Assembly (NCBI RefSeq): GCF_023023025.1
Contig: NZ_CP095481.1
Span: 6,957,001 to 7,021,000, forward strand
Reading direction: 5' to 3'
Source of the DNA: Amycolatopsis sp. WQ 127309
GTDB lineage: Bacteria > Actinomycetota > Actinomycetes > Mycobacteriales > Pseudonocardiaceae
Length of the DNA stretch: 64,000 nucleotides
A program made the translations under genes and the position numbers. The notes beneath the pieces were generated by a model that was not told the DNA's origin, ran no database searches, and saw nothing but the letters and a program-made list of their open reading frames with translations. Numbering within the stretch: position 1 is the first letter of the stretch; every line of letters starts with the position of its first letter. Positions 1 through 64,000 of this stretch are shown here, piece by piece.

Positions 1-1
1 C

Positions 2-31
2 AACGTCTGCGGCGGTCTCGGCAACTTCTAG
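2..31 (+). CDS. 3' end of an upstream gene (partial)
   Basis: Only ten codons are inside the window: residues NVCGGLGNF followed by TAG. The stop lies 7 bases before the aromatase start, the spacing of a shared operon, and the aromatase Shine-Dalgarno (AGGAG) overlaps this stop. The tail is too short to assign. In this context it would most likely belong to another type II polyketide gene such as a cyclase or core synthase component, but that is a guess from position only. Confidence 0.4.
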   Translation, partial: NVCGGLGNF

Positions 32-38
32 GAGAATC

Positions 39-971
39 ATGCCCATCACACGCAACGTCGAGCACGAGATCACCGTCGCGGCCCCGGCCAAAGAGATCTA
101 CCAGCTGATCGCGGACGTGGGGAACTGGCCCCAGTTGTTCGCCCCCACCGTCCACGTCGAGCACGCGTCCCAGGGCGAGCGGTCGGAACGCATCCGGATC
201 TGGGCCACCGCGAACGGCACGGCCAAGACCTGGACGTCGCGCCGGGAGCTGGATCCCGGCGCGCTGCGCATCGACTTCCGCCAGGAGGTGTCCCAGCCCC
301 CGGTCGGCGGGATGGGGGGCGCCTGGCTGGTGGAGCCGTTGTCCGAAGGGACGTCGAAGGTGCGGCTGCGCCACGATTACCACGCGGCCACCGACGACCC
401 GGCGGACCTGGCGTGGATCGACCAGGCTGTGGACCGCAACAGCCACGTGGAGCTGGCGGCGCTGAAGGACAACGCCGAAGGGGCGGCGTCGGACCTGCTG
501 TTCAGCTTCGACGACACGGTGGAGATCGACGGCAGCGCGCGAGACGTCTACGACTTCGTCAACGACGCCCAGCTGTGGCGGGAGCGCCTGCCGCACGTCG
601 CGCGGGTCGACCTGACCGAGGACACCCCCGGCCTGCAGGTGCTGGAGATGGACACGCGGACCGCGGACGGCTCGACGCACACCACCCGGTCGATCCGGGT
701 CTGCCTGCCGCACCGGCGGATCGTCTACAAGCAGGTCCAGGTGCCCAAGCTGATGACGCTGCACACCGGGCACTGGCTCTTCGAAGACCGGCCGGGTGGG
801 GGTGTCACGGCCACCTCGCGGCACACCGTCCGGATCAACGAGGACACCATCACCGAGGTGCTCGGCGCGTCGGCGGACGTGGCGGCCGCGCGCGCATTCG
901 TGCGGAAGGCGTTGAGCACCAACAGCCTCGCCACGCTCGGCCACGCCAAGACCTACGCCGAGAGCCGCTGA
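39..971 (+). CDS. Didomain polyketide aromatase/cyclase (SRPBCC fold)
   Basis: A 310-residue protein made of two START/SRPBCC (polyketide_cyc) repeats. The first runs from about residue 5 to 150 and opens with HEITVAAPAKEIYQLIADV. The second runs from about 160 to 300 and opens with DDTVEIDGSARDVYDFVND. Two tandem domains of this length are the signature of bifunctional aromatase/cyclases of reducing type II polyketide pathways (the ActVII/JadD class). These guide cyclisation and dehydrate the first ring of the ACP-bound poly-beta-ketone in the cytoplasm. The start is the ATG after TAGGAG-AATC. The next gene begins one base after its stop, so the two are co-transcribed. It implies that the PKS core (KS-alpha, CLF, ACP) lies left of the window. 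Confidence 0.9.
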   Translation: MPITRNVEHEITVAAPAKEIYQLIADVGNWPQLFAPTVHVEHASQGERSERIRIWATANGTAKTWTSRRELDPGALRIDFRQEVSQPPVGGMGGAWLVEPLSEGTSKVRLRHDYHAATDDPADLAWIDQAVDRNSHVELAALKDNAEGAASDLLFSFDDTVEIDGSARDVYDFVNDAQLWRERLPHVARVDLTEDTPGLQVLEMDTRTADGSTHTTRSIRVCLPHRRIVYKQVQVPKLMTLHTGHWLFEDRPGGGVTATSRHTVRINEDTITEVLGASADVAAARAFVRKALSTNSLATLGHAKTYAESR

Positions 972-972
972 C

Positions 973-2043
973 GTGCCCGAGGTGCTGGTGGTCGGCGCCG
1001 GGCCGGTCGGCCTCCTGATCGCCGGTGAGCTGCGGCGCGCCGAGGTCGGTGTGACGGTGGTGGACCGGCTCGCCCGGCCGATGCAGGAATCCCGGGCGTC
1101 GCAGCTCACCAGCCGTACCGCGGAGCTGCTGCACGAACGCGGGCTGCACGCGTTGCTGGCCGAGGCCGTCCACGAACCCCGCTCGCACTTCGGCGGGCTC
1201 GGCTTCGCTCTGCCCGATGTGGACAGTGGGTTCGCGGGCCACCGGAAGGTCCCGCAGTTCCGGACCGAGGCGGCGCTCGCGGAGCAGGCGCTCGGCCTGG
1301 GCGCCACGCTGCTGCGCGAGCACGAGCTGGCCGGCCTGGAGGTGCACGAGGACCACGTCGGGGCGGTGTTCACCGGCCGGCCATCGCTGCGGGCGGACTT
1401 CGTCGTCGGCTGCGACGGCCGGCACAGCACCGTCCGGCGGCTGGCCGGGTTCGAGGTCGACGCCGCACCGGCCACGCGTGAGCTGCTCCGGGCGGACGTC
1501 ACCGGCCTCGACGTCCCGGACCGCCGGTTCGAACGGTTCGAGCACGGCATGGCCGTCGCCTCGACCCGGGCCGGCGTCACCCGGGTGATGGTGCACGAGT
1601 TCGGCCGGGAGGTGACGCTTGAGGAGCCGACGTTCGCGACCGTCGCCGAGGTCTGGGCGAAGGTCACCGGGGAGGACATCTCCCACGGCATCCCGGTGTG
1701 GGTGGACGCTTTCGACAACTCCCGGGGGCAGGCCACCGAATACCGCCGTGGGCGGGTCTTTCTCGCCGGCGACGCGGCGCGCTGGCACCTGCCGATCGGC
1801 GGCCAGGCGCTGAACGCCGGCCTCCAGGACGCCGTCAGCCTCGGCGCCGCCCTCCGGCCGGGGCGGTCGCCGGACACCTACCACGACGAACGCCACCCCG
1901 TCGGCGCGAAGATCCTGCGCCACGTCGTGGCGCAGGAAGATCTGCTGCTGGGCGGCCCCGAGGTCGGGCCGCTCCGCGCGGTGCTCGCGGAACTCGTGGC
2001 CCTGCCTCAGGTCCAATCCCATTTCGCCGCCCTTCTCGGTTAG
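973..2043 (+). CDS. FAD-dependent aromatic hydroxylase (PHBH-type monooxygenase)
   Basis: A 356-residue flavoprotein starting at a GTG one base after the aromatase stop. The N-terminal Rossmann motif VVGAGPVGLLIAGEL binds the ADP part of FAD. The mid-protein FVVGCDGRHSTVRRLAG is the DG motif that contacts FAD and NAD(P)H. The C-terminal RVFLAGDAARWHLPIGGQ is the GD motif for the FAD ribityl chain. These three mark class A flavin monooxygenases that hydroxylate polyketide aromatic rings. It is shorter than most family members (about 480-550 residues) and stops soon after the GD region, so it lacks the thioredoxin-like C-terminal domain of many PKS hydroxylases. It may be a compact oxygenase or a partially degenerate partner. 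The substrate is unknown. Confidence 0.88.
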   Translation: MPEVLVVGAGPVGLLIAGELRRAEVGVTVVDRLARPMQESRASQLTSRTAELLHERGLHALLAEAVHEPRSHFGGLGFALPDVDSGFAGHRKVPQFRTEAALAEQALGLGATLLREHELAGLEVHEDHVGAVFTGRPSLRADFVVGCDGRHSTVRRLAGFEVDAAPATRELLRADVTGLDVPDRRFERFEHGMAVASTRAGVTRVMVHEFGREVTLEEPTFATVAEVWAKVTGEDISHGIPVWVDAFDNSRGQATEYRRGRVFLAGDAARWHLPIGGQALNAGLQDAVSLGAALRPGRSPDTYHDERHPVGAKILRHVVAQEDLLLGGPEVGPLRAVLAELVALPQVQSHFAALLG

Positions 2044-2052
2044 GAGCAACGC

Positions 2053-3057
2053 ATGACGTCTCCGGAGATCCCGATCCCCGCCCGTATCCTGCAACTCGCG
2101 ACGGCGAGCTGGCTGTCGGCGGCGGTGAGCGCGGCGGCGTCCCTCGGCGTCGCGGACGCGCTGGCCGCCGGCCCGCGTCCCGTGGAAGACATCGCCGAGG
2201 AGATCGACGCGCACGCGCCGACGCTCTACCGGCTGCTGCGCGCGTGCGCGGACTACGACCTGTTCGAGGAACAGGACGACCAGGTCTTCGCGCTCACCGA
2301 GCTGGGGCACGCGCTGCGCACCGACAGCCCGGTGTCGATGCGCGGTTTCGCGCAGTGGGTCGGCGATCCGGCCGACCGCCACAGCTGGTCCGGCCTCGCG
2401 GACTCCGTCCGCACCGGGCGGTCGGCGTTCGAGCGGGTGCACGGCCAGGACGTGTGGGAGTACATGGCCACGCACCCGGAGACCGCGACCGTGTTCAACA
2501 ACGCGATGACGAGCGCGTCCGACCAGATGATCAAGCCGGTGGTGTCGGCCTACGACTTCAGCCGGTTCGGCCGCGTCGTCGACGTCGGCGGCGGCCACGG
2601 GGCGTTGCTCGCCGAGATCCTGCGGGCCAACCCCGGCGTCCACGGTGTGCTGTACGACCAGCCCGACGTTGTGGCCGGCGCGTCGCACCCCGATGTTGCC
2701 GAACGGTTGTCGGTGGTGGGCGGCAGCTTCTTCGAGAGCGTGCCGCCGGGCGGCGACGCCTACCTGCTGTCCAACGTGATCCACGACTGGGACGACGAGA
2801 AGTCGGCCCGGATCCTGTCCCACGTCCGGGACGCGATGAAGCCGGACGCCCGGGTGCTGCTGGCCGAGGTGGTGATGCCGGGCAAGGCCGAGCCCGCCGC
2901 GACGGTGAAGCTGATGGACCTCAACATGCTGGTGCTCTGCGACGGCAAGCAGCGGACCGAGGCCGAGTTCGCGGAGCTGTTCCGCAGCGCGGGCCTGGAG
3001 CTGTCGCGGATCGTGCCCAGCGGGTTCTGCAGTGTCGTCGAGGCGGTGCGGGCGTGA
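2053..3057 (+). CDS. SAM-dependent O-methyltransferase (TcmO/CarO-type)
   Basis: A 334-residue protein with the two-part layout of small-molecule O-methyltransferases (methyltransf_2 class). An N-terminal winged-helix dimerisation region (about residues 10-100) carries ATASWLSAAVSAAASLGVAD. A C-terminal Rossmann domain carries the SAM motif VVDVGGGHGALLAEIL and the later LSNVIHDWDDEKS, which holds the family's catalytic His-Asp neighbourhood. It probably methylates a phenolic hydroxyl of the aromatic polyketide. It is preceded by AGGAGCAACGC-ATG, and its TGA overlaps the GTG of the SDR gene, so it is the third gene of the tailoring operon. Confidence 0.9.
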   Translation: MTSPEIPIPARILQLATASWLSAAVSAAASLGVADALAAGPRPVEDIAEEIDAHAPTLYRLLRACADYDLFEEQDDQVFALTELGHALRTDSPVSMRGFAQWVGDPADRHSWSGLADSVRTGRSAFERVHGQDVWEYMATHPETATVFNNAMTSASDQMIKPVVSAYDFSRFGRVVDVGGGHGALLAEILRANPGVHGVLYDQPDVVAGASHPDVAERLSVVGGSFFESVPPGGDAYLLSNVIHDWDDEKSARILSHVRDAMKPDARVLLAEVVMPGKAEPAATVKLMDLNMLVLCDGKQRTEAEFAELFRSAGLELSRIVPSGFCSVVEAVRA

Positions 3058-3881
3058 GCGCGCTGGAGGGGAAGGTCGCGATCGTCACCGGCGGCGCCGG
3101 TGGCATCGGCGCCGCCACCGTGGCCGCGCTGGCGGAGGCCGGCGCCCGGGTGGTGGTGGCCGACGTGGCCGGAGCCGCCGTCGCGGAGGTCGTCGACTCG
3201 CTGACCACGCAGGGGCTCAAGGTGGCCGGCCACGTGGCCGACGTGTCCGATGAGGACAGTGTGCGGGCGCTCGTGAAGTTCACCGTGGACACCTTCGGCG
3301 GCGTCGACATCCTGGACAACAACGCGGCGCTGGTGTCGGCGATCAAGCGGGACCGCGACGTCGTGACCATGCCCGTCGAGCTGTGGGACGAAGTCATGGC
3401 GGTGAACCTGCGCGGCCCGATGCTGCTGTGCAAGCACACCGTACCGATCATGATCGAGCGCGGCGGTGGCTCGATCGTCAACATCGCCAGCGGCCAGGGG
3501 CTGTCCGGGGACCGCACGATGGTCGCCTACGGCAGTTCGAAGGGCGGCTTGATCGCGTTGACCCGGTTCGTCGCCGCCGCCTACGGCGACCACGGCGTCC
3601 GGTGCAACACCGTGGCGCCGGGGCTGATCAAGACGCCGGCGCTGGACGCGGACATGCCGGCGTTCGTGCAGGACAAGATCCGCGCGCACCACCTGGTGCC
3701 CCGGCTGGGCACGCCGGCGGACGTGGCCGCGCTGGTCACGTTCCTCGCCTCCCCGGCCGCGAGTTTCATCACCGGCCAGCTGATCCCGGTGGACGGCGGC
3801 TTCCTGTCGCACCTGCCGACCCTGGCGGTGCTGGCGCCGCCCGGACAGGGCGACGCCGGCCACGTGGCCAACCGGACCTAG
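3054..3881 (+). CDS. Short-chain dehydrogenase/reductase
   Basis: A classical SDR of 275 residues. The start is the GTG in a GTGA overlap with the methyltransferase stop, which places Met at the right distance before the cofactor motif TGGAGGIGAATVAAL (TGxxxGxG). The NNAG motif appears as NNAAL, and the active-site Tyr-x-x-x-Lys is in VAYGSSKGG with an upstream Ser in NIASGQG. It probably reduces a ketone or oxidises an alcohol on the polyketide with NAD(P)H. The C-terminus has about 25 residues beyond the usual GG.L end. Its TAG shares a palindromic CTAG with the TAG of the convergent gene, so no terminator fits between them. Confidence 0.9.
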   Translation: MSALEGKVAIVTGGAGGIGAATVAALAEAGARVVVADVAGAAVAEVVDSLTTQGLKVAGHVADVSDEDSVRALVKFTVDTFGGVDILDNNAALVSAIKRDRDVVTMPVELWDEVMAVNLRGPMLLCKHTVPIMIERGGGSIVNIASGQGLSGDRTMVAYGSSKGGLIALTRFVAAAYGDHGVRCNTVAPGLIKTPALDADMPAFVQDKIRAHHLVPRLGTPADVAALVTFLASPAASFITGQLIPVDGGFLSHLPTLAVLAPPGQGDAGHVANRT

Positions 3882-5296
3882 TACCGGTTGCCGGTCCAGT
3901 CCCGGGCCGCCGACTCGATCTCGGAAACCTCCGGGGAGTCGGCGGCCCAAGCCGTGTACCCGTCCGGCCGGACCAGCACGGCCTCGCGCCGCGCGTCCGG
4001 CCAGCTCGCCGTGACGACCTGTTCCGGCGGGACGTCCACCTCGACGTCCTGGGGCACGACGAGCACGAACTTCCCCGTCCGCAGAACCTCGTGGAGCCGG
4101 CCCGACGCCAGCGCGTGGTCCGGGGTCCGCCGGCCGACCAGCCGGTGGGCGCCACGGGGTGCCGGGTAGGAGTACCCGACGCCGGTGATCTCGCCGATCG
4201 CCGCGCGGCTGACCGCCGGGACGCGCTTGACCACCTGGGTGCGCACGAAGCGCAGGGCCACCTCGGCCGGGTTGCGCGCCATCGCCAGCCGGAGGTTCAG
4301 CCCGCTGCTGCGCAGGACCGCCCGGCCGACGGGATGGCGCTCGTCCTGGTAGCTGTCGAGCAGTGCCGCCGGCCCCCACCCGTGCACCGCCGCGGCGAGC
4401 TTCCAGCTCAGGTTCGCCGCGTCCTGGAGACCGGTGTTCATGCCCTGACCGCCGGCGGGGGAATGCTGGTGCGCGGCGTCCCCCGCGAGCAGCACGCGCC
4501 CGGCGCGGTAGCTCGGTGCCTGCCGCTCGTCGCTGTGGAAGCGCCCGAGCCAGCGCGGCGCGTGCATGCCGTAGTCCGTGCCGAAGGCCCGTTCGGTGAT
4601 GGACCGCAGCTCCTCGAACTCCACCGGCGTGTCGTCGGGGAGGTCGCGGTGGCGGCGGTCCCAGCCGCCGATCCGCCAGTAGCCGTCGCCGAAGGGCGCG
4701 ATGAAGCCGAAGGCGTCTCGGCCACCGTGCACGCGGACGGTGAGGCTCGGCTCTTCCACCAGCTTCACGTCCGCCAGGACCACGGACCTGATCAGCACCC
4801 GCCCGGGGAACGGCAGGCCCACCGCGTCGCGGACGGCGCTGCGCACCCCGTCGGCCCCGACCACGTAGGACGCACGGAACTCGCCGGAACCCGTGGCCAC
4901 GGTGACGCCGTCGCCGTCCTGCCGGAGACCGGTGACCTCGGTGCCGTGGCGGAACACGACGCCGAGGTCGTGGGCCCGCTTCAGCAGCAGCTTCTCCACC
5001 TCGTACTGCGGGGTCACCAGCAGGAACGGGAATCGCGAAGGCAGCCGGGTGATGTCGAACGGGATCGACCCGAAGAGCCGCAGCTCGCCGATCACCTGCC
5101 CGGTGGGCACGAGCTCGTCGGCCAGCCCGCGCGCGTCGAGCAGCTCGAGCGTGCGCGCGTGCACGCCGAAGGCGCGGGACAGGTTGCTGACGCCCTCTTC
5201 CCGCTTCTCCAGCACGGTCACCGGCACGCCGGCGGCCGCGAGGTCGCCGGCGAGGAGCAGGCCGGTGGGACCCGCTCCCACGACGACGACGCTCAT
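3878..5296 (-). CDS. FAD-dependent polyketide hydroxylase (second PHBH-type monooxygenase)
   Basis: A 472-residue class A flavin monooxygenase. It shows VVVVGAGPTGLLLAGDL at the N-terminus (FAD Rossmann), SYVVGADGVRSAVRDAVG (DG motif) and RVLLAGDAAHQHSPAGGQG (GD motif). A C-terminal domain of about 100 residues (DHALASGRLHEVLRTGKFVL onward) resembles the thioredoxin-like tail of PgaE/RdmE-type polyketide oxygenases. It likely hydroxylates the aromatic or angucycline-like scaffold using NAD(P)H and O2. The ATG start overlaps the TGA of the upstream NAD(P)H oxidoreductase gene (ATGA). It is the last gene of the minus-strand operon 8398 to 3878. Confidence 0.9.
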   Translation of the reverse strand: MSVVVVGAGPTGLLLAGDLAAAGVPVTVLEKREEGVSNLSRAFGVHARTLELLDARGLADELVPTGQVIGELRLFGSIPFDITRLPSRFPFLLVTPQYEVEKLLLKRAHDLGVVFRHGTEVTGLRQDGDGVTVATGSGEFRASYVVGADGVRSAVRDAVGLPFPGRVLIRSVVLADVKLVEEPSLTVRVHGGRDAFGFIAPFGDGYWRIGGWDRRHRDLPDDTPVEFEELRSITERAFGTDYGMHAPRWLGRFHSDERQAPSYRAGRVLLAGDAAHQHSPAGGQGMNTGLQDAANLSWKLAAAVHGWGPAALLDSYQDERHPVGRAVLRSSGLNLRLAMARNPAEVALRFVRTQVVKRVPAVSRAAIGEITGVGYSYPAPRGAHRLVGRRTPDHALASGRLHEVLRTGKFVLVVPQDVEVDVPPEQVVTASWPDARREAVLVRPDGYTAWAADSPEVSEIESAARDWTGNRY

Positions 5297-6381
5297 CGGT
5301 CCAGGTTGAGCAGTTCGAGGTAGGACTCGACACGCAGGCTCGTGCCCTTGATCTTCGACGTCTGCTCCGCGCCCAGCACACCGACGGTCTCGTTGTAGGA
5401 CGCGCCGCCGTGCGGGCCGAGCGGGAGCGCGATGCCGGGCGACGCGGGGGAGTAGGCCGCCAGCTCGGTGCCGCCTTCGACCAGGGTCCTGATGTTCGCG
5501 GCGACGACCGCGGCCTGCTGCTCGGCGGCCTTGGCCATCTTGGCTTCGGGGACGGCCGTGACGTCGCCGATGGCGAAGACGCTCGCGTGCCCGGGCACCC
5601 GCAGGTCGGGATCGACGCGCAGGGCGCCCTGCGCGTCGAGCGCCGCGGCCAGGCCGCCGCCGACGTAGTCGGTGGCCGGAACCACGCCGTAGCAGCGGAA
5701 CCAGAGGTCGGCGGCGATCTCCGTGCCCGTCCCGGTGGTCACGGTGAACTCGCCGGCCTGGCCCGGCTTCCCGGGCGGGTCCGCCGTCAGCGCCGTGCCC
5801 AGCAGCAGCTCGACCCCCAGCTCGGCCAGCTGCCGGCGGACCTCGGCCCGCAGCTCGTCGGGCAGGGCGGTGGTGCCCAGGATGTCCGGTGCCGGATCGA
5901 CGATCGTCACGGCGGTGTCCGGCCACGCCGCCTTGATCTCCCCGGCCAGCTCCAGCCCGACCGGGCCGGCGCCGAGCAGCAGCACGCGGGCTGCGCCGGC
6001 GAGCGCCAGGTGGGCGTCGCGGAGCGTCTCCACCGCCGCGGCCGTCGCCGTTTCCTCGACCTTGGCCGGGAACGGGTACCGGGAGCCGGTGGCCAGCACG
6101 ATGTAGTCGGCCGGCACCCGGTCGCCGGAGCCGAGCGTCACCCCGGTGGCGTCCACGGCGACCGCGCGGTCGTGGATCACCTTGCCCCGCGTGAGCAGCC
6201 GGTCGTACGGGAAGAACAGCCGCCCCGACCAGCCGGGGTCGACCAGGTGCCGCAGGACGGCGACGTTGTGCACGAAGGCGTCCCGCGGCTCGATCAGGAC
6301 GACGTCGGCGAACTCGTCGAGGGCCTTCGCGGCGGTGACGCCGCCATAGCCGCCACCGACGACCGCAATGGTAGTGCTCAT
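5293..6381 (-). CDS. NAD(P)/FAD-dependent pyridine nucleotide-disulfide-family oxidoreductase
   Basis: A 362-residue NDH-2/AIF-like flavoprotein. The FAD-binding start is TTIAVVGGGYGGVTAAKAL and the second Rossmann NAD(P) motif is RVLLLGAGPVGLELAGEI. The FAD-closing motif is VFAIGDVTAV near residue 280. I chose the ATG at 6381 because GAGGAG sits 6 bases upstream and the FAD motif begins at residue 3; a longer GTG form is possible. There is no redox-active CxxC, so it is not a thioredoxin-reductase type. It may supply or dispose of electrons, for example quinone/hydroquinone cycling of the polyketide. It follows the hemerythrin gene by 8 bases. Confidence 0.87.
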   Translation of the reverse strand: MSTTIAVVGGGYGGVTAAKALDEFADVVLIEPRDAFVHNVAVLRHLVDPGWSGRLFFPYDRLLTRGKVIHDRAVAVDATGVTLGSGDRVPADYIVLATGSRYPFPAKVEETATAAAVETLRDAHLALAGAARVLLLGAGPVGLELAGEIKAAWPDTAVTIVDPAPDILGTTALPDELRAEVRRQLAELGVELLLGTALTADPPGKPGQAGEFTVTTGTGTEIAADLWFRCYGVVPATDYVGGGLAAALDAQGALRVDPDLRVPGHASVFAIGDVTAVPEAKMAKAAEQQAAVVAANIRTLVEGGTELAAYSPASPGIALPLGPHGGASYNETVGVLGAEQTSKIKGTSLRVESYLELLNLDR

Positions 6382-6389
6382 GGATCTCC

Positions 6390-6986
6390 TCATCCCCACA
6401 GCCGGGCCAGCGGCTCGACCAGTTCGTGTTCCTCGTAGGACAGGTGGGACAGCAGGGCGTCGGTCAGCAGGTCGACCGCGCCCCGCAGGGCGGACACGTC
6501 GAGCGGTTCGGCGACCAGCGTCCGGTCGATCCGCTCGACGAGGCCGTGCAGTGCTTCGTGTTCCTGCTCCAGCCGGTCGACGACCGGCCCGAGCCGTGGC
6601 TCGAACTCCCGCAGGCGCGGGAAGACGTCGGTGTCCTCCCGGTTGTGGTGCAGCAGCACGATCCGGCAGAACGTGCGGCAGTAGCCGGCGAGCGGCTTCT
6701 CGACCGGCCGCAACGCCAGCGCGTGCAACCGGGCTCGCGCGGCCGCCGGCCCGATCGCGGCCGTGATCACTTCGGACATCAGCTCGCGCAGCCGGCCGAG
6801 CTCGGTCCGGAGGTGGTCGTGCACCTCGATCAGCCGGCGGCCACCCGCTTGTTCGCGGGCCGTGTAGTGGCGTCCCGCTTCCGGTGGCGGCGCCTGCGGC
6901 CGGGCCCGCTCGTCCCAGAGCCGGGAGCGGCTCAGCCGGACGCCGGACACCGGCGTGGGTGCGGCGATCAGCTCCCCGCCGGTCAT
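6390..6986 (-). CDS. Hemerythrin HHE-domain protein
   Basis: A 198-residue cytoplasmic four-helix protein. The metal-ligand pattern of the HHE family is visible: VHDHL, then LLHHNREDTDVFPRL, then EQEHEALHGLVERI, and the terminal LSHLSYEEHELVEPL. A di-iron (or Fe-Mn) centre that binds O2 or NO is expected. Homologues occur beside actinobacterial polyketide and quinone genes, but their role is not established. The ATG overlaps the stop of the exporter gene (ATGA), and the next gene follows by 8 bases. The first 45 residues are Pro/Arg rich and look unstructured. Confidence 0.85.
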   Translation of the reverse strand: MTGGELIAAPTPVSGVRLSRSRLWDERARPQAPPPEAGRHYTAREQAGGRRLIEVHDHLRTELGRLRELMSEVITAAIGPAAARARLHALALRPVEKPLAGYCRTFCRIVLLHHNREDTDVFPRLREFEPRLGPVVDRLEQEHEALHGLVERIDRTLVAEPLDVSALRGAVDLLTDALLSHLSYEEHELVEPLARLWG

Positions 6987-8398
6987 CCGGCGGCCCGGGT
7001 CACCGGCGCCGGCGCGGCCTTGCGCAGCCGTCCCGGCACGGCGAGCGCGGCGAGGGTCGCCACGCCCATGGCGATCGCCGACAGCGTGAACGCGGTGGTG
7101 TACCCGGATTCCACCGGAGTCCGAGTACCGGGAACCAGCGAGGACGTGACGATGGTGGCGGCGATCTGGGCGCCGAGCGTACCGCCGATGGTCCGCATGA
7201 TGGTGTTGATCCCGGTCGCCTCGCCGGTCTGCCGGGGATCGACCGCGCTGACAACCAGGTTGGCCAGCGAGGCGAACGCGAACCCCACGCCGACGCCGAT
7301 GATCCCGTTGCCGACGTAGAGGGGCCACGGCGTGCCGTGCGCGGCCGCGAACAGGGCGAACCCGAGCGCGCCGATCACGCAGGCCAGCACCAGCGGGAGC
7401 TTGAACCCGAGCACGGCTCCCAGCCGTCCGGCGAGCGGACTGGCGAACAGCATGGTCGCGGCCATCGGGATGATGAAGAGGCCGGCCTGGGTGACCGACG
7501 CGCCGAAGCCGTAACCGACCGACGGCGGCGTCTCGACCAGCGCCGGGATCAGCGTGAACGCGCCGTACATGCCGATGCCGATGATCAGCGCGGTGACGTT
7601 GGCCGCGAGCACGGTCCGGTTGCGCAGCAGCCCGGTGTCCACCAGCGGCGCGGTGGTCCGCCGCTCCACCGAGCCGAACACGACGAGCAGCACGAGGGTG
7701 GCGGCGAACAGGCCGAGCACCGGTGCCGAGCCCCAGCCCCACACCCGGCCGTTGCTGATCGCCAGCAGCAGGGCGACGATCGCGGCGGACAGCAGCAGCG
7801 CGCCGGCCCAGTCGACCCGGCCAGGGGAGGTGACGGGCGACTCGCGGATGAAGGCCGCCACCGCACCGACGCCCACGACGATCATCACGAGCATCAGCCA
7901 GAAGATCCACCGCCAGCTCAGCGTGTCCACGATCAGGCCGGGGATGACCAGGCCGGCGCCGAAGCCGATGCCGAACACCGAGCTGATCCAGCCGATCGCG
8001 ACCGGGACCCGCTCGCGCGGGAACTGTTCGCGCACGATGCCGAAGGCGAGCGGGAAGGTCGCGGCTCCGACGCCCTGCACGGCGCGGGCCGTGATGAGCA
8101 CGCCGATCGAGCCGGCCAGCGCCGCGAGCAGGGTGCCGGCGGCCGACACGAGCAGGCAGGCGATCAGCACCCGCCGCTTGCCGAACATGTCGCCGAGCCG
8201 GCCGAGCACGCCGGTCGCGACCGACGCGGTGAGCAGGAAGGCGCTCAGCACCCAGGACGCCGTGGTGGTGGACGCGCCGAACGCCTGTTGCAGGCTCGGC
8301 AGCGCGGGTACCGGCATGGTCTGGAGCAGGGAAAACGAAAGCACCGCGATGAGCAAGGCGGTGAACGGCGCCGCCACCGCACGCTCCGGGCCGGTCAT
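6983..8398 (-). CDS. MFS drug exporter, DHA2 (14-TMS) family
   Basis: About 471 residues, with fourteen hydrophobic segments and the motif-A loop GRLGDMFGKRRVL between segments 2 and 3. Motif C-like glycine-rich sequence appears in segment 5 (GFGAGLVIPGLIV). This is the architecture of proton-driven DHA2 exporters, so it probably secretes the polyketide and gives self-resistance. The ATG at 8398 has GGAGGA 6 bases upstream; the upstream in-frame GTG at 8404 lies too close to that site. It heads the minus-strand operon, and its promoter overlaps a palindrome next to the divergent MarR gene. Confidence 0.9.
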   Translation of the reverse strand: MTGPERAVAAPFTALLIAVLSFSLLQTMPVPALPSLQQAFGASTTTASWVLSAFLLTASVATGVLGRLGDMFGKRRVLIACLLVSAAGTLLAALAGSIGVLITARAVQGVGAATFPLAFGIVREQFPRERVPVAIGWISSVFGIGFGAGLVIPGLIVDTLSWRWIFWLMLVMIVVGVGAVAAFIRESPVTSPGRVDWAGALLLSAAIVALLLAISNGRVWGWGSAPVLGLFAATLVLLVVFGSVERRTTAPLVDTGLLRNRTVLAANVTALIIGIGMYGAFTLIPALVETPPSVGYGFGASVTQAGLFIIPMAATMLFASPLAGRLGAVLGFKLPLVLACVIGALGFALFAAAHGTPWPLYVGNGIIGVGVGFAFASLANLVVSAVDPRQTGEATGINTIMRTIGGTLGAQIAATIVTSSLVPGTRTPVESGYTTAFTLSAIAMGVATLAALAVPGRLRKAAPAPVTRAAG

Positions 8399-8414
8399 GG
8401 GCACTCCTCCAGGG

Positions 8415-8448
8415 AATATCGTGTCAGTACGACATCATTACAACACGA
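8415..8448 (-). promoter_or_regulatory. Exporter promoter with overlapping MarR-type operator
   Basis: Read on the minus strand there is a -35-like TTGTAA (8438-8443) and, after exactly 17 bases, a -10-like GATATT (8415-8420), about 17 bases before the exporter start codon. An inverted repeat TCGTGT (8419-8424) / ACACGA (8443-8448) brackets the spacer and touches both promoter hexamers. A second GTCGT copy lies inside. A bound dimer here would block the exporter promoter. The divergent MarR gene begins 33 bases further on, so it is the obvious ligand. This rests on sequence pattern only. Confidence 0.6.
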
Positions 8449-8480
8449 CATAGTTCCGTTCGTCGAGTACGCTGCGCCTC

Positions 8481-8960
8481 ATGCCACCTGACGGGATCCG
8501 TCCGCCGACCCTGCTCGCCCTCCCGTCCTATCTGGCCAGTCATCTCGCCCAGATCGGTCGGCGGGTGCTCGCCGACTCCCTCGCCCACCAGGGACTGCGG
8601 CTGCCGCACTTCGCCGTGCTGACCGGCTTGGCCGACTTCGGCCCGCTGGCCCAGCACGACCTCGCCGACCGGCTCGGCCTCAACCGCAGTCACCTGGTCG
8701 GGTACCTCGACGAGGTGGAGCGCCGCGGCCTGGTCGGCCGGGAACGCGATCCCGGCGACCGCCGCCGCCAGCGCGTCACCCTCACCGCCGACGGCTGCGC
8801 CCTCGCCCGCGAACTCCTGGAGACCGCGCAGCGGTCCCAGCGCGAATTCCTCGGCGTGCTGTCCGAGGACGAGCGGGAGACGCTGGTCGAGCTGATGCGC
8901 CGGGTCGTCAACGCCGACGATGCGGCCCGCACCGAGGTCGTGAGCGGTAAGTCGGGTTGA
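8481..8960 (+). CDS. MarR-family transcriptional regulator
   Basis: A 159-residue protein with the MarR winged helix. The recognition region LAQHDLADRLGLNRSHLVGYL is followed by the wing ERRGLVGRERDPGDRRRQRV, with the DxRxxR signature. Such proteins are dimeric repressors released by phenolic ligands. It is divergent from the DHA2 exporter and shares its palindromic control region, so it most probably represses export (and the whole minus-strand operon) until the polyketide or a related phenol accumulates. The ATG is the only start that leaves the N-terminal dimerisation helix intact. Confidence 0.88.
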   Translation: MPPDGIRPPTLLALPSYLASHLAQIGRRVLADSLAHQGLRLPHFAVLTGLADFGPLAQHDLADRLGLNRSHLVGYLDEVERRGLVGRERDPGDRRRQRVTLTADGCALARELLETAQRSQREFLGVLSEDERETLVELMRRVVNADDAARTEVVSGKSG

Positions 8961-8963
8961 CTG

Positions 8964-8982
8964 CGGCCCGGCGCTTGGGCCG
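8964..8982. terminator. Possible weak bidirectional terminator
   Basis: CGGCCC (8964-8969) pairs with GGGCCG (8977-8982) around a 7-base loop, between the convergent marR and luciferase-like genes. There is no U-tract, and the stem is only 6 bp. Confidence 0.35.
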
Positions 8983-9006
8983 AACACCGAACAGCATGCG
9001 GGTGCG

Positions 9007-9891
9007 CTAGCCGGCCGCGGCGGCGCGGACGGCCGGGAGCACCTCGCGGGCCAGGAGTTTCTGCTCCGCCACCGATTGCGGGCCCAGCAACAGGAACGTG
9101 AACCCGGCCCGGACCACCTCGGTGATCTGCCGGACCACCTCGTCCACGCTGCCGGTGACCAGGCCCGGGTAGGACGTCTGCGCCGGGTCGACCCGGACGG
9201 TCAAGTTGGCCGCGTAGGTGATCGACCCGGGATCCCGGCCCGCGTCGGCGGCCGCTTTCCGCACCACGTCCCGCATCTCGGCCGCCCGGGGCAGGTCGAT
9301 CCGCCCGAACGAGGGCAGCCAGCCGTCGGCGAGCTGCCCGGTCAGCTCCAGCGCCCGGGGGCCGTACGAGCCGAGCCAGAGCGGGATCCGGTGGGCTGGC
9401 CGCGGCTCGATGCGGGCGTCGCGCACGGAGAACTCCTGGCCGTCGAACACCTCCGGCTCCCCGGCCCACAACCCCCGGATGATCCGGATCGCCTCGCGCT
9501 GCGCGGTGATCTTGCGCCCCGGCGTGCGCACCGGCAAGCCGAACGCCGCGAACTCGCGGTCGTAGCCGCCCGCCCCGAGCCCCAGCACCAGCCGGCCGCC
9601 GGACACCCGGTCCAGCGTCTCGGCCGCCTTGGCCAGCACCGCGGGGGCGCGGTAGGGCAGGCCGAGCACGTTGGTGCCCAGCTCGATGCGTTCCGTCTTC
9701 GCCGCCAGCCAGCTCAACGCCGTCCAGGGCTCCAGCGTCGGCTGGTCGGTGTGCAGGTGGTCGCTCAGGCTGAACAGGTCGAAGCCCAGCTCGTCGGCGC
9801 TCTGCGCGAGGTCGAGCAACCGCGCCGGGTCGGCGCCGCGGAAGATCCCGCCCGCGCCGAAGCCGAGCCGTTGACCGTGGATCGCACTCAT
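9007..9891 (-). CDS. Luciferase-like (LLM) flavin/F420-dependent oxidoreductase
   Basis: A 294-residue bacterial-luciferase-fold (TIM barrel) protein. It contains SDHLHTDQPTLEPWTALSWL and the ADGWLPSFG strand, and RIELGTNVLGLPYRAPAVLAK is the family's strand-turn after the second repeat. The VLGLGAGGYDREFAAFG segment is typical of F420-dependent members, but FMN use cannot be excluded. It is the last gene of the minus-strand operon that begins at 16968. Its ATG overlaps the sulfurtransferase stop (ATGA). It probably oxidises or reduces a small molecule brought in by the ABC transporter. The substrate is unknown. Confidence 0.85.
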   Translation of the reverse strand: MSAIHGQRLGFGAGGIFRGADPARLLDLAQSADELGFDLFSLSDHLHTDQPTLEPWTALSWLAAKTERIELGTNVLGLPYRAPAVLAKAAETLDRVSGGRLVLGLGAGGYDREFAAFGLPVRTPGRKITAQREAIRIIRGLWAGEPEVFDGQEFSVRDARIEPRPAHRIPLWLGSYGPRALELTGQLADGWLPSFGRIDLPRAAEMRDVVRKAAADAGRDPGSITYAANLTVRVDPAQTSYPGLVTGSVDEVVRQITEVVRAGFTFLLLGPQSVAEQKLLAREVLPAVRAAAAG

Positions 9892-10700
9892 CGTGGTTGG
9901 TTCCCTGTCGTTATCGGGCGGGCCGGCTCCGCCGACCACGCCGACCAGCTCCCGGGGTACAGCGACGCCCGCACGCCGATCAGTTCCAGCGCCAGCAGGT
10001 CGTGACACGCCGTCACGCCGCTGCCGCAGTAGACCGTGACGTCGGAGTCGCCGGTGACGCCGAGCGCGCCGTAGTGCTCGCGCAGCCGTTCCCGGGAGGC
10101 GAATGTCTTGTCTTCGTTGAGGTTGGCCGCCCACGGCGCGTTGACCGCACCCGGGATGTGTCCCGATCGGACGTCGCTGGGCAGCACGCTCTCGCCCGAG
10201 TACCGCTCGGGTGCCCGCGCGTCCAGCAGGACCGGCGCCCGCGCGGCTTCGTCCGCGGTGCGGAAGACACCGGCCGGCCAGGCGACGACCCGGCGCGTCA
10301 CCGGCGGCCGCGTGACCACCCCCGTCTCCAGTTCTCCTTGCCACGCCGACAAACCGCCGTCGAGCAGGGCCGCCGGCCGGCCCAGCAGCCGCAGCAGCCA
10401 GACCAGGCGAGCCGCGTGGGCCCCGCCGTTGTCGTCGTAGGCGACCACCGTGGCGTCGTCCGCCACGCCGGCCCGGCCCAGGCCTTCGGCGAAGGCTTCC
10501 GGCGTGGGAATCGGGTGCCGGCCACCCGCCGGATCCGGCGGGCCGCTGAGCACGGTGTCGAGATCGACCCAGACCGCGCCGGGGAGGTGGCCGGCCTCGT
10601 AGGCGGCCGCACCGCTGCGCCCGTCGAGGTACCAGCGCACGTCCACGAGGGTGACGTCGGCCCGGCGGATCTCCTCCGGGCCGACGACGGGTTCTCCCAT
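9888..10700 (-). CDS. Two-domain rhodanese-type sulfurtransferase
   Basis: A 270-residue protein with tandem rhodanese domains. The first, inactive half has VTLVDVRWYL and YEAGHLPGAVWVDLD. The second half has APVLLDARAPERYSG, GHIPGAVNAPW and the catalytic loop VYCGSGVTACH, whose Cys carries the persulfide. CGSGVT loops are typical of thiosulfate or 3-mercaptopyruvate sulfurtransferases of the SseA class. AAGGAG lies 5 bases before the ATG. It sits 2 bases after the PPOX gene and overlaps the next luciferase-like gene, so it handles sulfur in the same pathway, perhaps trapping sulfite or sulfane sulfur released by the monooxygenases. Confidence 0.88.
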   Translation of the reverse strand: MGEPVVGPEEIRRADVTLVDVRWYLDGRSGAAAYEAGHLPGAVWVDLDTVLSGPPDPAGGRHPIPTPEAFAEGLGRAGVADDATVVAYDDNGGAHAARLVWLLRLLGRPAALLDGGLSAWQGELETGVVTRPPVTRRVVAWPAGVFRTADEAARAPVLLDARAPERYSGESVLPSDVRSGHIPGAVNAPWAANLNEDKTFASRERLREHYGALGVTGDSDVTVYCGSGVTACHDLLALELIGVRASLYPGSWSAWSAEPARPITTGNQPR

Positions 10701-10702
10701 GA

Positions 10703-11089
10703 TCACTCCTTCCGGTGAATGTGGTCGGCCTGCATCCGCAGCAGCACCCGGTCGCCTTCCGCCGGGCGGATCTCCGGCTTGCCGGTCCACTTGGTGAACG
10801 TGGTGCGGGCCAGTGCGAGCGCCGCCTCGCCGCGTTCGACGTCCACGATCCGGCCGCGGACCTCGATGTAGCGGCGGCTGTTTTCGGGGTCCAGCAGCAG
10901 GATCGTCACCCGCGGGTCGCCGACGACGTTGCGGTACTTCTGCCGCGAGGTGTTGGTGCCGACCAGGATGTGCCGTTCGTCCGAGTGCGGCCACACGGCA
11001 CTGGTCTGCGGCTGGCCGCCCGGCATGAGGGTGGTGAAGATGCCGAGGCTGCGCGCGGCCGCGAGCGCGCGGACGTCGTCATCGAGCAC
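10703..11089 (-). CDS. PPOX-class (pyridoxamine oxidase-like) flavin/F420-binding protein
   Basis: A 128-residue split-barrel protein. ARSLGIFTTLMPGGQPQTSA and RQKYRNVVGDPRVTILLLDP match the PPOX/F420 family, and EVRGRIVDVE is the family's central strand. Such proteins bind FMN or F420 and act as small reductases or as partners of luciferase-like monooxygenases. The start is a GTG inside the upstream luciferase-like gene (11-base overlap). No clear upstream Shine-Dalgarno is needed if translation is coupled. It may deliver reduced cofactor to its two luciferase-like neighbours, which is an inference from order. Confidence 0.82.
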   Translation of the reverse strand: MLDDDVRALAAARSLGIFTTLMPGGQPQTSAVWPHSDERHILVGTNTSRQKYRNVVGDPRVTILLLDPENSRRYIEVRGRIVDVERGEAALALARTTFTKWTGKPEIRPAEGDRVLLRMQADHIHRKE

Positions 11090-12104
11090 CGGCGGCCACC
11101 GTCCCGCGCCGGACCTGGGGCAGCACTTCGGCGGCGATCAGCTCCGTGGCGCCTTGCACGGTGGCATAAGGGATCCCGCCGATGTCGACCGACAGCAGGT
11201 GCAGGTCGTGGCCCCACAGCTGCCGCAGCCGGCCCAGCTTGTCGACGACCTCGGCCGGGCTGCCGCAGAGCGCGGGGCCGGTGGGGCCGATGTGGCCGTC
11301 GAAGTCCAGGGGCCCGTCCTTGCGGGCGCTGAGGTAGCTCTCGATGTACGTCGACCACAACGCCCGCGCCTCCTGGGACGTCTTGGCCACGAACGCGTGG
11401 CTCGCCGCGCCCAGCCGGCCTGGCTCGCCGCCCCGGCGCTCGCGCCACTGGTCGCGGTAGGCGTCGAAGAACGGCACGAACGCGGCCGGCTCCCGGGCCG
11501 TGGTGCCGAACACCATGGGCAGGCCGTGGCCGACGGCCAGCGCGATCGAGTCGGGGTTGGTGCCGCCGCTGATCCACAGCGGCGGCCGGGGCTGCGCGAG
11601 CCGGGGCTGCACCAGGACGTCGTCCAGCGGCGGCCGGAACTCGCCCCGCCAGGTGACCCGCTCCTCGGTCCACAACCGTTGCAGCAGTTCGAGGTTCTCC
11701 CGCTTGCGGGCGCCCTTGGTCGCCGGGGCCTGGTCGAACACCGCGTACGGTTCGGGGAAGAACGAGCCGCCGACGATCATCTCCAGGCGGCCGTCGGACA
11801 GCAGGTCGACCACCGCGTAGTCCTCGGCGACGAGGACCGGGTCGCGGTTGGCCACCAGCGTCGTGCCCGTCGCCAGGCGGATCGTCGAGGTGTTCTCCGC
11901 GATCGCGGCCAGCACGACCGCGGGCGACGGGATCACGTCCCGGTCCCGGAAGTGGTGCTCACCCACGGTGTACCAGGCGTACCCGAGGTCCTCGGCCTCC
12001 TTGGCCGCGCGGACCACGTCCCGGAGCCGCTGGCGCTGGCTGAGGGTGGTGCCGGTGCGGACGTCGGGCAGCAGGCTGCCGAACGTGATCAGCCCTAGGT
12101 CCAT
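11079..12104 (-). CDS. Luciferase-like (LLM) flavin-dependent monooxygenase
   Basis: A 341-residue bacterial-luciferase-fold protein beginning MDLGLITFGSLLPD, with GYAWYTVGEHHFRDRDVIPSP (EHH motif near the active site) and IRLATGTTLVANRDPVLVAE. PPLWISGGTNPDS and the phosphate-binding loop region near the C-terminus agree with FMN-dependent members (alkanal/sulfonate type). It overlaps the ABC ATPase gene by 10 bases and the PPOX gene by 11, so its expression is tied to the importer. Together with the rhodanese this suggests cleavage of a C-S bond or oxidation of a sulfur-containing ligand. That is not proven by the sequence. Confidence 0.85.
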   Translation of the reverse strand: MDLGLITFGSLLPDVRTGTTLSQRQRLRDVVRAAKEAEDLGYAWYTVGEHHFRDRDVIPSPAVVLAAIAENTSTIRLATGTTLVANRDPVLVAEDYAVVDLLSDGRLEMIVGGSFFPEPYAVFDQAPATKGARKRENLELLQRLWTEERVTWRGEFRPPLDDVLVQPRLAQPRPPLWISGGTNPDSIALAVGHGLPMVFGTTAREPAAFVPFFDAYRDQWRERRGGEPGRLGAASHAFVAKTSQEARALWSTYIESYLSARKDGPLDFDGHIGPTGPALCGSPAEVVDKLGRLRQLWGHDLHLLSVDIGGIPYATVQGATELIAAEVLPQVRRGTVAAGAR

Positions 12105-13672
12105 GATGCTTCTTCCTCCGTGATGCCGGGAACGGCGTCGAGCAGGCTCTGGGTGTACGGGTGCCGGGCCGCGGTGAAGACGTCTTCGGTGGCGCCGGTC
12201 TCCACGATCCGGCCGTGCCGCATGACCGCGATCCGGTCGCAGACCTGCCGGACCACCGCCAGGTCGTGCGAGATGAACAGGTAGGACAGGCCCCGGTCCC
12301 GCTGCAGCGTGACGAGCAGGTCGAGGATCTGCGCCTGGACGGTGACGTCGAGGGCGGAAACCGGCTCGTCGCAGACGACCAGCTCCGGGTTCAGCGACAA
12401 CGCGCGGGCGATGGCGACCCGCTGCCGCTGGCCGCCGGACAGTTCGGCGGCCTTGCGCGCCGCGGTCGCCGCCGGCAGCGCCACGCTGTCCAGGAGCTCG
12501 GTGACACCCGGGCCGTCGGTGATGCCGAAGTTGCGCAGCGGCTCGGTCAGCAGGTCCCGCACGGTGAACCGGGGGTTCAAGGAGGCGTACGGGTTCTGGT
12601 AGATCAGCTGGATCCGGCGGTGCAGCTGCCGGAGCCGGCGCCGGTCCGCCGCGGTGACGTCGACGTCGTCCAGCCGCACGCGCCCGGCGGTCGGGCGTTC
12701 CAGCCCCACCACGAGCCGGGCCGTGGTGGTCTTGCCCGAGCCCGATTCGCCGACCAGACCGAGGCTCTGGCCCCGCCGGATTTCGAAGCTCACGTCGTCC
12801 ACGGCGGTGCGGTGCTGCTTGCGCAACCCGCTGCCGCGGACCGGGAACGTCTTGCTCAGCTCGCGAACCTCCAGCAGCACCTCCGATCGCTCGACGGCGC
12901 GCGCCCTCGGCCGGGCGGTGGCGGGGTTGTCGGAGAGCAGCCGTCGGGTGTACGGATCACCCGGCGCGTGCAGGACCTGCTCGGTCGGGCCGGCTTCGAC
13001 CACCTGCGCGTTCCGCATCACGACGATCCGCTGCGCTCGCTCGGCGGCCACCGCCAGGTCGTGCGTCACCAGCAGGATCGCGGTGCCGGTGGTTCTCGCC
13101 AGGTGCTCCAGGTGGTCGAGGATCTGGCGCTGCACCGTGACGTCCAGTGCCGACGTGGGCTCGTCGGCGACGAGCAGCCGCGGCCGGGCGGCCGTCGCCA
13201 TCGCGATCAGCACCCGTTGCCGCATCCCGCCGGACAGTTCGTGCGGGTACTGCCGGGCGCGGACCGCCGGTTCGGGCAGCCCGGCCTCGGCCAGCAGCTC
13301 CGTCACCCGCGGGCCGCCCGGCAGCCCGTGCACCTTCAGCACCTCGGCGACCTGGCGGCCGACCGGCTGCGTCGGATCCAGCGCGACGCCGGGGTCCTGC
13401 GGCACCAGGCCGACGCGGCGGCCGCGGACCGACCGCCACGCCTTCGCCGACAGCCCGACGAGCTCTTCGCCGTCGAGCCGGATGCTGCCGCCCAGCACCT
13501 TTCCCGTGCCGGGCAGCAGGCCGATGATGGCGTGCGCCAAGGTGCTCTTGCCCGAACCGGACTCGCCGACCACCGCGGTGATCCGGCCGGGTTCCAGGTC
13601 CAGGCTGACGCCGTCGACCGCGACGTGGTCCCGGTAGGCGACCCGGAGGCCGTCGATGCTCAGCAGCGTCAT
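12095..13672 (-). CDS. ABC transporter double ATPase (Dpp/Opp-type, fused)
   Basis: A 525-residue fusion of two oligopeptide-type ATPase domains (DppD- and DppF-like). Domain 1 has Walker A VGESGSGKSTL, signature LSGGMRQRV and Walker B LLVADEPTSALDVT. Domain 2 has Walker A VGESGSGKTTT, signature LSGGQRQRV and Walker B LVVCDEPVSALDVT. Each D-loop is followed by its H-loop (LLVTHDLAV, LFISHDLAV). The fused form powers import through the two permeases just upstream. The ATG overlaps the permease stop (ATGA). Dpp-family cargoes include peptides, nickel and glutathione-like molecules, so cargo must be read from context. Confidence 0.92.
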   Translation of the reverse strand: MTLLSIDGLRVAYRDHVAVDGVSLDLEPGRITAVVGESGSGKSTLAHAIIGLLPGTGKVLGGSIRLDGEELVGLSAKAWRSVRGRRVGLVPQDPGVALDPTQPVGRQVAEVLKVHGLPGGPRVTELLAEAGLPEPAVRARQYPHELSGGMRQRVLIAMATAARPRLLVADEPTSALDVTVQRQILDHLEHLARTTGTAILLVTHDLAVAAERAQRIVVMRNAQVVEAGPTEQVLHAPGDPYTRRLLSDNPATARPRARAVERSEVLLEVRELSKTFPVRGSGLRKQHRTAVDDVSFEIRRGQSLGLVGESGSGKTTTARLVVGLERPTAGRVRLDDVDVTAADRRRLRQLHRRIQLIYQNPYASLNPRFTVRDLLTEPLRNFGITDGPGVTELLDSVALPAATAARKAAELSGGQRQRVAIARALSLNPELVVCDEPVSALDVTVQAQILDLLVTLQRDRGLSYLFISHDLAVVRQVCDRIAVMRHGRIVETGATEDVFTAARHPYTQSLLDAVPGITEEEASWT

Positions 13673-14466
13673 GCGTGGCTCCGTTCCCGTTCGAGGACCC
13701 GGGAGATCCGGTTGGCCGCCAGCACGACGGCCATCACCGTCAAGCCCGGCAGGGTGGTCAGCCACCAGGCGATCCCCAGGTAGTTGCGGCCGTCGGAGAC
13801 CAGTGATCCCCACTCGGGAGCCGGTGGCGGCTGGCCGTAGCCCAGGAAGCTCAGCGAGGAGACACCCAGCACCACCAGCCCGAAGTCCAGCGCCGCCAGC
13901 GCGAGCACCGGGCCGATCGCGGCCGGCAGCACGTACTTCGGCAGGACCTGCCACCACCGCGCCCCGCACAGCACCGCTGCCTCCACGTAGACGGCGGTCC
14001 GCACCCGGATCACCTCGGCCCGCATCAGCCGGGTGAACGCGGCGATGCTGGTGAGGCCCACCGCCACCGCCACGTTCACCGTGCCGAAGCCGAGCGCGCT
14101 GATCACCAGCAACGACAGCAGCACCGGCGGGATCGACAGCAGCACCTCGACCACCCGCGTGACGACGACGTCCAGCCAACCGCCGAAATACCCCGCGGCC
14201 AGCCCCAGCACCGCACCGGCCACGAAGGCCAGCACGATCGCGATCAGCGCGGCCTGCAACGACAGCGCGGCGCCGTGGACCACCCGGGCGTAGACGTCCC
14301 GCCCGAGCTGGTCGGTGCCGAACAGGTGCGCCCAACCGGGGCCCTGGAACTTCTCGCCGGTGGCGCCGTCGATCGGGTCGCGGCCGGTGAACAGGCCGGG
14401 TGCGAGCGCCCAGCCGATGACCAGGACCAGCACCAGGACCGACACCACGAAGCCCGGCCGCCTCAT
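13669..14466 (-). CDS. ABC transporter permease, DppC-like
   Basis: 265 residues. An N-terminal membrane segment (GFVVSVLVLVLVIGWAL) is followed by the DppC hallmark HLFGTDQLGRDVYARVVHGA and then the permease core. The EAA-type loop is EAAVLCGARWWQVLPKYVLP. About six membrane segments are evident. I chose the ATG at 14466, in an ATGA overlap with the DppB-like stop, over an upstream GTG because it gives the usual cytoplasmic N-terminus. It forms the heterodimeric channel with the DppB-like protein. Confidence 0.9.
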   Translation of the reverse strand: MRRPGFVVSVLVLVLVIGWALAPGLFTGRDPIDGATGEKFQGPGWAHLFGTDQLGRDVYARVVHGAALSLQAALIAIVLAFVAGAVLGLAAGYFGGWLDVVVTRVVEVLLSIPPVLLSLLVISALGFGTVNVAVAVGLTSIAAFTRLMRAEVIRVRTAVYVEAAVLCGARWWQVLPKYVLPAAIGPVLALAALDFGLVVLGVSSLSFLGYGQPPPAPEWGSLVSDGRNYLGIAWWLTTLPGLTVMAVVLAANRISRVLERERSHA

Positions 14467-15419
14467 CGGGCCACCACCGCCGGTCCGGTGGACCGGATCC
14501 GCGGGTCCAGCACCGGGCACAGCAGATCCACCACCAGGTTCACCGCCACGAAGGCGATCGACGCCACGACCACGACGCCCTGCACGACCGGCAGGTCCTG
14601 GGTGGTGACCGCGAAGAAGATGTCCTGTCCCATGCCGGGCCGGGAAAACACGCTCTCCACCACGACGGATCCGCCGATGACGTACCCGGCCAGCAGGCCG
14701 ACGACGGTGATCGCGGGAATGGCGGCGTTGCGCAGGCCGTGCCCGAGCACGACTCGCAGCTCGCTCGCGCCGGTCGCGCGGATCGTGTCGGCGTAGGGTT
14801 CCCGCACCGTGGCGTGCAGGCTCTTGCTCAGGACCTGCCCGACCAGGGCGGCACCGGGGATCGCCAGCGTGGAGGCGGGCAGCACGAGGCCGGCGAAACC
14901 GGCGCCGCCCAGTGACGGGAAGAGCTTCAGGTTCAGCGAGAACAGCTGGATCAGCATCAGCCCGACCCAGAACGATGGCATGGACACGGCGATCGACGGC
15001 ACGGACCGCAGCACCTGGCGGCCGAGCGGGCTGCGCACCAGGTTGGCCGACACGGCCAGCGCCGTGCCGGCCACCAGGGACAGGACCAGCGCCGCCGCTC
15101 CGAGCTGCAGCGTGCGGGGTAGCGCCGCCGAGATCATCCCGGACACCGGCAGCCCGGTTTGGATGGACTGCCCGAAGTCGCCGTGCACCGCACCGGCCAG
15201 GGCCCGGGCGTACTGCTCGACGATCGGCCCGTCGAAGCCCAGTTCCGCGGAGACGCGGGCGATGTCCTGCGGGGAAGCGGCTTCGCCACCACCGCGGCCG
15301 TTGAGCATGAGCGCCACCGGATCACCCGGCAGCAGGCGGATCGCGACGAAGGTGACGGTGAACGCCGCCCACACCACGAAGACCGCCTGCGCGAGGCGTC
15401 CCAGCAGGTACCTGGGCAC
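14463..15419 (-). CDS. ABC transporter permease, DppB-like
   Basis: 318 residues starting at GTG, with the classical DppB opening YLLGRLAQAVFVVWAAFTVT and the periplasmic DPVALMLNG region. ALAGAVHGDFGQSIQTGLPV is a family hallmark, and the EAA loop is DTIRATGASELRVVLGHGLR. Six membrane segments are expected. The gene starts 4 bases after the solute-binding protein stop and overlaps the DppC-like gene. It is the partner permease of the importer. Confidence 0.9.
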   Translation of the reverse strand: MPRYLLGRLAQAVFVVWAAFTVTFVAIRLLPGDPVALMLNGRGGGEAASPQDIARVSAELGFDGPIVEQYARALAGAVHGDFGQSIQTGLPVSGMISAALPRTLQLGAAALVLSLVAGTALAVSANLVRSPLGRQVLRSVPSIAVSMPSFWVGLMLIQLFSLNLKLFPSLGGAGFAGLVLPASTLAIPGAALVGQVLSKSLHATVREPYADTIRATGASELRVVLGHGLRNAAIPAITVVGLLAGYVIGGSVVVESVFSRPGMGQDIFFAVTTQDLPVVQGVVVVASIAFVAVNLVVDLLCPVLDPRIRSTGPAVVAR

Positions 15420-15423
15420 GGTG

Positions 15424-16968
15424 TCACCCGAGCCTCGCGTCGTGCAGCCGCAGCCGCAGTGACGCGTCGAGCGTCAGGTCCTTGACCTGGTCGGACACGC
15501 CGTCGACGAGAGCGTTCTCGTACAGCGGGACGCTGTCGGCGTGGTCGATGATCCAGTTCACCGCGTTCGTGACCGCCTGCTGGCGCTCGGCGTCCGAGCC
15601 CGCGGCCAGCTGCTGCTCGAGGTAGGTGTCGAGCTGGCTGGGCGGCAGGTGCCAGAGGTTCTGTCCCTTGCTGTAGAAGAGGTTGCGCAGCACGTCCGGG
15701 TCGGCACGGGTGACGGCGACCGCGGTCAGGTCGAAGTTGCCGGCGGACTGCTGTTCGACGTACTTGGCCGGGGGCACGGCGTTCAGCTTCAGCTCGACGC
15801 CGATCTTGCGCAGCTGCTGCTGCACCGCCTCGTCCGCCTGCGGCATCGGGGCCGGGATCAGCCAGGTGAGGCTCAGCCGCTTGCCGTCCTTGACGCGGAA
15901 CCCGTCCGGGCCCGGCGCCCAGCCCGCCTCGTCCAGGAGCTTCCCGGACGCCTGCGGGTCGTACCGCAGTTTGTCCGTGGGCTGGTAGAAGGGCGTCGAG
16001 GAGGACAGCACGCTGGTCGCGGGCTTGGCGCGGCTGCCGAGCACGGCCTTGACCAGCTCTTCGCGGTCGATCCCGGTCAGCAGCGCGGCGCGCACGCGTT
16101 CGTCGGCGAGGATGCCCTTGTGGTTGAGGGAAAGGGGGTTGACGGCACCGGGGGAGGAGGCGCTGAGCAGGCTGAACCCGTTGCCCTGGAACAGGTCCTG
16201 GTCGGTCGGCTGGATAGCGGTGCCGAGCTGGACCTGGCCGGAGCGCAGCGCCGTCGTCCGGGCGCCGTCCTCGGGCACGAAGGCGAACCGGATCTGCTCC
16301 AGCGCGGCCGCGCCGTGGTTCGGCGACAGCGACGACGGCCAGGCGTAGTCCGGCCGCTTCTTGATGACCACTTCCTGGTTGGCGGTGTAGTGGTCGAGTA
16401 CGTACGGCCCGGAACCGACGTAGTCGCCGCGGCACCGGGCGGGCAGCGGTTTCTTCGCCGTCGCGGTGGACAGGATGCCGAGGCCGGCGCCCGAGGTGGC
16501 CTGCAGGAACTGGGCGTTGGGCGTCGTGAAGTCCACGGTGAAGGTGCGTGGATCGATGATCGTGGTGCCGGTGTAGCCGCGGATGTAGGCGGGCGCGCCG
16601 TTGGCCGGCAGCTTGATCAGCTGGTCGAAGGTGGCCTTGACGGCGGCCGAGTCGACCGGCGTGCCGTCGCTGAACGTGACGCCTTGGCGGAGCACGAACT
16701 TGAACTTGCGGCCGCCGTCCAGCGCGGTGAACTGCTCGGCCAGCCAGGGCACGATCTTGCCGGTCTTCGGGTCCTGGTCGGTGAGTGTGTCGACGAGGGA
16801 GCGGGAGACGTCCATCGACACCAGCTGGCCGGTTTGCTGCGGGTCCAGGCAGGTCGGGTCCGCTTGGGTGGCGATCGACAGCGTGCCGCCGGTGGCGGCC
16901 TGGCTCGGGGCGCAGGCGGCCGCGGCGGCCAGGATGAGGGCTGTCCCCAGGATTCGGGCGGTGCGCAT
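15424..16968 (-). CDS. ABC transporter solute-binding lipoprotein (SBP family 5)
   Basis: A 514-residue extracellular lipoprotein. Its lipoprotein signal peptide is MRTARILGTALILAAAAACA, where the Cys would be lipidated. The mature protein has the SBP_bac_5 features: LSIATQADPTCLDPQQTGQ, LAEQFTALDGGRKFKFVLRQ and GVTFSDGTPVDSAAVKATF. It captures the ligand for the Dpp-type importer. As first gene of the operon, and divergent from a TetR gene, it lies next to the control region. Family 5 proteins bind peptides, nickel chelates, opines and glutathione-like compounds. The neighbouring sulfur and flavin enzymes favour an S-containing ligand. Confidence 0.9.
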   Translation of the reverse strand: MRTARILGTALILAAAAACAPSQAATGGTLSIATQADPTCLDPQQTGQLVSMDVSRSLVDTLTDQDPKTGKIVPWLAEQFTALDGGRKFKFVLRQGVTFSDGTPVDSAAVKATFDQLIKLPANGAPAYIRGYTGTTIIDPRTFTVDFTTPNAQFLQATSGAGLGILSTATAKKPLPARCRGDYVGSGPYVLDHYTANQEVVIKKRPDYAWPSSLSPNHGAAALEQIRFAFVPEDGARTTALRSGQVQLGTAIQPTDQDLFQGNGFSLLSASSPGAVNPLSLNHKGILADERVRAALLTGIDREELVKAVLGSRAKPATSVLSSSTPFYQPTDKLRYDPQASGKLLDEAGWAPGPDGFRVKDGKRLSLTWLIPAPMPQADEAVQQQLRKIGVELKLNAVPPAKYVEQQSAGNFDLTAVAVTRADPDVLRNLFYSKGQNLWHLPPSQLDTYLEQQLAAGSDAERQQAVTNAVNWIIDHADSVPLYENALVDGVSDQVKDLTLDASLRLRLHDARLG

Positions 16969-17033
16969 CGGCAGGCCTCACGGTGGAAGAGGGGGCCGAG
17001 GAAACTCGGCGATGGGAGCGGTCTGAGGTAAAG

Positions 17034-17044
17034 TACAACGTGTA
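17034..17044. promoter_or_regulatory. Candidate TetR operator
   Basis: TACA-ACG-TGTA (17034-17044) is a perfect inverted repeat in an AT-rich patch between the divergent importer operon and the TetR gene, 25 bases before the regulator start. TetR proteins usually bind short palindromes at such sites. Confidence 0.45.
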
Positions 17045-17068
17045 TGGCAATTAAGGCGGGGGATCGTG

Positions 17069-17740
17069 ATGGTGTCCCGGAGGATGGGAGCGGCCTTGAC
17101 AGGACAAACCACGAGCGCGCCGCGTCGCCGCACCCAGAAGCGCCGGTCGATCCTCGACGGGGCGTTGCTGGTGTTCGGGCGCGTCGGCTACCTCGGCGCG
17201 AGCATCGACATGATCGCCGCGGAAGCCGACGTCTCGACCAGGACCATCTACAACCACTTCGAGAACAAGGAACAGCTGTTCGCCACCGTGCTGCTGGAGA
17301 GCTCGACCCGGGTCGCCGTCACCCGGGAAGCGCTCATCGAGCGGCACCTGGGCGCGGTGACCGACCTGGAGAGCGCCCTGATCGCGCTGGCGAAGGAATG
17401 GGTCCGCCCCAACCCGGACTTCGAGGACCACTTCCGCGTCGTGCGGCGGCTGCGAGGGGAGACGGACCGCTTCCCTCGCGAGCTCGTGGAGAGCTGGCAG
17501 GAAGCCGGGCCGTTCCGGGCCCGCCGCGCCCTGGCCGCCCGGATGGCCGGCCTCGCCGAGCGTGGCCTGCTCGCGGTGCGCGATCCCGAGCTCACCGCCC
17601 AGCAGTTCATGGCGCTCATCACCGACACCACCGTCAGCCGCGCCGAGTTCAGCGCGACCGCCCTCGAATCGGAGATCGACCGCATCGCCCGCGCCGGCGT
17701 GCACACCTTCATCTACGGCCACCTGCCGAGAAAGGCTTGA
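17069..17740 (+). CDS. TetR-family transcriptional regulator
   Basis: A 223-residue protein with the TetR N-terminal helix-turn-helix GASIDMIAAEADVSTRTIYNHF, followed by ENKEQLF, and a C-terminal ligand-binding domain. The start could be the GTG at 17066 or the ATG at 17069. The GGCGGGGG box spaces better for the ATG. Family members are dimeric repressors. Here it is divergent from the ABC importer/luciferase/rhodanese operon with a TACA-N3-TGTA palindrome between them, so it likely represses that operon until the ligand arrives. The 215 bases between its stop and the convergent Nudix gene hold no gene I can support. Confidence 0.87.
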   Translation: MVSRRMGAALTGQTTSAPRRRTQKRRSILDGALLVFGRVGYLGASIDMIAAEADVSTRTIYNHFENKEQLFATVLLESSTRVAVTREALIERHLGAVTDLESALIALAKEWVRPNPDFEDHFRVVRRLRGETDRFPRELVESWQEAGPFRARRALAARMAGLAERGLLAVRDPELTAQQFMALITDTTVSRAEFSATALESEIDRIARAGVHTFIYGHLPRKA

Positions 17741-17955
17741 TCACCCGTCAGCCCGTGGTGTGAAGCAGGGCTGCCGCGCGGTGGTCTCGCTGTCGGCCCA
17801 CCCGTTCGGCTCAGGAATCCGATGGAGGCCGGGCTGCCAGGACGTTGATCGAGCGGCAGCGAGCCAAGGCCGCGGGGTCCGGGTTCACGCCGATGACGCA
17901 TGGCCGGACATGCGCCTCGCAGGTTCGCCGCGCGAACACCGTGTTAGTGCCGACG

Positions 17956-18450
17956 TCAGCTGGTGATCGTGAGCGGGTTGCTCGGAAAACGGCTGTCGAG
18001 GAGCGTCTGCAGCAGGTCCGGTAGCTCGGCAGGCAGGAGTTTGTCCTGGCATTCCGACAGCGCGACGGCCGACCACCAGCGGCGCTCGATGTGGCCGGCG
18101 CGTTCGTTGGCGGTGTGCCGGAGGGCGACCTGCGGCGCGGTCCGGTCGGTGCGGGCGAGGTAGACGTGGTCGAGGCGGTGGTGCTCGCGGCCGCGGTAGG
18201 TGAAGCGGCTTTCGCGGGTCCAGAGCTTGCGGCCGACCTCGTCCAGGACGAGGCCGGTCTCCTCGGCGATTTCGCGGCGGGCGGTGGCCTCGAGCTTCTC
18301 GCCGGGGTCTTGGCCGCCGCCGGGGAGTTCCCACCAGTGGTGGCCTGGGTCGTCGGGTCGCGGGCGTGGATGAGCAGGACCTCGTCGTCGGGGTTGAGGA
18401 GCAGGACGCGGGCGCCGACCCGCAGGGCCGGGGTCGCTGGTGACGGTCAT
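17956..18450 (-). CDS. Nudix hydrolase with a double (compensating) frameshift near the N-terminus
   Basis: The open frame gives 164 residues. The Nudix box GGQDPGEKLEATARREIAEE then TGL (GX5EX7REUXEEXGU) is intact, as is the C-terminal half. Residues about 8-31 in the open frame are an Arg/Pro-rich run unlike any Nudix protein. Reading the next frame over exactly that stretch gives ALRVGARVLLLNPDDEVLLI, the expected first strands. One extra base near 18428-18430 and one missing base near 18355-18357 (plus-strand G/C runs) restore a normal protein. So either the read has two indels or the allele is a doubly shifted, probably impaired gene. The normal enzyme would hydrolyse a nucleoside diphosphate derivative. 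Confidence 0.8.
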   Translation of the reverse strand: MTVTSDPGPAGRRPRPAPQPRRRGPAHPRPRPDDPGHHWWELPGGGQDPGEKLEATARREIAEETGLVLDEVGRKLWTRESRFTYRGREHHRLDHVYLARTDRTAPQVALRHTANERAGHIERRWWSAVALSECQDKLLPAELPDLLQTLLDSRFPSNPLTITS

Positions 18451-18723
18451 CCGGTGGGTCCTCGTGCTCGGCAGCTCGGTGGCGGCCGGGCACGAGCACC
18501 CTGGTTCAGAAGAGCGTTGCCTCGCGGTCCGTGGCCGGGTTGGACGTTATCAGCGTCGGTTGCACGGCGAGGCCCGAGTCGATCCATAGCGTCGGCGTTT
18601 CGTGGCGCTGGCTGTGAACGTTTGAGCAACGCGTCAGGTGTAGGAGGGGATACAGGAGACGGCCGAGGCCCGTTGGTGATGAGCTGGCGCCCAAGTGTGC
18701 TGACCTGCTCCGACGGCGGTGGC
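18451..18723. other. Intergenic stretch without a supported gene
   Basis: About 270 bases between the Nudix start and the HD-domain gene stop. I see no convincing coding frame, hairpin or repeat. It should hold the Nudix promoter. Confidence 0.4.
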
Positions 18724-19284
18724 TTATCGATCGCGCCAAGCGAGCGGGGACAGGCTGACGGCTGCCTCGGCGACGCGCCTGGCGGTCTCGGTCGTGAGGC
18801 CTTTCTGCGCGGAGTCGATCCACCCGGCGACGCGGCGGACTCCGATGTCCTGGTACTCGATGGCCTGCAGCAGCATCTCGAGCTTGTCAGCGTCCTTGGC
18901 GCATCGCGCCTCCGGCGTCTGCCGAGACTCAAATTCGTCGACCGCCGCGCGGACGAGGTCTCGGGAGGTGTCCGGGAGGGCGGCGGTCTGGTCGGCGGTG
19001 ATGTCGCGTGGCTCGGGTTTGCTCATGTACTTGGTCGCGGTGTGCGGGATGTCCCCGGTGCGGGTTTCCTGGGTGTCGTGCCAGAGCGCCAGGAACGCGG
19101 CGCGTTCGGGGTTGGCGCCTTCCTCAGCGGCGAGCAGTGCCGCGATCTGGGCGGTTCGAAGGCTGTGTTCGGCGACCGATTCGGGGTCGCGGACGCCGGC
19201 GTGCCACCACCCGGTACGGCGGATGCGCTTGAGCAAGCCGAGTTCGTAGCCGAACGCGGCGAGGGCGGCGGGCTCGTCTGGCAT
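18724..19284 (-). CDS. HD-domain phosphohydrolase (YfbR-like 5'-deoxynucleotidase)
   Basis: A 186-residue HD-superfamily protein. Metal ligands are visible as AEHSLRTAQIAALL (His), LWHDTQETRTGDIPH (His-Asp) and KDADKLEMLLQAIEY (distal Asp). This H..HD..D set, together with the small size, matches the YfbR/HDDC2 class, which dephosphorylates deoxynucleoside monophosphates. GGGAG lies 9 bases before the ATG; an upstream in-frame start is less likely. It follows the XRE gene by 13 bases on the same strand, so the regulator and nucleotidase form one unit. It faces the divergent glycosylase-fold/radical SAM/kinase genes, all of which could act on nucleotides. Confidence 0.85.
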   Translation of the reverse strand: MPDEPAALAAFGYELGLLKRIRRTGWWHAGVRDPESVAEHSLRTAQIAALLAAEEGANPERAAFLALWHDTQETRTGDIPHTATKYMSKPEPRDITADQTAALPDTSRDLVRAAVDEFESRQTPEARCAKDADKLEMLLQAIEYQDIGVRRVAGWIDSAQKGLTTETARRVAEAAVSLSPLAWRDR

Positions 19285-19297
19285 GAAAGTGTTCTCC

Positions 19298-20410
19298 CTA
19301 GCGGTCGGCGAGACGAAGAGCGTAGTGAAGCCCTGCAACCTGATCGCGCCCAGCGCGGGTCAGCGCTTCTCCGGACGTCAGGATGTCCAATGCCTCGGCC
19401 AGGGCGCCGCGAGCAGCAGACTGCCCGGCCAGCAGGGCAGGGCGGCTGGCCACGAGCGTGTGCACGGTCTGCAGGTTCAGCGGTAAGTGCGGTGAGGTCG
19501 GAGCGAGCCGGTTCACCAGGTGTTCGAACAGTCGGACACCGGACCAGGCTTTCGTGTCGCCGTCAGCCATGAAGGCGTCGTCGGTCTGGTCGTCTCCGAG
19601 TTCGCCGATCCAGTGCGCCCAGTAGTTGAGGTTCGCCAGCTCGGCGCGGGAATCGGTGGTGCGCGCGACGAAGTCGTGCAGATGGGAGGGATCGCCGGCG
19701 GAGGCGAGCGCGACTGAGGCCGAGCGGGCTTCGAGCAGGCTGGTCACGTCGGCGACCGGGCGGCGCCCCGCGCTTTGCCATTCCTGGCGCAGCCAGGCGG
19801 TGACCTGGTCGCGGTGGTCGAAGCCGAGCAGGTAGACCGCTTGCCGACGCAGCAGAGCCTCTCCCTGGTGCACGCCGCGTTCGGCGACGGTCATCAGATG
19901 ATCGAAGAACCGGATTCGCGCCTCGGCGCCCAGCGTGGGACCGGGTGGGACGGGGCCGCGGCGAGGCACGTTCGAGGTGAACATCCCCAGCTCCGGCGGG
20001 AGATGTCCGGTGAAGGGCCAGGTGATCAGGTTGGTCAGCGTCTTGCGGTGCACGCTCGCGGCCAGCGGATGCAGGTCGGGGTCGACCCAGCCGCTGCTGG
20101 CGGTGATCCCGGTGGAGAGGACGAGGTCGGCCTCGAGTGCCGTACGCAGGTGCCGGCCGGTGGTGGCGGGCGCGCCGAGCCGGCGTACTCGGGCGCACAG
20201 GCGGACGAAATCGCCCGCGTTCATCGCGGCGAGCGGACGCCGGCCCGATTCCCAGCCTTGAATCGTGCTCACGTCCATCGCGAGGTGTTCGGCGAACCGC
20301 TCCTGTGTCAGCCCGGCTGTCTGGCGGGCGAGCTTGAGGACGTAGCCGGACACGACGCCGGTCGAGTGGGAACCCTGACTGCCGGTCAGTGTTGCCGATC
20401 CTCCGCCCAC
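19298..20410 (-). CDS. XRE-family helix-turn-helix regulator with large C-terminal domain
   Basis: About 370 residues. An N-terminal lambda-repressor-type helix-turn-helix reads LKLARQTAGLTQERFAEHLA then MDVSTIQGWESGRRPL. It is followed by some 290 residues of helical, TPR-like sequence that I do not recognise as a named domain. I chose the GTG at 20410 because GGGGAG precedes it by 5 bases; a start at 20539 would add a low-complexity leader. It is in one operon with the HD nucleotidase and divergent from the small Cys protein and glycosylase-fold genes, so it is the probable local regulator of this nucleotide-enzyme cassette. The ligand is unknown. Confidence 0.78.
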   Translation of the reverse strand: MGGGSATLTGSQGSHSTGVVSGYVLKLARQTAGLTQERFAEHLAMDVSTIQGWESGRRPLAAMNAGDFVRLCARVRRLGAPATTGRHLRTALEADLVLSTGITASSGWVDPDLHPLAASVHRKTLTNLITWPFTGHLPPELGMFTSNVPRRGPVPPGPTLGAEARIRFFDHLMTVAERGVHQGEALLRRQAVYLLGFDHRDQVTAWLRQEWQSAGRRPVADVTSLLEARSASVALASAGDPSHLHDFVARTTDSRAELANLNYWAHWIGELGDDQTDDAFMADGDTKAWSGVRLFEHLVNRLAPTSPHLPLNLQTVHTLVASRPALLAGQSAARGALAEALDILTSGEALTRAGRDQVAGLHYALRLADR

Positions 20411-20586
20411 GGACGCTCCCCGGTCTGGCCGAACCGATCGGACCACACCCGCACTCGTGGTCCGTTCTTCGTGCTCACTGCTGATCGTAGCGTTACAACC
20501 CGCAGTGACACAGAAGTCTCTGAGCAGGCTAAACGCCATGGCGGCGCCCTTGCGCGGCAGCTACGACGGGGGAGAGGTGACGTTCC

Positions 20587-20853
20587 GTGACTCCGTTGAT
20601 GTTCGTCCGGTTCCGTCGTGGCGTCGTGGGTGAGACGCGTCGGTCGGTGCACTTGGTGCCCGCCCCGGAGGACGGTCTCGCGACACAAGACATGGGCGAG
20701 CTGGTCGCCCTGTGCGGCCAGAAATTCCTGCCTAAACAGGCGGAGCTGCTACCGATGCCTGGGGGAGCACCGTGTCTGGAATGCACGATCAACTCACCGG
20801 GGCAGCGGCATGACGTCGGGCGTGCTCCCCGGCTTCGCGAGCTGATCACGTGA
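20587..20853 (+). CDS. Small conserved-type Cys protein (possible zinc-binding)
   Basis: 88 residues from a GTG with GGAGAGG upstream. The C-terminal half carries LVALCGQKF and, 17 residues later, CLEC. This C...CxxC spacing resembles small actinobacterial zinc-binding proteins that travel with XRE regulators, and the same LCG...CxxC layout occurs again at 24510-24776. It has no signal peptide. It lies between the divergent XRE gene and the glycosylase-fold gene and may be the first gene of the plus-strand cassette. Function is unknown. Confidence 0.6.
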   Translation: MTPLMFVRFRRGVVGETRRSVHLVPAPEDGLATQDMGELVALCGQKFLPKQAELLPMPGGAPCLECTINSPGQRHDVGRAPRLRELIT

Positions 20854-20925
20854 TCCGGGACGGTGGCGAAACCGGGCGGTCGCCGCCCCGCGAGAATGCC
20901 GGAACCAACGCGAGAAGGGCCGAAC

Positions 20926-21744
20926 GTGGCACACCCGACCATGATGCTCGACCACCCCGGATGGCTGCGCGACGACACCGGGCGAGCCCGGCGCGTCCTC
21001 CGCTCGGCCGGCGCGGTCTGGGCGGTGGTCTGCTCACCCGCACCCGAGCGCGGGCACCTGGTCGAGGTCGCACCGCTCGCCGGCGACACCGATGTCGCGC
21101 CGGTCGTGGACACGATCGATCCGCAGCTCCTGGTCGGCGATGCGGCGGTGTGCGATCCGCTGCGGGCTGTCGGCCCGGTCGCGCGGCTGCGGACCTGCGA
21201 CGTCTGGGAAGCGCTCGGCACCGCGGTGACCCGGCAGGTCATCAAAGCCGCGAACGCACGCGAGAACTACCGCCGGTTCTGCGAAACCCACGGCGAGCGC
21301 TACGACACCGCGGCCGGCCCGGCGTGGCTGTTCCCTACGCCCGAGACGGTTCTCGCCCTGTCGGATGACGAGTTCGCTGCGCTGCGCATGACCTTCTTCC
21401 GTGATGGCCTGCGCTCCGCGGCCGAGGCGAGCCTCAAAGCGGCCGACGACTGGGCCGGCATGACGGGCGAGCAGCTCGTCGCCGCGGTGCAGGGCGTGCG
21501 TCGCATCGGCCCGTGGACGGCCGGCGCCACGGTCGCCGACGTCACCAACGACTACAGCCTCTATCCGTTCGCCGACCTCGCGGTGCGCACCTGGGCGGGC
21601 AAGCTCGCCCCGTCGGTCGACTGGCCGAAACCCGAACCCGATTTCGGGTGGTTGTGGCAGGCGATGGCCGGCGCGCAGCTGTCCGAGTGGACGCTGCTCA
21701 CCCTCGCTTGGGGAGTTCGACATGCAACCGGAGTTGCGATCTGA
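20926..21744 (+). CDS. HhH-GPD DNA-glycosylase-fold protein
   Basis: A 272-residue protein whose C-terminal half is a helix-hairpin-helix/Gly-Pro-Asp domain. The hairpin is GVRRIGPWTAGATVAD (residues 190-205) and the following YPFADLAVRTW places an Asp (D217) where AlkA/OGG-type glycosylases have their catalytic Asp. No hairpin Lys is seen, so it would be monofunctional. The N-terminal half (residues 1-90) is not a domain I recognise. The GTG at 20926 has GAAGGG 7 bases upstream. It overlaps the radical SAM gene by 23 bases. It may be a base-excision enzyme, or a member of the glycosylase-fold pyrophosphorylases that modify thymine in phages. Confidence 0.78.
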   Translation: MAHPTMMLDHPGWLRDDTGRARRVLRSAGAVWAVVCSPAPERGHLVEVAPLAGDTDVAPVVDTIDPQLLVGDAAVCDPLRAVGPVARLRTCDVWEALGTAVTRQVIKAANARENYRRFCETHGERYDTAAGPAWLFPTPETVLALSDDEFAALRMTFFRDGLRSAAEASLKAADDWAGMTGEQLVAAVQGVRRIGPWTAGATVADVTNDYSLYPFADLAVRTWAGKLAPSVDWPKPEPDFGWLWQAMAGAQLSEWTLLTLAWGVRHATGVAI

Positions 21745-23188
21745 GCTGATCGCCGGTGCCGACCGGACACGCGACATCGACGCCCTGTTCGTCAACGCGC
21801 CGTTGCGCGACTACGACGAACGTCCGCGGGTGAACGACTTCACGCTGCCTGTGCTCGGCATGGCCTACATCGCCACCTACGCGGCCGCCGCTCAGGGCTT
21901 CAACGTCGGCGTCCTCGACGCCGAGGCGCACGGCCTCGGCGTCGAACGCACGGCCCGACTGGTCAACGCGGCCGCGCCGCGATGGGTCGGGTTCAACCTG
22001 CTGGCCCCGACCTACGAGATCACCGCACGGATCGCCGAGCGGCTCGACCGCGACATCATGCTCATGCTCGGCGGGCACCAGGCCAAAGCCATGCCGGCCG
22101 ACATCCTGTGCGACCGGCGGATGAGCCGATGCGAAGCCCTGGTGATCGGGGAGGGCGAGACGAGGGTCGCTGCCCTGCTCGACGATCACCGGCGGCGAAC
22201 CGAGCTGCCCGGGGTGATGTGGCTCGACCCGATCCTGCACACCCCGGTCACAGGTGGGATCGGCCTGAAGAACGGGCACCACCTCGCGCCGGACATCAAC
22301 GGGTTGCCGTTCGTCGATCGCCGCTACCTCGCGCAGGACCCGCGTCCTGACGCCAGCCGGATCGAGGCGAACATGGTCGGCGCCCGCGGCTGCCCCTACG
22401 ACTGCTCGTTCTGCGGCGCTGCGGTCTCGGCGAACCCGGACGTCACCATCCGGACCCGCGCACCGCACAACATCCTCGACGAGATGGACCAGCTCCGCGG
22501 CGTCGGCGTGAACGCCTTCCGGTTCGTCGACGACCTGTTCCTCGGCGTCCCACGCGTCATCAAGCAGATGATGACCGCGTTCACCGCGGACCACGTCGGC
22601 GATTGGGCGCGGTGGGACGCCACCGGCCGGATCAACGTCCTGTACCGCACGAGCGACGCCATGCTCGACACCCTCGCCGTGAACGGGCTACGCGAGGTCG
22701 CGCTCGGCGTCGAGTCCGGCAACGCGCGGATGCTCAAGCGGATCGACAAGCGCATCACCCCGGACATGGCGCGCACGGTGGTGCGGCGGCTCGTCGAGCG
22801 CGGCATCAACGTCAAGGGCTATTTCATCCTGGGGTTCCCGACCGAGACGTGCGCCGAGATCGACGACACCGTGCGGCTCGTTCACGACCTGTGGGACATC
22901 ACCGACAAGTATCCGGGCCGGTTCCGGGCCTCGGCGTTCGAGTACCGCCCGTATCCCGGTACGCCCGACTGGGCTGAGCTGATGAAGACCGGCCGGTACA
23001 CCGCCGGGCAACTCCTCAACTACACCGCCGTGGACCTCACCTCGGATGGTATCGACGAGTCGATGCGCGAACGCGACGAGTTCAACTTCTCGGTCAACAT
23101 CCAGTTGAGTGACGCGCCGATCGACTACGTGAGGCGCAACCTGGTCACAGTCTCGCGCACGCAGTTCGACCGGAAGGCGGCCGCGTGA
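21722..23188 (+). CDS. B12-binding-type radical SAM enzyme
   Basis: 488 residues. The N-terminal Rossmann-like domain (residues about 18-150, VNAPLRDYDERPRVND and LMLGGHQAKAMP) resembles the B12-binding domain of the BchE/MiaB-like superfamily, but without a DxHxxG motif. The radical SAM core follows, with the iron-sulfur motif GARGCPYDCSFCGAA (C224, C228, C231; CX3CX2C). GVESGNARMLKRIDKRITPD and VKGYFILGFPTETCAEID are typical later strands. It should cleave SAM reductively and perform a radical methylation, insertion or rearrangement. It overlaps the genes on both sides (23 and 4 bases), which argues that the three products act together. The substrate is unknown. Confidence 0.88.
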   Translation: MQPELRSELIAGADRTRDIDALFVNAPLRDYDERPRVNDFTLPVLGMAYIATYAAAAQGFNVGVLDAEAHGLGVERTARLVNAAAPRWVGFNLLAPTYEITARIAERLDRDIMLMLGGHQAKAMPADILCDRRMSRCEALVIGEGETRVAALLDDHRRRTELPGVMWLDPILHTPVTGGIGLKNGHHLAPDINGLPFVDRRYLAQDPRPDASRIEANMVGARGCPYDCSFCGAAVSANPDVTIRTRAPHNILDEMDQLRGVGVNAFRFVDDLFLGVPRVIKQMMTAFTADHVGDWARWDATGRINVLYRTSDAMLDTLAVNGLREVALGVESGNARMLKRIDKRITPDMARTVVRRLVERGINVKGYFILGFPTETCAEIDDTVRLVHDLWDITDKYPGRFRASAFEYRPYPGTPDWAELMKTGRYTAGQLLNYTAVDLTSDGIDESMRERDEFNFSVNIQLSDAPIDYVRRNLVTVSRTQFDRKAAA

Positions 23189-23820
23189 TCAACCGCGGAG
23201 TGTTCGTCACTCTCGACGGCCCGGCAGGCGTCGGCAAGACCACGACCACCCGGATCCTGCGCGAGTTCCTGGACCGGCGCGGATACCCGGTGCACGCGAC
23301 GACACAGCCGTCGCACGGCGTGCTCGGCGAGACCGCTCGGCACCGCACGGACACCTACCGCGGGTACACCCTCGCCTGCCTGGTCGCCGCCGACCGGTAC
23401 CACCACCTCGAGCGGGAAGTGCGCCCTCAGCTCGAGGCCGGGTTCATCGTCATCTGCGACCGGTACGTCGCCTCGTCCTACGTGCTGCAACGCATGGACG
23501 GCGTGCCGCTGGCCTTCGTCGACGCGATCAACTCGGCGGCCGACCGGCCGGACCTCGCGGTCATCTTGCAGGCGCCACCCGAGGTAACCTCGGCGCGGGT
23601 CGCCGCCCGCGGGGCGCACAACCGGTTCCACACCGGCGAGGGCAGCAGCCGCCGAGAAAGCGAACTGTACGAGGAGGCGGCGGAACAGCTCGCGCGTCGG
23701 GGGTATCCGGTGCTCACCGTTGACACGGCCGGGGCGTCGCCCGCGCAGGTCGCGACCTACCTCACGAACCGAATCGCCGAGCTGGTGGCGGATCCCGCCG
23801 GCGAAGTGGCCTCGGCGTAA
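23185..23820 (+). CDS. Thymidylate-kinase-like P-loop kinase
   Basis: 211 residues from a GTG in a GTGA overlap with the radical SAM stop. The P-loop is FVTLDGPAGVGKTTTTRIL, the family DR motif is ICDRYVASSYVLQRMDG, and LILQ-like strand four is present as LAVILQAPPEV. The lid region is RVAARGAHNRFHTGEGSSRR. This is the dTMP kinase (Tmk) fold. It is unlikely to be the housekeeping enzyme because of its position in a coupled accessory operon, so a role in phosphorylating a modified nucleotide is plausible. Confidence 0.85.
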   Translation: MINRGVFVTLDGPAGVGKTTTTRILREFLDRRGYPVHATTQPSHGVLGETARHRTDTYRGYTLACLVAADRYHHLEREVRPQLEAGFIVICDRYVASSYVLQRMDGVPLAFVDAINSAADRPDLAVILQAPPEVTSARVAARGAHNRFHTGEGSSRRESELYEEAAEQLARRGYPVLTVDTAGASPAQVATYLTNRIAELVADPAGEVASA

Positions 23821-23825
23821 CCTGC

Positions 23826-23859
23826 CCTGCGAACCTGCGGACGTCCGTGGGTTCGCAGG
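23826..23859. terminator. Perfect 10-bp hairpin between kinase and Nudix genes
   Basis: CCTGCGAACC (23826-23835) pairs perfectly with GGTTCGCAGG (23850-23859). The 14-base loop itself contains the palindrome GGACGTCC (23839-23846). It starts 5 bases after the kinase stop. Without a U-tract it could be an attenuating terminator, an RNA-processing stem or a regulator site. Confidence 0.55.
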
Positions 23860-23891
23860 ACCAGAACCGCCACCCGTGAGGACCTTGCCGG

Positions 23892-24353
23892 ATGCCCGAC
23901 GGCCAGCACACTGTCATCGATGTGCACGTTCTGCTCGTTCGTGGCGACGAGCTGCTGCTCACGCAGCGGCGCGGTACCTACGGCGGCGGAATGTGGCATC
24001 TGCCGTCAGGCAAGCTCGATGCCGGCGAGTCTCTGCCGGCGGGTGCGGCTCGGGAGGCCGCCGAAGAGATCGGTGTGCTGATCGATCCGGCCGACTTGCG
24101 GCACGTCCACACATTGCACGTCGCCGGATCCGGTCCGGTACCGCGGCTCGGTTTTTTCTTCGAGGCTCGTCGCTGGTCCGGCGAGCCTCGCAACTGCGAA
24201 CCCGACAAGTGCTCGGCCGTTGACTGGTTCCCGCTCGACAACCTGCCCGACGAGGTGATCTCGTACCCGCTTGCGGGGATCCAGGGGTACCTGGCAGGAC
24301 AGACCTTTGCGGTGCTCGGCTGGGTGGACGACCGCCGCGCCGCGATTGCCTGA
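23892..24353 (+). CDS. Nudix hydrolase (MutT-like)
   Basis: 153 residues. The complete Nudix box is GKLDAGESLPAGAAREAAEE then IGV. The N-terminal strands VIDVHVLLVRGDELLLTQRR and the sequence GGGMWHLPSG before the box are typical of nucleotide-triphosphate-cleaving MutT-like enzymes. It lies 71 bases after the kinase gene on the same strand, with a strong hairpin between. It could clear damaged or modified nucleotides formed by the cassette, or act independently. Confidence 0.87.
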   Translation: MPDGQHTVIDVHVLLVRGDELLLTQRRGTYGGGMWHLPSGKLDAGESLPAGAAREAAEEIGVLIDPADLRHVHTLHVAGSGPVPRLGFFFEARRWSGEPRNCEPDKCSAVDWFPLDNLPDEVISYPLAGIQGYLAGQTFAVLGWVDDRRAAIA

Positions 24354-24509
24354 GCCCCGAGCGACGGTGGCAAGTTTCGCCACGCGCATTCACTGCTGAC
24401 CGGGATCAGCGACCTGAGCAAGGCCGGCGACCCCGAGCGCGCGGCTCTTGGTCGTTTGTGAGGCCTACTCGCACCGGCGACCTAGCCGCTTCGTTCTACT
24501 GTGGACGCC
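24354..24509. other. Short intergenic stretch between convergent genes
   Basis: 156 bases separating the Nudix stop from the stop of the minus-strand Cys protein. I see no gene or strong hairpin. Confidence 0.4.
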
Positions 24510-24776
24510 TTAGCGACGGACGCACCGGCCGACGCGATCCGTCCAAGAGGGAATTCCCTGTTTCTGTCGAAAGATCTCGTCGCAGGAATCACATTGTCGA
24601 TACGCCGCCCCGCGTCGCCGCTCGTCGGATGGTCGGTATTCCGCCGCGCCGGACGCACCGCAGAGCATGGTTATGGTGTCGCCGGGCTGCGGAATACCGC
24701 TGTGCCGTGGTCGATGCCACGTCCCGTTGACGACCGGGCGAAACACCAGCGGGTCTAGGTAGATCGCGGCGGTCAC
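24510..24776 (-). CDS. Small zinc-finger-like protein
   Basis: 88 residues if it starts at the GTG at 24776. The sequence has PVVNGTWHRPRHSGIPQPGD, then ITMLCGASG and later RQCDSCDEIFRQ. The LCG...CxxC pattern is the same as in the protein at 20587-20853 and fits a single zinc site. Proteins of this size and pattern commonly neighbour XRE/DUF5753 regulators in actinomycetes. No strong Shine-Dalgarno is visible, so the start is uncertain. It lies 178 bases downstream of the XRE gene on the same strand. Confidence 0.55.
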   Translation of the reverse strand: MTAAIYLDPLVFRPVVNGTWHRPRHSGIPQPGDTITMLCGASGAAEYRPSDERRRGAAYRQCDSCDEIFRQKQGIPSWTDRVGRCVRR

Positions 24777-24953
24777 TACGATGCCCGTTCGTGAGCTGAA
24801 GTGATCCGTTCCTTTGTCGTCATGGACTGCCCACCCTGGAGATCGTCGCGGCACCTTCGTCTGCGTCCATGCGCGGCAGCGCTGCGTTGCCGCGCACCTG
24901 CTCAACCCTCGCCGGAATGCCCTCGAAGATGCGTCCTCGGCAGTCCGCAGTGG

Positions 24954-25754
24954 TCATGGCGACCCGGCCAGTCCGTAGCCGACAGCGGCTTGTCGCAATG
25001 AATCGAAAGTCGACCAATACCGGTCGACTGTCTCTGGGGCAGACGAATAGACGGTCGTGTGGTGATGCCGCAAGATAACGGCGAAGATGTTTTCCGCCGT
25101 TTCGTGGATCACGAAAGGTTCGATCGTCCCCATGGGGCATGCTTCCTCTGGCACAACGCGAATATCGGCACGGTGAGCTTGGGTCGCGTCAATTATCCGA
25201 TCTGGCCGAGCTTCCGCGTTCTCCGACGGGACGATCTTCGATGCGACGGCTGCCTCGCCCAAGAGGACCGTGTGTCGGTGTCGGTGATCTCGGTCGATTC
25301 GACGGACTTGCCGCGCCAGGATCTCCTCGTCGATGACGTCAGGCCGATCGACGTGTGAGGCCAGAACTGCATGGGCATACTCGTAGGGCTGCAGCAAGTC
25401 CGGTACGACCCGCGGCGCCCACTCCAAGGTGCGCAGTGCGTGCCGTTCGTACGCCATCTGAAGGCTTGGCGTACCAGGCTCGTTGGCTTCCACATAGGTC
25501 CGGCATCCGGACTGTTCGTGAAGCCGCATAAGGAAGGTATAAGCACGTGGTGCTACGCGTAGGTATCCGAGGATCTGAGCAAGGGTGGCATCCTCGGGCC
25601 TGCGCTCCCCAGTTTCCCAGGCGGAAAGCAAGGCAGGCGAAAGTCCCAGCCTACGAGCCAGTTCGCGAAGGCTGATCCCTTGAGCTGTACGGATCTCCCG
25701 CACTTCTCGGCCGATCACGTGAAGAGCGGGTCGATGTGAAGGTCCGTTTGTCAT
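24954..25754 (-). CDS. XRE-family regulator, DUF5753 type
   Basis: 266 residues. The N-terminal helix-turn-helix is VREIRTAQGISLRELARRLG then LSPALLSAWETGERRP. A DUF5753-like ligand domain follows, with EWAPRVVPDLLQPYEYAHAV (the family's conserved entry region) and GTIEPFVIHETAENIFAV. Such regulators form pairs with small partner proteins in WhiJ-type loci of Streptomyces and control development or secondary metabolism. The DUF5753 region is somewhat divergent (it lacks the common GLLQT form). It follows the 109-residue gene by 33 bases. Confidence 0.83.
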   Translation of the reverse strand: MTNGPSHRPALHVIGREVREIRTAQGISLRELARRLGLSPALLSAWETGERRPEDATLAQILGYLRVAPRAYTFLMRLHEQSGCRTYVEANEPGTPSLQMAYERHALRTLEWAPRVVPDLLQPYEYAHAVLASHVDRPDVIDEEILARQVRRIDRDHRHRHTVLLGEAAVASKIVPSENAEARPDRIIDATQAHRADIRVVPEEACPMGTIEPFVIHETAENIFAVILRHHHTTVYSSAPETVDRYWSTFDSLRQAAVGYGLAGSP

Positions 25755-25787
25755 ACTGTGTGCCTGTCTGGGAGAAGGAAAGCGTCG

Positions 25788-26117
25788 TCACAATCCCGAA
25801 GCGGCATCCGAAACGGGGGACTGGAGAAGGCCGAGTAGCTCCTCGACCTTGTCGGCAGTCCAGCGTTGGTCAGCCCGGCTCGCCGTGCCGTCTTGAAGCC
25901 TGACCGCGAGCAGCCCGATCCACGTCTGCGTCGTCTGGATCGCCTCGACGAGCTGTGCCGTTGCCCAGGGCGTGGGTGCGTTCACTGAGACCGGCGGTCG
26001 AGCGGAGGTGGACATTCGGTGCAACCCGGCGAGCACGCGGCGGAGGAGGATGCACTCAGGGTCGTCTACGGTCCACGGGTCAACTTCGTCAAGCTGCGGG
26101 CTTTCGTTATGCAGCAA
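25788..26117 (-). CDS. Hypothetical protein upstream of the XRE gene
   Basis: 109 residues, starting MLHNESPQLDEVDPWTVDDP and ending with a predicted helix pair (TADKVEELLGLLQS). No known domain is recognised, and there are no membrane segments or cysteines. It is the promoter-proximal gene of the minus-strand unit (26117 to 24510), and its start is 294 bases from the divergent DUF5753 gene. An AGGAGGTG-type box precedes the ATG (revcomp of 26126-26133 region). It is probably co-expressed with the downstream regulator and could be its partner. Confidence 0.6.
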   Translation of the reverse strand: MLHNESPQLDEVDPWTVDDPECILLRRVLAGLHRMSTSARPPVSVNAPTPWATAQLVEAIQTTQTWIGLLAVRLQDGTASRADQRWTADKVEELLGLLQSPVSDAASGL

Positions 26118-26275
26118 GTTGAATCACCTCCTGACGAGAGATGGGATTAGCTCTACGCACGCTTCGGTGTGGCGGACTGCCAGCGGGGCGGCCGCAATTC
26201 AGATCCGGGAGATTCCGCAGCTCCGCTGTCGGCCTGCTGGTGGTAATCGTGACGTCGTCGCCTGTGGTTCAGTGA

Positions 26276-26369
26276 CGTGATCACGGTCGCGCAAATTTGC
26301 ACAGATGACAAGGGGTCTTGAATGTAAATTTGCACGATCACCTATGCGGGTTACCGTGCAAGTTCTCAC
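26276..26369. promoter_or_regulatory. Operator array between divergent XRE loci
   Basis: Three related 14-mers are evenly spaced: GCGCAAATTTGCAC (26289-26302), ATGTAAATTTGCAC (26322-26335) and GTGCAAGTTCTCAC (26356-26369). Their centres are 33 and 34 bases apart, about three helix turns. The first contains the perfect palindrome GCAAATTTGC. A further perfect palindrome, CGTGATCACG, lies at 26276-26285. The patch is much more AT-rich than its surroundings. It fits a cooperative operator for one or both flanking XRE regulators. Confidence 0.6.
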
Positions 26370-26410
26370 GACTGTCGTAGGCTCATTGAGACCGAGAAGA
26401 GGGAGTGCTC

Positions 26411-27274
26411 TTGTCCGACGAAGTGAAGCCGAAGCCATCGGGCGTCCGCATGCGCCGGATCGCGCGCACGATCCTGGCCTGGCGCAAGGAGAGTGGCCAG
26501 GATCAACAGGAGGTCGCGAACGCCGTCGGTTGGTCGAATGCGAAGCAGTCACGCATCGAAGGAGCCAAGTTGCCGGCCACTCCGGCCGACGTCATGACCC
26601 TTGCCCTCCACTTCGGCCGATCCGTGGAAGAGCGCGAAGCCTTGTTCCGGGATGCGCAGACGGTCGGCAGTGCACGCTGGCTGGAGCAGGTCTCAGACGA
26701 CGCCTTCGCCGCCGACGTTCGCGAGTATGTGGCGCTCGAAGCCGAGGCTGCGGAAGTGCGGATCTTCAAGGTCGACGTGATGCCTGGTCTGTTTCAGACC
26801 GCGGACTACGCCCGGGCCATCGAAGAGCTGATCGCGAAGACCGACAACGGGCGGAGTGAAGACCGCGTTCGCGCGCGCATCCAGCGCCAAGGTCGGGTGC
26901 AGGACGGGACGACGCTCCGCGTTCGATGCGTGCTGACCGAGGCCGTGTTGAGGATCGAGGTGGGTGGCCGTGCGACTTGGCTGGGCCAGCTCCGGCGGAT
27001 CGCCGAGCTCATGGACCTACCCAACGTCGACATCCGCGTCATCAAGAGTACGAGCGGTGCGTATCGCGCGATGGGCTACCCGTTTAGCATCCTGGGCTTT
27101 GCCGCGAACGAGCCAGACATCGGCTACGTCGAGCTGCTCGGGACGGGCATATATCTTGAGCAGGAGGCTGAGATCGAGCCGTACGCCGATGCCTTCGACG
27201 AACTGTGGGAGACGGCGGAGGGTTCGGACGAATCCCGTGATCTGCTGTCCGAGATCATCGGGGCGGCCGAATGA
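26411..27274 (+). CDS. XRE-family regulator, DUF5753 type
   Basis: 287 residues. The helix-turn-helix is RRIARTILAWRKESGQDQQE then VANAVGWSNAKQSRIEGAK. The DUF5753 domain follows, with the hallmark VDVMPGLFQTADYARAI, VRCVLTEAVLRIEVGG and DLPNVDIRVIKSTSGAY. I prefer the TTG at 26411, since GGGAG lies 5 bases before it; the in-frame GTG at 26405 overlaps that box. It precedes a DUF397 gene by 21 bases, the classic regulator/partner pair of WhiJ-type loci. It likely binds the operator array just upstream. Confidence 0.87.
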   Translation: MSDEVKPKPSGVRMRRIARTILAWRKESGQDQQEVANAVGWSNAKQSRIEGAKLPATPADVMTLALHFGRSVEEREALFRDAQTVGSARWLEQVSDDAFAADVREYVALEAEAAEVRIFKVDVMPGLFQTADYARAIEELIAKTDNGRSEDRVRARIQRQGRVQDGTTLRVRCVLTEAVLRIEVGGRATWLGQLRRIAELMDLPNVDIRVIKSTSGAYRAMGYPFSILGFAANEPDIGYVELLGTGIYLEQEAEIEPYADAFDELWETAEGSDESRDLLSEIIGAAE

Positions 27275-27295
27275 TCAACGGACTGGAGATCGAAG

Positions 27296-27487
27296 GTGGA
27301 CGTGGCGCAACTGCCGGAGTCGGCGTGGCGGAAGAGCAGCCATAGCGGCGAGGGCGGCAACGAGTGTGTGGAGGTGGCGTCCCTTGACGCTGTGGTTGCC
27401 GTCCGCGACTCGAAGGACCCGCGCGGCGGGTTCCTGGTCCTGCCGAAGGCAGGCTGGGCGGCGTTTCTCGACTCAGCGGTGAAGTAG
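27296..27487 (+). CDS. DUF397 protein
   Basis: 63 residues from a GTG with GGAG 7 bases upstream. The DUF397 signature is complete: WRKSSHSGEGGNECVEVA, then VAVRDSKDPRGG and a terminal W.AF (GWAAFLDSAV). DUF397 proteins are encoded next to XRE/DUF5753 regulators in Streptomyces and relatives. There they modulate the regulator, and some pairs behave like toxin-antitoxin partners. Confidence 0.9.
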   Translation: MDVAQLPESAWRKSSHSGEGGNECVEVASLDAVVAVRDSKDPRGGFLVLPKAGWAAFLDSAVK

Positions 27488-27843
27488 TCGACGGGGAGGC
27501 AGGCCCCGAGATGGCGGGCTTCGTCCGCGATCTGACGCGTCGCGCTGACGATCTCGCAGGTCGCGAACGGCCCGGGTTCTCGGCGTCAGCGTTGTCAACG
27601 GTGGGCTGCGACGAGTCGAGTAGCTCCAGGCTCAGAGGTCGTCGGCCAGTCTCCTTCGGTTCTGGCTGATCGGCTCCCGGCAGGTTCAAGGCCGCTGACT
27701 TTGGTCTGGCCCGATAGCGCAGCCGACGGTGACCGAGATGGCAAAGGCGAGCCTCGAGCCTCGCTAGGCGAGTCGGTCGAACGCGTGTTCTAAGTTTGGT
27801 AGGTTCGCATCGCTGAGGTCGGACGCTCAACCAGGAGGTTCTC
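27488..27843. other. Intergenic stretch without a supported gene
   Basis: 356 bases between the DUF397 stop and the next small gene. Frames on both strands are shadows without good starts. I see no strong hairpin. The promoter of the 61-residue gene should lie at its right end. Confidence 0.4.
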
Positions 27844-28029
27844 GTGGCATGGTTGCTGAAGGAGCGAGCATCTGGTCGCGAGTGGCGAGTCGGTGACAGC
27901 GACCTTGCGTGGGACGCCGGAGGGTACGACTCGGCGCGTTTCGAACTTCACTTCCTCGACCAGGAGGTCATCGGCACCCCGGACGGCGTACCGGGCCGCC
28001 GAGACGCCGTGGCGGCCGCGCACGGCTGA
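27844..28029 (+). CDS. Small hypothetical protein
   Basis: 61 residues from a GTG with an excellent AGGAGG box 5 bases upstream, which is the main support. The sequence starts MAWLLKERASGREWRVGDSD, is acidic in the middle (FELHFLDQEVIGTPDG) and has no membrane segment, cysteine or known motif. It stands alone between the DUF397 pair and the convergent NERD gene, and may be a further accessory of the regulatory locus. Confidence 0.6.
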   Translation: MAWLLKERASGREWRVGDSDLAWDAGGYDSARFELHFLDQEVIGTPDGVPGRRDAVAAAHG

Positions 28030-28125
28030 AACCAGCGGACCACAAGCGCGATTCCTGCGGTCCAGGGACAGCGGAGGTGAATGCCGCTCGTTTTGCTCAG
28101 CTGAGCACGCCCCGCTGTAATGACC

Positions 28126-29214
28126 TCAGCTTCCGTGGAAGACTTGACCGACGATGATCGCGGCGGTGATACCGATCGCGCTAATCAGAGCGAGCACTAC
28201 GATCAATCCCCACGGAACCCGGCGCTGCAGCCGTCGCGTGGCTACCTGAGGCTCGGGCACCGACAGCGGCCGCGTTTCCGGACGCGCCGGAGGGGGCGGT
28301 GGTGGGGTCTTCGACGGCGGCAGGCTGTGACTGGCAGGCACCTGCCGGGCTCGCCGCGGGGGAGCCTGTGCCGGCAGTGCGGGCGCGCTTGCCCGGGTGG
28401 TCGTGGTGGCGGACACGGACTGCAGCGGCGGTGGTGTCACGCGCCGGTACGGGGATCCTGTGCCTCGCACGGGCGACTCCAGCTCCGGGTCGCCGAGTGC
28501 AGGACTGAACGGCGGTGAGATCGGTGGCTTGATCGGCGGTTCGGGCCGGGAGGGCGGGGCCGGGAGGTGTTCGCTGAATCCTTCAGCGAGCAGCTCGGCG
28601 CGGCTGGGTGCCAGTTCGACCAGGGCGAGCGCTGCGCAGGCGGCCACGACGCCGTCGGCGGTCCAGACCGGGGCCTGGGCGCGGTAGCGGTGGAGAACCT
28701 TGCGCAGGCTGGTGGGCTGGGCCAGGGCGACGTCGATGCCGTAACCCGCCAGGTCCTTGCCCGGTGGCAGTTCGATCGCGCCGGTGGCGGCGAGCACGAC
28801 CAGACCCCGGATGAAGCTGTCACCGTCGCCGGGGATGTCGGCGAAGACGCGCTTGGCCGCGTAGACGCCGGCTTTGACTTGTTCGCCGGGGTTTGGCAGC
28901 CCGGCCAGTGTGTGGATCGCTGCCGGCTCGCCTTCGACCAGCCACGGCCCGTTCGGCGGGATCGTCAGCATCCCGGCCTGCGGAGTGGTGAAGCCTTTGA
29001 CCTCGAGCACGGCCAGGCCGGTGGGCAGGAACAGCAGCCCGTCGATCTGCCGGGTCGTGCTCTTGTCGGGGATGTTGACGTTCAGCAGCGCCAGGCCGTC
29101 GATCGCGTGCGGGGTGCCGTGGGCCCAGCCGGCCAGCATGTCGTGCACTTTCGCCTCGGCGCCGGAGAGACCGTGCGCAGCTGATCCGGTGCCCGGCTGT
29201 ACCCGCACCAGCAT
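28126..29214 (-). CDS. NERD-domain protein with Pro-rich linker and C-terminal membrane anchor
   Basis: 362 residues. The N-terminal 1-200 carry a NERD (nuclease-related, PD-(D/E)XK-like) core: TTRQIDGLLFLPTGLAVLEV then KG, giving D58, E71 and K73 as the putative catalytic set. A linker very rich in Pro (about residues 215-330) follows, and then a single C-terminal membrane helix (VPWGLIVVLALISAIGITAA). It would be a tail-anchored protein with the nuclease-like domain in the cytoplasm. NERD proteins are linked to DNA processing and, in some neighbourhoods, defence, but this one's role is not known. It is monocistronic. Confidence 0.75.
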   Translation of the reverse strand: MLVRVQPGTGSAAHGLSGAEAKVHDMLAGWAHGTPHAIDGLALLNVNIPDKSTTRQIDGLLFLPTGLAVLEVKGFTTPQAGMLTIPPNGPWLVEGEPAAIHTLAGLPNPGEQVKAGVYAAKRVFADIPGDGDSFIRGLVVLAATGAIELPPGKDLAGYGIDVALAQPTSLRKVLHRYRAQAPVWTADGVVAACAALALVELAPSRAELLAEGFSEHLPAPPSRPEPPIKPPISPPFSPALGDPELESPVRGTGSPYRRVTPPPLQSVSATTTTRASAPALPAQAPPRRARQVPASHSLPPSKTPPPPPPARPETRPLSVPEPQVATRRLQRRVPWGLIVVLALISAIGITAAIIVGQVFHGS

Positions 29215-29620
29215 CGTCCGCTCCCTCCGCGCGTACGGTGCGGCACCACAAGGTGCCTGCTCGTGTTCGACGGTACGAGCAGGCTGCCGGATTGGGCTGC
29301 CACCGTTCGGGTAGCGCTAGAGGTGACTTCTTCCGTGGCCGCAACGCCGCAGGAAGAGTCGGGCGAGGCGCAGTGCGGGGGCGCCGCCAACGAGTGGAAG
29401 GAACTGGCGCAGTCGCTTCTGGGCCACCTCGGAGGGGACGTCCACAGGTTGTCGGCGTCATGGACGACGCCCCCGAACGGGGCCGCTGCTCGGCCGGGCG
29501 CTTGCTCGATGAATCAGCCCACCGCGTTGCGGGCTGGAGGTTGAGGCTGATGTGGCTGAGGCCGGGCATCGAGTCGAGGAGCGCTGCAGGTCCCACAGCA
29601 CGCACTGCTGGATCATTCAG

Positions 29621-29640
29621 GCCAGGCCAGGCCAGGCCAG
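29621..29640 (+). repeat. GCCAG pentanucleotide tandem repeat
   Basis: Four perfect copies of GCCAG in a row, preceded by a partial copy. It is likely a slippage-prone microsatellite in non-coding DNA. Confidence 0.8.
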
Positions 29641-29703
29641 GTCGGTGTCCGGTACCGCGGCGTCGGCGGAGACCGCGGGGACCGGCGAGGAGGTGGGGTC
29701 GCT

Positions 29704-30042
29704 GTGGGCGTGGCAGTTCGCCTGCTCATCGGACTGGGACTCGCCGCGTCCGCCGGCCCGGTGATCGCCCGCAGCTCGGCGCCGGCAGCTCTGCCGCGTC
29801 GGTACGTCGTCGAGGTGATCGTCGCCGCGATCACCGCGAGACGTCAAGCTCGCGCCGAGCGTGGGTGTTCTCCTCGGCTGGGGGCGAGTGGAGCTGCGCA
29901 CCCGGGGACTCATCGCGGTCTGGTCGACGGCCTCGGCCGGGGCGTCGGTGTGCTCCTGCGTCGATCCTCGTCCCGGGCCGGTCAGGCGCCCATGGAGCCG
30001 TCGATGGTCGCGGTCGTGTGCGGAACCCTGGCCCGGTGGTGA
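29704..30042 (+). CDS. Weak candidate: small membrane-type hypothetical protein
   Basis: 112 residues from a GTG, with GAGGAGG about 10 bases upstream. The first 55 residues look like a short signal or membrane segment (VAVRLLIGLGLAASAGPVIA) then RRYVVEVIVAAITARRQARA, after which the sequence becomes low-complexity. The 3' half may be out of frame with the original gene. It could equally be a chance frame. Confidence 0.25.
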   Translation: MGVAVRLLIGLGLAASAGPVIARSSAPAALPRRYVVEVIVAAITARRQARAERGCSPRLGASGAAHPGTHRGLVDGLGRGVGVLLRRSSSRAGQAPMEPSMVAVVCGTLARW

Positions 30043-30052
30043 ACTGATCGGT

Positions 30053-31456
30053 TCACTGTTTGGGTGCGGCCGGGCCGTTGAGCCGGCCCGGCGTGCGCTC
30101 ACCACCGGCTTTCGTGGGATGACCAAAGCGGCGTGGAAACAAACCCAGCGGATCAAACCGAGCTTTGGCCTCGGCGAGCGTCGCCCGCGTCGAGCCGAGA
30201 TGGCGCGTCCAGTCGGCGCTGGTGAAGGGAATGGCCCCGGTGGGATAGCTGGTGCCGCCCAGGCTGACAGCAACGTCGTACCAGCGCCGGTTACTGGAGA
30301 CCATCTTGTCGGCCTGCACCCGGTCCGTCGCGAAGCGAAGCCCAGCGACCAGGTAGAGGGTGCTCCCCTCCGGTTTGCGGAAAAGGGGAGTGGTGAGAGC
30401 CGCCGTGGATACCGGGTAGATGAGGATCAAACCGGATGCGCCCATGTCGGCCTGCTCGAGGCCGCTCATGACTTCGCTGGTGAAAGCGTCGATCTCCGCG
30501 TCGGGCACCAGTAAGTTGGGCCACGGGTGTGGCGCCTGCCATTCGCCGGTGCCTTCGAGGTACGTCACGGTCTCATCCAGCCGCGTGGCGAACTCCCAGT
30601 AGCCCAGGTCCTCGACCTTGTCGCGAGAGGTGGCAAAACCAAGCCCGGCAAGGAGTGAGTCTTGATCGGGCTCGTCTGGTCGCGTGTAGTACGAGGCGGC
30701 ATCGAGCATGTAGACCCAGCCGTCGGCGGTCGGCAGGACCTCTCCTTGCAGGAAGTCGAATCGCCCCTCGGCAAGCAAGGCGCGCTGACTGGTGATCAGT
30801 TCTTCGACGGTGGGGTAGAAGATCTTGATCCGCCGCACACTCGCGGGTGCTGGTATCAGCGGCAGCGTGGCTCGCACGATGATGCCGCACTGGCCGAACC
30901 CGCCGAGCGTGGCGTGGAACAGGTCGGGCAGCTCTGTGGGTGAGCAGTGGCGGACCGTGCCGTCGGCGGTGACGACATCCAGGGAAAGAACGTTGTCTGT
31001 TTGAACTCCGTAGCGATGGCTGGTACCTCCGATCCCGCCGGCTGACAGTGTTCCCCCGACGGACGTTCCCAAGTAGTCGGTGAGGACACGCGGAGTCAGG
31101 CCCTCCTGGAGTGTTCGTGCGAGCAGTGAGTTCCAGGTCGCGCCGGCTTCGACGGTCACCGATTCATCGGTGACGTTGCGGATCTCGTTCAGGTCTGTCA
31201 GATCGATGACCAGACCGTCAAGCACCTGGGCCTGCCCCAGGCTGCTGTGTCCGCGTCCCCGGGGCACGACGGGGATGGCGTTGGCCGCGGCGACCGGCAA
31301 GATGGCCGCGATATCGGAGATGGATCCGGCACGGAGAACCGCCAGCGGCGGGTTGCTGACGATGCCGCCGAAGTCTGCTGCGGCGTACGCCGTCGCGGTG
31401 CGGTCGGTGTCGACCGTGCCGTCCAGCGCCAGGCCTGAGAAAATGTCTGAAGTCAA
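30053..31456 (-). CDS. FAD-linked oxidoreductase, cytokinin-dehydrogenase-like
   Basis: 467 residues of the PCMH/FAD_binding_4 type. PRGRGHSSLGQAQ contains H70 at the place where cytokinin dehydrogenases bind FAD covalently. GTSVGGTLSAGGIGGTSHRY then GVQTDNVLSLDVVTADG is the family's FAD-cradle signature. WPNLLVPDAEIDAF corresponds to the HPWLNL.VP motif of the cytokinin-binding domain. It may oxidise a cytokinin-like N6-side chain or a secondary metabolite. The TTG start overlaps the stop of the upstream NB-ARC regulator by 4 bases, so the two are translationally coupled. No signal peptide is seen. Confidence 0.82.
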   Translation of the reverse strand: MTSDIFSGLALDGTVDTDRTATAYAAADFGGIVSNPPLAVLRAGSISDIAAILPVAAANAIPVVPRGRGHSSLGQAQVLDGLVIDLTDLNEIRNVTDESVTVEAGATWNSLLARTLQEGLTPRVLTDYLGTSVGGTLSAGGIGGTSHRYGVQTDNVLSLDVVTADGTVRHCSPTELPDLFHATLGGFGQCGIIVRATLPLIPAPASVRRIKIFYPTVEELITSQRALLAEGRFDFLQGEVLPTADGWVYMLDAASYYTRPDEPDQDSLLAGLGFATSRDKVEDLGYWEFATRLDETVTYLEGTGEWQAPHPWPNLLVPDAEIDAFTSEVMSGLEQADMGASGLILIYPVSTAALTTPLFRKPEGSTLYLVAGLRFATDRVQADKMVSSNRRWYDVAVSLGGTSYPTGAIPFTSADWTRHLGSTRATLAEAKARFDPLGLFPRRFGHPTKAGGERTPGRLNGPAAPKQ

Positions 31457-33708
31457 TGATCTCTCCGAGTTTCCAGATCGCCTATGCTTGCTCGCACGGC
31501 AGCCTCGGCGGGGTCACCTCGGCTTGCGAAGATGTCCGCAGCTTCCTCAAGGCGAGAACGCGCTTTGTCCCTGTCTCCAAGGTAAATCAGTGTTCGTGCG
31601 AGGGCCCACAGGGTGTCGGCCTGGCCTTTGTCGTCGTGCGCGGCTTGTTGGGCCGACAGCGCTTCTTCGAGTTCCGGAATTGCTGTTTCGAACTGGCCGG
31701 CCGCGAAGTACGTCATCCCGATCTGATAGAGCGAGAGTCCCTCGCCGTACCTGTCGTCGATCGACCTGCAGAGCGACAGAGCGCGACCAGCGTAGCGGAG
31801 CGCGTCATCGGTGCGCCCCTCTTCTCGGCAGAGATCGGCAAGGTGCACCAGAACCACGGATTCGGCGTGCTCATCGTTCTGTGCGCGATGGATGACCATG
31901 CCGCGCTCAAGTGAGCTCCTGGCCGAGTCGAAGTCTTCCATGTCCGCGTTCGCGAGCCCGATGCCGATGTGGCACCACGCCGACCTGGAAGGCTCGGTTT
32001 CGGCTTCCAGCAGGTCCAGCCCTCGGCGAAACGCGTCACGGCCGTTCTCCGGGCGTCCCAGGCCCAGCTCCACGAGGCCGAGTCCGGTCAGCATGTCGGC
32101 CTGAAGGCTGGAGTCCCCCAGCTTGGTGGCGGCTTCCAAACCGAGGTGGTAGGTGCGGTCCCAGATCGTCCAAGGCTTGCGAAGGTGAAAATACGAAAAA
32201 AGCGCTTGCGAAATCCGGCACGCGAGACCGGGGTGTCCGGTCTTGAGGGCAAGTCCGACCACCGACGGGAAGCCGGCCATCTCCTGCTCGCACCAGCTGA
32301 ACGCGTCGGCGTAGTCGAGCGCGGAGGTAGCACGGGCCGGGGCCGGAGGACGGAATGGTTCGAGGGCCCGCCCTGCTGTGCCGGCGGTGTCCAAGTACCA
32401 CGAAAGCTCACGTACCTGAGCTTGCTCGATGTCTTGAGGTGTGTCCACGGCCAGTGCTTGCTCGGACGCGTAGACCCGTAGCAGTTCGTGGAGCCAGAAG
32501 CGGTCTCGACCAGCTTCTTCGACCAGATGACAGGTGGCCAGCGTGCGAAGGAGGTCCAGGGCCTGCCCCGGCTGGGCATCAGCGAGAGCCGCGGCCGCGG
32601 CAGCACTGATTTCCTTGCCGGGGTGGAGGCCGAGCAGCCGGAACATCCGTGCGGCCGCCACTGGCAGGGCCCGGTAGGACCAGGAGAAGACGGCACGTAC
32701 GTCGGCGTCCTCGTTCGCGGTCAGTGCCGCGAGCCGCTGGTGCTCTTCCGCGAGCTCTTCGGCAAGCTCGGAAAGGCGGATGGGATGGGCGGCGATGCGT
32801 TCCGCCGCGACAGCCACGGCGAGCGGCAGATGACCGCATCGATCGAGGACGGACAACGCAGCTTCCGGCTCGTCGTCCACCCGTGGGCCCACGACTTCAC
32901 GCAGGAAGCGCAGTGAGTCATGGGCGTCGAAGGGTGCGAGCGCCACCTGCGTCGCGCCGGCGCGCACGGCGAGTCCCGTGAGCATGATCCGGCTCGTCAC
33001 CAGCACCGTGCTGCCGGCCGCACCAGGGAGCAGTGGCCGTACTTGGTCCGAAGAGGCCGCGTTGTCGAGCACGACCAGAATACAGCGATCGTGTGTCATG
33101 GTGCGAAACAGCGCTGCCCGCTTTTCCTCGCTGGCGGGAACATCTGCGGGTGTCAATCCCAGGGAGACCAGGAAGTCTTCGAGAACTTCGGCGGGGCTGG
33201 CCGGAGATTGGTGTCCCGAGTGGCCTCGAAGGTCTGCGAACAGCTGGCCGTCGGGGAACCCGCCGATCTCCCGGTGTGCCCACTGCAAAGCCAGTGTGGA
33301 CTTTCCGACCCCAGGCGGCCCGTGGACGGTCGCGATCGACAGCCTGTCCGTGCGCCCCGAGATGGCGTCGAGGACGGAGAGCTGTTCGTCCCGTCCGACG
33401 AATCGCCCCGGAGCGGCCGGCAACTGCGCTGGACGGGTAACCGTGTCCGAATCACCCTGGCGTGGACGCGGAATCAACGCCAGCAGCTCACCGCCGGCAT
33501 CGAGTGCGCTGTCGCAGGCTTCGGCCAGTTCCGTGGTGGCAGCGCGACGACCGTGTTCGACGTTGGCGAGATGAGCTCGGCTGTAGTGAGTGCGAGCGGC
33601 CAGGTCCGCCAGCGACAAGCCGCGAGCGATGCGCACATCACGAAGCTCGGTCGCGAAACTCTTTCGCCTCTCGCCTTCGGTCGCCCGTGTTTCATGTTTC
33701 CGGTACAT
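31453..33708 (-). CDS. XRE-NB-ARC-TPR STAND regulator
   Basis: 751 residues in three parts. An N-terminal XRE helix-turn-helix (residues 18-60, LRDVRIARGLSLADLAARTH) comes first. The NB-ARC ATPase follows, with Walker A GPPGVGKST (130-138), Walker B RCILVVLDNAAS and a GLPLA-like HLPLAVAVAAERI. The C-terminal half consists of TPR repeats (ADMLTGLGLVELGLGRPENG and later units). This is the AfsR-like STAND layout with XRE replacing the SARP head. Such proteins are ATP-switched transcription factors for accessory metabolism. The ATG at 33708 follows AGGGGG by 11 bases; longer in-frame starts add unlikely sequence. It probably controls the coupled flavoprotein gene. Confidence 0.87.
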   Translation of the reverse strand: MYRKHETRATEGERRKSFATELRDVRIARGLSLADLAARTHYSRAHLANVEHGRRAATTELAEACDSALDAGGELLALIPRPRQGDSDTVTRPAQLPAAPGRFVGRDEQLSVLDAISGRTDRLSIATVHGPPGVGKSTLALQWAHREIGGFPDGQLFADLRGHSGHQSPASPAEVLEDFLVSLGLTPADVPASEEKRAALFRTMTHDRCILVVLDNAASSDQVRPLLPGAAGSTVLVTSRIMLTGLAVRAGATQVALAPFDAHDSLRFLREVVGPRVDDEPEAALSVLDRCGHLPLAVAVAAERIAAHPIRLSELAEELAEEHQRLAALTANEDADVRAVFSWSYRALPVAAARMFRLLGLHPGKEISAAAAAALADAQPGQALDLLRTLATCHLVEEAGRDRFWLHELLRVYASEQALAVDTPQDIEQAQVRELSWYLDTAGTAGRALEPFRPPAPARATSALDYADAFSWCEQEMAGFPSVVGLALKTGHPGLACRISQALFSYFHLRKPWTIWDRTYHLGLEAATKLGDSSLQADMLTGLGLVELGLGRPENGRDAFRRGLDLLEAETEPSRSAWCHIGIGLANADMEDFDSARSSLERGMVIHRAQNDEHAESVVLVHLADLCREEGRTDDALRYAGRALSLCRSIDDRYGEGLSLYQIGMTYFAAGQFETAIPELEEALSAQQAAHDDKGQADTLWALARTLIYLGDRDKARSRLEEAADIFASRGDPAEAAVRASIGDLETRRDH

Positions 33709-33760
33709 GAAAACAGAAACCCCCTGGTAATCGCGGTCGCTCCGGTTGATCCTGGATGTA

Positions 33761-33773
33761 GTCACCGGGTGAC
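33761..33773. promoter_or_regulatory. Perfect palindrome upstream of the STAND regulator
   Basis: GTCACC-G-GGTGAC, a 13-base perfect palindrome 53 bases before the start of the XRE-NB-ARC gene. It shares the TCACC/GGTGA half-sites with the inverted repeat at 33893-33920. Confidence 0.5.
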
Positions 33774-33892
33774 GGGACACGTACCCCTCAGTAGTGAGAG
33801 TAGTGGCAGCAAGGGTTCGAGTCAGGCAAACAGCGGGACGCCGCGACCAAGATCGTCCATGAGGCTGAACAATGAGCATGGTGAGTGATGGA

Positions 33893-33920
33893 TCACCCGT
33901 TGGTTGAATCAAACGGGTGA
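33893..33920. promoter_or_regulatory. 9-bp inverted repeat in the divergent control region
   Basis: TCACCCGTT (33893-33901) and AACGGGTGA (33912-33920) form a perfect inverted repeat with a 10-base spacer, so the centres of the half-sites are about two helix turns apart. It lies between the STAND regulator and the small secreted protein gene and shares half-sites with the palindrome at 33761. It is a candidate operator. Confidence 0.5.
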
Positions 33921-34057
33921 CGTTCGATCAGGTGGAACGGTCGCCACTTGTAGTCGTCCCGGCTCACTCTCCCGCTTTATCGCAAACCCTACCGAACCGG
34001 GCGCTTGTTCTGAATGAGCGCAACGGCTGGAATATTATTCGTCCTTTGGAGAATCCC

Positions 34058-34393
34058 ATGTCAATTTCGAGGTCTCTGCGGCGCGCTTCCATTGCTGTAG
34101 CGATGATGCTGGCAATCGGTTGTTCCGGCGCGATGGAAGCTTCGGCGCGGACTGCTTCCGAAAAATTCGACACCGCTGGTTGTGGGTACATTGGCGGAGG
34201 TGAATACACCCACTGCGACAACGGTTCTGGGTCAACCGTGATGCTGGACGTCCAGGACATCTTCTTCAACCTGTACCACTACTGCGTCGGGCCGGGAACC
34301 ACGAACCTCCAGCCGGTGATCCGCTGGCGCGTGGTCGGCGCGTGGTGGAACGGCGGAGTGGGGTGCGACCCGGGCTACTACGGGCCGGCGTGA
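34058..34393 (+). CDS. Small secreted Cys-rich protein (DUF6355-like)
   Basis: 111 residues starting at the ATG after TTTGGAG. The N-terminus is a signal peptide (SISRSLRRASIAVAMMLAIG, cleavage near ASA). The mature part has AGCGYIGGGEYTHCDN, YHYCVGPGTTNL and NGGVGCDPGY, which resembles proteins annotated as DUF6355 in Streptomyces. Four cysteines could form two disulfides outside the cell. The function of that family is not known to me. The control region it shares with the STAND regulator suggests regulated expression. Confidence 0.68.
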   Translation: MSISRSLRRASIAVAMMLAIGCSGAMEASARTASEKFDTAGCGYIGGGEYTHCDNGSGSTVMLDVQDIFFNLYHYCVGPGTTNLQPVIRWRVVGAWWNGGVGCDPGYYGPA

Positions 34394-34573
34394 CAAAACT
34401 GAGATCGAACGCGGGACGTGCTCACATTCGTGGGCGTGGAGTCGGCTGCTATCCGGGGTACGAAGGTCCGGCGTAGCTACACGATCTCGAGGACGGCTCC
34501 CAGTCCTCGGCCAGTCGACGCGGCGGGCGTCCTTGCCCCCTCTGCGGCGCCCGCCGCGTCGGCATCAACTCGA

Positions 34574-35200
34574 TCAGCCGGTGATCGCGAGCATTGCTGC
34601 CATCCCGGTCAAGAGGCACGGACCGAAGGGAACGGCTGCACGTCCGCCGCCCTTGCGCGGCACGAGCAGAAGAACCAGCGCCACGAACGACGCGAGCACC
34701 AGCGCGCCGGCTAGCTCTGCCCAGCCGGACCACCCGGTAACCAAGCCGACAACGGCCGCCAGGCCCACGTCACCGGAGCCGACACCGCCCTCGACCACTA
34801 CGGCGAGCAAGAGATAGAAGCCCGTCGCGGCGAGCATCGCCCACAGTGCCCGGATTCCCGGAGCCGCGTCGGCGCGTGCGACGCACAACAAGCCCAGACC
34901 CACAGCACCGCCGAGCAGCTGAGGCACCACGACAATGCGAGGTAACCGATGCTCCACCCAATCGATGATCGCGAGCGGAACGCCCAACGCCAGCACGAAG
35001 GCGTAGACGATCAGCTCACCGCGAGGGCCGATGCGCCAGCCGAGCACGGCGAGCACCAGCGCCGTGATGATCGCGCCAAGCCACCACGACGACGCGATAC
35101 GGGCTCGCTGACGCAGAAGCCGCCCGGTGAGCAGGCTTCCGACGGCACCCAGCACAAAGCCCGCGCTCGCCGCGACGACGGCGGGCCAGGCGTTCACCAC
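34574..35200 (-). CDS. A24-family prepilin peptidase (TadV/CpaA-like)
   Basis: 208 residues, mostly membrane (six or more segments). The two catalytic Asp motifs of type IV prepilin peptidases are IIDWVEHRLP (first D) and GGVGSGDVGLAAVVG (GxGD motif). There is no N-terminal methyltransferase domain, as expected for Tad-type enzymes. It should cleave the leader of the Flp pilin at 41650 and the TadE-like pseudopilins. It sits on the opposite strand from the pilus operon and starts at GTG. Confidence 0.87.
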   Translation of the reverse strand: MVNAWPAVVAASAGFVLGAVGSLLTGRLLRQRARIASSWWLGAIITALVLAVLGWRIGPRGELIVYAFVLALGVPLAIIDWVEHRLPRIVVVPQLLGGAVGLGLLCVARADAAPGIRALWAMLAATGFYLLLAVVVEGGVGSGDVGLAAVVGLVTGWSGWAELAGALVLASFVALVLLLVPRKGGGRAAVPFGPCLLTGMAAMLAITG

Positions 35201-35359
35201 GCCCCCGACACGTCGTCCGCGCTGATTCCCGTCCCCATGACGCCATGCTGGCCAGCTCGCCAGGTCGGCGCACCACTCGTCCTACCAACGGGTGAACCTC
35301 CGCCGAGGTGGTCCTTCGGGCCAGGCGGCCAGCTGATCATTCCAAGGGGAGGGGAATCC

Positions 35360-35920
35360 ATGAACCTGCGTCAAACGGCCCGCATCACGATCGCCGGCTC
35401 CGCGATCCTGCTGATTGCCGGCTGCAGCACGAACGAGCCCAGCCGACCCACGGCCTCGTCGAGCGCGCCGATGACCACGAGCGCAGCACCGCAGCCGAGC
35501 GACGTCGCGACGCAGCAGGCCACCGCCGCGTACCTCGGCATGTGGAGCGACATGGCCGACGCGGCCACGACCTCGGACTGGCAGTCGCCCAAGCTGGTTC
35601 GGAACGCCACCGCGGAGGCGTTGCAGACCATCTCGCGGAGTCTGTACGCCGATCACTACAACGGCTTGGTCACCAAAGGACGTCCGCTGAACCACCCGCG
35701 TGTTCAGGCGGTAGAGCCGCCGGCCGACCCGAAGACCATCACCATCGCAGACTGTGGTGACTCGACGAACTGGCTGAAGTACCGCGCCGACAACGGACAG
35801 CCCGCCGACGACGGCCCTGGCGGTCGCCGCCAGATCGAGGCTCTGGTGAAGAAAGCAGTGGACGGCTCCTGGAAGGTCACCACCTTCGCCGTTCACGAGG
35901 TCGGATCATGCTCGGGGTGA
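35360..35920 (+). CDS. Lipoprotein of unknown function
   Basis: 186 residues beginning MNLRQTARITIAGSAILLIA then GC, a clear lipobox with the lipidated Cys at about residue 22. A Thr/Ser/Ala-rich linker follows. The C-terminal domain has YLGMWSDMADAATTSDW and ITIADCGDSTNWLKY, of the NTF2-like size often seen in actinobacterial conjugation and pilus loci. GGGGAGGGG lies 5 bases before the ATG. It overlaps the next gene by 13 bases and opens the plus-strand pilus operon. It may be an envelope accessory of the Tad apparatus. Confidence 0.72.
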   Translation: MNLRQTARITIAGSAILLIAGCSTNEPSRPTASSSAPMTTSAAPQPSDVATQQATAAYLGMWSDMADAATTSDWQSPKLVRNATAEALQTISRSLYADHYNGLVTKGRPLNHPRVQAVEPPADPKTITIADCGDSTNWLKYRADNGQPADDGPGGRRQIEALVKKAVDGSWKVTTFAVHEVGSCSG

Positions 35921-36846
35921 GGAAGAGCGCTGCGTCCACCGCAATCGCGTTCGGTTTCTTCCTTGCGCTGGCCCAGGTCGCTCACGCCGACGGCTGGGGA
36001 ACCGTCGATTGTGGACAAGGCGGCAACCCGTCATGTGATCTCGGTGCAGGACGCGGCGGTGGGGCGAAGCCACAGTCGCCCGCGAGGCCGGGAAAGCCTG
36101 CAGTGCCACATCCTGTGCCTGGCCAGGAACCGCCGTCGGGCGACAGTATCCTCGGCGGCAAGGACACCTCGGCGAAATGCTCGTACGTCCGCAGCAACTA
36201 CCATCCGCCCGCGAACGGCGTGCAGACCGTCGCGCTCCGGCTGGATCCTGGCGGTGGCGGTTCTTGGTACGTCTACCGATGTTCCGGACCCGGCTTCCGT
36301 GACGGCTTGTACCGAGCCCCGATCTGGCTCCCGGACGGTGCGGTACCCGCGGAAGCCGCGCCGCCGTCACCGCAGGAGCTGGCCGACCAGGCCCACGCGC
36401 AGCTGCGCTTGCCTGCCCCGCGCATCGAGGCGAACCCGGCCGGCGACAAGCTCGTCAGCCTGCCGACCTGGCTGTGGCTGGACCGCGCAAGCTGGGGAAC
36501 CCAGCAAGCGACGGCGGCCGTCCCCGGCGTCTCGGTGACGGCGGTCGCCACACCGACCTCCGTCTCGTGGTCGATGGGAGACGGCGAAACCGTCAACTGC
36601 TCCGGCGCAGGGACTCCCTTCTCGTCAGGCGCGGATCCTGCTGCCGCCTCGCCGGACTGCGGTCACACCTACCGCCGGTCCTCGGCGGTAGCACCTGCCC
36701 ACCAGTTCCCGGTCCGGGCGACCGTGCACTGGACGGTGGCGTGGTCGGGTGCCGGGGCGAGCGGCACCTTCCCGGATATGACGACCTCCGGCTCGGCGGC
36801 CTTCCGCGTCGCCGAGGTCCAAGCGCTCGGCACCGGACACCGCTGA
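35908..36846 (+). CDS. Secreted protein with Ig/PKD-like C-terminal region
   Basis: 312 residues. The signal peptide is MLGVRKSAASTAIAFGFFLA then LAQVAHA. A Gly/Pro-rich linker (residues 40-80) follows. The C-terminal region (about 195-305) has a PKD-like pattern: VATPTSVSWSMGDGETVNCS, then HTYRRSS and VRATVHWTVAWSG. It resembles large secreted proteins beside actinobacterial TadA/VirB4 loci. It overlaps the lipoprotein gene, so the two are coupled. It could be a surface or pilus-tip accessory, which is inferred from position. Confidence 0.68.
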   Translation: MLGVRKSAASTAIAFGFFLALAQVAHADGWGTVDCGQGGNPSCDLGAGRGGGAKPQSPARPGKPAVPHPVPGQEPPSGDSILGGKDTSAKCSYVRSNYHPPANGVQTVALRLDPGGGGSWYVYRCSGPGFRDGLYRAPIWLPDGAVPAEAAPPSPQELADQAHAQLRLPAPRIEANPAGDKLVSLPTWLWLDRASWGTQQATAAVPGVSVTAVATPTSVSWSMGDGETVNCSGAGTPFSSGADPAAASPDCGHTYRRSSAVAPAHQFPVRATVHWTVAWSGAGASGTFPDMTTSGSAAFRVAEVQALGTGHR

Positions 36847-36948
36847 CACATCCAGCCGGTCCCCGCACATTCAAATCTCCGTTTCCGCTGTGCACCAGCG
36901 ATTCGCTCGAGTGCACGGCGCGGCCGAACCATGCCTGGGAGGCACGTC

Positions 36949-37644
36949 GTGACCAGCATCCGTACCAGTGAACAAAGCGCCGGACCCGAGGTGGGTTCCC
37001 CGTCGTGGGTGGGAAAGAAGGGAAGGCTGACGCCGGTACCGACCGGGCGCCGAACCCGTCGGCGTCTGCCGCACCTGCTCGTCGGCGTCCTGCTCGTGGT
37101 GGTCTGCGTCGGCGGCGCGCTGTGGTGGTCGAGCAACGCACAGAACCAGGTACCAGTGCTGGCCGTCGCTCGGCCGTTAAGCGTCGGGCACGTCCTCGAA
37201 CCGGCCGACGTCCACGAGGTCGAGATCTCCGCAGCCGACGCGGTCGCCACCGTGCCGACCGAGCAAGCGTCCGCCGTGCTCGGCCGGCGCATGGCCACCA
37301 GCCTCGGCCCCGGCTCCCTGCTCACCCCGAGCAGCCTCGGCCCAGCAACGATTCCCGCCGCCGGGTACGCGGTCGTCGCGGTCGCCCTCAAGCCCGGCCA
37401 GTTCCCGCTGGAACTCACGCCAGGATCGCCCGTCCTCGTTGTCCTCGCCACGCCGCCGCCTTCGGCGACTCAGCTCGCCGCCGACGACTCGGCGTGGCCG
37501 GCGACGGTGACCGGCGTCGTCAAGGCGGAGACCGACCAGAACACCGTGGTCTCGCTGCAGCTGCCCGGCGCCAGCGCACCGGCGCTTGCCCGCGTGCCGG
37601 CCGGTCAGGTCTCTCTGGTCATGCTGGCCGGAGGTGATCGCTGA
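36949..37644 (+). CDS. SAF-domain membrane protein (CpaB/RcpC-like)
   Basis: 231 residues with one N-terminal membrane helix (HLLVGVLLVVVCVGGALWWS) and an extracytoplasmic SAF domain that starts at VLAVARPLSVGHVLEPADVH, the usual CpaB opening. The GTG at 36949 has GGGAGG 6 bases upstream, better than the ATG at 36931. CpaB/RcpC proteins assist assembly of Flp pili. The stop overlaps the TadZ-like start (TGATG). Confidence 0.82.
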   Translation: MTSIRTSEQSAGPEVGSPSWVGKKGRLTPVPTGRRTRRRLPHLLVGVLLVVVCVGGALWWSSNAQNQVPVLAVARPLSVGHVLEPADVHEVEISAADAVATVPTEQASAVLGRRMATSLGPGSLLTPSSLGPATIPAAGYAVVAVALKPGQFPLELTPGSPVLVVLATPPPSATQLAADDSAWPATVTGVVKAETDQNTVVSLQLPGASAPALARVPAGQVSLVMLAGGDR

Positions 37645-38498
37645 TGTTGATCGCCCTGGCCAGCGTGAAGGGGTCGCCCGGCGTCACCGCCTTCACCGTG
37701 GCACTGGCCGCCAGCTGGCCGATCGCCGCCCGCCGCCTGATCGTCGAATGCGACCCAGCCGGGGGAGACCTCGCACATCGATTCGGGCTGCGTCCCACGC
37801 CCGGCCTGCTCAGCCTGGCCGCCGCGGCCCGCGGCTCCGCCGAGCCCGAGGTGCTCTGGAACCACGCACAGCCGCTACCAGGCGGGACGCAGATCGTGTC
37901 CGGTCCGCCCGGCAGCCACCAGGCGCGCGCCGCGCTAGGCGTCCTGACCGCGCCCGGTTCGCCGGTGTACGGCGCCGGGCGGGAGTCCGGCGTGGCGATC
38001 TTCGTCGACTGCGGGCGGTTGGATCCGGGTTCGCCCGCGGAACCGGTGATCGGCCACGCGGATGTCCTGCTTCTGCTCTCCGGCACGCACAGCGATGAGC
38101 TGGCTCACCTGGCCGTCCGAATCCACGAGCTGGGCCGAGCTGCCACCCGTCCGTGCCTCGTGCTGACCGGCGACGGGCACCCGACCGCGGAGGTGGAGCG
38201 CGAGCTGGGGATTCCCGTGATGGCGAGGATTCCCCACGACCCGGTCACGGCCCGCACCGGTCACGGCATACCCGGACGACACAGGAAGGGCGGACTCGTC
38301 CGCGCCGCCGGAATCATCGCTCGAGTTCTGCTCGACGACACCATCCCGACGCAGGCGGCTGCCCTTCCGCATCCTCCGGCTGCCGGCTCACAGATTCCCG
38401 GCGTGCCCCCGCAGCAGGTCCAGATGTCCGGCGTCCGCGTCGCCCCGCCGGAACTGCTGCACAACGGGGTCGTACTCAGGAAGGACGCATCGTCATGA
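37644..38498 (+). CDS. TadZ/CpaE-like MinD-family ATPase
   Basis: 284 residues. The fold is the MinD/ParA type. It opens MLIALASVKGSPGVTAFTVA, a deviant Walker A with K but GSPGVTAF instead of GGxGKT. LIVECDPAGGDLAHRFG holds the A' motif and VAIFVDCGRLD the Walker B strand. Degenerate P-loops are common in TadZ proteins, which act as polar localisation hubs for Tad pilus assembly. The gene overlaps both neighbours. The C-terminal 40 residues are Pro-rich. Confidence 0.8.
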   Translation: MLIALASVKGSPGVTAFTVALAASWPIAARRLIVECDPAGGDLAHRFGLRPTPGLLSLAAAARGSAEPEVLWNHAQPLPGGTQIVSGPPGSHQARAALGVLTAPGSPVYGAGRESGVAIFVDCGRLDPGSPAEPVIGHADVLLLLSGTHSDELAHLAVRIHELGRAATRPCLVLTGDGHPTAEVERELGIPVMARIPHDPVTARTGHGIPGRHRKGGLVRAAGIIARVLLDDTIPTQAAALPHPPAAGSQIPGVPPQQVQMSGVRVAPPELLHNGVVLRKDASS

Positions 38499-39853
38499 CC
38501 GTGCTCGACGAACACCGCCGACCTGCCGCACCGGACGGAGCCCCGGAGGCGCGGCTCCGCGTCCACCTCCGCCAGGCCCTTGCCGCCGAGCTGCCAGGCC
38601 GTGCTCAAGAGGATTCGAGCCCGGTCACCGTCGAACGCCGGCGCGAACTCGCCCAGGACGTTCTCCGGGCCGCGAGCGCCGCACACAGCGAGGCCGAGCT
38701 CGGAGCGGGGCGCGTTCTGCTGCCGGCCGAGGTCGAGGCGCGCGTCGCCGAGGCCGTGCTGGACGAGGTCTTCGGCCTGGGCGGCCTCCAGCAGCTGCTG
38801 GACGATCCCGCGGTCGAGACGATCAACGTCAACAGCTTCGACCGCGTCTTCGTGCAGTACGCCGACGGCTCCCGCGCCCAGGTCGCCCCGGTCGCGGCCT
38901 CGAACGATGAGCTGACCGACCTGATCCGCACCCTCGCCGCCCGCGCGTCCTCGGAGGAGCGCCGGTTCGACCGCGGCTCACCCGCGCTGAACCTCCAGCT
39001 CCCGGGCGGGGAGCGGCTGTTCGCGGTGCTGGGGCTCACTGCCGGCGGGATGACCGCGTGCTCGATCCGCCGCCACGGCTACCTCACCACCAGCCTCGCC
39101 CAGCTGCGCCGCCGCGGTACCCTCGACGTCGGCCTCGAACGGTTCCTCCGTGCGCTCGTGAGGGCCCGCAAGAACGTCCTGATCACCGGCGGCACCGGCA
39201 TCGGCAAGACGACCCTCCTGCGCGCGATGGCCTCCGAAATGGACCCCTTGGAGCGCATCGTCACCATCGAGGACGCCTTCGAGCTCGGCCTCGGCATCGA
39301 TTCGGCACGCCACGCCGACGTCACGGCGCTGCAGGCACGGGAGGTCAACGTCGAGGGCGCCGGCGCGGTCAGCCAGGCCGAACTCGTCCGCTGGGGCCTG
39401 CGGATGTCTCCCGACCGGGTGATCGTCGGCGAGATCCGCGGGCCGGAGGTGATCCCGATGTGCAACGCGATGTCGCAGGGCAACGACGGCTCGATGGCGA
39501 CCCTGCACGCGAGCAGCTCGAAGATCGCGTTCACCCGCCTCGCCTCCTACGCCGCGCAGGGCGCGGAGCGGCTGCCGCTGGAGGCGACCGCGCTGCTGGT
39601 GGCCTCGAGCGTGCACTTCGTCGTGCACCTGGCCAAAGCCGCCGACCGCACGACCCGGGTGGTCTCCTCGATCCGCGAGGTCGTCGACGCCGACGGCGGG
39701 ACCGTCGTGTCCAATGAGATCTACCGTCCCGGCTCCGACCTCCGCGCGCGCCCGGTCGCGGGCGCCCTGCGCGCGGGCACGCTCGACGACCTCGTCGACG
39801 CCGGGTTCGACCCCGACCTGCTGGCGAGGCCGGAAGGGTGGTGGGCGTCGTGA
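38495..39853 (+). CDS. tadA: Tad pilus assembly ATPase TadA/CpaF
   Basis: 452 residues of the VirB11/GspE secretion ATPase family. Walker A is ITGGTGIGKTTLL (residues 232-240 for the core). The Asp box is IVTIEDAFEL and Walker B/His box is RVIVGEIRGPEVIPM then GNDGSMATLHASS. The N-terminal domain begins near residue 75 (VAEAVLDEVFGLGGLQQLLD). It powers pilus polymerisation. It overlaps TadZ-like (ATGA) and TadB-like (GTGA) genes. Confidence 0.93.
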   Translation: MTVLDEHRRPAAPDGAPEARLRVHLRQALAAELPGRAQEDSSPVTVERRRELAQDVLRAASAAHSEAELGAGRVLLPAEVEARVAEAVLDEVFGLGGLQQLLDDPAVETINVNSFDRVFVQYADGSRAQVAPVAASNDELTDLIRTLAARASSEERRFDRGSPALNLQLPGGERLFAVLGLTAGGMTACSIRRHGYLTTSLAQLRRRGTLDVGLERFLRALVRARKNVLITGGTGIGKTTLLRAMASEMDPLERIVTIEDAFELGLGIDSARHADVTALQAREVNVEGAGAVSQAELVRWGLRMSPDRVIVGEIRGPEVIPMCNAMSQGNDGSMATLHASSSKIAFTRLASYAAQGAERLPLEATALLVASSVHFVVHLAKAADRTTRVVSSIREVVDADGGTVVSNEIYRPGSDLRARPVAGALRAGTLDDLVDAGFDPDLLARPEGWWAS

Positions 39854-40758
39854 CCAGCACCGTGATCGGCGCCGTCACCGGGCTCGGCGCCGCCGTGGGA
39901 CTGCTGCTCGTCCTCGTGGGGCTCCGACGGCCTCCGCTGGCGCCCGGACTGCGGTCGACAAGCGGCAGCGGTTTGCCGTGGCGCACCGACCGGCGCTGGG
40001 GATTCCGCCTGGTGATCGCCGTCGGCGCCGGGCTGGTGGCCGGCGTCGCGACCAGCTGGCTCGTGGGAGGCGTGCTCACCGCCGCGGCGGTCTGGTTCTT
40101 GCCGACGCTCGTGGGGCCTGACCGTGCTCACGCTCGTCGGGTCGCCCGTATCGAGGCCGTCGCGTCCTGGACGGAGATGCTGCGCGACACCCTGTCGGCC
40201 GCGGCCGGCCTGGAGCAGGCGATCCTCGCGACCGCACCGCTGGCACCGGCGGCGATCCGCGATGACGTCGCCACCCTCGCGCTGCGGCTGCGCAGCGGGC
40301 ACCGCCTCGTCCCGGCCTTGCGGCTGCTGGCCGAAGACCTGGCCGACCCGGCGGCGGACCTGGTCATCGCGTCCCTGGTCCTGGCCGCCGAGCACCAAGC
40401 CCGGCAGCTCGGCGACCTCCTCGGTTCCCTCGCCGAAGCCGCCCGCGCGCAGGCGGCGATGCGCATGCGCGTCGAAACCGGCCGCGCCCGCACCCGCACC
40501 TCAGTCCGTGTCATCGTCGGCACGACGATCGCGTTCGCGGTCGGCGTCGTGGCCCTCAACCGCGGCTACCTCACCGCCTACGACAGCCCGCTCGGCCAAG
40601 CCGTCCTGCTCGTCATCGGCGCGCTCTTCGGCGGCGGATTCTCCTGGCTGACCCGGATCGTGGCCGGCCGTGGCGCACCGCGCGTGCTTTCCCTTCGCGA
40701 GTCGCCGGAACCCGAGCCGGCCGCGGCGGCAGCCGGCTGGGGAGGTGAGCGGGCATGA
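39850..40758 (+). CDS. tadB: Tad inner-membrane platform protein TadB
   Basis: 302 residues from the GTG in a GTGA overlap with tadA (two earlier in-frame GTGs exist). Two N-terminal and two C-terminal membrane helices flank a cytoplasmic type II secretion F domain: ARIEAVASWTEMLRDTLSAA then AGLEQAI, RSGHRLVPALRLLAEDLADP. This is the actinobacterial TadB layout, a membrane platform for the TadA motor. It is followed by tadC with another ATGA overlap. Confidence 0.9.
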   Translation: MTSTVIGAVTGLGAAVGLLLVLVGLRRPPLAPGLRSTSGSGLPWRTDRRWGFRLVIAVGAGLVAGVATSWLVGGVLTAAAVWFLPTLVGPDRAHARRVARIEAVASWTEMLRDTLSAAAGLEQAILATAPLAPAAIRDDVATLALRLRSGHRLVPALRLLAEDLADPAADLVIASLVLAAEHQARQLGDLLGSLAEAARAQAAMRMRVETGRARTRTSVRVIVGTTIAFAVGVVALNRGYLTAYDSPLGQAVLLVIGALFGGGFSWLTRIVAGRGAPRVLSLRESPEPEPAAAAAGWGGERA

Positions 40759-41630
40759 TCGCCGTCATCCTGGTGGGCATCGGCACCGGACTCGGCCTGT
40801 GGCTGGTCTTGACCTGGGCGATCCTGCCGCAGCCGACACTTCGAGGCCGCCTCGCGGAGACAGCTCCGCTCACCGAGGTCACCGACGCGACGTGGGCTAC
40901 CGCCCTGGCACGACCTGTCCTACCCGGCCTGCGCGCGCTCGGCCTGCCGGGGGAGATCCTCGAACGTGACTTGCGCGTGCTCGGCCGCGGCGCCGACGCG
41001 CACGTGGCCGTCAAGGTCGTGCTGTGCTGCACGGGGCTGCTCGCGCCGTTGCTGCTTCAGGGGCTGCTGGCGCTTGGCGACCTTCAGTTCGGCGTGGAGT
41101 TGCCGTTCGTCGTCGCGATCCTGTTGGCCATCGCCGGCTTTCTCGTACCCGACCTCGAGGTCCGGGCGAAAGCCGGGCGTGCACGTGCAGAGTTCCGCGC
41201 GGCGCTGTCGGCGTTCCTGGACCTCGTCTGGATCACCCTCGCCGGCGGCGCCGGAGTCGAGTCCGCCCTGCTCGCGGCCGCCGATGTCGGGCACGGCCCG
41301 GCGTTCATCCAGCTCCGTCGCGCGCTGGATGCCGCCCAGCTGACCCGCACCACGCCCTGGGCGACGCTGCGCCGGCTCGGCGAGGAGCTGGACATCGCCG
41401 AGCTCGCCGAACTCGCCGCGTCGCTCGCCCTCGCCGGCACCGAGGGCGCCAAGATCCGCGCCTCGCTGTCGGCCAAGGCCGGCGCGCTGCGCACGCACCT
41501 GGTCGCCGACGCCGAGGCCGAAGCACAAGCCGCGACCGAACGCATGGCTTTACCGGTGACCTTGCTGTTCCTCGGCTTCCTCGGGTTCATCGCCTATCCG
41601 GCCGTCACGCAGGTCCTCAACGGCCTCTGA
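40755..41630 (+). CDS. tadC: Tad inner-membrane platform protein TadC
   Basis: 291 residues, with T2SS-F-domain features (FRAALSAFLDLVWITLAGGA then GVESALLAAA; LAASLALAGTEGAKIRASLS) and membrane segments at both ends and at about residues 90-140. It is the TadB partner in the platform complex. The stop is followed after 19 bases by the pilin gene, which has AGGAGACAACC before its ATG. Confidence 0.9.
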   Translation: MIAVILVGIGTGLGLWLVLTWAILPQPTLRGRLAETAPLTEVTDATWATALARPVLPGLRALGLPGEILERDLRVLGRGADAHVAVKVVLCCTGLLAPLLLQGLLALGDLQFGVELPFVVAILLAIAGFLVPDLEVRAKAGRARAEFRAALSAFLDLVWITLAGGAGVESALLAAADVGHGPAFIQLRRALDAAQLTRTTPWATLRRLGEELDIAELAELAASLALAGTEGAKIRASLSAKAGALRTHLVADAEAEAQAATERMALPVTLLFLGFLGFIAYPAVTQVLNGL

Positions 41631-41649
41631 AAGTCCACAGGAGACAACC

Positions 41650-41850
41650 ATGCTGCTTCACATCCGAATCCTCTGGAACCTAGTCACCGCCCGCATCCTG
41701 CGCGTGCTGGAAGACGACGACCGCGGCGAGATCACGACCACGGTCATCGTCACGGCCCTGATGGCCGTGCTGGCGATCGCGCTGATCGCGATCATCGCGG
41801 CGAAGCTGACGGCGAAGGCGAACAGCATCGACCTCGGCTTCGGCGGCTGA
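41650..41850 (+). CDS. Flp-type pilin (DUF4244-like)
   Basis: 66 residues. After a charged leader (VLEDDDRG) comes the processing site G-EITTTVIVTALM followed by a long hydrophobic helix (AVLAIALIAIIAAKL). This is the class IVb prepilin layout, with cleavage after Gly and Glu at the equivalent of +1. It is the likely major pilus subunit, matured by the A24 peptidase at 34574. Small, strongly translated pilin genes usually sit exactly here, after tadC. Confidence 0.87.
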   Translation: MLLHIRILWNLVTARILRVLEDDDRGEITTTVIVTALMAVLAIALIAIIAAKLTAKANSIDLGFGG

Positions 41851-41851
41851 C

Positions 41852-42277
41852 GTGCCCGCGCGCGGTCTCACCGCAGCTGCCTGGCGTCGCGTCCGGTGTG
41901 CGCTGGCGGGGGAGCGGGGCGCGGTGACCGCCGAGTTGGTGATCGCGACGCCGTTACTGCTGCTCGCGCTGCTGGCGATCATCCAGTTCGCCCTCTGGTC
42001 ACACGCCACCCACGTCGCCCAGGCGGCCGCGTCCCAGGCCCTGTCTGCGACCCGCGTGCAGGCCGGCACCGTCGCGGCTGGGCATGACGCAGGTCAACGG
42101 CTGCTCGACGACCTCGCCCGAGGGCCGCTGCGCTCGCCGCGGATCGAGATCGTCCGCACCACGACCTCGGCAGCGGTGAGCGTGCAGGGCGAGGCCGTCG
42201 CGGTTCTGCCCGGCGTGCACCTGCACGTGCACGCCGAAACCGCAGGCGAGGTCGAACGATTCGTTCCGGACGCCTGA
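41852..42277 (+). CDS. TadE-family pseudopilin
   Basis: 141 residues from a GTG 2 bases after the pilin stop. ERGAVTAELVIATPLLLLAL then LAIIQFALW is the TadE signature (RG-x-x-x-x-E followed by a membrane helix). A periplasmic alpha/beta domain follows. It is processed like a prepilin and is a minor pilus component. Confidence 0.88.
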   Translation: MPARGLTAAAWRRVRCALAGERGAVTAELVIATPLLLLALLAIIQFALWSHATHVAQAAASQALSATRVQAGTVAAGHDAGQRLLDDLARGPLRSPRIEIVRTTTSAAVSVQGEAVAVLPGVHLHVHAETAGEVERFVPDA

Positions 42278-42294
42278 TCCGAAGGGAGAAGACC

Positions 42295-43176
42295 GTGACA
42301 TTGCTGAAAAAACCTGAGTCGGTGACCGATGGCGACTTCGCCGACGGACCGGACGTCATGCTCTGGAATCCGGCCCTCACTGCGAAACGCTGGCAAACTG
42401 AGTCGCTTCGCATGTTCGCCTTACGATGCCTCACGATTCGCTGCGCAGCCGGGCTGGTCACCTTGGTCCTGGCGATTCGTATCGCCGAGACGCTCCCGGG
42501 CGCTCTGCTCGTCGGCGCCGCTGCCGCGCTCGTGGTGAGCGGTCTGTGTGACGCGGCAATCCACATGCTGTGCCTGGACATCGACCACGACCATCCCCAC
42601 GGACGCCGATGCCGGCTGGAACGCCAGCCCGACGTGTTCTTCCTCCGTGGCCGTGATTTCAGTGATCTCGGTGACGCCGCCCAGCGCTCCGCCTTCCTGC
42701 TGATCGACCTCACTCGCGAGCTGCACACCACGGAAGCCCGGGACTGGCTTGACCCAGAGCTGCCCGACCGAGCACACCGGCTCGCGTGGGAGGCGCTGGC
42801 GTGCTTGGCCCGATCCCGGCCTGCGCGTCGGCACGTGGCGCAGCTCGCGGCGATACCGGACGAGACCGAGCTCGCGTCGACGGCGGTCAAGGCGCTCGCC
42901 GAGTTCGACGAGGCGCTCGACGAGCTGGTCTTCCACTTGCGCGGCTGTGTGACCCTGACGAGGGCCTGGGAGGCAAGACTCCGCCACACCCAGCTCGCCG
43001 AACGCACCTTCGCCGTTACCGCCGAGCTGCGAGCCACGTCGATACGGCAGGTCGCGGACTCCGCCGAAGAACTGCCGAGGTCCTGCTTCGCGTTCGTCAC
43101 CGCTGCTCGAGACGTGTCGGGAGCCGGATCGTTTCCCTGGGAACGCCCGGCCGACGACGGGGAGCCGGTCCGGTGA
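42295..43176 (+). CDS. Membrane protein of unknown function in the pilus operon
   Basis: 293 residues from GTG with GAAGGGAG upstream. It has two membrane helices ([20 protein letters not shown] then [20 protein letters not shown]) and a cytoplasmic helical C-terminal half with [15 protein letters not shown] and [20 protein letters not shown] segments. No known domain is recognised. Its place between two TadE-like genes and its GTGA overlap with the next gene suggest it belongs to the apparatus. Similar insertions occur in plasmid-type Tad loci. Confidence 0.65.
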
Positions 43177-43625
43177 CCGCCGCACTGTCGGCTCGTTGGT
43201 GGCGAGCCGAGCGTGGCTCGGTGACCGCCGAAGCCGTCTTGCTCACGCCGGTGCTGGTGATTCTGCTGGTGTTCGTTGCTGTGGTCGTCCACCGCGGCGT
43301 CGATGCCCGGCTGCGGCTCGACGACGCCGCGCACCAGGCCGCTCGTGCCGCGAGCCTGCAGCGCACGCCTGCCGCCGCGGCCGCGGCGTCCGAGGCGACT
43401 GCCACCGCGGCGCTCGCTCGAGCCGGCGTGGTCTGTCGCGGGATCGCCGTGAACACGGCTACGTCGGCGACGGCGGGGACCACGGTCGTCGTCAGCGTGC
43501 GATGCACGGTCGACTTCGGCCAGGCGCTCGTCCTCGGCGTCCCGGGCACGAAAACGCTCTCCGCCTCTGCCGCCGAAATCATCGACGTTTTCCGCTCCCA
43601 GTCCGCCGCCGGAGGTGCGGGATGA
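43173..43625 (+). CDS. Second TadE-like pseudopilin
   Basis: 150 residues from a GTG in a GTGA overlap. [20 protein letters not shown] then [10 protein letters not shown] is a TadE-type processing and membrane segment. An Ala-rich helix and a C-terminal domain with two Cys ([17 protein letters not shown]) follow, which could form a disulfide. It is a minor pilus subunit. Confidence 0.83.
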
Positions 43626-44059
43626 AGGCGCGATGCGGCGCGGTGTGGTGGCGAGCGGAGCAGGGACGCGTCTCGGCCTTCGTTGTCGTGCTGACGCTGG
43701 GGCTCATGGCCCTGGCCGGACTCGGCCTGGACGGCGGCCTCGCGCTGGCCGCCAAGGTCCGCGCCACCGGTCAAGCCGAATCCGCAGCTCGCGCCGGTGC
43801 CCAAGCCGTAGATCTCGGCACCTATCGCGCCACCAGCGCAGTTCGGCTTGATTCGGGGCGCGCACGTGAGCTGGCGCAGAAGTACCTCGGCGACGCCGGG
43901 GCGACCGGCTCCGTATCCGTCTCCGGGGACACAGTGTCCGTCGAGGTCACCGAAACTTGTCCGACCCAGCTGCTCTCCCTGATCGGCGTCGCCGAGATCC
44001 GCGTCCACGGCCGCGGCTCCGCCCGCCCGCAGCGCGGAGTCGGCGAACTCGAACCCTGA
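43622..44059 (+). CDS. TadG-like pilus-associated protein
   Basis: 145 residues from ATG in an ATGA overlap. [20 protein letters not shown] then [11 protein letters not shown] matches the TadG/TadE-like flp-locus proteins of actinobacteria (Rv3654c-type, short without the VWA domain). An Ala-rich region ([13 protein letters not shown]) then a small domain ends the protein. It is the last pseudopilin of the operon. Confidence 0.82.
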
Positions 44060-44088
44060 CCGCATTTCGACCGAAGGAGGACCTGGTC

Positions 44089-44460
44089 ATGGTGTCCACC
44101 GAAGAGGAGATCACCCGCCGCCTCAGCGAGACCGATTCCGTGCGCAAGGCTCGCCGAGCGCAGGCGGCCACCACCGTCGGCCTGCTCGCCCGCCGGCACG
44201 TCGACCTCGCCGGACAGCTCGCCGAGCTCGAACGTGAACTCGGCCAGGTGCTGACGGCAGCCCGTGACGTCATCGACGTGCCCGAGCTGGCTGACGTCAC
44301 CGACATCCCGGCTGCTGACCTCAGCCGCTGGCGGGAGCAGGCCGTCAAGCCTGCCCGACGTCGTAAGCGCCAGGACGGCGGCAAGGACACGGGCGGCGCG
44401 AACCCGCGGAGCACCACTTCGGCGCTCGCCGCGCGAGTCGACGATTCTGCGGGCAGCTGA
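44089..44460 (+). CDS. Hypothetical coiled-coil protein of the pilus operon
   Basis: 123 residues after AAGGAGG. Residues 1-65 form a helical, charged segment (EEEITRRLSETDSVRKARRA and DLAGQLAELERELGQVLTAA) likely to be coiled coil. The tail is Lys/Arg/Gly-rich. There is no membrane segment. Its stop overlaps the start of the LysM-BTAD gene by one base (TGATG), so it is coupled to it. Confidence 0.65.
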   Translation: MVSTEEEITRRLSETDSVRKARRAQAATTVGLLARRHVDLAGQLAELERELGQVLTAARDVIDVPELADVTDIPAADLSRWREQAVKPARRRKRQDGGKDTGGANPRSTTSALAARVDDSAGS

Positions 44461-47225
44461 TGAGCTCGCCGCCCCGCACACCGGCCTCGTCGCGCCCGCT
44501 GGGCCGGACGGTGCGTTGTGTGAGCGCGGCGGTGCTGCTGCTGGGTTTGGTGGCCGGTCTGCCCTGGGCGCTGATCGGCTGTGTTGGCTGGCCACTGCCG
44601 GACCATCTGCTGCACCTGGACGAGATCGGCGCCGCGCTGATGGCGCCGATGTCGAAACGGTTCCTGCTCGACATCCTCGCTTGCCTGGACTGGGGCGTGT
44701 GGCTGGTCTTCGTCGCCGACGTCGTCGTGTGCACGGTCGACGCTCTCCGCGGCACGCCGCGGAGAGCCGGCACCTGGCCGTTTCGGCGTGTGGCGGCGGT
44801 CCTTGTCGGAACGCTGTTGCTGGCGCTGCTCAGCCGCACAGCCGACGCCGCCCCTATCTCGTCCTCCGGTGGCCAGTCGGTCGCTGGTCCGCTCTTTCCG
44901 TCCGCGGATGCCACCGCATCCCCCGGGGACCGCGGCCCGAAGCCATCCCCGCCCTCTCCGGCGGCGGGTACCGAACGGGTCCGCGCCCCGGACGGCGGGG
45001 TGCACGACACGTTGTGGCGGATCGCGCAACGCTGCCTCGGAGACGGCGACCGCTGGCCGGAGATCTGGGCCCTCAACCGAGGCAGCGTCCAGCCTGGCGG
45101 GCGCGCCCTGTCCAACCCGAACGTGATCCACCCTGGCGACGTTCTTCGCCTACCCGTCGCCCCACCAACGGCGAGGCCCGCAGCGCCATCGCTTCTCCCG
45201 CAGGAAGACCGTCACGACCCGCAACCTCCAGCCTCCGTGAGCCCGTCGCAGCCTTCGCCGCAGGCGCCTGGCACACCCCGCCCGGCGAGCGGCGTAGCGC
45301 ACGAAGGCACGCCGGGGGCCGTGACGTGGGGGAGCGGCGAGGTGTTCGTAGGCCTGACCCTGGCGGCCGCCGTCAGCACCCTGCTCCTGGTAGCGCGCAG
45401 GCGACGGCACACCCGCTACCGGCCCGGAAGCGGCCGCCGACAGGACGACCCTCCCGTCACGCCCGTGGTGTACCAGCTTCGGCTGGCTCACCTGGACGCT
45501 CAGCAGATCGACGACGAACACGCGGCGATCGGCAGTGACGATCCACCGGACGGGGAAGCCGCCGGGGAACCCCAGGAGCCAGTACCGGATACCGCGGGAC
45601 GGCTGCAGCTCGTCGCGTCACGCGGCCACCGTCTCATCGGTACGCCACCTCTCGAATCTTCATCTTCGACGGTCGACATCGCCGTCGAAGGGGCCGCCGA
45701 CCGGCCAGCGGACCGAGAGGTCTCCGCAGGCGTGGACGTGGCCATCGACCTGGCCAGCGCGCACGGGCTCGGGCTCGTCGGTCCCGGTGGCTACGCCGCG
45801 GCACGGGCTCTCCTGCTCACAGTCTTGACCGCTCTACCGGGAGCCGGAAGTTCGCCGTCGGTCCTCGTGCCTTCTGCGGACCTGGGCCGCCTGCTCGGCA
45901 CGTCAACACCAGCTCCGGCTCTGCCGGTCACCGTCGAGGTCACCGCCGACCTTGACACGGCCTTGGCCGAAGCCGAACGGCGTCAGGCAGAGCCAAGCCG
46001 AGCCACCGTACTGGTCACGTCACCACCGCACGACAGCAACCGGCAGGCACGGCTGCAACACCTGCTCGACAACGGCGCGCGCGGCGGCATCACCGCATTG
46101 CTGCTCGGCCAGTGGCGTCCCGGCGTCACCGCGTACATCACCGCCGGCGGAATCATCTCCGCCACCAATCCCGGCCTCGGCGAGCCTCTCCGCGGCTCCC
46201 GCGCCTTCACGTTGCCCGACTCCGCAACCCGCGAGCTGCTGGCGTTCCTGCGAGCGACACAGAACCCCACGGGCCACCCGAGCGAACTCGCAGGAGAGGA
46301 ACCTGCCAGCCGTACACATCCCGCAGAAGCCGGGCGTCTCGAGATTACCGCTCGGCCGACGCCGGTTGCCGTGGCGGGAGAACGCGGCGATCCGGACAGT
46401 CCATCGGTCAAAGCCGCCGTCAGAACCCTGGTAATGACGGTATTCGGCCCTCCGACGCTGCACTGGCGCCCCGAACCCGATCGCCCGGACGACCTGCGCG
46501 ACATGTCGGGTGAGCTGACCCGAAGGCTTGTCGAGCTGCTGGTCCTCCTGGCCGTGCATCCCACCGGCATATCCCGCAACGGCATCATCGACGCCCTGTG
46601 GCCCGCCGCCCCGCCCCGCAACCCGGCAAGCGTCCTCCGTACGGTCCTCTCGCGGATCCGGCGCGCCGTTTACGCTGCCACCGAAGGCGCCGCAGATGAG
46701 GCAGTGCTGGTCGAGCACGGCCACTACCGGCTCGACCCGGCGGTGGTGGACGTCGACTACTGGCACTTCGCCGACGCAGTAGCCGGCCGCCGAACCAGCG
46801 GGCCGGGCGACCGCCACTCCGTCTACGAGGCGATCATCGCCGCCTACGGCGGTCCCTTGGCGGACGGGCTCGACGCCGAATGGCTCGTCGCCGCCCGCGA
46901 AGCCACTCGCCGCGACGCCATGGACGCGGTGGCCGCACTCGCGCGCGCACGCGTCGACGACGACCCGGACTACACCCTCGACCTGCTCGAAACCGCGCGC
47001 TCGTTCGATCCGCACAACGAACTGCTCTACCGCGACATCATGCGATTGCAGCACCTCCTCGGCCGGCATGACGCGATCTCCCGAACTCTTACTTTGTTGC
47101 AGACACGCCTGGCAGAACTCGATATCACGCCGACTGCCGAGACTCTCGACCTCGCCCATCGACTGCGCGGCCACCACGCCAGTATTGCGAATCAGTGCGG
47201 AACCGGTCCGCGAATCCGGGGATGA
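44460..47225 (+). CDS. Membrane LysM-BTAD protein (SARP-like sensor/regulator)
   Basis: 921 residues. The N-terminal 130 residues have three membrane helices (AAVLLLGLVAGLPWALIGCV; CLDWGVWLVFVADVVVCTVD; FRRVAAVLVGTLLLALLSRT). A LysM domain follows (GVHDTLWRIAQRCLGDGDRW then PEIWALNRG, about residues 178-232). A Pro-rich linker, a further helix (VFVGLTLAAAVSTLLLVARR) and a cytoplasmic part come next. A C-terminal winged helix plus BTAD (about 650-910, including DMSGELTRRLVELLVLLAVH and LARARVDDDPDYTLDLLETA) ends the protein. BTAD domains are otherwise in AfsR/SARP activators. It may couple cell-wall contact to gene control of the pilus/transfer locus. This architecture recurs in actinobacterial Tad loci. 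Confidence 0.82.
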   Translation: MSSPPRTPASSRPLGRTVRCVSAAVLLLGLVAGLPWALIGCVGWPLPDHLLHLDEIGAALMAPMSKRFLLDILACLDWGVWLVFVADVVVCTVDALRGTPRRAGTWPFRRVAAVLVGTLLLALLSRTADAAPISSSGGQSVAGPLFPSADATASPGDRGPKPSPPSPAAGTERVRAPDGGVHDTLWRIAQRCLGDGDRWPEIWALNRGSVQPGGRALSNPNVIHPGDVLRLPVAPPTARPAAPSLLPQEDRHDPQPPASVSPSQPSPQAPGTPRPASGVAHEGTPGAVTWGSGEVFVGLTLAAAVSTLLLVARRRRHTRYRPGSGRRQDDPPVTPVVYQLRLAHLDAQQIDDEHAAIGSDDPPDGEAAGEPQEPVPDTAGRLQLVASRGHRLIGTPPLESSSSTVDIAVEGAADRPADREVSAGVDVAIDLASAHGLGLVGPGGYAAARALLLTVLTALPGAGSSPSVLVPSADLGRLLGTSTPAPALPVTVEVTADLDTALAEAERRQAEPSRATVLVTSPPHDSNRQARLQHLLDNGARGGITALLLGQWRPGVTAYITAGGIISATNPGLGEPLRGSRAFTLPDSATRELLAFLRATQNPTGHPSELAGEEPASRTHPAEAGRLEITARPTPVAVAGERGDPDSPSVKAAVRTLVMTVFGPPTLHWRPEPDRPDDLRDMSGELTRRLVELLVLLAVHPTGISRNGIIDALWPAAPPRNPASVLRTVLSRIRRAVYAATEGAADEAVLVEHGHYRLDPAVVDVDYWHFADAVAGRRTSGPGDRHSVYEAIIAAYGGPLADGLDAEWLVAAREATRRDAMDAVAALARARVDDDPDYTLDLLETARSFDPHNELLYRDIMRLQHLLGRHDAISRTLTLLQTRLAELDITPTAETLDLAHRLRGHHASIANQCGTGPRIRG

Positions 47226-48033
47226 GCGTCCAGCGCCGCAAAATACCTCGATTTCCGATCGGATGCGCGACCGGGAATCGATGCTAACGTCGCGGTTGAT
47301 GCTGCCGATGGTCTGGTGGCAGAAAGAGACTCAATCTGTTCTTTTTGTGTGGATGTCGACGGAGCCTGTGCAATATTCGGAAACGGTCAGAGTGCCCGGC
47401 GGTGGGGAACGTCGATGTCTCGCGCCGAGGTATCAAGGTATCGACTCTCAATGCGAACCTCGCGTACCCGGTCTCTGGCATGGCAAGGCGCCAGCACTGC
47501 GCCGATCGGGGTGCCGCCGAGCCTGCCGATCAGGCTCGCCCTCCGGTGGCCGACTAAGCCGGATCCCCCTGTTGCCTCGATTGTTGCAGGTCAAGGTACC
47601 TGCAAGGGGATCCGTCGGTATCCCAGACTCGCTTGACATCAAGCAGGTAAACACATCAGGCCCGTCGTCTGCGTTCTCTCGACCGTTCTCGTCGTCCGTG
47701 GTTGCATGCTCTGTCGATCAACTCGCCTCAACTGGCCCTCACCTGCCTTTGCCATTATCTCAATTAATGAGTAGAAGCCGGCGCTTCGAGCTTGATTTGT
47801 TCCGCCATTTCTCTGCGGGTAGAACCGCCCCTGGCCTACGGATACAATGCGGAATGCATATTCGATCGGCAATGCGAATTTCTTTTCTTGAAATTCGCCG
47901 AATCAAAAGTGGAAACCTATTGCGCGGCGTCCCGTGATCGAGTTATCTTTGTTGTGTCGCCGGAAAAGCGAAAGCTCGAATCGAATTCCTCACCCGGCGC
48001 GTCATTCAACTTCTTGGAAACGGGAGTCTAATC
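47226..48033. other. AT-richer 808-base gap with palindromes
   Basis: No gene is supported here. The base composition falls clearly below the rest of the window, most strongly at about 47740-48030. Two inverted repeats stand out: TTGCAGGT/ACCTGCAA (47584-47605) and GCTTGA/TCAAGC (47631-47644). A frame ending at 48031 just before the next small gene has a poor start and composition. It may hold the promoter of the plus-strand set at 48034-53309, an origin or a junction between modules. Confidence 0.5.
47584..47605. promoter_or_regulatory. Perfect 8-bp inverted repeat
   Basis: TTGCAGGT (47584-47591) and ACCTGCAA (47598-47605) with a 6-base loop. A second inverted repeat, GCTTGA-CA-TCAAGC (47631-47644), starts 25 bases later and includes a consensus -35 TTGACA (47633-47638), though no good -10 follows at 16-18 bases. 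Confidence 0.45.
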
Positions 48034-48180
48034 ATGTGCTACGCCGACACTGACACCAATGAAGACGGTACCGCCGTCGCGTTCTGCTACTGCGGTTGGA
48101 CGCAAGACCACGCCACCCCGGAAGCGGCGGACGCCGACGCCGAACGCCACCAGCGCGACGCCGACGCCGTGCTCGCCTGA
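48034..48180 (+). CDS. 48-residue acidic CxC protein
   Basis: A small gene starting at the ATG with GGGAG 7 bases upstream. The sequence opens MCYADTDTNEDGTAVAFCYC then GW, so it has three Cys, two of them as CYC, and an acidic/His-containing Ala-rich second half. Codon use in third positions is strongly G/C biased, as in real genes here. It is 41 bases upstream of the MoxR ATPase gene on the same strand. The cysteines could bind a metal. Function is unknown. Confidence 0.68.
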   Translation: MCYADTDTNEDGTAVAFCYCGWTQDHATPEAADADAERHQRDADAVLA

Positions 48181-48221
48181 CGCCCATCCGCCGCGCTCAC
48201 AGAAACCGAAAGGAACCAGCC

Positions 48222-49445
48222 ATGGCCACGCCCACACCGCCCGTCACGGCGCCCGCCGCCGCGCCGACCGCCGTCCCGGCGGGCGGGAAGTCAACCCGGC
48301 TGCGCAACGGCGAACTCCGCGCCATGGTCGCCAAAACTCTCGCCGACAACCCCGGTGACACGCACACCCCGGGCAGCATCGCGCACACTTTGAACCGATC
48401 GTCCGGCGCCGTCGGGAACGCGTGCAAAGTACTGGCAGCCAAGGGGGAAGCCGAAGTCGCTTCGGCCGCACCACTGGCCTACCGGGCCACCGCGACGACA
48501 GCGGCCGCCGCCGCTTCCACCATCATTCCCGCCCCGCCGCGCACATCCCGCCCATCAAGCCCGAAACCCACCGGGGCAAAGCCTGCCGCCGCAGCCAAGT
48601 CCGCCCCGGCCCGGCGTGCAACCGGTTCTCGAAAGGCAACCGGTCCGGTAAAACGGCCGAACGGGATGGACTATCACCCCCGGTTGCTGTCCGGCATGCC
48701 GGACGTGACCGCGCTGCAGCGGTTGCGTGACGTCGGGGTGGCCGCCCTGCTGTACGGACCGCCCGGCACCGGAAAGACGTCGGTGGTGGAAGCGGCGTTC
48801 AACGACTGCCTGACCGTGCAGGGCGACGGGGACACCGTGGTCGCCGACCTGGTAGGCGACTACACCAAGATCCCCGGGGGCGACTTCGTGTTCGTACACG
48901 GGCCGCTGGTCCGCGCTATGCGCGACGGCGTACCGCTGTTCATCGACGACGCCACGCTGATCCCGCCGACCGTGCTCGCCGTGGTCTACCCCGCGATGGA
49001 CGGACGCCGCCAAATCACGGTCAAAGCCAACGGCTGCGAAGTCGTCGACGCCGCGCCGGGCTTCTACGTCGTCGCCGGGCACAACCCCGGCGTGCACGGC
49101 GCGGTGCTCACCGACGCCCTGTCCTCACGGTTCTCCGTGCACATCCAGGTGTCCAGCGACTACGCGCTCGCCGACCAGCTCGGAGTCGACGCGAAAGCGG
49201 TCCGCGTGGCGCGGAACCTGGCCACCCGGCAGGAAAAAGGCGAGATCGGCTGGGCTCCCCAGCTGCGAGAGCTACTCGCGTTCAAGAAACTCGCCGACGC
49301 GTGGGACCTCGACGCCGCCGCCGGGAACCTGGTCGGCATCGCGCCGGAAGAAGACCGCGCCACCGTTGCCGCAGTAGTGCGCGACGTCTTCGGAAAGACC
49401 GTCACGCCGCTTGCCCTCGGTGCCCGCATCGCCACCAAACCCTGA
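48222..49445 (+). CDS. MoxR-type AAA+ ATPase with N-terminal winged helix
   Basis: 407 residues after AAAGGAACCAGCC. Residues about 25-85 are a winged-helix domain (LRAMVAKTLADNPGDTHTPG then SIAHTLNRSSGAVGNA). An Ala/Pro linker precedes the AAA+ domain: Walker A LLYGPPGTGKTSV, Walker B VPLFIDDATLIPP (DD in place of the usual DE), sensor 1 FYVVAGHNPG and arginine finger region DALSSRF. MoxR ATPases work as chaperones with VWA-domain partners, and the next gene encodes one. The same winged helix recurs in the protein at 53386-54129. Confidence 0.85.
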   Translation: MATPTPPVTAPAAAPTAVPAGGKSTRLRNGELRAMVAKTLADNPGDTHTPGSIAHTLNRSSGAVGNACKVLAAKGEAEVASAAPLAYRATATTAAAAASTIIPAPPRTSRPSSPKPTGAKPAAAAKSAPARRATGSRKATGPVKRPNGMDYHPRLLSGMPDVTALQRLRDVGVAALLYGPPGTGKTSVVEAAFNDCLTVQGDGDTVVADLVGDYTKIPGGDFVFVHGPLVRAMRDGVPLFIDDATLIPPTVLAVVYPAMDGRRQITVKANGCEVVDAAPGFYVVAGHNPGVHGAVLTDALSSRFSVHIQVSSDYALADQLGVDAKAVRVARNLATRQEKGEIGWAPQLRELLAFKKLADAWDLDAAAGNLVGIAPEEDRATVAAVVRDVFGKTVTPLALGARIATKP

Positions 49446-49488
49446 CGCCCCAAGCGGAACCGCGAACCGTCGCGAAAGGACCCGCGCC

Positions 49489-51267
49489 ATGAGTGCCCAC
49501 TTCACCGCCGACCCGGCCGCCACCGGCGCCGCCGTGTTCCCGGCGCGCCCGGAATGGCTGACCCTGTCCGCCGCGTTCGCCGACGAGGTCCCGGTGATCG
49601 CCGACCGCGACGACCTCGTGGTCAGCGTCGCCCCCGGCGCGGGTGGCGGAGCCCCCGCTTGCTTCTATCCGCACCGCGCCCTGATCGAAGTCGACGGCGA
49701 CCACCTCGGCGTGGACCCGGCGACCGTGAACCCGGCGAACCTGTCCGACCGCCCCCGCTACGCCCCGGCATGGGGCGCCCTGACCCACGAGTGCGGACAC
49801 GCCAAACACACCGCGTGGGAACCCCCGGACGACGCCCCGCCCGCCGTGGTCGCCGCCGCCATGCTGCTGGAAGAGCCGCGCATGGAAGCGGCCCACATTC
49901 GCCGCCGCCCGGACGACCGGCACTGGCTGCGCGCGTGCGTGAAGGGCATCGTCGCCACGGACCTGCACCTGTACGCCGACCCGGCCACCGCCCCGAAGAT
50001 GGCACCCGCCGACGCCGCGAACACCGCCGCCCTGCTGCTCGGACGAGCCGACGGAGGCGTGCTCACCCGCGCCGAGGTCGCCCCCGTCGCCGACGTCGTC
50101 GAGAACGTGCTCGGCGCGGACGTGCTGGGCAAGCTGCGAGCGGTGTGGCGCAAGGCGCTACGGACCCCCGACGATGCCGGCGAGGCCATGCTCGAACTCG
50201 GGCGACAGTGGTGCGAGATTCTCGGCACTGACCCGGACGCCGACCCCGACGGCTCTGACATGACACCCGGCCCCTCCGGCGCCCCGGACCCGTCTGCGAG
50301 CGGGAACGGCTCCGCCGATCCGTCATCGCTGGCCGATGCGATCGCCGCCGTGTTGAACGGCGTGGCGGGGAAGGTGGCACGGGAGAAGGCGCCCGAGGAC
50401 CCTGCCGCCGTTGCGGCCGCCCGGGACGAGGAAGAGGAAGCCGCCGAACAGACGGCAGGGAAGGCCGCACACCGAGTGTTCGCCACCGGAGGCCCTCATA
50501 CCGGCCACACGCGGATGGTGGGAACTCGCCCACCCACCCCGGAGGAACGCACTGCCGCGCGCGTGCTGGCACGGGCTCTGGACACCGCAGGGATCCGAGA
50601 GCGGGTCGCGGTGAAGTCCACCTCCGAACTGCCACCGGGACGGGTGCGGATGCGGGGCGTCCGCGCGGCGGAAGCCCAACGCGCCGCCGGGGCGGTGGTG
50701 ACCGCCGAACCCTTCACCCGGGTCACCCGCACCCCGGTTGCTCTTCCGCCCCTCCGCGTCGGGGTCGCGTGTGACGTCTCCGGGTCCATGGGGTGGGCGC
50801 GTGCCCACGTCGCCTCGGCCGCGTGGATCCTTGCCGACGCCGCCCGGCACACCAGGGTTCCCGCCGAGGTCGCCAGCGTGATCTTCGGGCATCACGTGCG
50901 CCCGCTGACCCGCCCCGGCAAGCCGCCCGCGATGGTCACCGAATTCGAATCCGATGACAACTGGGAGAACATCCCTACGGCGTTGGACGCGCTCGACGGT
51001 GCCCTCGGGCTGTCCCGTCCCGGCGCCGCGCGGCTGGTGGTCATCGTGTCCGACGGCGACTACCGCCCCGACCCCCGCGCCGCTGGGCAGAAGAAGCTCG
51101 ACCGGCTGCGCGCGTCCGGCTGCGCGGCCCTGTGGCTGACCACGGGCGGCATGTTCGACGCCCCGCTCGCCGGGGCGACCGTCCACCTGCTGTCCGACCC
51201 GGCCATCACCGCCCGCGCCATCGGGCACGCGGCCACCGCCGCCCTGCGGGCCACTGCCCGCCGCTAG
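49489..51267 (+). CDS. VWA-domain protein with HExxH motif
   Basis: 592 residues. The N-terminal third carries LTHECGHAKHTAW, an HExxH zinc-metallopeptidase motif, followed about 30 residues on by MLLEEPRMEA, which could supply the third ligand Glu. A Pro/Asp-rich linker and an acidic EEEEAAEQ region follow. The C-terminal third is a von Willebrand A domain with MIDAS DVSGSMG (DxSxS), then VIVSDGDYRPD. MoxR/VWA pairs act as ATP-driven metal-insertion or maturation machines. A protease-like head fused to the VWA is unusual. It lies 43 bases after the MoxR gene. Confidence 0.82.
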   Translation: MSAHFTADPAATGAAVFPARPEWLTLSAAFADEVPVIADRDDLVVSVAPGAGGGAPACFYPHRALIEVDGDHLGVDPATVNPANLSDRPRYAPAWGALTHECGHAKHTAWEPPDDAPPAVVAAAMLLEEPRMEAAHIRRRPDDRHWLRACVKGIVATDLHLYADPATAPKMAPADAANTAALLLGRADGGVLTRAEVAPVADVVENVLGADVLGKLRAVWRKALRTPDDAGEAMLELGRQWCEILGTDPDADPDGSDMTPGPSGAPDPSASGNGSADPSSLADAIAAVLNGVAGKVAREKAPEDPAAVAAARDEEEEAAEQTAGKAAHRVFATGGPHTGHTRMVGTRPPTPEERTAARVLARALDTAGIRERVAVKSTSELPPGRVRMRGVRAAEAQRAAGAVVTAEPFTRVTRTPVALPPLRVGVACDVSGSMGWARAHVASAAWILADAARHTRVPAEVASVIFGHHVRPLTRPGKPPAMVTEFESDDNWENIPTALDALDGALGLSRPGAARLVVIVSDGDYRPDPRAAGQKKLDRLRASGCAALWLTTGGMFDAPLAGATVHLLSDPAITARAIGHAATAALRATARR

Positions 51268-51284
51268 CTCACCGGCCCCAGCAA

Positions 51285-51314
51285 GGGAAGGGGCGGAACC
51301 GCCGCTCCCTTCCC
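51285..51314 (+). terminator. Strong hairpin after the VWA gene
   Basis: GGGAAGGGGCGG (51285-51296) pairs with CCGCTCCCTTCCC (51302-51314) with a single bulge and a 5-base loop, 17 bases past the VWA stop. It has no U-tract. It may end transcription or stabilise the MoxR-VWA mRNA. Confidence 0.6.
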
Positions 51315-51354
51315 CAGAACGAGAACCGACAACCTGCCCGACCTAGGAGAAGCC

Positions 51355-51618
51355 ATGAACTCGACCACTGACTTGCCGACGATCACCGCCGCCGGTGAAC
51401 GGATCGCCGAACGTGTAGGCGACCTCACCGAGGACCAGCTCCGGGCAGGGTTCACCGCAGCCCTCCTGGGACTGGACTACGAAGCTTCCGAGGAAGTGGG
51501 CTCCGGCGGCCAGTGGGACGGACCCGCCCTCACCACCCTGAACGCGATGGCTGAAGCGGTGGGACTTCCCGGCGTCGGCCCCGGCGACTTCGACAGCAGC
51601 GAAGACTTCCACGTCTAG
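51355..51618 (+). CDS. Small acidic hypothetical protein
   Basis: 87 residues starting MNSTTDLPTITAAGERIAER after a GGAGAAGCC box. It is acidic, without Cys or membrane segments, and has VGDLTEDQLRAGFTAALLGL as its likely core helix. Helical small proteins of this type are common in actinobacterial mobile elements. The family is not recognised. It is first of five small genes on this strand that end at 53309. Confidence 0.65.
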   Translation: MNSTTDLPTITAAGERIAERVGDLTEDQLRAGFTAALLGLDYEASEEVGSGGQWDGPALTTLNAMAEAVGLPGVGPGDFDSSEDFHV

Positions 51619-51677
51619 CGAGCCAGCCGCGTGGTTCGAACCAATCCATTGCCCTGAAGAAGCCCATGGAGGTCACG

Positions 51678-52013
51678 ATGACATCGCAAGGCATGCCCGA
51701 GATCGTCGTCCGCCACTTCACCGAGAACCAATGCGAGATCACCGCTGTCGTTGCCGATCCCGCCGACCAGCAGCAAACCGTGTACGGCACCGCCACCCAT
51801 GAGGGCGCGCTCATCGGCAGCTACTACTGCGCCGACCGTCTCACGGATGACTGGCGCATCGTCACTCGCGACGGCGACCACCTCACCCTCGACGGCGAAC
51901 TCGTCAACGCGGTCTCCGAAGGCGCAGCCATCCTCGTGCTGACCACCATCCTCACGGCACCCCGTAACGAAGTCGACACTCTGCTGCGGGAAGCAACTCG
52001 TCCCCCGAGGTGA
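51678..52013 (+). CDS. Hypothetical protein
   Basis: 111 residues if it starts at the ATG at 51678, which has GGAGG 5 bases upstream; an in-frame ATG at 51666 overlaps that box. Sequence features are a beta-rich pattern (EIVVRHFTENQCEITAVVAD; DHLTLDGELVNAVSEGAAIL) and two Cys. No named domain is recognised. It is 59 bases after the previous small gene. Confidence 0.6.
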   Translation: MTSQGMPEIVVRHFTENQCEITAVVADPADQQQTVYGTATHEGALIGSYYCADRLTDDWRIVTRDGDHLTLDGELVNAVSEGAAILVLTTILTAPRNEVDTLLREATRPPR

Positions 52014-52047
52014 CCTTAAGCCCGCCCAAGATGAACGGAGATCGGTA

Positions 52048-52635
52048 ATGAACGTGACCATGACAGAACGCGACAGCGCCGCAGGAGCCACTTCGACCCG
52101 CTACCACTACACCCGGGTTGTCGCGATGGCGGGCCGCACCGTCCGAGCTTGCGTCGAACGCGACTACTACCTCGGCCACAGCTGCGCCGTGGTGGAGGTG
52201 CTCAACGATCAGATGACCTGGACGAGCCTCGCCTCCGACGCGCCCAGCAACTGGTGGTATGACACTCCGACGCCGACTCACCACCTCGACGCCTCTGCCG
52301 TTCTCGGCCGGCTCGCGGACGACCTGCTTTACCGCGCCGCGCGCATCGTCGCCTTGCCGCCGACTCCGCTGGCCATGTCGCCTCGCGTACATGGGGCGAT
52401 CAGCGCACTTTTGGCCACCACCTACCGCTTCGACGGCGAAAGGCGTATCGAACCGGACGAGGTCACCTGGGCCTGTGAGCGCGGGGGAGCCTTGCACATC
52501 TTCGAGCACGGTAGCGGCGCCGTCACGTTCACCAAGGCTCATCGGGACGACTGTCCGTTCATCACCAGCTCAGGGGCCCGCGACTGCGACGACGAGTGCG
52601 TCTTTCCTGATCCTGCAAGTAGCTCTCGACCGTAG
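52048..52635 (+). CDS. Hypothetical protein with C-terminal Cys cluster
   Basis: 195 residues after GGAGATCGGTA. Aromatic-rich segments (YHYTRVVAMAGRTVRACVER then DYYLGHSCAVVEVL; NWWYDTPTPTHH) and a C-terminal region with four cysteines spaced within 50 residues (WACERGG, DDCPFI, RDCDDECVF) suggest a metal-binding or disulfide tail. No known family is recognised. It precedes the next gene by 12 bases. Confidence 0.62.
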   Translation: MNVTMTERDSAAGATSTRYHYTRVVAMAGRTVRACVERDYYLGHSCAVVEVLNDQMTWTSLASDAPSNWWYDTPTPTHHLDASAVLGRLADDLLYRAARIVALPPTPLAMSPRVHGAISALLATTYRFDGERRIEPDEVTWACERGGALHIFEHGSGAVTFTKAHRDDCPFITSSGARDCDDECVFPDPASSSRP

Positions 52636-52647
52636 GAGGAGAATACA

Positions 52648-53088
52648 GTGCTTATTGAACACGACTGGAAGCCCGGCGTGTGGATCGATGGAGATGTTTC
52701 CCTCAACGCCGCGCACGCCGACGACTTCGGCGCCTTCGCCCACCACGTCCACGACGACCTGATCACTGCGCAGGCTGCCGGGCGAATCCCTGACCACGTC
52801 GGGATCACGGTCAGCGCGTCCACGATCAGGCCGTTGTGGGGAGATGCGCCTGACGTATGGTTCCTGCACATCCGATTCGTCGGGCTACCCGCCCCGGAAG
52901 ACGCCGCCTCGCGCGCCGAAGTGGCTACCGAAACCTTCGCTGTCCTCGATCGCCGGGGTAGTGGAGAGCTGGCGCCTGACAGATTCGGCCTCTACAGCGG
53001 CTCCCTGTTTTTCGTCGACGACCTCGGCCACCCGCGTCACGGCCGGAGTCACAGGCTCTACCCGCCTTCGAAAGTCGGACCACTGTAG
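52648..53088 (+). CDS. Hypothetical protein
   Basis: 146 residues from GTG after TAGGAGGAG. It starts MLIEHDWKPGVWIDGDVSLN and contains FAHHVHDDLITAQAAGRIPD and VWFLHIRFVGLPAPEDAA. It looks like a soluble alpha/beta protein with several His. No known domain is recognised. It is closely linked to the genes on both sides (12 and 11 bases). Confidence 0.62.
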   Translation: MLIEHDWKPGVWIDGDVSLNAAHADDFGAFAHHVHDDLITAQAAGRIPDHVGITVSASTIRPLWGDAPDVWFLHIRFVGLPAPEDAASRAEVATETFAVLDRRGSGELAPDRFGLYSGSLFFVDDLGHPRHGRSHRLYPPSKVGPL

Positions 53089-53099
53089 AGGAAACCCGA

Positions 53100-53309
53100 A
53101 TGGACAACCGAAAGAAGCGTCTCGTTTGGACTGCCCTGGTGATCCTGCTGCCAGGCCCCTGGACCCCGATACTCCTGCTGGCCTACCTGGTCAGTCGCCT
53201 CACCGGGGACGGTCAGCCCGTCGAACACCGCCCGCCTCCGCCACCGGATCCCTATGCACTCGTTCCTGGTGCGCCGATTCGAGACCCTTACGCAGCTCCG
53301 CTGGAATGA
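53100..53309 (+). CDS. Small single-span membrane protein
   Basis: 69 residues starting MDNRKKRLVWTALVILLPGP, with a hydrophobic stretch (VWTALVILLPGPWTPILLLA) and a Pro-rich cytoplasmic or external tail (EHRPPPPPDPYALVPGAP). It is the last plus-strand gene before the strong bidirectional terminator. Function is unknown. Confidence 0.6.
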   Translation: MDNRKKRLVWTALVILLPGPWTPILLLAYLVSRLTGDGQPVEHRPPPPPDPYALVPGAPIRDPYAAPLE

Positions 53310-53325
53310 TTCTCGGGACGACAAA

Positions 53326-53383
53326 ACCGGACCTTGTGTAGGCCACCGCCACGATGCTGGCGGTGGCCTACACGAGGTCCGGT
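53326..53383. terminator. Bidirectional terminator, 26-bp stem
   Basis: The arm at 53326-53351 is complementary to 53358-53383 with one mismatch (T/C at 53335 versus its partner) and a 6-base loop CGATGC. It lies exactly between the convergent ends of the genes at 53100-53309 and 53386-54129. AAAA precedes the left arm, giving a U-run for minus-strand transcripts. The stem is unusually long for a simple terminator. Confidence 0.85.
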
Positions 53384-53385
53384 AG

Positions 53386-54129
53386 CTACTCGGCGGCGGT
53401 CGGGTCCGCCACGTCGGTCTTCGCGGGGTTGATACTGAACCGCTTCGGTGCAGGACAGGTCCTGATCGCGTACCCATTCGCCTCCAGTTTGTCCAATGCG
53501 TTGCTCACCGCGCCGCCCGAACGATTCAGCACCTTGCCGATCTGAGCGGGTCCGAAGCTCTCTCCCGGGTTCTCGCTCAGGTAGTCCTCGACAAGGGCGC
53601 GCAGGCCACCCTTGGGCAACCGCTTCTTCCCGTTCGGGGCCGGTTCCGCGTCATCGCTCGGAGGAGCGATGGCCTCGTCTCCCTCCTCGATGATGTCCTG
53701 GGCCGTGGTCGCGCTGTCTGTGCTGTCCACCGGCGCCGGTTCCTCATCCTCCGACGTAACCACGCCAGTGGCTGTTTCGGTGGGCCGGGTGTCGCTCTGG
53801 GACGCCGATTCGGGGGTAGGAACGGACGCCGTGCCGGTCCCTTCGTCGGTCTTGTGCTCGCACGGTCCGGTCAGCGTCCAGGTGTCGGGCTTGTGGCCGC
53901 CTGCTCCTGCGGTACGGACGACAAGGCCATCTCGATCCCAGCGGGCCAGAATCTTCCCGGCGGTCGAGCGGCCGACGCCAGCCTCCTTCGCCAGTTCGGC
54001 GCTTGTCGAGTCGGGGTGCGTGGTCAGCGCGGTACGTACCTTGTCCTCTGTGGACAGGTTGTCGGCCGGGCCTTCGAGGGGTTGGAGGACGTCGTTGGTG
54101 GTGAGACTGCTGTTGTTCTTGCGGGACAT
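53386..54129 (-). CDS. Double winged-helix DNA-binding protein
   Basis: 247 residues from the ATG at 54129 (CGGAG 6 bases upstream; an ATG at 54165 is possible). An N-terminal winged helix (VRTALTTHPDSTSAELAKEA then GVGRSTAGKILARWDRDGLV) and a C-terminal one (LRALVEDYLSENPGESFGPA then QIGKVLNRSGGAVSNALDKL) are joined by an acidic, Thr/Ser-rich linker (residues 95-170). The C-terminal domain clearly matches the N-terminal domain of the MoxR protein at 48222. It may regulate the transfer genes or tether the ATPase to the same DNA. It is the last gene of the minus-strand T4SS set. Confidence 0.75.
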   Translation of the reverse strand: MSRKNNSSLTTNDVLQPLEGPADNLSTEDKVRTALTTHPDSTSAELAKEAGVGRSTAGKILARWDRDGLVVRTAGAGGHKPDTWTLTGPCEHKTDEGTGTASVPTPESASQSDTRPTETATGVVTSEDEEPAPVDSTDSATTAQDIIEEGDEAIAPPSDDAEPAPNGKKRLPKGGLRALVEDYLSENPGESFGPAQIGKVLNRSGGAVSNALDKLEANGYAIRTCPAPKRFSINPAKTDVADPTAAE

Positions 54130-54325
54130 GACTGACTCCGTGTTCAGATGAAGTGGATTGGCCATGCCCCGGCCGGGGCTGTCGCCCGCCGGTGCGCATC
54201 CGTTAGTTGCGGGCTACATGTCTATGAACGCTTCGTCTCTGCCTCCGTGTCAAGCGATCCGTCAAACAAGATGCGTGTCTCATGTGGACACTCGCAGCTG
54301 TCCGCGCGGTGAAAGAACGGACGAG
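54130..54325. other. Intergenic stretch upstream of the winged-helix gene
   Basis: 196 bases between the NlpC/P60 stop and the winged-helix start. No gene was seen. It is long enough for a separate promoter, so the winged-helix gene may not depend on the T4SS operon. Confidence 0.4.
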
Positions 54326-55300
54326 TCACCCGGTTGGGCCACCTGATGGCCTGGTGGCGCCGTAGTAGTCGTCACGTGGGTAGCGATAGGGATGGACTGC
54401 CACGGGCCGGCCGAAGTCGGGTGCGTCGATCATGTGGCCGCCGCCGAGGTACAGGCCGACGTGGTGCACGCGCCCAGCGGTGGCGTAGAAGACGAGGTCG
54501 CCCGGCAGCAGCGGCTCGCCATCAGGAACGCGTGGGCCGGCGTCGTACTGCGCGGCCGACGTGCGAGGCAGGGTGATCCCGGCGGCGCCGTAGGCGGCGT
54601 GGGTCAGCCCGCTGCAGTCGAATCCGGCGTCGCCGTGCAGAGGGCCGTCGCCACCCCAGACGTAGGGGAGACCGCGCTGCCCGCACGCGTAGTTGATCGC
54701 CGTGAGAGCCGCCGCAGTGGGCGCTGCGATGGTGTTGCAGTCCCCGCTGCCGGCGTCGTGAGCGCACGTGACGCCGGCGACTGCGGCGACGATGGCCTCG
54801 GCCTCGTGCTCGTGGCGGCCGTACGCGTCCGGGGTGCCGGATCGCTGGACGGCCTGGGCGGCGTCGTTGAGGCTCATCTGCTGCCAGCCGGAAACCGTCT
54901 GCAGGCGGCGGTAGAACTGCGTGGCCGCGTAGCCGGGATCCATGACCTGCTCGGCGGTGCCCCAGCCTTGCGAGGGGCGTTGCTGGAAGAGGCCCAAGCT
55001 GTCGCGATCGCCGTACGCGAGGTTGCGCAACGTGGACTCCTGGATCGCGACTGCGATCGCGATCACCCAGCCGGGCTCGGGAATCTCGAGCTGTCGGCCG
55101 ACGGCTGTGATCGTGGCGGCGTTGGTCAGCTGATCCGGCGCGAATCCCGGCACCGCGCCGGTCGGCGAGCCCGTGACCGAGCAACTGACTCCGCCGTCGC
55201 CGCCGGCCAGAGACGTCACGACAACTTGCGGGATGACGCCGAGCAGCACCGGGAGGCCGACGGCGGCCGCGGCGAGCCCGGCGATCGGTTTGCTTGCCAC
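54326..55300 (-). CDS. NlpC/P60 cell-wall hydrolase of the transfer apparatus
   Basis: 324 residues from a GTG with AGGAGG 8 bases upstream. An N-terminal signal/membrane segment (PIAGLAAAAVGLPVLLGVIP) is followed by a lysozyme/SLT-like region (VIAIAVAIQESTLRNLAYGD then RDSLGLFQQRP) and a C-terminal NlpC/P60 domain (AGFDCSGLTHAAYGAAG with the catalytic Cys; GRVHHVGLYLGGGHMID with the His). Bifunctional hydrolases of this layout open peptidoglycan for Gram-positive conjugation machines. It lies 38 bases after the replication-relaxation gene. Confidence 0.88.
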   Translation of the reverse strand: MASKPIAGLAAAAVGLPVLLGVIPQVVVTSLAGGDGGVSCSVTGSPTGAVPGFAPDQLTNAATITAVGRQLEIPEPGWVIAIAVAIQESTLRNLAYGDRDSLGLFQQRPSQGWGTAEQVMDPGYAATQFYRRLQTVSGWQQMSLNDAAQAVQRSGTPDAYGRHEHEAEAIVAAVAGVTCAHDAGSGDCNTIAAPTAAALTAINYACGQRGLPYVWGGDGPLHGDAGFDCSGLTHAAYGAAGITLPRTSAAQYDAGPRVPDGEPLLPGDLVFYATAGRVHHVGLYLGGGHMIDAPDFGRPVAVHPYRYPRDDYYGATRPSGGPTG

Positions 55301-55338
55301 GACGGAGTCCTCCTGTCGGATTTCGGAGTGCCCGAGGT

Positions 55339-56427
55339 TCAGCTGGCTGAGGGGCGTCGGGGCTTCCGGGCAACGCGGTTGGGCGTCGCGGGCGGCGGCA
55401 CCGGCGTGGGCGGCGGAAGGCGGAACGGCGACGCCGCGGGGGAGTCGGGCTCGGCGGGATGGACCCCGGTAGTGACCGTTTCGGCTGGAGGAGCGATGCC
55501 TGGCCAGGCGCCGACCAGCTCGGCGAGGCTGTAGCGAGGGCCGGCGCGGTCGGCTCGCGCGGTGGTCAGCGGTAGCCAGACCGCGCTGGCAGGGCTCGGA
55601 TCGGTGTCCGATCGGCTGAGCAGGTCGGCCGCGGCCGTGGCGACCGGGACGGTGCGCGGGTGGTCGAGCTGAGCGTGCACGCGTGCGAGAGCGGCCCGGG
55701 CGCCGGCCTCGCGGCGGCTGGAGGGGAGCCACAGCAGCACGGGGGTCGCGATACCGGTGGAGTCGGCCAGCCGCGCGTATCCGATGAGCTTGCGGCCGAC
55801 CTTGGTGAGCGCCTCGGTTCCGGTGTCGTACTCGAGGAACCACTCCATCACGTCGTCGCCGGTACGCCAGCGGCCGTAGCCGTCGGGGATGACGAGGTCG
55901 CCAAAGTGGCGTGCGCAGCGGGCCTCCGACCACCAGGTCACCAGTTCTCCCGGCCAGCGGGAGCGGTGCTTACCGGCGATGAGCGAGGTGAAGAAGTCGC
56001 CGACGCCGATGGTGTGGGCAAGGCGCTGGTTGTGGGCAATGGCCATGGCGCGGTCGTGGCGGTAGCCGAGGTCCTTGACTTCGAGGCCGTGCTCGGCAGC
56101 CAGGACGGCGGCACCGGCTGGCCCGAGGACGTAGTGCATCGGCGCGGAGCCGAGCTGCCGGAACGGCTGGAACCGGCTGATCACGCGCCACAGGTACAGG
56201 TCGCGCAGCCGTTGGCGGGCGGAACGTTCCGAGGGAAAAGCACAGTCCTGGATCTGGCGGCTGGTGAGCACGCGGTGCTCGTGCAAGAGGGTGAGGAGCC
56301 ACTTGTCGCGGGCGGTGAGCCGAGCGGCCAGCATCGCCTGGTGCTCGATCGAACTCGCGATCCGCACGGTGGCGCGGCCGGGCAGAGGCGCGCGCAATGC
56401 GTGCTGGCGGGTCGTAGTGGTGATCAC
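55339..56427 (-). CDS. Replication-relaxation family protein
   Basis: 362 residues from a GTG with GAGGGG 6 bases upstream. The N-terminal winged helix is LTARDKWLLTLLHEHRVLTS then RQIQDCAF, followed by RQRLRDLYLWRVISRFQPF. The central region has HTIGVGDFFTSLI and EWFLEYDTGTEALTKVGRKL, which matches the PF13814-type replication-relaxation proteins of actinobacterial plasmids and conjugative elements. It may act as initiator or relaxase accessory. The GTG overlaps a TGA in a second frame of the VirD4 gene (GTGA), an arrangement that exposes the frameshift described for that gene. The C-terminal 70 residues are Pro-rich. Confidence 0.82.
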   Translation of the reverse strand: MITTTTRQHALRAPLPGRATVRIASSIEHQAMLAARLTARDKWLLTLLHEHRVLTSRQIQDCAFPSERSARQRLRDLYLWRVISRFQPFRQLGSAPMHYVLGPAGAAVLAAEHGLEVKDLGYRHDRAMAIAHNQRLAHTIGVGDFFTSLIAGKHRSRWPGELVTWWSEARCARHFGDLVIPDGYGRWRTGDDVMEWFLEYDTGTEALTKVGRKLIGYARLADSTGIATPVLLWLPSSRREAGARAALARVHAQLDHPRTVPVATAAADLLSRSDTDPSPASAVWLPLTTARADRAGPRYSLAELVGAWPGIAPPAETVTTGVHPAEPDSPAASPFRLPPPTPVPPPATPNRVARKPRRPSAS

Positions 56428-56482
56428 CGGAAGCCCCTCTCGGATGGACGTTTCCCTGCTGTGGCCGACATGTCGATTCGGA

Positions 56483-59044
56483 TCACGAGGCGCTGCGGCG
56501 CGGGTCGGTCTTGGGTGTCCTCGTCGGACGCACTGTTCGCGTAGTCGAAGGTCCACACGAGCTCGTGCGAGGGCCTGTTGTCGAGTCGGCTGCGGTCATT
56601 CCTGATCTGCGCCGGGCCCGCACGGCCGCGCGGAGTTTCCGTGACCTGCCCGGAATCGGGTCGGGCATCGGGTTGGTGAGCATGGTGAAGGGCTCGGATT
56701 CGCCGCCGTTGGTGACCAGCCGCGCCGCGGCGTGGTAGGTGTCGAGATGGGACAGGTCGTGGGCGGACAGCCGCGGTGCGGTGTGCTGGGCGAGTTCGCG
56801 GGCGTCTTCGGGGGATGCGGAGTAGATGATCTTCGAGCGGGCGTTGGTGGACAGCCCTTCCTTCAGCTCGCGGTGCAGCTGAGCCAAGTTCTGGTGCGCG
56901 AGGGTCCAGCCCACGTGGTAGCCGCGGGACTCGGGGAGGATGTCTTCCAGGGAGTACGGCATGTTGAGGAAGTTGTGGAACTCGTCGACGACGACGCTGG
57001 CGTCCGGCCGGAGCCGTTGCGGAGTCCGGGCCCGTGCGGTGGCCGCCTGCCAGGTGCGCGCCACGATCAGGGATCCGACCAGCCGGGTGGTTTCGTCGCC
57101 GAGGGAGCCCTTGGGGATGCGGACGAGGCAGATCCCGCCCTCGTTGAGCACTTGTGCCATGTCGACGGTGGAGCGGCCCCCGGCGATCGCCTCTTTGACG
57201 AACGGCCGCAGCAGGAACGCGCGCAGCTTGTTCATCAATGGGGAGATGATCTGGGAGCGGGAGCTGTCGGTCAGCTCTTCATAGCCGTCCCAGAATCCGG
57301 TGAGGACCGGGTCGGTCAGCCCGGTGGTGATGCGGGCCCGGAACGCGTCGCTGGTGAGCAGCTTCGGGAGGTCGGCGAGTGTGGGAACGCCTTCTTGCGC
57401 GCGCAGGGTCAGGCAGGACACGCGCATCAGGTCGTCGGTGCGCGGGCCCCAGAACGCGGAGTAGACGCGCCGGAACACGGACACGACGTTGTCGACTTCG
57501 CGGTCGGTGTCCTCGCCGTCGAGCGGGTTGATGATCGGCGGGCGGTGCATCGAGTCGGCGTCGAAGAGCACGACCCGGTCCGCCGCGGCCAGCGGAATCC
57601 GGTTGAGAACGTCGGTGACCAGGTCGCCCTTGGGATCGACCACCACGACGCCGCGGCCGTGTGCGACGTCGTCGAGGACCAGGTTCCCGAGCAGGGTCGA
57701 CTTGCCCGAGCCGGTGGCGCCGATGATGTGGATGTGCTGGCGGGCGTCGGTCACGCGCAGCCCGACCGGGCGGCCGTGGCCGGTGTCGGCTCGCCCGAGC
57801 GGCTTGACCTCCGGTCCCGGCGCCGCGACCGACGGTGGCGGGGCGACTGCTCGTGCGCCGGCGCGTTCCACGCCGGGTATCTCGGCGTCGATAGGCAGGT
57901 GCGCGAGCGCGGCCAGCTCAGGGACCGACAGCAGGTCGCCGCGCTCGAGTCGACGTTCGGCGAGAGCGCGAGCCGGCTGGGGCAATCGGGTGCGGCGGTA
58001 GTAGTTGTGCTCGGTGTAGGCGGCGAACGAGGCCGCCAGCGCGTGTGCCCGGCCGCGGGCGGTGTCACGGGTCCGCCGCACCGCGTCCTCGTCGGCGCCG
58101 GCGGGCAGATCGGCCGTGACGGCGTAGCGGACGAGCGTCTCGTACTGAGAGCCGCGCTGTTTGCTCACGATCGCCTTGTTCTGCGCCGAATATTCCAAGG
58201 ACAGCTGCGGGTCTTGACTGATCCGCCGAGCGTCGGCCGTCCGCCCGGACCGGGTAGCCCGCCCACCCGGAGTGAGGGCGTCGAGCAGCCGACCGCCGAG
58301 CCGGGCGGAGGAACCGCGGTGGACCCGGCGGGCCGCGCGGCGGGCCTGGGCGACGCGGCGGCCGGTGACCGGGCGGGCCAGCACCTGGACGCAGGCGTGC
58401 TCGTCGCGGCCCAGCCCGACGGGGGCGCCGAGCAGTCCGCGGATCGGGTCGGCGTCGAACCCGGTCCTGATCGGCAGCGATTCGGAGCGGGCCAGGCGCA
58501 GTTGCCCGCCGACGGTGATCCGCCGCCGGCCGGTGGCCAGGCAGGGGAAGGGTGAGATGGCCGGTTCGGTGCGAGTGTGGGCGCCGGGCCAGGCCGCTTC
58601 GATCGCACGCTCGACCAGGCCGGGCGGGATGACACCGGGAACCCAAAACCCGATGGCGACGCCGTGCTCGCCGAACACGTACTCCATCCCCACGTGCGGC
58701 TGCCCGGCCCACAACCGCCGCCAGGCCGGACGCAGCAGCCCGACGAGGTTGGACCAGACCGCGGCCCCGCCGGCCGGGTCCACCGTCGGTGGCGCGAGCA
58801 CCGTGATCCGCCGGGCGTCCGCGAGCAGCGCGGCGTGCCGGCGGATCCGCCACCAGCGCCGGGTCACAGCCGAGCCCGCGAGAACCACGGCCAGCGCCGA
58901 GATCGCCACCGGTGCCCATTCCAGGGCGACGTCGCGGAGTGCGGACAGCACGGTGAGGACGGCGTTGCCGGGATCGCGCAGGTAGTCACCCACCCAGCTA
59001 CGAGGCACCGGTGGTTGGCCCCAGAGCTGCAGGTCAGGACACAT
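56483..59044 (-). CDS. VirD4/TraG-type conjugative coupling ATPase (probable 3' frameshift)
   Basis: 853 residues. One or two N-terminal membrane segments (WAPVAISALAVVLAGSAVTR) precede a large domain and the coupling ATPase: Walker A IHIIGATGSGKSTLLGNLVL, then VVVVDPKGDLVTDVL, Walker B SVVVDEFHNFLNMP and GWTLAHQNLAQL. It recruits DNA to the T4SS. The last 40 residues in the open frame (MTAADSTTGPRTSSCGPSTT and on) are low-complexity. The neighbouring frame from about 56600 gives a normal tail (SHELVWTFDYANSASDEDTQ, then RLVIRIDMSATAGKRP) ending at TGA 56424-56426, in a GTGA overlap with the next gene. So an indel near 56600-56620 is likely. It overlaps virB4 by 11 bases. Confidence 0.88.
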   Translation of the reverse strand: MCPDLQLWGQPPVPRSWVGDYLRDPGNAVLTVLSALRDVALEWAPVAISALAVVLAGSAVTRRWWRIRRHAALLADARRITVLAPPTVDPAGGAAVWSNLVGLLRPAWRRLWAGQPHVGMEYVFGEHGVAIGFWVPGVIPPGLVERAIEAAWPGAHTRTEPAISPFPCLATGRRRITVGGQLRLARSESLPIRTGFDADPIRGLLGAPVGLGRDEHACVQVLARPVTGRRVAQARRAARRVHRGSSARLGGRLLDALTPGGRATRSGRTADARRISQDPQLSLEYSAQNKAIVSKQRGSQYETLVRYAVTADLPAGADEDAVRRTRDTARGRAHALAASFAAYTEHNYYRRTRLPQPARALAERRLERGDLLSVPELAALAHLPIDAEIPGVERAGARAVAPPPSVAAPGPEVKPLGRADTGHGRPVGLRVTDARQHIHIIGATGSGKSTLLGNLVLDDVAHGRGVVVVDPKGDLVTDVLNRIPLAAADRVVLFDADSMHRPPIINPLDGEDTDREVDNVVSVFRRVYSAFWGPRTDDLMRVSCLTLRAQEGVPTLADLPKLLTSDAFRARITTGLTDPVLTGFWDGYEELTDSSRSQIISPLMNKLRAFLLRPFVKEAIAGGRSTVDMAQVLNEGGICLVRIPKGSLGDETTRLVGSLIVARTWQAATARARTPQRLRPDASVVVDEFHNFLNMPYSLEDILPESRGYHVGWTLAHQNLAQLHRELKEGLSTNARSKIIYSASPEDARELAQHTAPRLSAHDLSHLDTYHAAARLVTNGGESEPFTMLTNPMPDPIPGRSRKLRAAVRARRRSGMTAADSTTGPRTSSCGPSTTRTVRPTRTPKTDPRRSAS

Positions 59045-60920
59045 CGAGATCGACCTCGCTCTGGACCTCGGTCCCCGGCTGGTCCACGGTGCCCAGGTCG
59101 ATGTAAGCCTCGGCGTGCGGTGATTCTCGGATGTCTGGGAGGTCCTCGGCGAAGCCGGCGAGTTCGGCCGGGTCGGTGGTGACGAGGTAGTTCTCTGCGG
59201 GGGAAGCCAAGGACTGGAAGGCGACCCGCTGGGTGCCCGAGGACAGCAGTCCTTGACCGCGGTCGGCGGAGAGCAGGAACTGCCGCTCACCGGCGGAGAG
59301 GTCGAACGCCGCCGCGATCTCCTCGATCGCCTGCGGTGCTTGACGCATGAGGATCTGGGTGGCGGCGTTCGCGACGACGGCCTTGCCGACCTCGCTGCTG
59401 AGCACGTCACCGGCATCCTGGCTGGCAACCGTCACCCCGCCCCAGTGTTTGCGCAGCGCCTTGGCCATCCGATACAGGTAGCGAGCGCCGTCGGGTTGCT
59501 GCATCAGCAGCCATGCCTCGTCGATGACCACGAGCCTGCGCCGTCGATGCGCCGGGTTGGACACTCGCCGCCACACCGCGTCCAGCACCAGTAACGTCCC
59601 GATCGCGCGCAGCTCATCGGGCAGGTCGCGTAGCGAGAACACCACGAGATGCCCGTCGGGCGCGGTGGAGGTGGGGCCGGCGAAGAGGTCGCTGAAGGCG
59701 CCGTCGACGAACGGGTGCAACCGGGCCGAGAGGTCCGCGGCGACGGCGTCACCCGCGTCGCCGGTCGCCGCCAGGGCATCGCGCAGATCCCGCAGCAGCG
59801 GCGCCGGTCGAGTCCAGGTACGTGGGGCGTCGGTGATTCCGGCGCCGGCGTAGGTGGCGATGATGGCCGTGTCGAGCGCGGACCTTTCTGCGGCGGTGAT
59901 CTCGACGCCGAACAGGACGGCGAGAACGGTGTGCAGGAACAGGCTGCGCCTGCGCAGCGCATCGGGCGGTGCGGTACGGCGGCCGCCGGAGTCGGTGTGG
60001 ATGGGCAGGTCGAACGGGTTCAGCCGGACGCCGTCGGCGCCGAGGTGCAGGTAGGTGCCGCCGACCTGGGTGGCAAGGCGGGCGTATTCGTCCTCGGGGT
60101 CGATGACGAACGCCTGGATGCCGCTGTAGAGGCTGCGCAGCGTCTCGAGCTTGACGAGGTAGCTCTTGCCGGAGCCGGAGCGGCCCAGGATGACGGAGTT
60201 GTAGTTGTCGCAGGCGAAGCGGTCCCAGTGCACCAGACCGGCGGAGCCGACGTTGTAGCCGTAGAGCACGCCGGCCGGGGTCGCGGTGGCCGGGTCGGTC
60301 GGGGGCAGGTCGGGTGAGGTGAACGGGTAGGCCGCCGACACGGCGGCGGTGTCGAAGGTGCGGGTCAGCCCGAGCGGATCGAGGCCGAGCGGCAGCGTGG
60401 ACACCCAGCCCTGCAGCGCCCGGTAGGTGGCGGGTTTGGCGTCCAGGAGCAGGGACGCGCACAGCGACCGCAGCGCCGAGACCTCTTCGGTGAGGGTGCG
60501 CTCGTCGGGGGCGTGGATGGTGAGGTAGAGCCCGAACCGGAACAGCCGGCCTTCGCCGCGGGCCAGGCGCCGGGAGAGGTCGGCGGCGTCGTCGGCCGCG
60601 GCGTCGAGGTCGGGGTCGTCGAGCCGGTCGTGGCGGGCGTTCTGGCGGCGGGAGGATTCGAGTTTGGCGCGCTGGCGGCGCAGGCCGGTGGCGGCGGTGG
60701 CCGGGTCGACGGGCTGGATGTGCACGGAGACGTCCAGACGGGCGGGGTAGGTCAGCAGCGGGGCGAGCCAGCCGGGGTAGACCTCCTGCGGGTAGCCGGT
60801 GATCCCGAAGGAGGCGACGAATTCGTTGCCGATTTCCAGATGGCGGGCGGCGACCGACAACGAGTCCGGGGTGAACGCTCCCGCCGACCCGCTGCGGGCC
60901 GTGGTGGTGTGTCGAGCCAT
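59034..60920 (-). CDS. VirB4-family T4SS ATPase
   Basis: 628 residues. Walker A is VILGRSGSGKSYLVKLETL, Walker B is RLVVIDEAWLLMQQPDGARY, and VIDPEDEYARLATQVGGTYL is the classic VirB4 segment after the P-loop. The N-terminal half (EVYPGWLAPLLTYPARLDVS) is the CagE/VirB4 domain. It energises assembly and DNA export in the Gram-positive T4SS. The ATG is 6 bases after the PrgI gene stop. The C-terminus is acidic. Confidence 0.92.
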   Translation of the reverse strand: MARHTTTARSGSAGAFTPDSLSVAARHLEIGNEFVASFGITGYPQEVYPGWLAPLLTYPARLDVSVHIQPVDPATAATGLRRQRAKLESSRRQNARHDRLDDPDLDAAADDAADLSRRLARGEGRLFRFGLYLTIHAPDERTLTEEVSALRSLCASLLLDAKPATYRALQGWVSTLPLGLDPLGLTRTFDTAAVSAAYPFTSPDLPPTDPATATPAGVLYGYNVGSAGLVHWDRFACDNYNSVILGRSGSGKSYLVKLETLRSLYSGIQAFVIDPEDEYARLATQVGGTYLHLGADGVRLNPFDLPIHTDSGGRRTAPPDALRRRSLFLHTVLAVLFGVEITAAERSALDTAIIATYAGAGITDAPRTWTRPAPLLRDLRDALAATGDAGDAVAADLSARLHPFVDGAFSDLFAGPTSTAPDGHLVVFSLRDLPDELRAIGTLLVLDAVWRRVSNPAHRRRRLVVIDEAWLLMQQPDGARYLYRMAKALRKHWGGVTVASQDAGDVLSSEVGKAVVANAATQILMRQAPQAIEEIAAAFDLSAGERQFLLSADRGQGLLSSGTQRVAFQSLASPAENYLVTTDPAELAGFAEDLPDIRESPHAEAYIDLGTVDQPGTEVQSEVDLDVS

Positions 60921-60926
60921 GGCGGG

Positions 60927-62147
60927 CTACCTGCCTTCGATCTCGTCGTCGTAATCCCAGTCGTCGTCCTCGTCCAGCCACGGACCCGATGCCCCCATGC
61001 GTGATGCGGCGGCCGAGCGCTGCTGCGGCGCGCGCGTGCCGGTATCGGGCGGCGCCGCGCGGCCAGGCGGGGGATCGCTGTTGCCGTAGAGATCGGTGAA
61101 GGTCGAAGTGGCGGTGATGACGTCGTCGGCCGCGGCGAGATCTGCAGACGGCAGGAGGAACGTGTCCGGGTTGCACGCCGAGGCCAGAACCCCGGTCGCC
61201 GCGGCGGCGTCCAGCGGGGTCAGCGTGATCCCCGCGGCCGTCAGAAGGTCGCAGGCTTCGGCGAGGCGGCGCACGAGCCGCTGCTCGGCGGCGTGCCGAG
61301 CGCTGTCGCTGGTCGGCTGCCCGCCCTGGTCGCGTCGCCAGGGCAGCAGCGTCGCGGTGGCCGGAGCCGGGCCGGTGCGCAGCGGCTCGCGCAGCACGAG
61401 CAGCACCTGGCGGCGCAGCAGGTCGGACTGGGCTGTGAGCTCGGCGAGGTAGTCGGCGTGGTCACGGGCAGCGGCCTCCAACGCGGGATGCGGGAGCCCG
61501 CCCGCGCGGTCGCGCAGCTGCTCGATCTGCGGGGCGAGGTCGAGCCGTTCGGCGCGCACGAGGATCTGCACCGGCGCGGTCATGCTGTGCAGGTAACGGG
61601 AGAACGAGGCGACGAGCGCTTCCTGCTCGGCGGGGGTCCGCAGGGAGAAGTTCACCGTCGAGCAGACCGCGATCACCGCCAATCCGTCCCCGCCGAGATC
61701 GATCACCCCGGCGTTGCCGCCGAGATCGTCGACTCGCTCGGCGGGCAGCCTCAGCGGCGCCGGCGAGACCGTGCTCCCGCCCGGCCGTCGGCCCCGCGAC
61801 GACGCCCCCATGCCCGTGTGCGGAGCGATCCAGGCCGGGGCCGCGCACACACCTTCAGGGGCGGCGACGCGATGCCGCGGGGACAGGTGCTGCCGGATCG
61901 CGGCGACGGCGAGGTGGTCCAGCGCCACCCCGTCCCGGCGCCCCAACGCGAGCATTGCGACCGCGATCCCGAGCGGCGCGGCGAGCAACAGGAAGATCGG
62001 CACCGGCAGGAACGGACGGGTGAGCAGATAGAGCCCGTAGAGCAGCAGCGCGGCGAGGCCGAGGATCGCCAGCTGCCGGGCGGTGAAGGGGCCGAGAACC
62101 CGGTCCGGGCGATCGACGTCAGCCGGAATACGCACGGGAGTAGTCAC
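60927..62147 (-). CDS. PrgI/VirB3-like T4SS membrane protein
   Basis: 406 residues from GTG. The first 70 residues are a PrgI domain: RIPADVDRPDRVLGPFTARQ, then two membrane helices (LAILGLAALLLYGLYLLT; FLLLAAPLGIAVAMLALG). The long soluble remainder includes GVIDLGGDGLAVIAVCSTVN and a helical segment, as in the actinobacterial SCO6880-like PrgI proteins, which are longer than the PrgI of Firmicutes. The C-terminal 50 residues are acidic (WLDEDDDWDYDDEIEG). It stands directly before virB4, the normal order. Confidence 0.85.
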   Translation of the reverse strand: MTTPVRIPADVDRPDRVLGPFTARQLAILGLAALLLYGLYLLTRPFLPVPIFLLLAAPLGIAVAMLALGRRDGVALDHLAVAAIRQHLSPRHRVAAPEGVCAAPAWIAPHTGMGASSRGRRPGGSTVSPAPLRLPAERVDDLGGNAGVIDLGGDGLAVIAVCSTVNFSLRTPAEQEALVASFSRYLHSMTAPVQILVRAERLDLAPQIEQLRDRAGGLPHPALEAAARDHADYLAELTAQSDLLRRQVLLVLREPLRTGPAPATATLLPWRRDQGGQPTSDSARHAAEQRLVRRLAEACDLLTAAGITLTPLDAAAATGVLASACNPDTFLLPSADLAAADDVITATSTFTDLYGNSDPPPGRAAPPDTGTRAPQQRSAAASRMGASGPWLDEDDDWDYDDEIEGR

Positions 62148-62190
62148 GACAAGGACCTCACTTCTTCTTCGGGGCCGGGCTGCGACGCGG

Positions 62191-64000
62191 TCACTTCGGC
62201 AAGTCCAGCGGCAGCGGCAACTGCGCTCCGGTCCGCCGTGTCGACGTCACCTTCGATGCCGGAGTGGTGGTGTCTGCCGGCGGCGGGGCGGGTTTCGGTT
62301 GGCGTCGCACGCCGAGGGGCAGCGGGTATTGGCCTGAGGCCAGCGGCCGGTTCCCCGTGAAGGCGTCACGCGGTTGACGGCGTGTCGCCCGGGCCGCGCG
62401 GTTGATCTGCCCGGACGGCGTGATCAGCCCAGGCCCGGTCTGCCGCACCGGTTGCGTCGGAGTCGTGGTTTCGTCGCCGAGGGTGCGCCTCGCGGGACGG
62501 ACTGCTGCCGGGCACAGGTGCATCGGCAGCATGCCCGGCTCCGGTGCGATCAACGCGTTCGGCGCCTTCGCCCGTGGCTTGGCGTTGCGGCTGACCCGCC
62601 CATCCGCGGTGAGCAACCCGGGCTGGCGCACCGGCGGCGGCAGGCCGGGTTGGCGCTCGGCGAGGTCCTCGAACACTGACCGGCGCCCGACGCGGCCGGG
62701 TTCGCGGCGGGTGGTGATCGGCAACCCGAGCTGATCGCGCGGCAACGCGTGCGGCACCGAGTCCGGCGGCAACGCCCGCGGATTCGGCGTCACCCGACGG
62801 CTTTCGCCGGAACCGGAGGCGGTGAACAGCGACAACTGTCCCGGACCGGGACGCCTGCCGGGGAACGGCTCAGAGGAGGCGAGCTCACCCAGCCTCGGTG
62901 AGCGTGGCGCACCGACGCGAGTCCGGCGCACCCGCAGCGGAAGCATGAACTGCCCGGAGCGGGTCGCCGGAGGATCTGCCGGCATGCCGCCTCCGCGACG
63001 AGGCGCAGGGCCGCCGCCGCGAGCGGCCAGGGCACCGCTAAGCAACCCCATCGTCTTGAACGCCAGCGCACCGCGTACGACTCGCCCGAGCAGCGATCCG
63101 CGCCCGGAGCGCAGCGGGGCGAGGAACCAGAACGGAATCTTGATCAACACGTACAGCAGCGCGATGCACAGCAGCACATTCACCAACGCCGAAAGGGAGG
63201 GGCCGAAGAGGGTGAACCCGCCAGGAGCGAAGAAAATCTTCACCGAGACCACGAGCGTCATCGACTGCCCGACCTGGATCACCAGAACCCCGCCGTAGCC
63301 CTTCCACCACCAGTAGGCGACGCCTTCGGTGTGCGGGAGCGCGTGGCACATCAACGCGATCGGCGCGGCGGCGATCAGCAGGATCGTCAGCAGCACCCGC
63401 ACGATGAACACCACGAGCAGCACCAGCAGCATCGCGACCAGAACGAGGCCGAGCACGCCGAGGAACAGCCCTCCGCCGTGCAGCGAGCCCTGCACCATGG
63501 TGATCAAGCTGTGGGCCAGCACACCCGGCTCGACGCCCTCGCCCATGACCGCGGCGGAAAGGGCATTGGCGATCTGGATGCCTTTGGTCGCCAAGAACAA
63601 TGACAGCGTCCCGGCCAGGAACCCGACGACCAGCCGGGGCGCGATCTCCTTGACGGTGTAGCGGGACTGCAGGGTCTGGTAGCTCATGATGATCAGCCCG
63701 GCCAGCAGCACCAGCACCACATAGGACGTGAGCAGGATGTGCCACGACCCGGTCCACGCGGCGCCGAGCCCGGGCAGCTGATCCGGCTCCGGAGTGGTGA
63801 GCAGCGTCCGGCCGAGCAGGTCCAGCAGCGGGTTCAGCCCGGCGGCCACGACCGCGGCGAACAACGCGCTCGCGGCCACCACCATGCACCCGGTCAGGTG
63901 CATCAGCCCGCACTCCGCGGCATCCCCGCCCGGCCCGCCAGGCACTGCCGCCGGGGGCACGGTGCTCGGCACAAGCGTCGAAGGCTGGGGGATGCAGTCC
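62191..64000 (-). CDS. TrbL/VirB6-like polytopic T4SS protein (5' end outside window)
   Basis: At least 602 residues. The open frame runs through the window end without a stop, so the true start is probably beyond base 64000; a GTG at 63972 is possible but gives no leader. Five or six membrane segments follow (including ILLTSYVVLVLLAGLIIMSY and LVVGFLAGTLSLFLATKG), and ALVNVLLCIALLYVLIKIPF ends the membrane part. The C-terminal 290 residues form a basic, Pro-rich tail with repeated short motifs (GQFMLPLRVRR and GQYPLPLGVRR; PGLLTADGRVSRNAK and PGLITPSGQINRAAR). It is the inner-membrane channel component, followed by prgI. Confidence 0.82.
   Translation of the reverse strand, partial: DCIPQPSTLVPSTVPPAAVPGGPGGDAAECGLMHLTGCMVVAASALFAAVVAAGLNPLLDLLGRTLLTTPEPDQLPGLGAAWTGSWHILLTSYVVLVLLAGLIIMSYQTLQSRYTVKEIAPRLVVGFLAGTLSLFLATKGIQIANALSAAVMGEGVEPGVLAHSLITMVQGSLHGGGLFLGVLGLVLVAMLLVLLVVFIVRVLLTILLIAAAPIALMCHALPHTEGVAYWWWKGYGGVLVIQVGQSMTLVVSVKIFFAPGGFTLFGPSLSALVNVLLCIALLYVLIKIPFWFLAPLRSGRGSLLGRVVRGALAFKTMGLLSGALAARGGGPAPRRGGGMPADPPATRSGQFMLPLRVRRTRVGAPRSPRLGELASSEPFPGRRPGPGQLSLFTASGSGESRRVTPNPRALPPDSVPHALPRDQLGLPITTRREPGRVGRRSVFEDLAERQPGLPPPVRQPGLLTADGRVSRNAKPRAKAPNALIAPEPGMLPMHLCPAAVRPARRTLGDETTTPTQPVRQTGPGLITPSGQINRAARATRRQPRDAFTGNRPLASGQYPLPLGVRRQPKPAPPPADTTTPASKVTSTRRTGAQLPLPLDLPK

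Follow-up and report, generated by a model that had tools for sequence, protein, structure and literature searches.

Gene content and extent of the cassette

The window analyzed here is a 64,000-nucleotide stretch of the Amycolatopsis sp. WQ 127309 genome, in which a preliminary description had proposed a cassette for nucleotide or DNA-base modification. Its open reading frames were present where it had placed them, the overlaps of 23 nt (HhH/rSAM) and 4 nt (rSAM/TMK) were reproduced, and the HD, XRE, B12-type radical SAM, thymidylate-kinase-like and Nudix families were all matched by profile (Table 1). The cassette is real, but its boundaries are shifted: the core consists of four genes at positions 20926-24353, the first of which starts, by reading, at GTG 20926 or ATG 20941. 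A promoter/terminator scan gave no signal exceeding shuffled sequence.

Table 1. Features of the core cassette and its neighbours (positions in the window; E values from Pfam)
Feature	Position	Strand	Evidence
HD_3/YfbR-like 5'-nucleotidase-type protein, local neighbour	18724..19284	-	PF13023 (HD_3) E 2e-29; YfbR-like E 7e-14; HDDC2, YfbR matches
XRE-type regulator, divergent, local neighbour	19298..20353	-	PF13560 (helix-turn-helix) E 2e-7
Small Cys ORF, doubtful gene	20587..20853	+	no relatives
HhH-GPD DNA-glycosylase-fold protein (HhH), core gene 1	20926..21744	+	
B12-binding-domain radical SAM enzyme (rSAM), core gene 2	21722..23188	+	
Thymidylate-kinase-family NMP kinase (TMK), altered substrate pocket, core gene 3	23185..23820	+	TIGR00041; pocket substitutions
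Nudix hydrolase, core slot 4 (CYTH or MazG there in some relatives)	23892..24353	+	PF00293 (NUDIX) E 9e-20; slot analysis

The first set of loci was gathered with HhH as bait, and a further search baited with rSAM served to look for rSAM genes that lack HhH. L010/L011 match L134/L135 and L008 matches G225, so the genome sets overlap. The preliminary description was to be abandoned if the HhH, rSAM and TMK trio did not co-occur elsewhere. The results clearly showed that it does: the trio was near full length in 59 of 80 relatives from named genomes, and stood in the window's gene order in 54. The Nudix box occurred 47 times in 156 kb of slot 4, versus 8 times in 1333 kb elsewhere (80 loci). From these two results, the co-occurrence of the cassette genes is far above chance. 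Evolutionary distances of HhH and rSAM correlated with a Spearman coefficient of 0.77, and those of TMK fit less well with HhH (0.46) and rSAM (0.52). The literature searched, which was covered in part, yielded no account of the four-gene set, and the preliminary description had known of no named system for its own gene set; an order-conserved nucleotide cassette for which we found no description is thus supported.

The XRE and HD genes had been counted as part of the cassette, with the HD enzyme clearing intermediates. Apart from the window itself, their relatives lie near the cassette in only 1 of 82 loci (L019), so we rejected both as members and regard them as local neighbours, the HD gene lying outside the conserved cassette. 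Two further families of XRE regulator are often found close to the cassette, each in 28 of 87 loci. The small Cys ORF was likewise rejected as a cassette gene, since it had relatives in 0 of 82 loci and was not called by a codon-usage gene finder; CxxC ORFs found upstream of HhH by regular expression in 26 of 82 loci were, by reading, mostly chance frames. Biosynthetic-type genes, again by reading, occupy 1-17 kb of the window.

Properties of the four gene products

The window HhH protein matched the HhH-GPD profile weakly (E 0.04, below the Pfam cut-off), and 24 of 50 family members matched PF00730 at E <= 0.1. The modelled HhH-GPD fold is clear, and structure comparison of the model revealed the full two-domain AlkA/OGG1 glycosylase fold. 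The catalytic Asp, which AlkA/OGG1 proteins share together with the full-length fold, was invariant in 50 of 50 members, and base excision from DNA is the predicted activity. The cassette proteins differ from AlkA/OGG1 in forming their own subfamily with about 15% identity to solved structures, in carrying Trp opposite what we take to be the catalytic Lys of OGG1, and in accompanying every near-full rSAM gene (19 of 19). A likeness to phage thymine pyrophosphorylases had also been proposed; the AlkA/OGG1 side of that comparison held, and the pyrophosphorylase side found no support. No pyrophosphorylase family was among the Pfam matches of the 50 members, and none of the viral structure matches was named as one (1 of the 4 at E <= 0.001 carries no name); both absences are compatible with either reading.

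Among the 297 family genomes, 26 contained HhH at E <= 1e-60, one of these copies being a fragment; in a phylum sample of 396 genomes, the single hit at E <= 1e-30 was the window's own. All 19 near-full rSAM genes in the 297 family genomes were accompanied by HhH, whereas HhH persists without intact rSAM in 5. The rSAM genes of G214 and G249 contain one internal stop each, and G002 has fragments of both genes. Purifying selection acts on an orphan glycosylase pair. The losses are asymmetric, although the orphan HhH genes are few and some of this pattern is what one-sided deletions would produce.

The second protein matched Radical_SAM (E 2e-17) and the B12-binding domain PF02310 (E 3e-13) in Pfam, and the cysteines of its CxxxCxxC motif (Cys 224, 228 and 231) were invariant in 49 of 49 sequences, so both features of a cobalamin radical SAM enzyme are present. 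Its fold is OxsB-like, that of B12-dependent radical SAM enzymes. Kinship with OxsB and AprD4 lies at the level of fold, with 15-21% identity, and OxsB was not returned by PDB sequence searches at E <= 0.01 and 0.001. OxsB acts on deoxyadenosine phosphates in the oxetanocin A pathway, whose few, plasmid-borne genes include an HD phosphohydrolase (PMC13331322, PMC7074753). The cassette shares with oxetanocin OxsB/OxsA and albucidin AlsB/AlbB a similarly folded B12 radical SAM enzyme, a small number of genes and plasmid carriage; it differs in that a counterpart of the HD partner OxsA is not conserved with it and in its additional kinase and glycosylase.

Prokaryotic viperins with associated kinases exist, and PADLOC includes viperin models. 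Viperin membership was rejected on sequence: only PDC-M51A (E 2.7e-4) matched rSAM in PADLOC at E <= 1, and viperin, which makes a 3'-deoxy-3',4'-didehydro nucleotide, was alignable over the radical SAM core only. The arrangement is nevertheless comparable: TMK weakly matched VakA (E 3e-4), the viperin-associated kinase, and CMPK2 is a protein with a TMK domain whose gene adjoins viperin (RSAD2) and which supplies the viperin substrate (PMC9132166). In both cases a radical SAM enzyme adjoins a thymidylate-kinase-family NMP kinase, here through the overlap of TMK with rSAM. The best matches in the defence library PADLOC were PDC-M51B to TMK (E 8e-11) and PDC-S07 to the Nudix protein (E 2e-8), both of which are candidate, unproven defence systems. 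What PDC-M51 has in common with the cassette is a radical SAM protein together with a TMK-like one. We rejected it as the same system, as a strong PDC-M51A match was lacking (none in the genome of the window at E <= 1e-30). Two of the 3 PDC-M51 search loci, 14 kb each, were without the cassette kinase, glycosylase and hydrolase, and the name PDC-M51 did not occur in the part of the literature covered.

TMK belongs to the thymidylate kinase family by profile (Thymidylate_kin E 1.5e-27; TIGR00041 98.9 bits against a curated cut-off of 83.25), and shares the P-loop, DRY and Arg71 with dTMP kinases. It differs at the residues that bind dTMP. The 3'-OH-binding P-loop acid was found in 0 of 70 cassette kinases and 23 of 24 dTMP-kinase-family controls, the thymine-stacking aromatic at 67 in 1 of 70 and 24 of 24, and an aromatic at the Tyr101 position in 1 of 70 and 23 of 24; the controls were the kinases of the 23 best-scoring loci plus L122, the lower-scoring L123-L128 being unused. 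The cassette kinase has lost residues that contact thymine and the 3'-OH. The window's genome also carries its own M. tuberculosis-type TMK. Pfam includes a hydroxymethyl-dU kinase family, and none was among the matches of TMK at E <= 1; the earlier comparison with phage 5-hydroxymethyluracil kinases gives way to an NMP kinase of the TMK family whose substrate pocket has changed.

In 65 of 67 loci, slot 4 was filled by one protein from three families of unrelated fold, namely Nudix, CYTH or MazG; the count covers cassette-type Nudix (>150 bits) as well as CYTH and MazG, over a range from about -1.5 to +4.8 kb relative to HhH. The 67 include viral contigs L003 and L004, the latter of which looks like the same locus as L006. 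In L078 a Nudix of another subfamily (73 bits) lies beside MazG, and the CYTH gene of L024 lies outside the counting range. On the best rSAM tree, from which L003, L004, L012 and L051 were left out, the slot switched family 10 times, at least 5 of them well supported. CYTH, and Nudix in Nocardia, is encoded on the opposite strand; slot 4 denotes a position that does not always belong to an operon. MazG and Nudix are typical NTP-to-NMP enzymes. Because hydrolases of three unrelated families fill this slot, nucleotide-level chemistry, the general part of the original proposal of a modified thymine or dNTP, is supported in kind.

Carriage by phages and plasmids

All four genes were found on phage SF3 and on 8 of 9 viral contigs (SF3 included); L144 and L145 have the same gene list, so the nine represent about 8 distinct contigs, SF3 (L142) included. 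The SF3 cassette lies between lysis genes and integrase, outside the replication module. Integrase-like and lysis-like genes, named by reading, are also seen on L144 and L146. HhH and rSAM occur on 12 plasmid records, and all four genes were confirmed on 3 (L087, L088 and L090). Plasmid record L089 keeps HhH but lacks the cassette kinase and has just a short rSAM ORF, and one further record, outside the HhH plasmid records, has an rSAM fragment (29%). The four-gene set is therefore common to soil bacteria, their plasmids and their viruses. Mapped on the rSAM tree, host family changed 8 times against a possible minimum of 6 (62 rows, with L003, L004, L009, L036 and L047 left out); the tree tracks host families closely, so transfer has mostly stayed within families.

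Proposed function and alternatives

The cassette probably produces an unusual nucleotide and keeps it in check, perhaps to fight viruses or rivals. The best explanation rests on the co-conserved genes, their folds, the kinase pocket, the exchangeable slot 4, mobile carriage and the asymmetry of losses. The B12 radical SAM enzyme would alter a (deoxy)nucleotide, the kinase would phosphorylate the altered NMP towards the triphosphate, and Nudix, CYTH or MazG would cleave polyphosphates, either supplying the NMP substrate or removing excess product. The glycosylase may excise the altered base from the host's own DNA, and would thus act as an immunity gene. The likeliest use would be to defend lysogens and plasmid carriers against phages or to help them compete, with a logic like that of viperin and the kinase beside it. 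We put this mobile cassette, making and policing an altered nucleotide by viperin/CMPK2- and OxsB-like logic with a protective glycosylase, at somewhat under an even chance. Nucleotide-depletion defence had been raised earlier; a nucleotide-based defence does fit better, with production of an altered nucleotide in place of depletion. Two hints clash: the pocket of the kinase points to a sugar altered at its 3' position, the base-excision glycosylase to an altered base.

Modified DNA is an unlikely alternative. By the logic of base-replacing phages of the T4 and SPO1 types, the hydrolase would convert dNTP to dNMP, rSAM would modify it, and the kinase would return it to the triphosphate pool, from which it would enter phage or host DNA as a protection. 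An NTP hydrolase such as Nudix or MazG, an NMP-modifying enzyme and an NMP kinase are the set such pathways need, and SF3 and other viral contigs are carriers. However, the cassette of SF3 lies outside its replication module, plasmids and chromosomes are carriers too, the modified DNA would be open to attack by a base-excising glycosylase, and loss of the 3'-OH contact is odd for a substrate that needs extension. It is quite unlikely that the genes make a secreted nucleoside antibiotic, like oxetanocin A or albucidin, with the glycosylase as self-resistance. The OxsB-like fold, the actinomycete hosts, the nearby HD and biosynthetic-type genes and the small plasmid-borne oxetanocin gene set with its HD phosphohydrolase favour it; yet the HD gene is not conserved, the conserved core genes include no transporter, and phage carriage and a phosphate-adding kinase fit an intracellular nucleotide better. 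A damage-sanitising set, in which the glycosylase takes damaged bases out of DNA, Nudix, MazG or CYTH dispose of damaged NTPs, and kinase and rSAM serve to recycle or mend them, draws on classic repair and house-cleaning families (AlkA/OGG1 fold, MutT/MazG-type partners) and on selection on the orphan pair, but is improbable for a mobile cassette whose glycosylase is so rare and patchy and always accompanies near-full rSAM.

Within the preferred reading of an altered nucleotide, a bolder and rather doubtful version is a new mobile antiviral or antimetabolite class, in which a non-canonical, possibly 3'-altered, nucleotide made by the B12 radical SAM enzyme is activated by the re-tooled kinase, dosed by the hydrolase and countered by glycosylase immunity, as cargo of temperate actinophages against other phages. 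If true, this would be a second, B12-dependent bacterial route to antiviral nucleotides, temperate-phage-borne and with DNA glycosylase immunity built in; it would supply nucleotide-analogue chemistry with new enzymes and with a dTMP-kinase scaffold already turned by evolution to another substrate. Even without a defence role, four genes with an exchangeable hydrolase slot are a clear, testable case of pathway convergence.

Four-gene core and its fourth position

The host genome is a single contig of 11.1 Mb, and among named organisms its proteins are closest to those of Amycolatopsis. The ORFs were found at the positions assigned to them in the preliminary description, the gene overlaps again measured 23 and 4 nt, and profile searches returned the families HD_3/YfbR-like, XRE, radical SAM with a B12-binding domain, thymidylate kinase and Nudix. 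Taken by itself, the window protein supported the HhH-GPD label weakly (E 0.04), but PF00730 was matched by 24 of 50 family members at E <= 0.1. Using the HhH alignment, we scanned named genomes and found 98 relatives, the best 80 of which, together with two viral contigs, gave 82 loci. By name, the hosts of the 80 were all actinobacterial except for one MAG labelled Candidatus Melainabacteria. This label is probably wrong, and the cassette contig of the MAG (L009; HhH 55% identical) is probably a misbinned actinobacterial contig.

The results showed that 54 of the 80 loci carried near-full HhH, radical SAM (rSAM) and thymidylate-kinase-like (TMK) genes in the window's order, and five (four Nocardia, one Frankia) had the order TMK-HhH-rSAM. 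The other 21 lacked at least one near-full gene of the trio (rSAM 8, TMK 6, both 6, all three 1), some being visibly decayed and some interrupted by contig ends. HD and XRE genes and a small Cys ORF had also been counted in the cassette; relatives of the first two occurred in 1 of 82 loci and of the third in 0 of 82, so the conserved core consists of four genes. XRE regulators from two other families were each found in 28 of 87 loci.

The fourth position (slot 4) was compared across the 67 loci whose HhH and rSAM genes are near full length: 43 held a cassette-type Nudix gene, 12 CYTH and 6 MazG, six had none of the three, and no slot held two of these types. A second look at the six empty slots revealed CYTH in three (L049, L050, L060) and, by reading, a gene resembling MazG in L016; the remaining two were decayed without a kinase (L012) or on a contig stopping within the kinase (L051). 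At L078, MazG was accompanied by a Nudix gene from another subfamily. In a Pfam test of one slot-4 member per family, CYTH scored E 1.2e-14 and MazG E 0.004, the latter below Pfam's cut-off. The slot regions contained 47 Nudix boxes in 156 kb, and 1333 kb outside them contained 8. Mapped onto an rSAM tree of 63 loci, the three slot-4 types need 10 changes against a possible minimum of 2, and well-supported branches alone force at least five. Because the CYTH genes and the Nudix genes of Nocardia lie on the opposite strand, slot 4 is better described as a location than as an operon. The strongest indication of a pathway acting on nucleoside polyphosphates is that this one location is shared by three unrelated folds whose chemistry is related.

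Substrate pocket of the cassette kinase

We compared 70 cassette kinases with 24 dTMP-kinase-family proteins of the host's order. The P-loop position was Glu in 23 of 24 controls versus Gly (34), Ser (23) or Ala (13) in the cassette kinases; position 67 was aromatic in all 24 versus Val in 68 of 70, and Tyr101 was present in 23 of 24 versus Leu or Val in 68 of 70. Arg71, Asp92 and Arg93 were retained. The genome also encodes a TMK of the M. tuberculosis type (L093; E 8.5e-62 to the solved M. tuberculosis TMK), which has Asp at the P-loop position and Tyr at the Tyr101 position. In the M. tuberculosis enzyme, the sugar hydroxyl is bound by Asp9 and the base by Arg74 and Asn100, with Phe70 stacking on the thymine (PMC3619541). 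Set against these contacts, the replaced residues suggest that the cassette kinase probably takes a substrate other than that of dTMP kinases.

The sole P-loop exception among the controls was a second cassette-like kinase of the window's genome (50% identity). It is fused behind an aldo/keto reductase in an island (L131, C1:3978000-3996000, at 8281-12485) lying near a tmRNA gene and, by reading, near smpB. The island also encodes a DEDDh exonuclease, a further radical SAM protein and an XRE regulator, and looks like a different radical SAM and TMK module at an ssrA site.

Neighbouring genes, carriage and loss

The cassette's neighbours are listed below. The conjugation and secretion genes at 38495-60920 are perhaps an integrative conjugative element adjoining the cassette, and the cytokinin dehydrogenase match seems unusual in a bacterium.

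Cassette genes and neighbouring features in the window
Feature	Position	Strand	Remark
Second Nudix hydrolase	17956-18450	minus	beyond HD gene
HhH-GPD-fold protein	20926-21744	plus	core
B12-binding radical SAM enzyme	21722-23188	plus	core
Thymidylate-kinase-like protein	23185-23820	plus	core
Nudix hydrolase	23892-24353	plus	core, slot 4
NERD (nuclease-related) domain protein	28126-29214		downstream of cassette
FAD-binding protein	30053-31456		cytokinin dehydrogenase domain, E 3e-28
T2SSE ATPase	38495-39853
Replication-relaxation protein	55339-56427
T4SS coupling-type ATPase	56483-58993
TraG-type ATPase	59034-60920

Six Micromonosporaceae loci (L041, L045, L048, L055, L057, L058) have a large type IV methyl-directed restriction-type enzyme near the cassette; L045, the one scanned, matched PADLOC mREase_IV (E 4e-271).

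Streptomyces phage SF3 carries all four genes (25382-28755), with endolysin and holin genes before them and an integrase after. It is among nine viral contigs with rSAM, eight having the full four genes and one being cut at rSAM; by reading, lysis-type and integrase-like genes flank the cassette in L144 and L146, as in SF3. The cassette is followed by phage head-type and endolysin genes in the Amycolatopsis loci L003-L006. The Amycolatopsis-like viral contig L003 also encodes, at 1-1878, a 625-aa protein matching a PADLOC PN-superfamily effector (E 1e-13). HhH occurred in 14 plasmid records and rSAM in 13; all 12 records with rSAM over at least 80% also carried HhH, and three inspected each had the four genes. 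Since the rSAM tree tracks host families (62 rows, 8 changes versus at least 6), the cassette moves mainly within families.

Across 297 genomes of the host family, HhH (E <= 1e-60) was present in 26, rSAM in 24 and both in 21, one of these holding fragments only. HhH accompanied all 19 rSAM genes spanning at least 400 of 490 positions, two of which have one internal stop each. Five genomes kept HhH without intact rSAM; in four of these HhH had no internal stop, and two of the five retained a short rSAM remnant. Three had rSAM pieces without HhH, every piece truncated. The dN/dS was 0.185 for one orphan HhH pair, similar to the 0.17 of one pair of cassette copies. The numbers are small and one-sided deletions could yield part of this asymmetry, which is the pattern that an immunity gene would show.

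Interpretation and alternatives

By analogy, we favour a mobile modified-nucleotide cassette with viperin/CMPK2-like logic, OxsB-like radical chemistry and a putative host-protecting glycosylase. Viperin adjoins the TMK-family kinase CMPK2 (PMC9132166), and the cassette rSAM likewise lies beside a TMK-family kinase; in radical chemistry it is likened to OxsB of the oxetanocin pathway. A tension remains, as the kinase indicates an altered sugar and the glycosylase an altered base.

Brig1 is a phage-defence glycosylase that excises a modified base, and in a possible variant of the favoured model the cassette glycosylase would similarly cut the altered base out of phage DNA. The rivals are DNA modification, synthesis of a nucleoside antibiotic and damage sanitation. 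A literature search of partial coverage found no description of this gene set, and the PADLOC candidate system PDC-M51 is no more than a distant analogue. In the favoured mobile modified-nucleotide cassette, the glycosylase would protect the host carrying it, and the logic of such a cassette already has known precedent.
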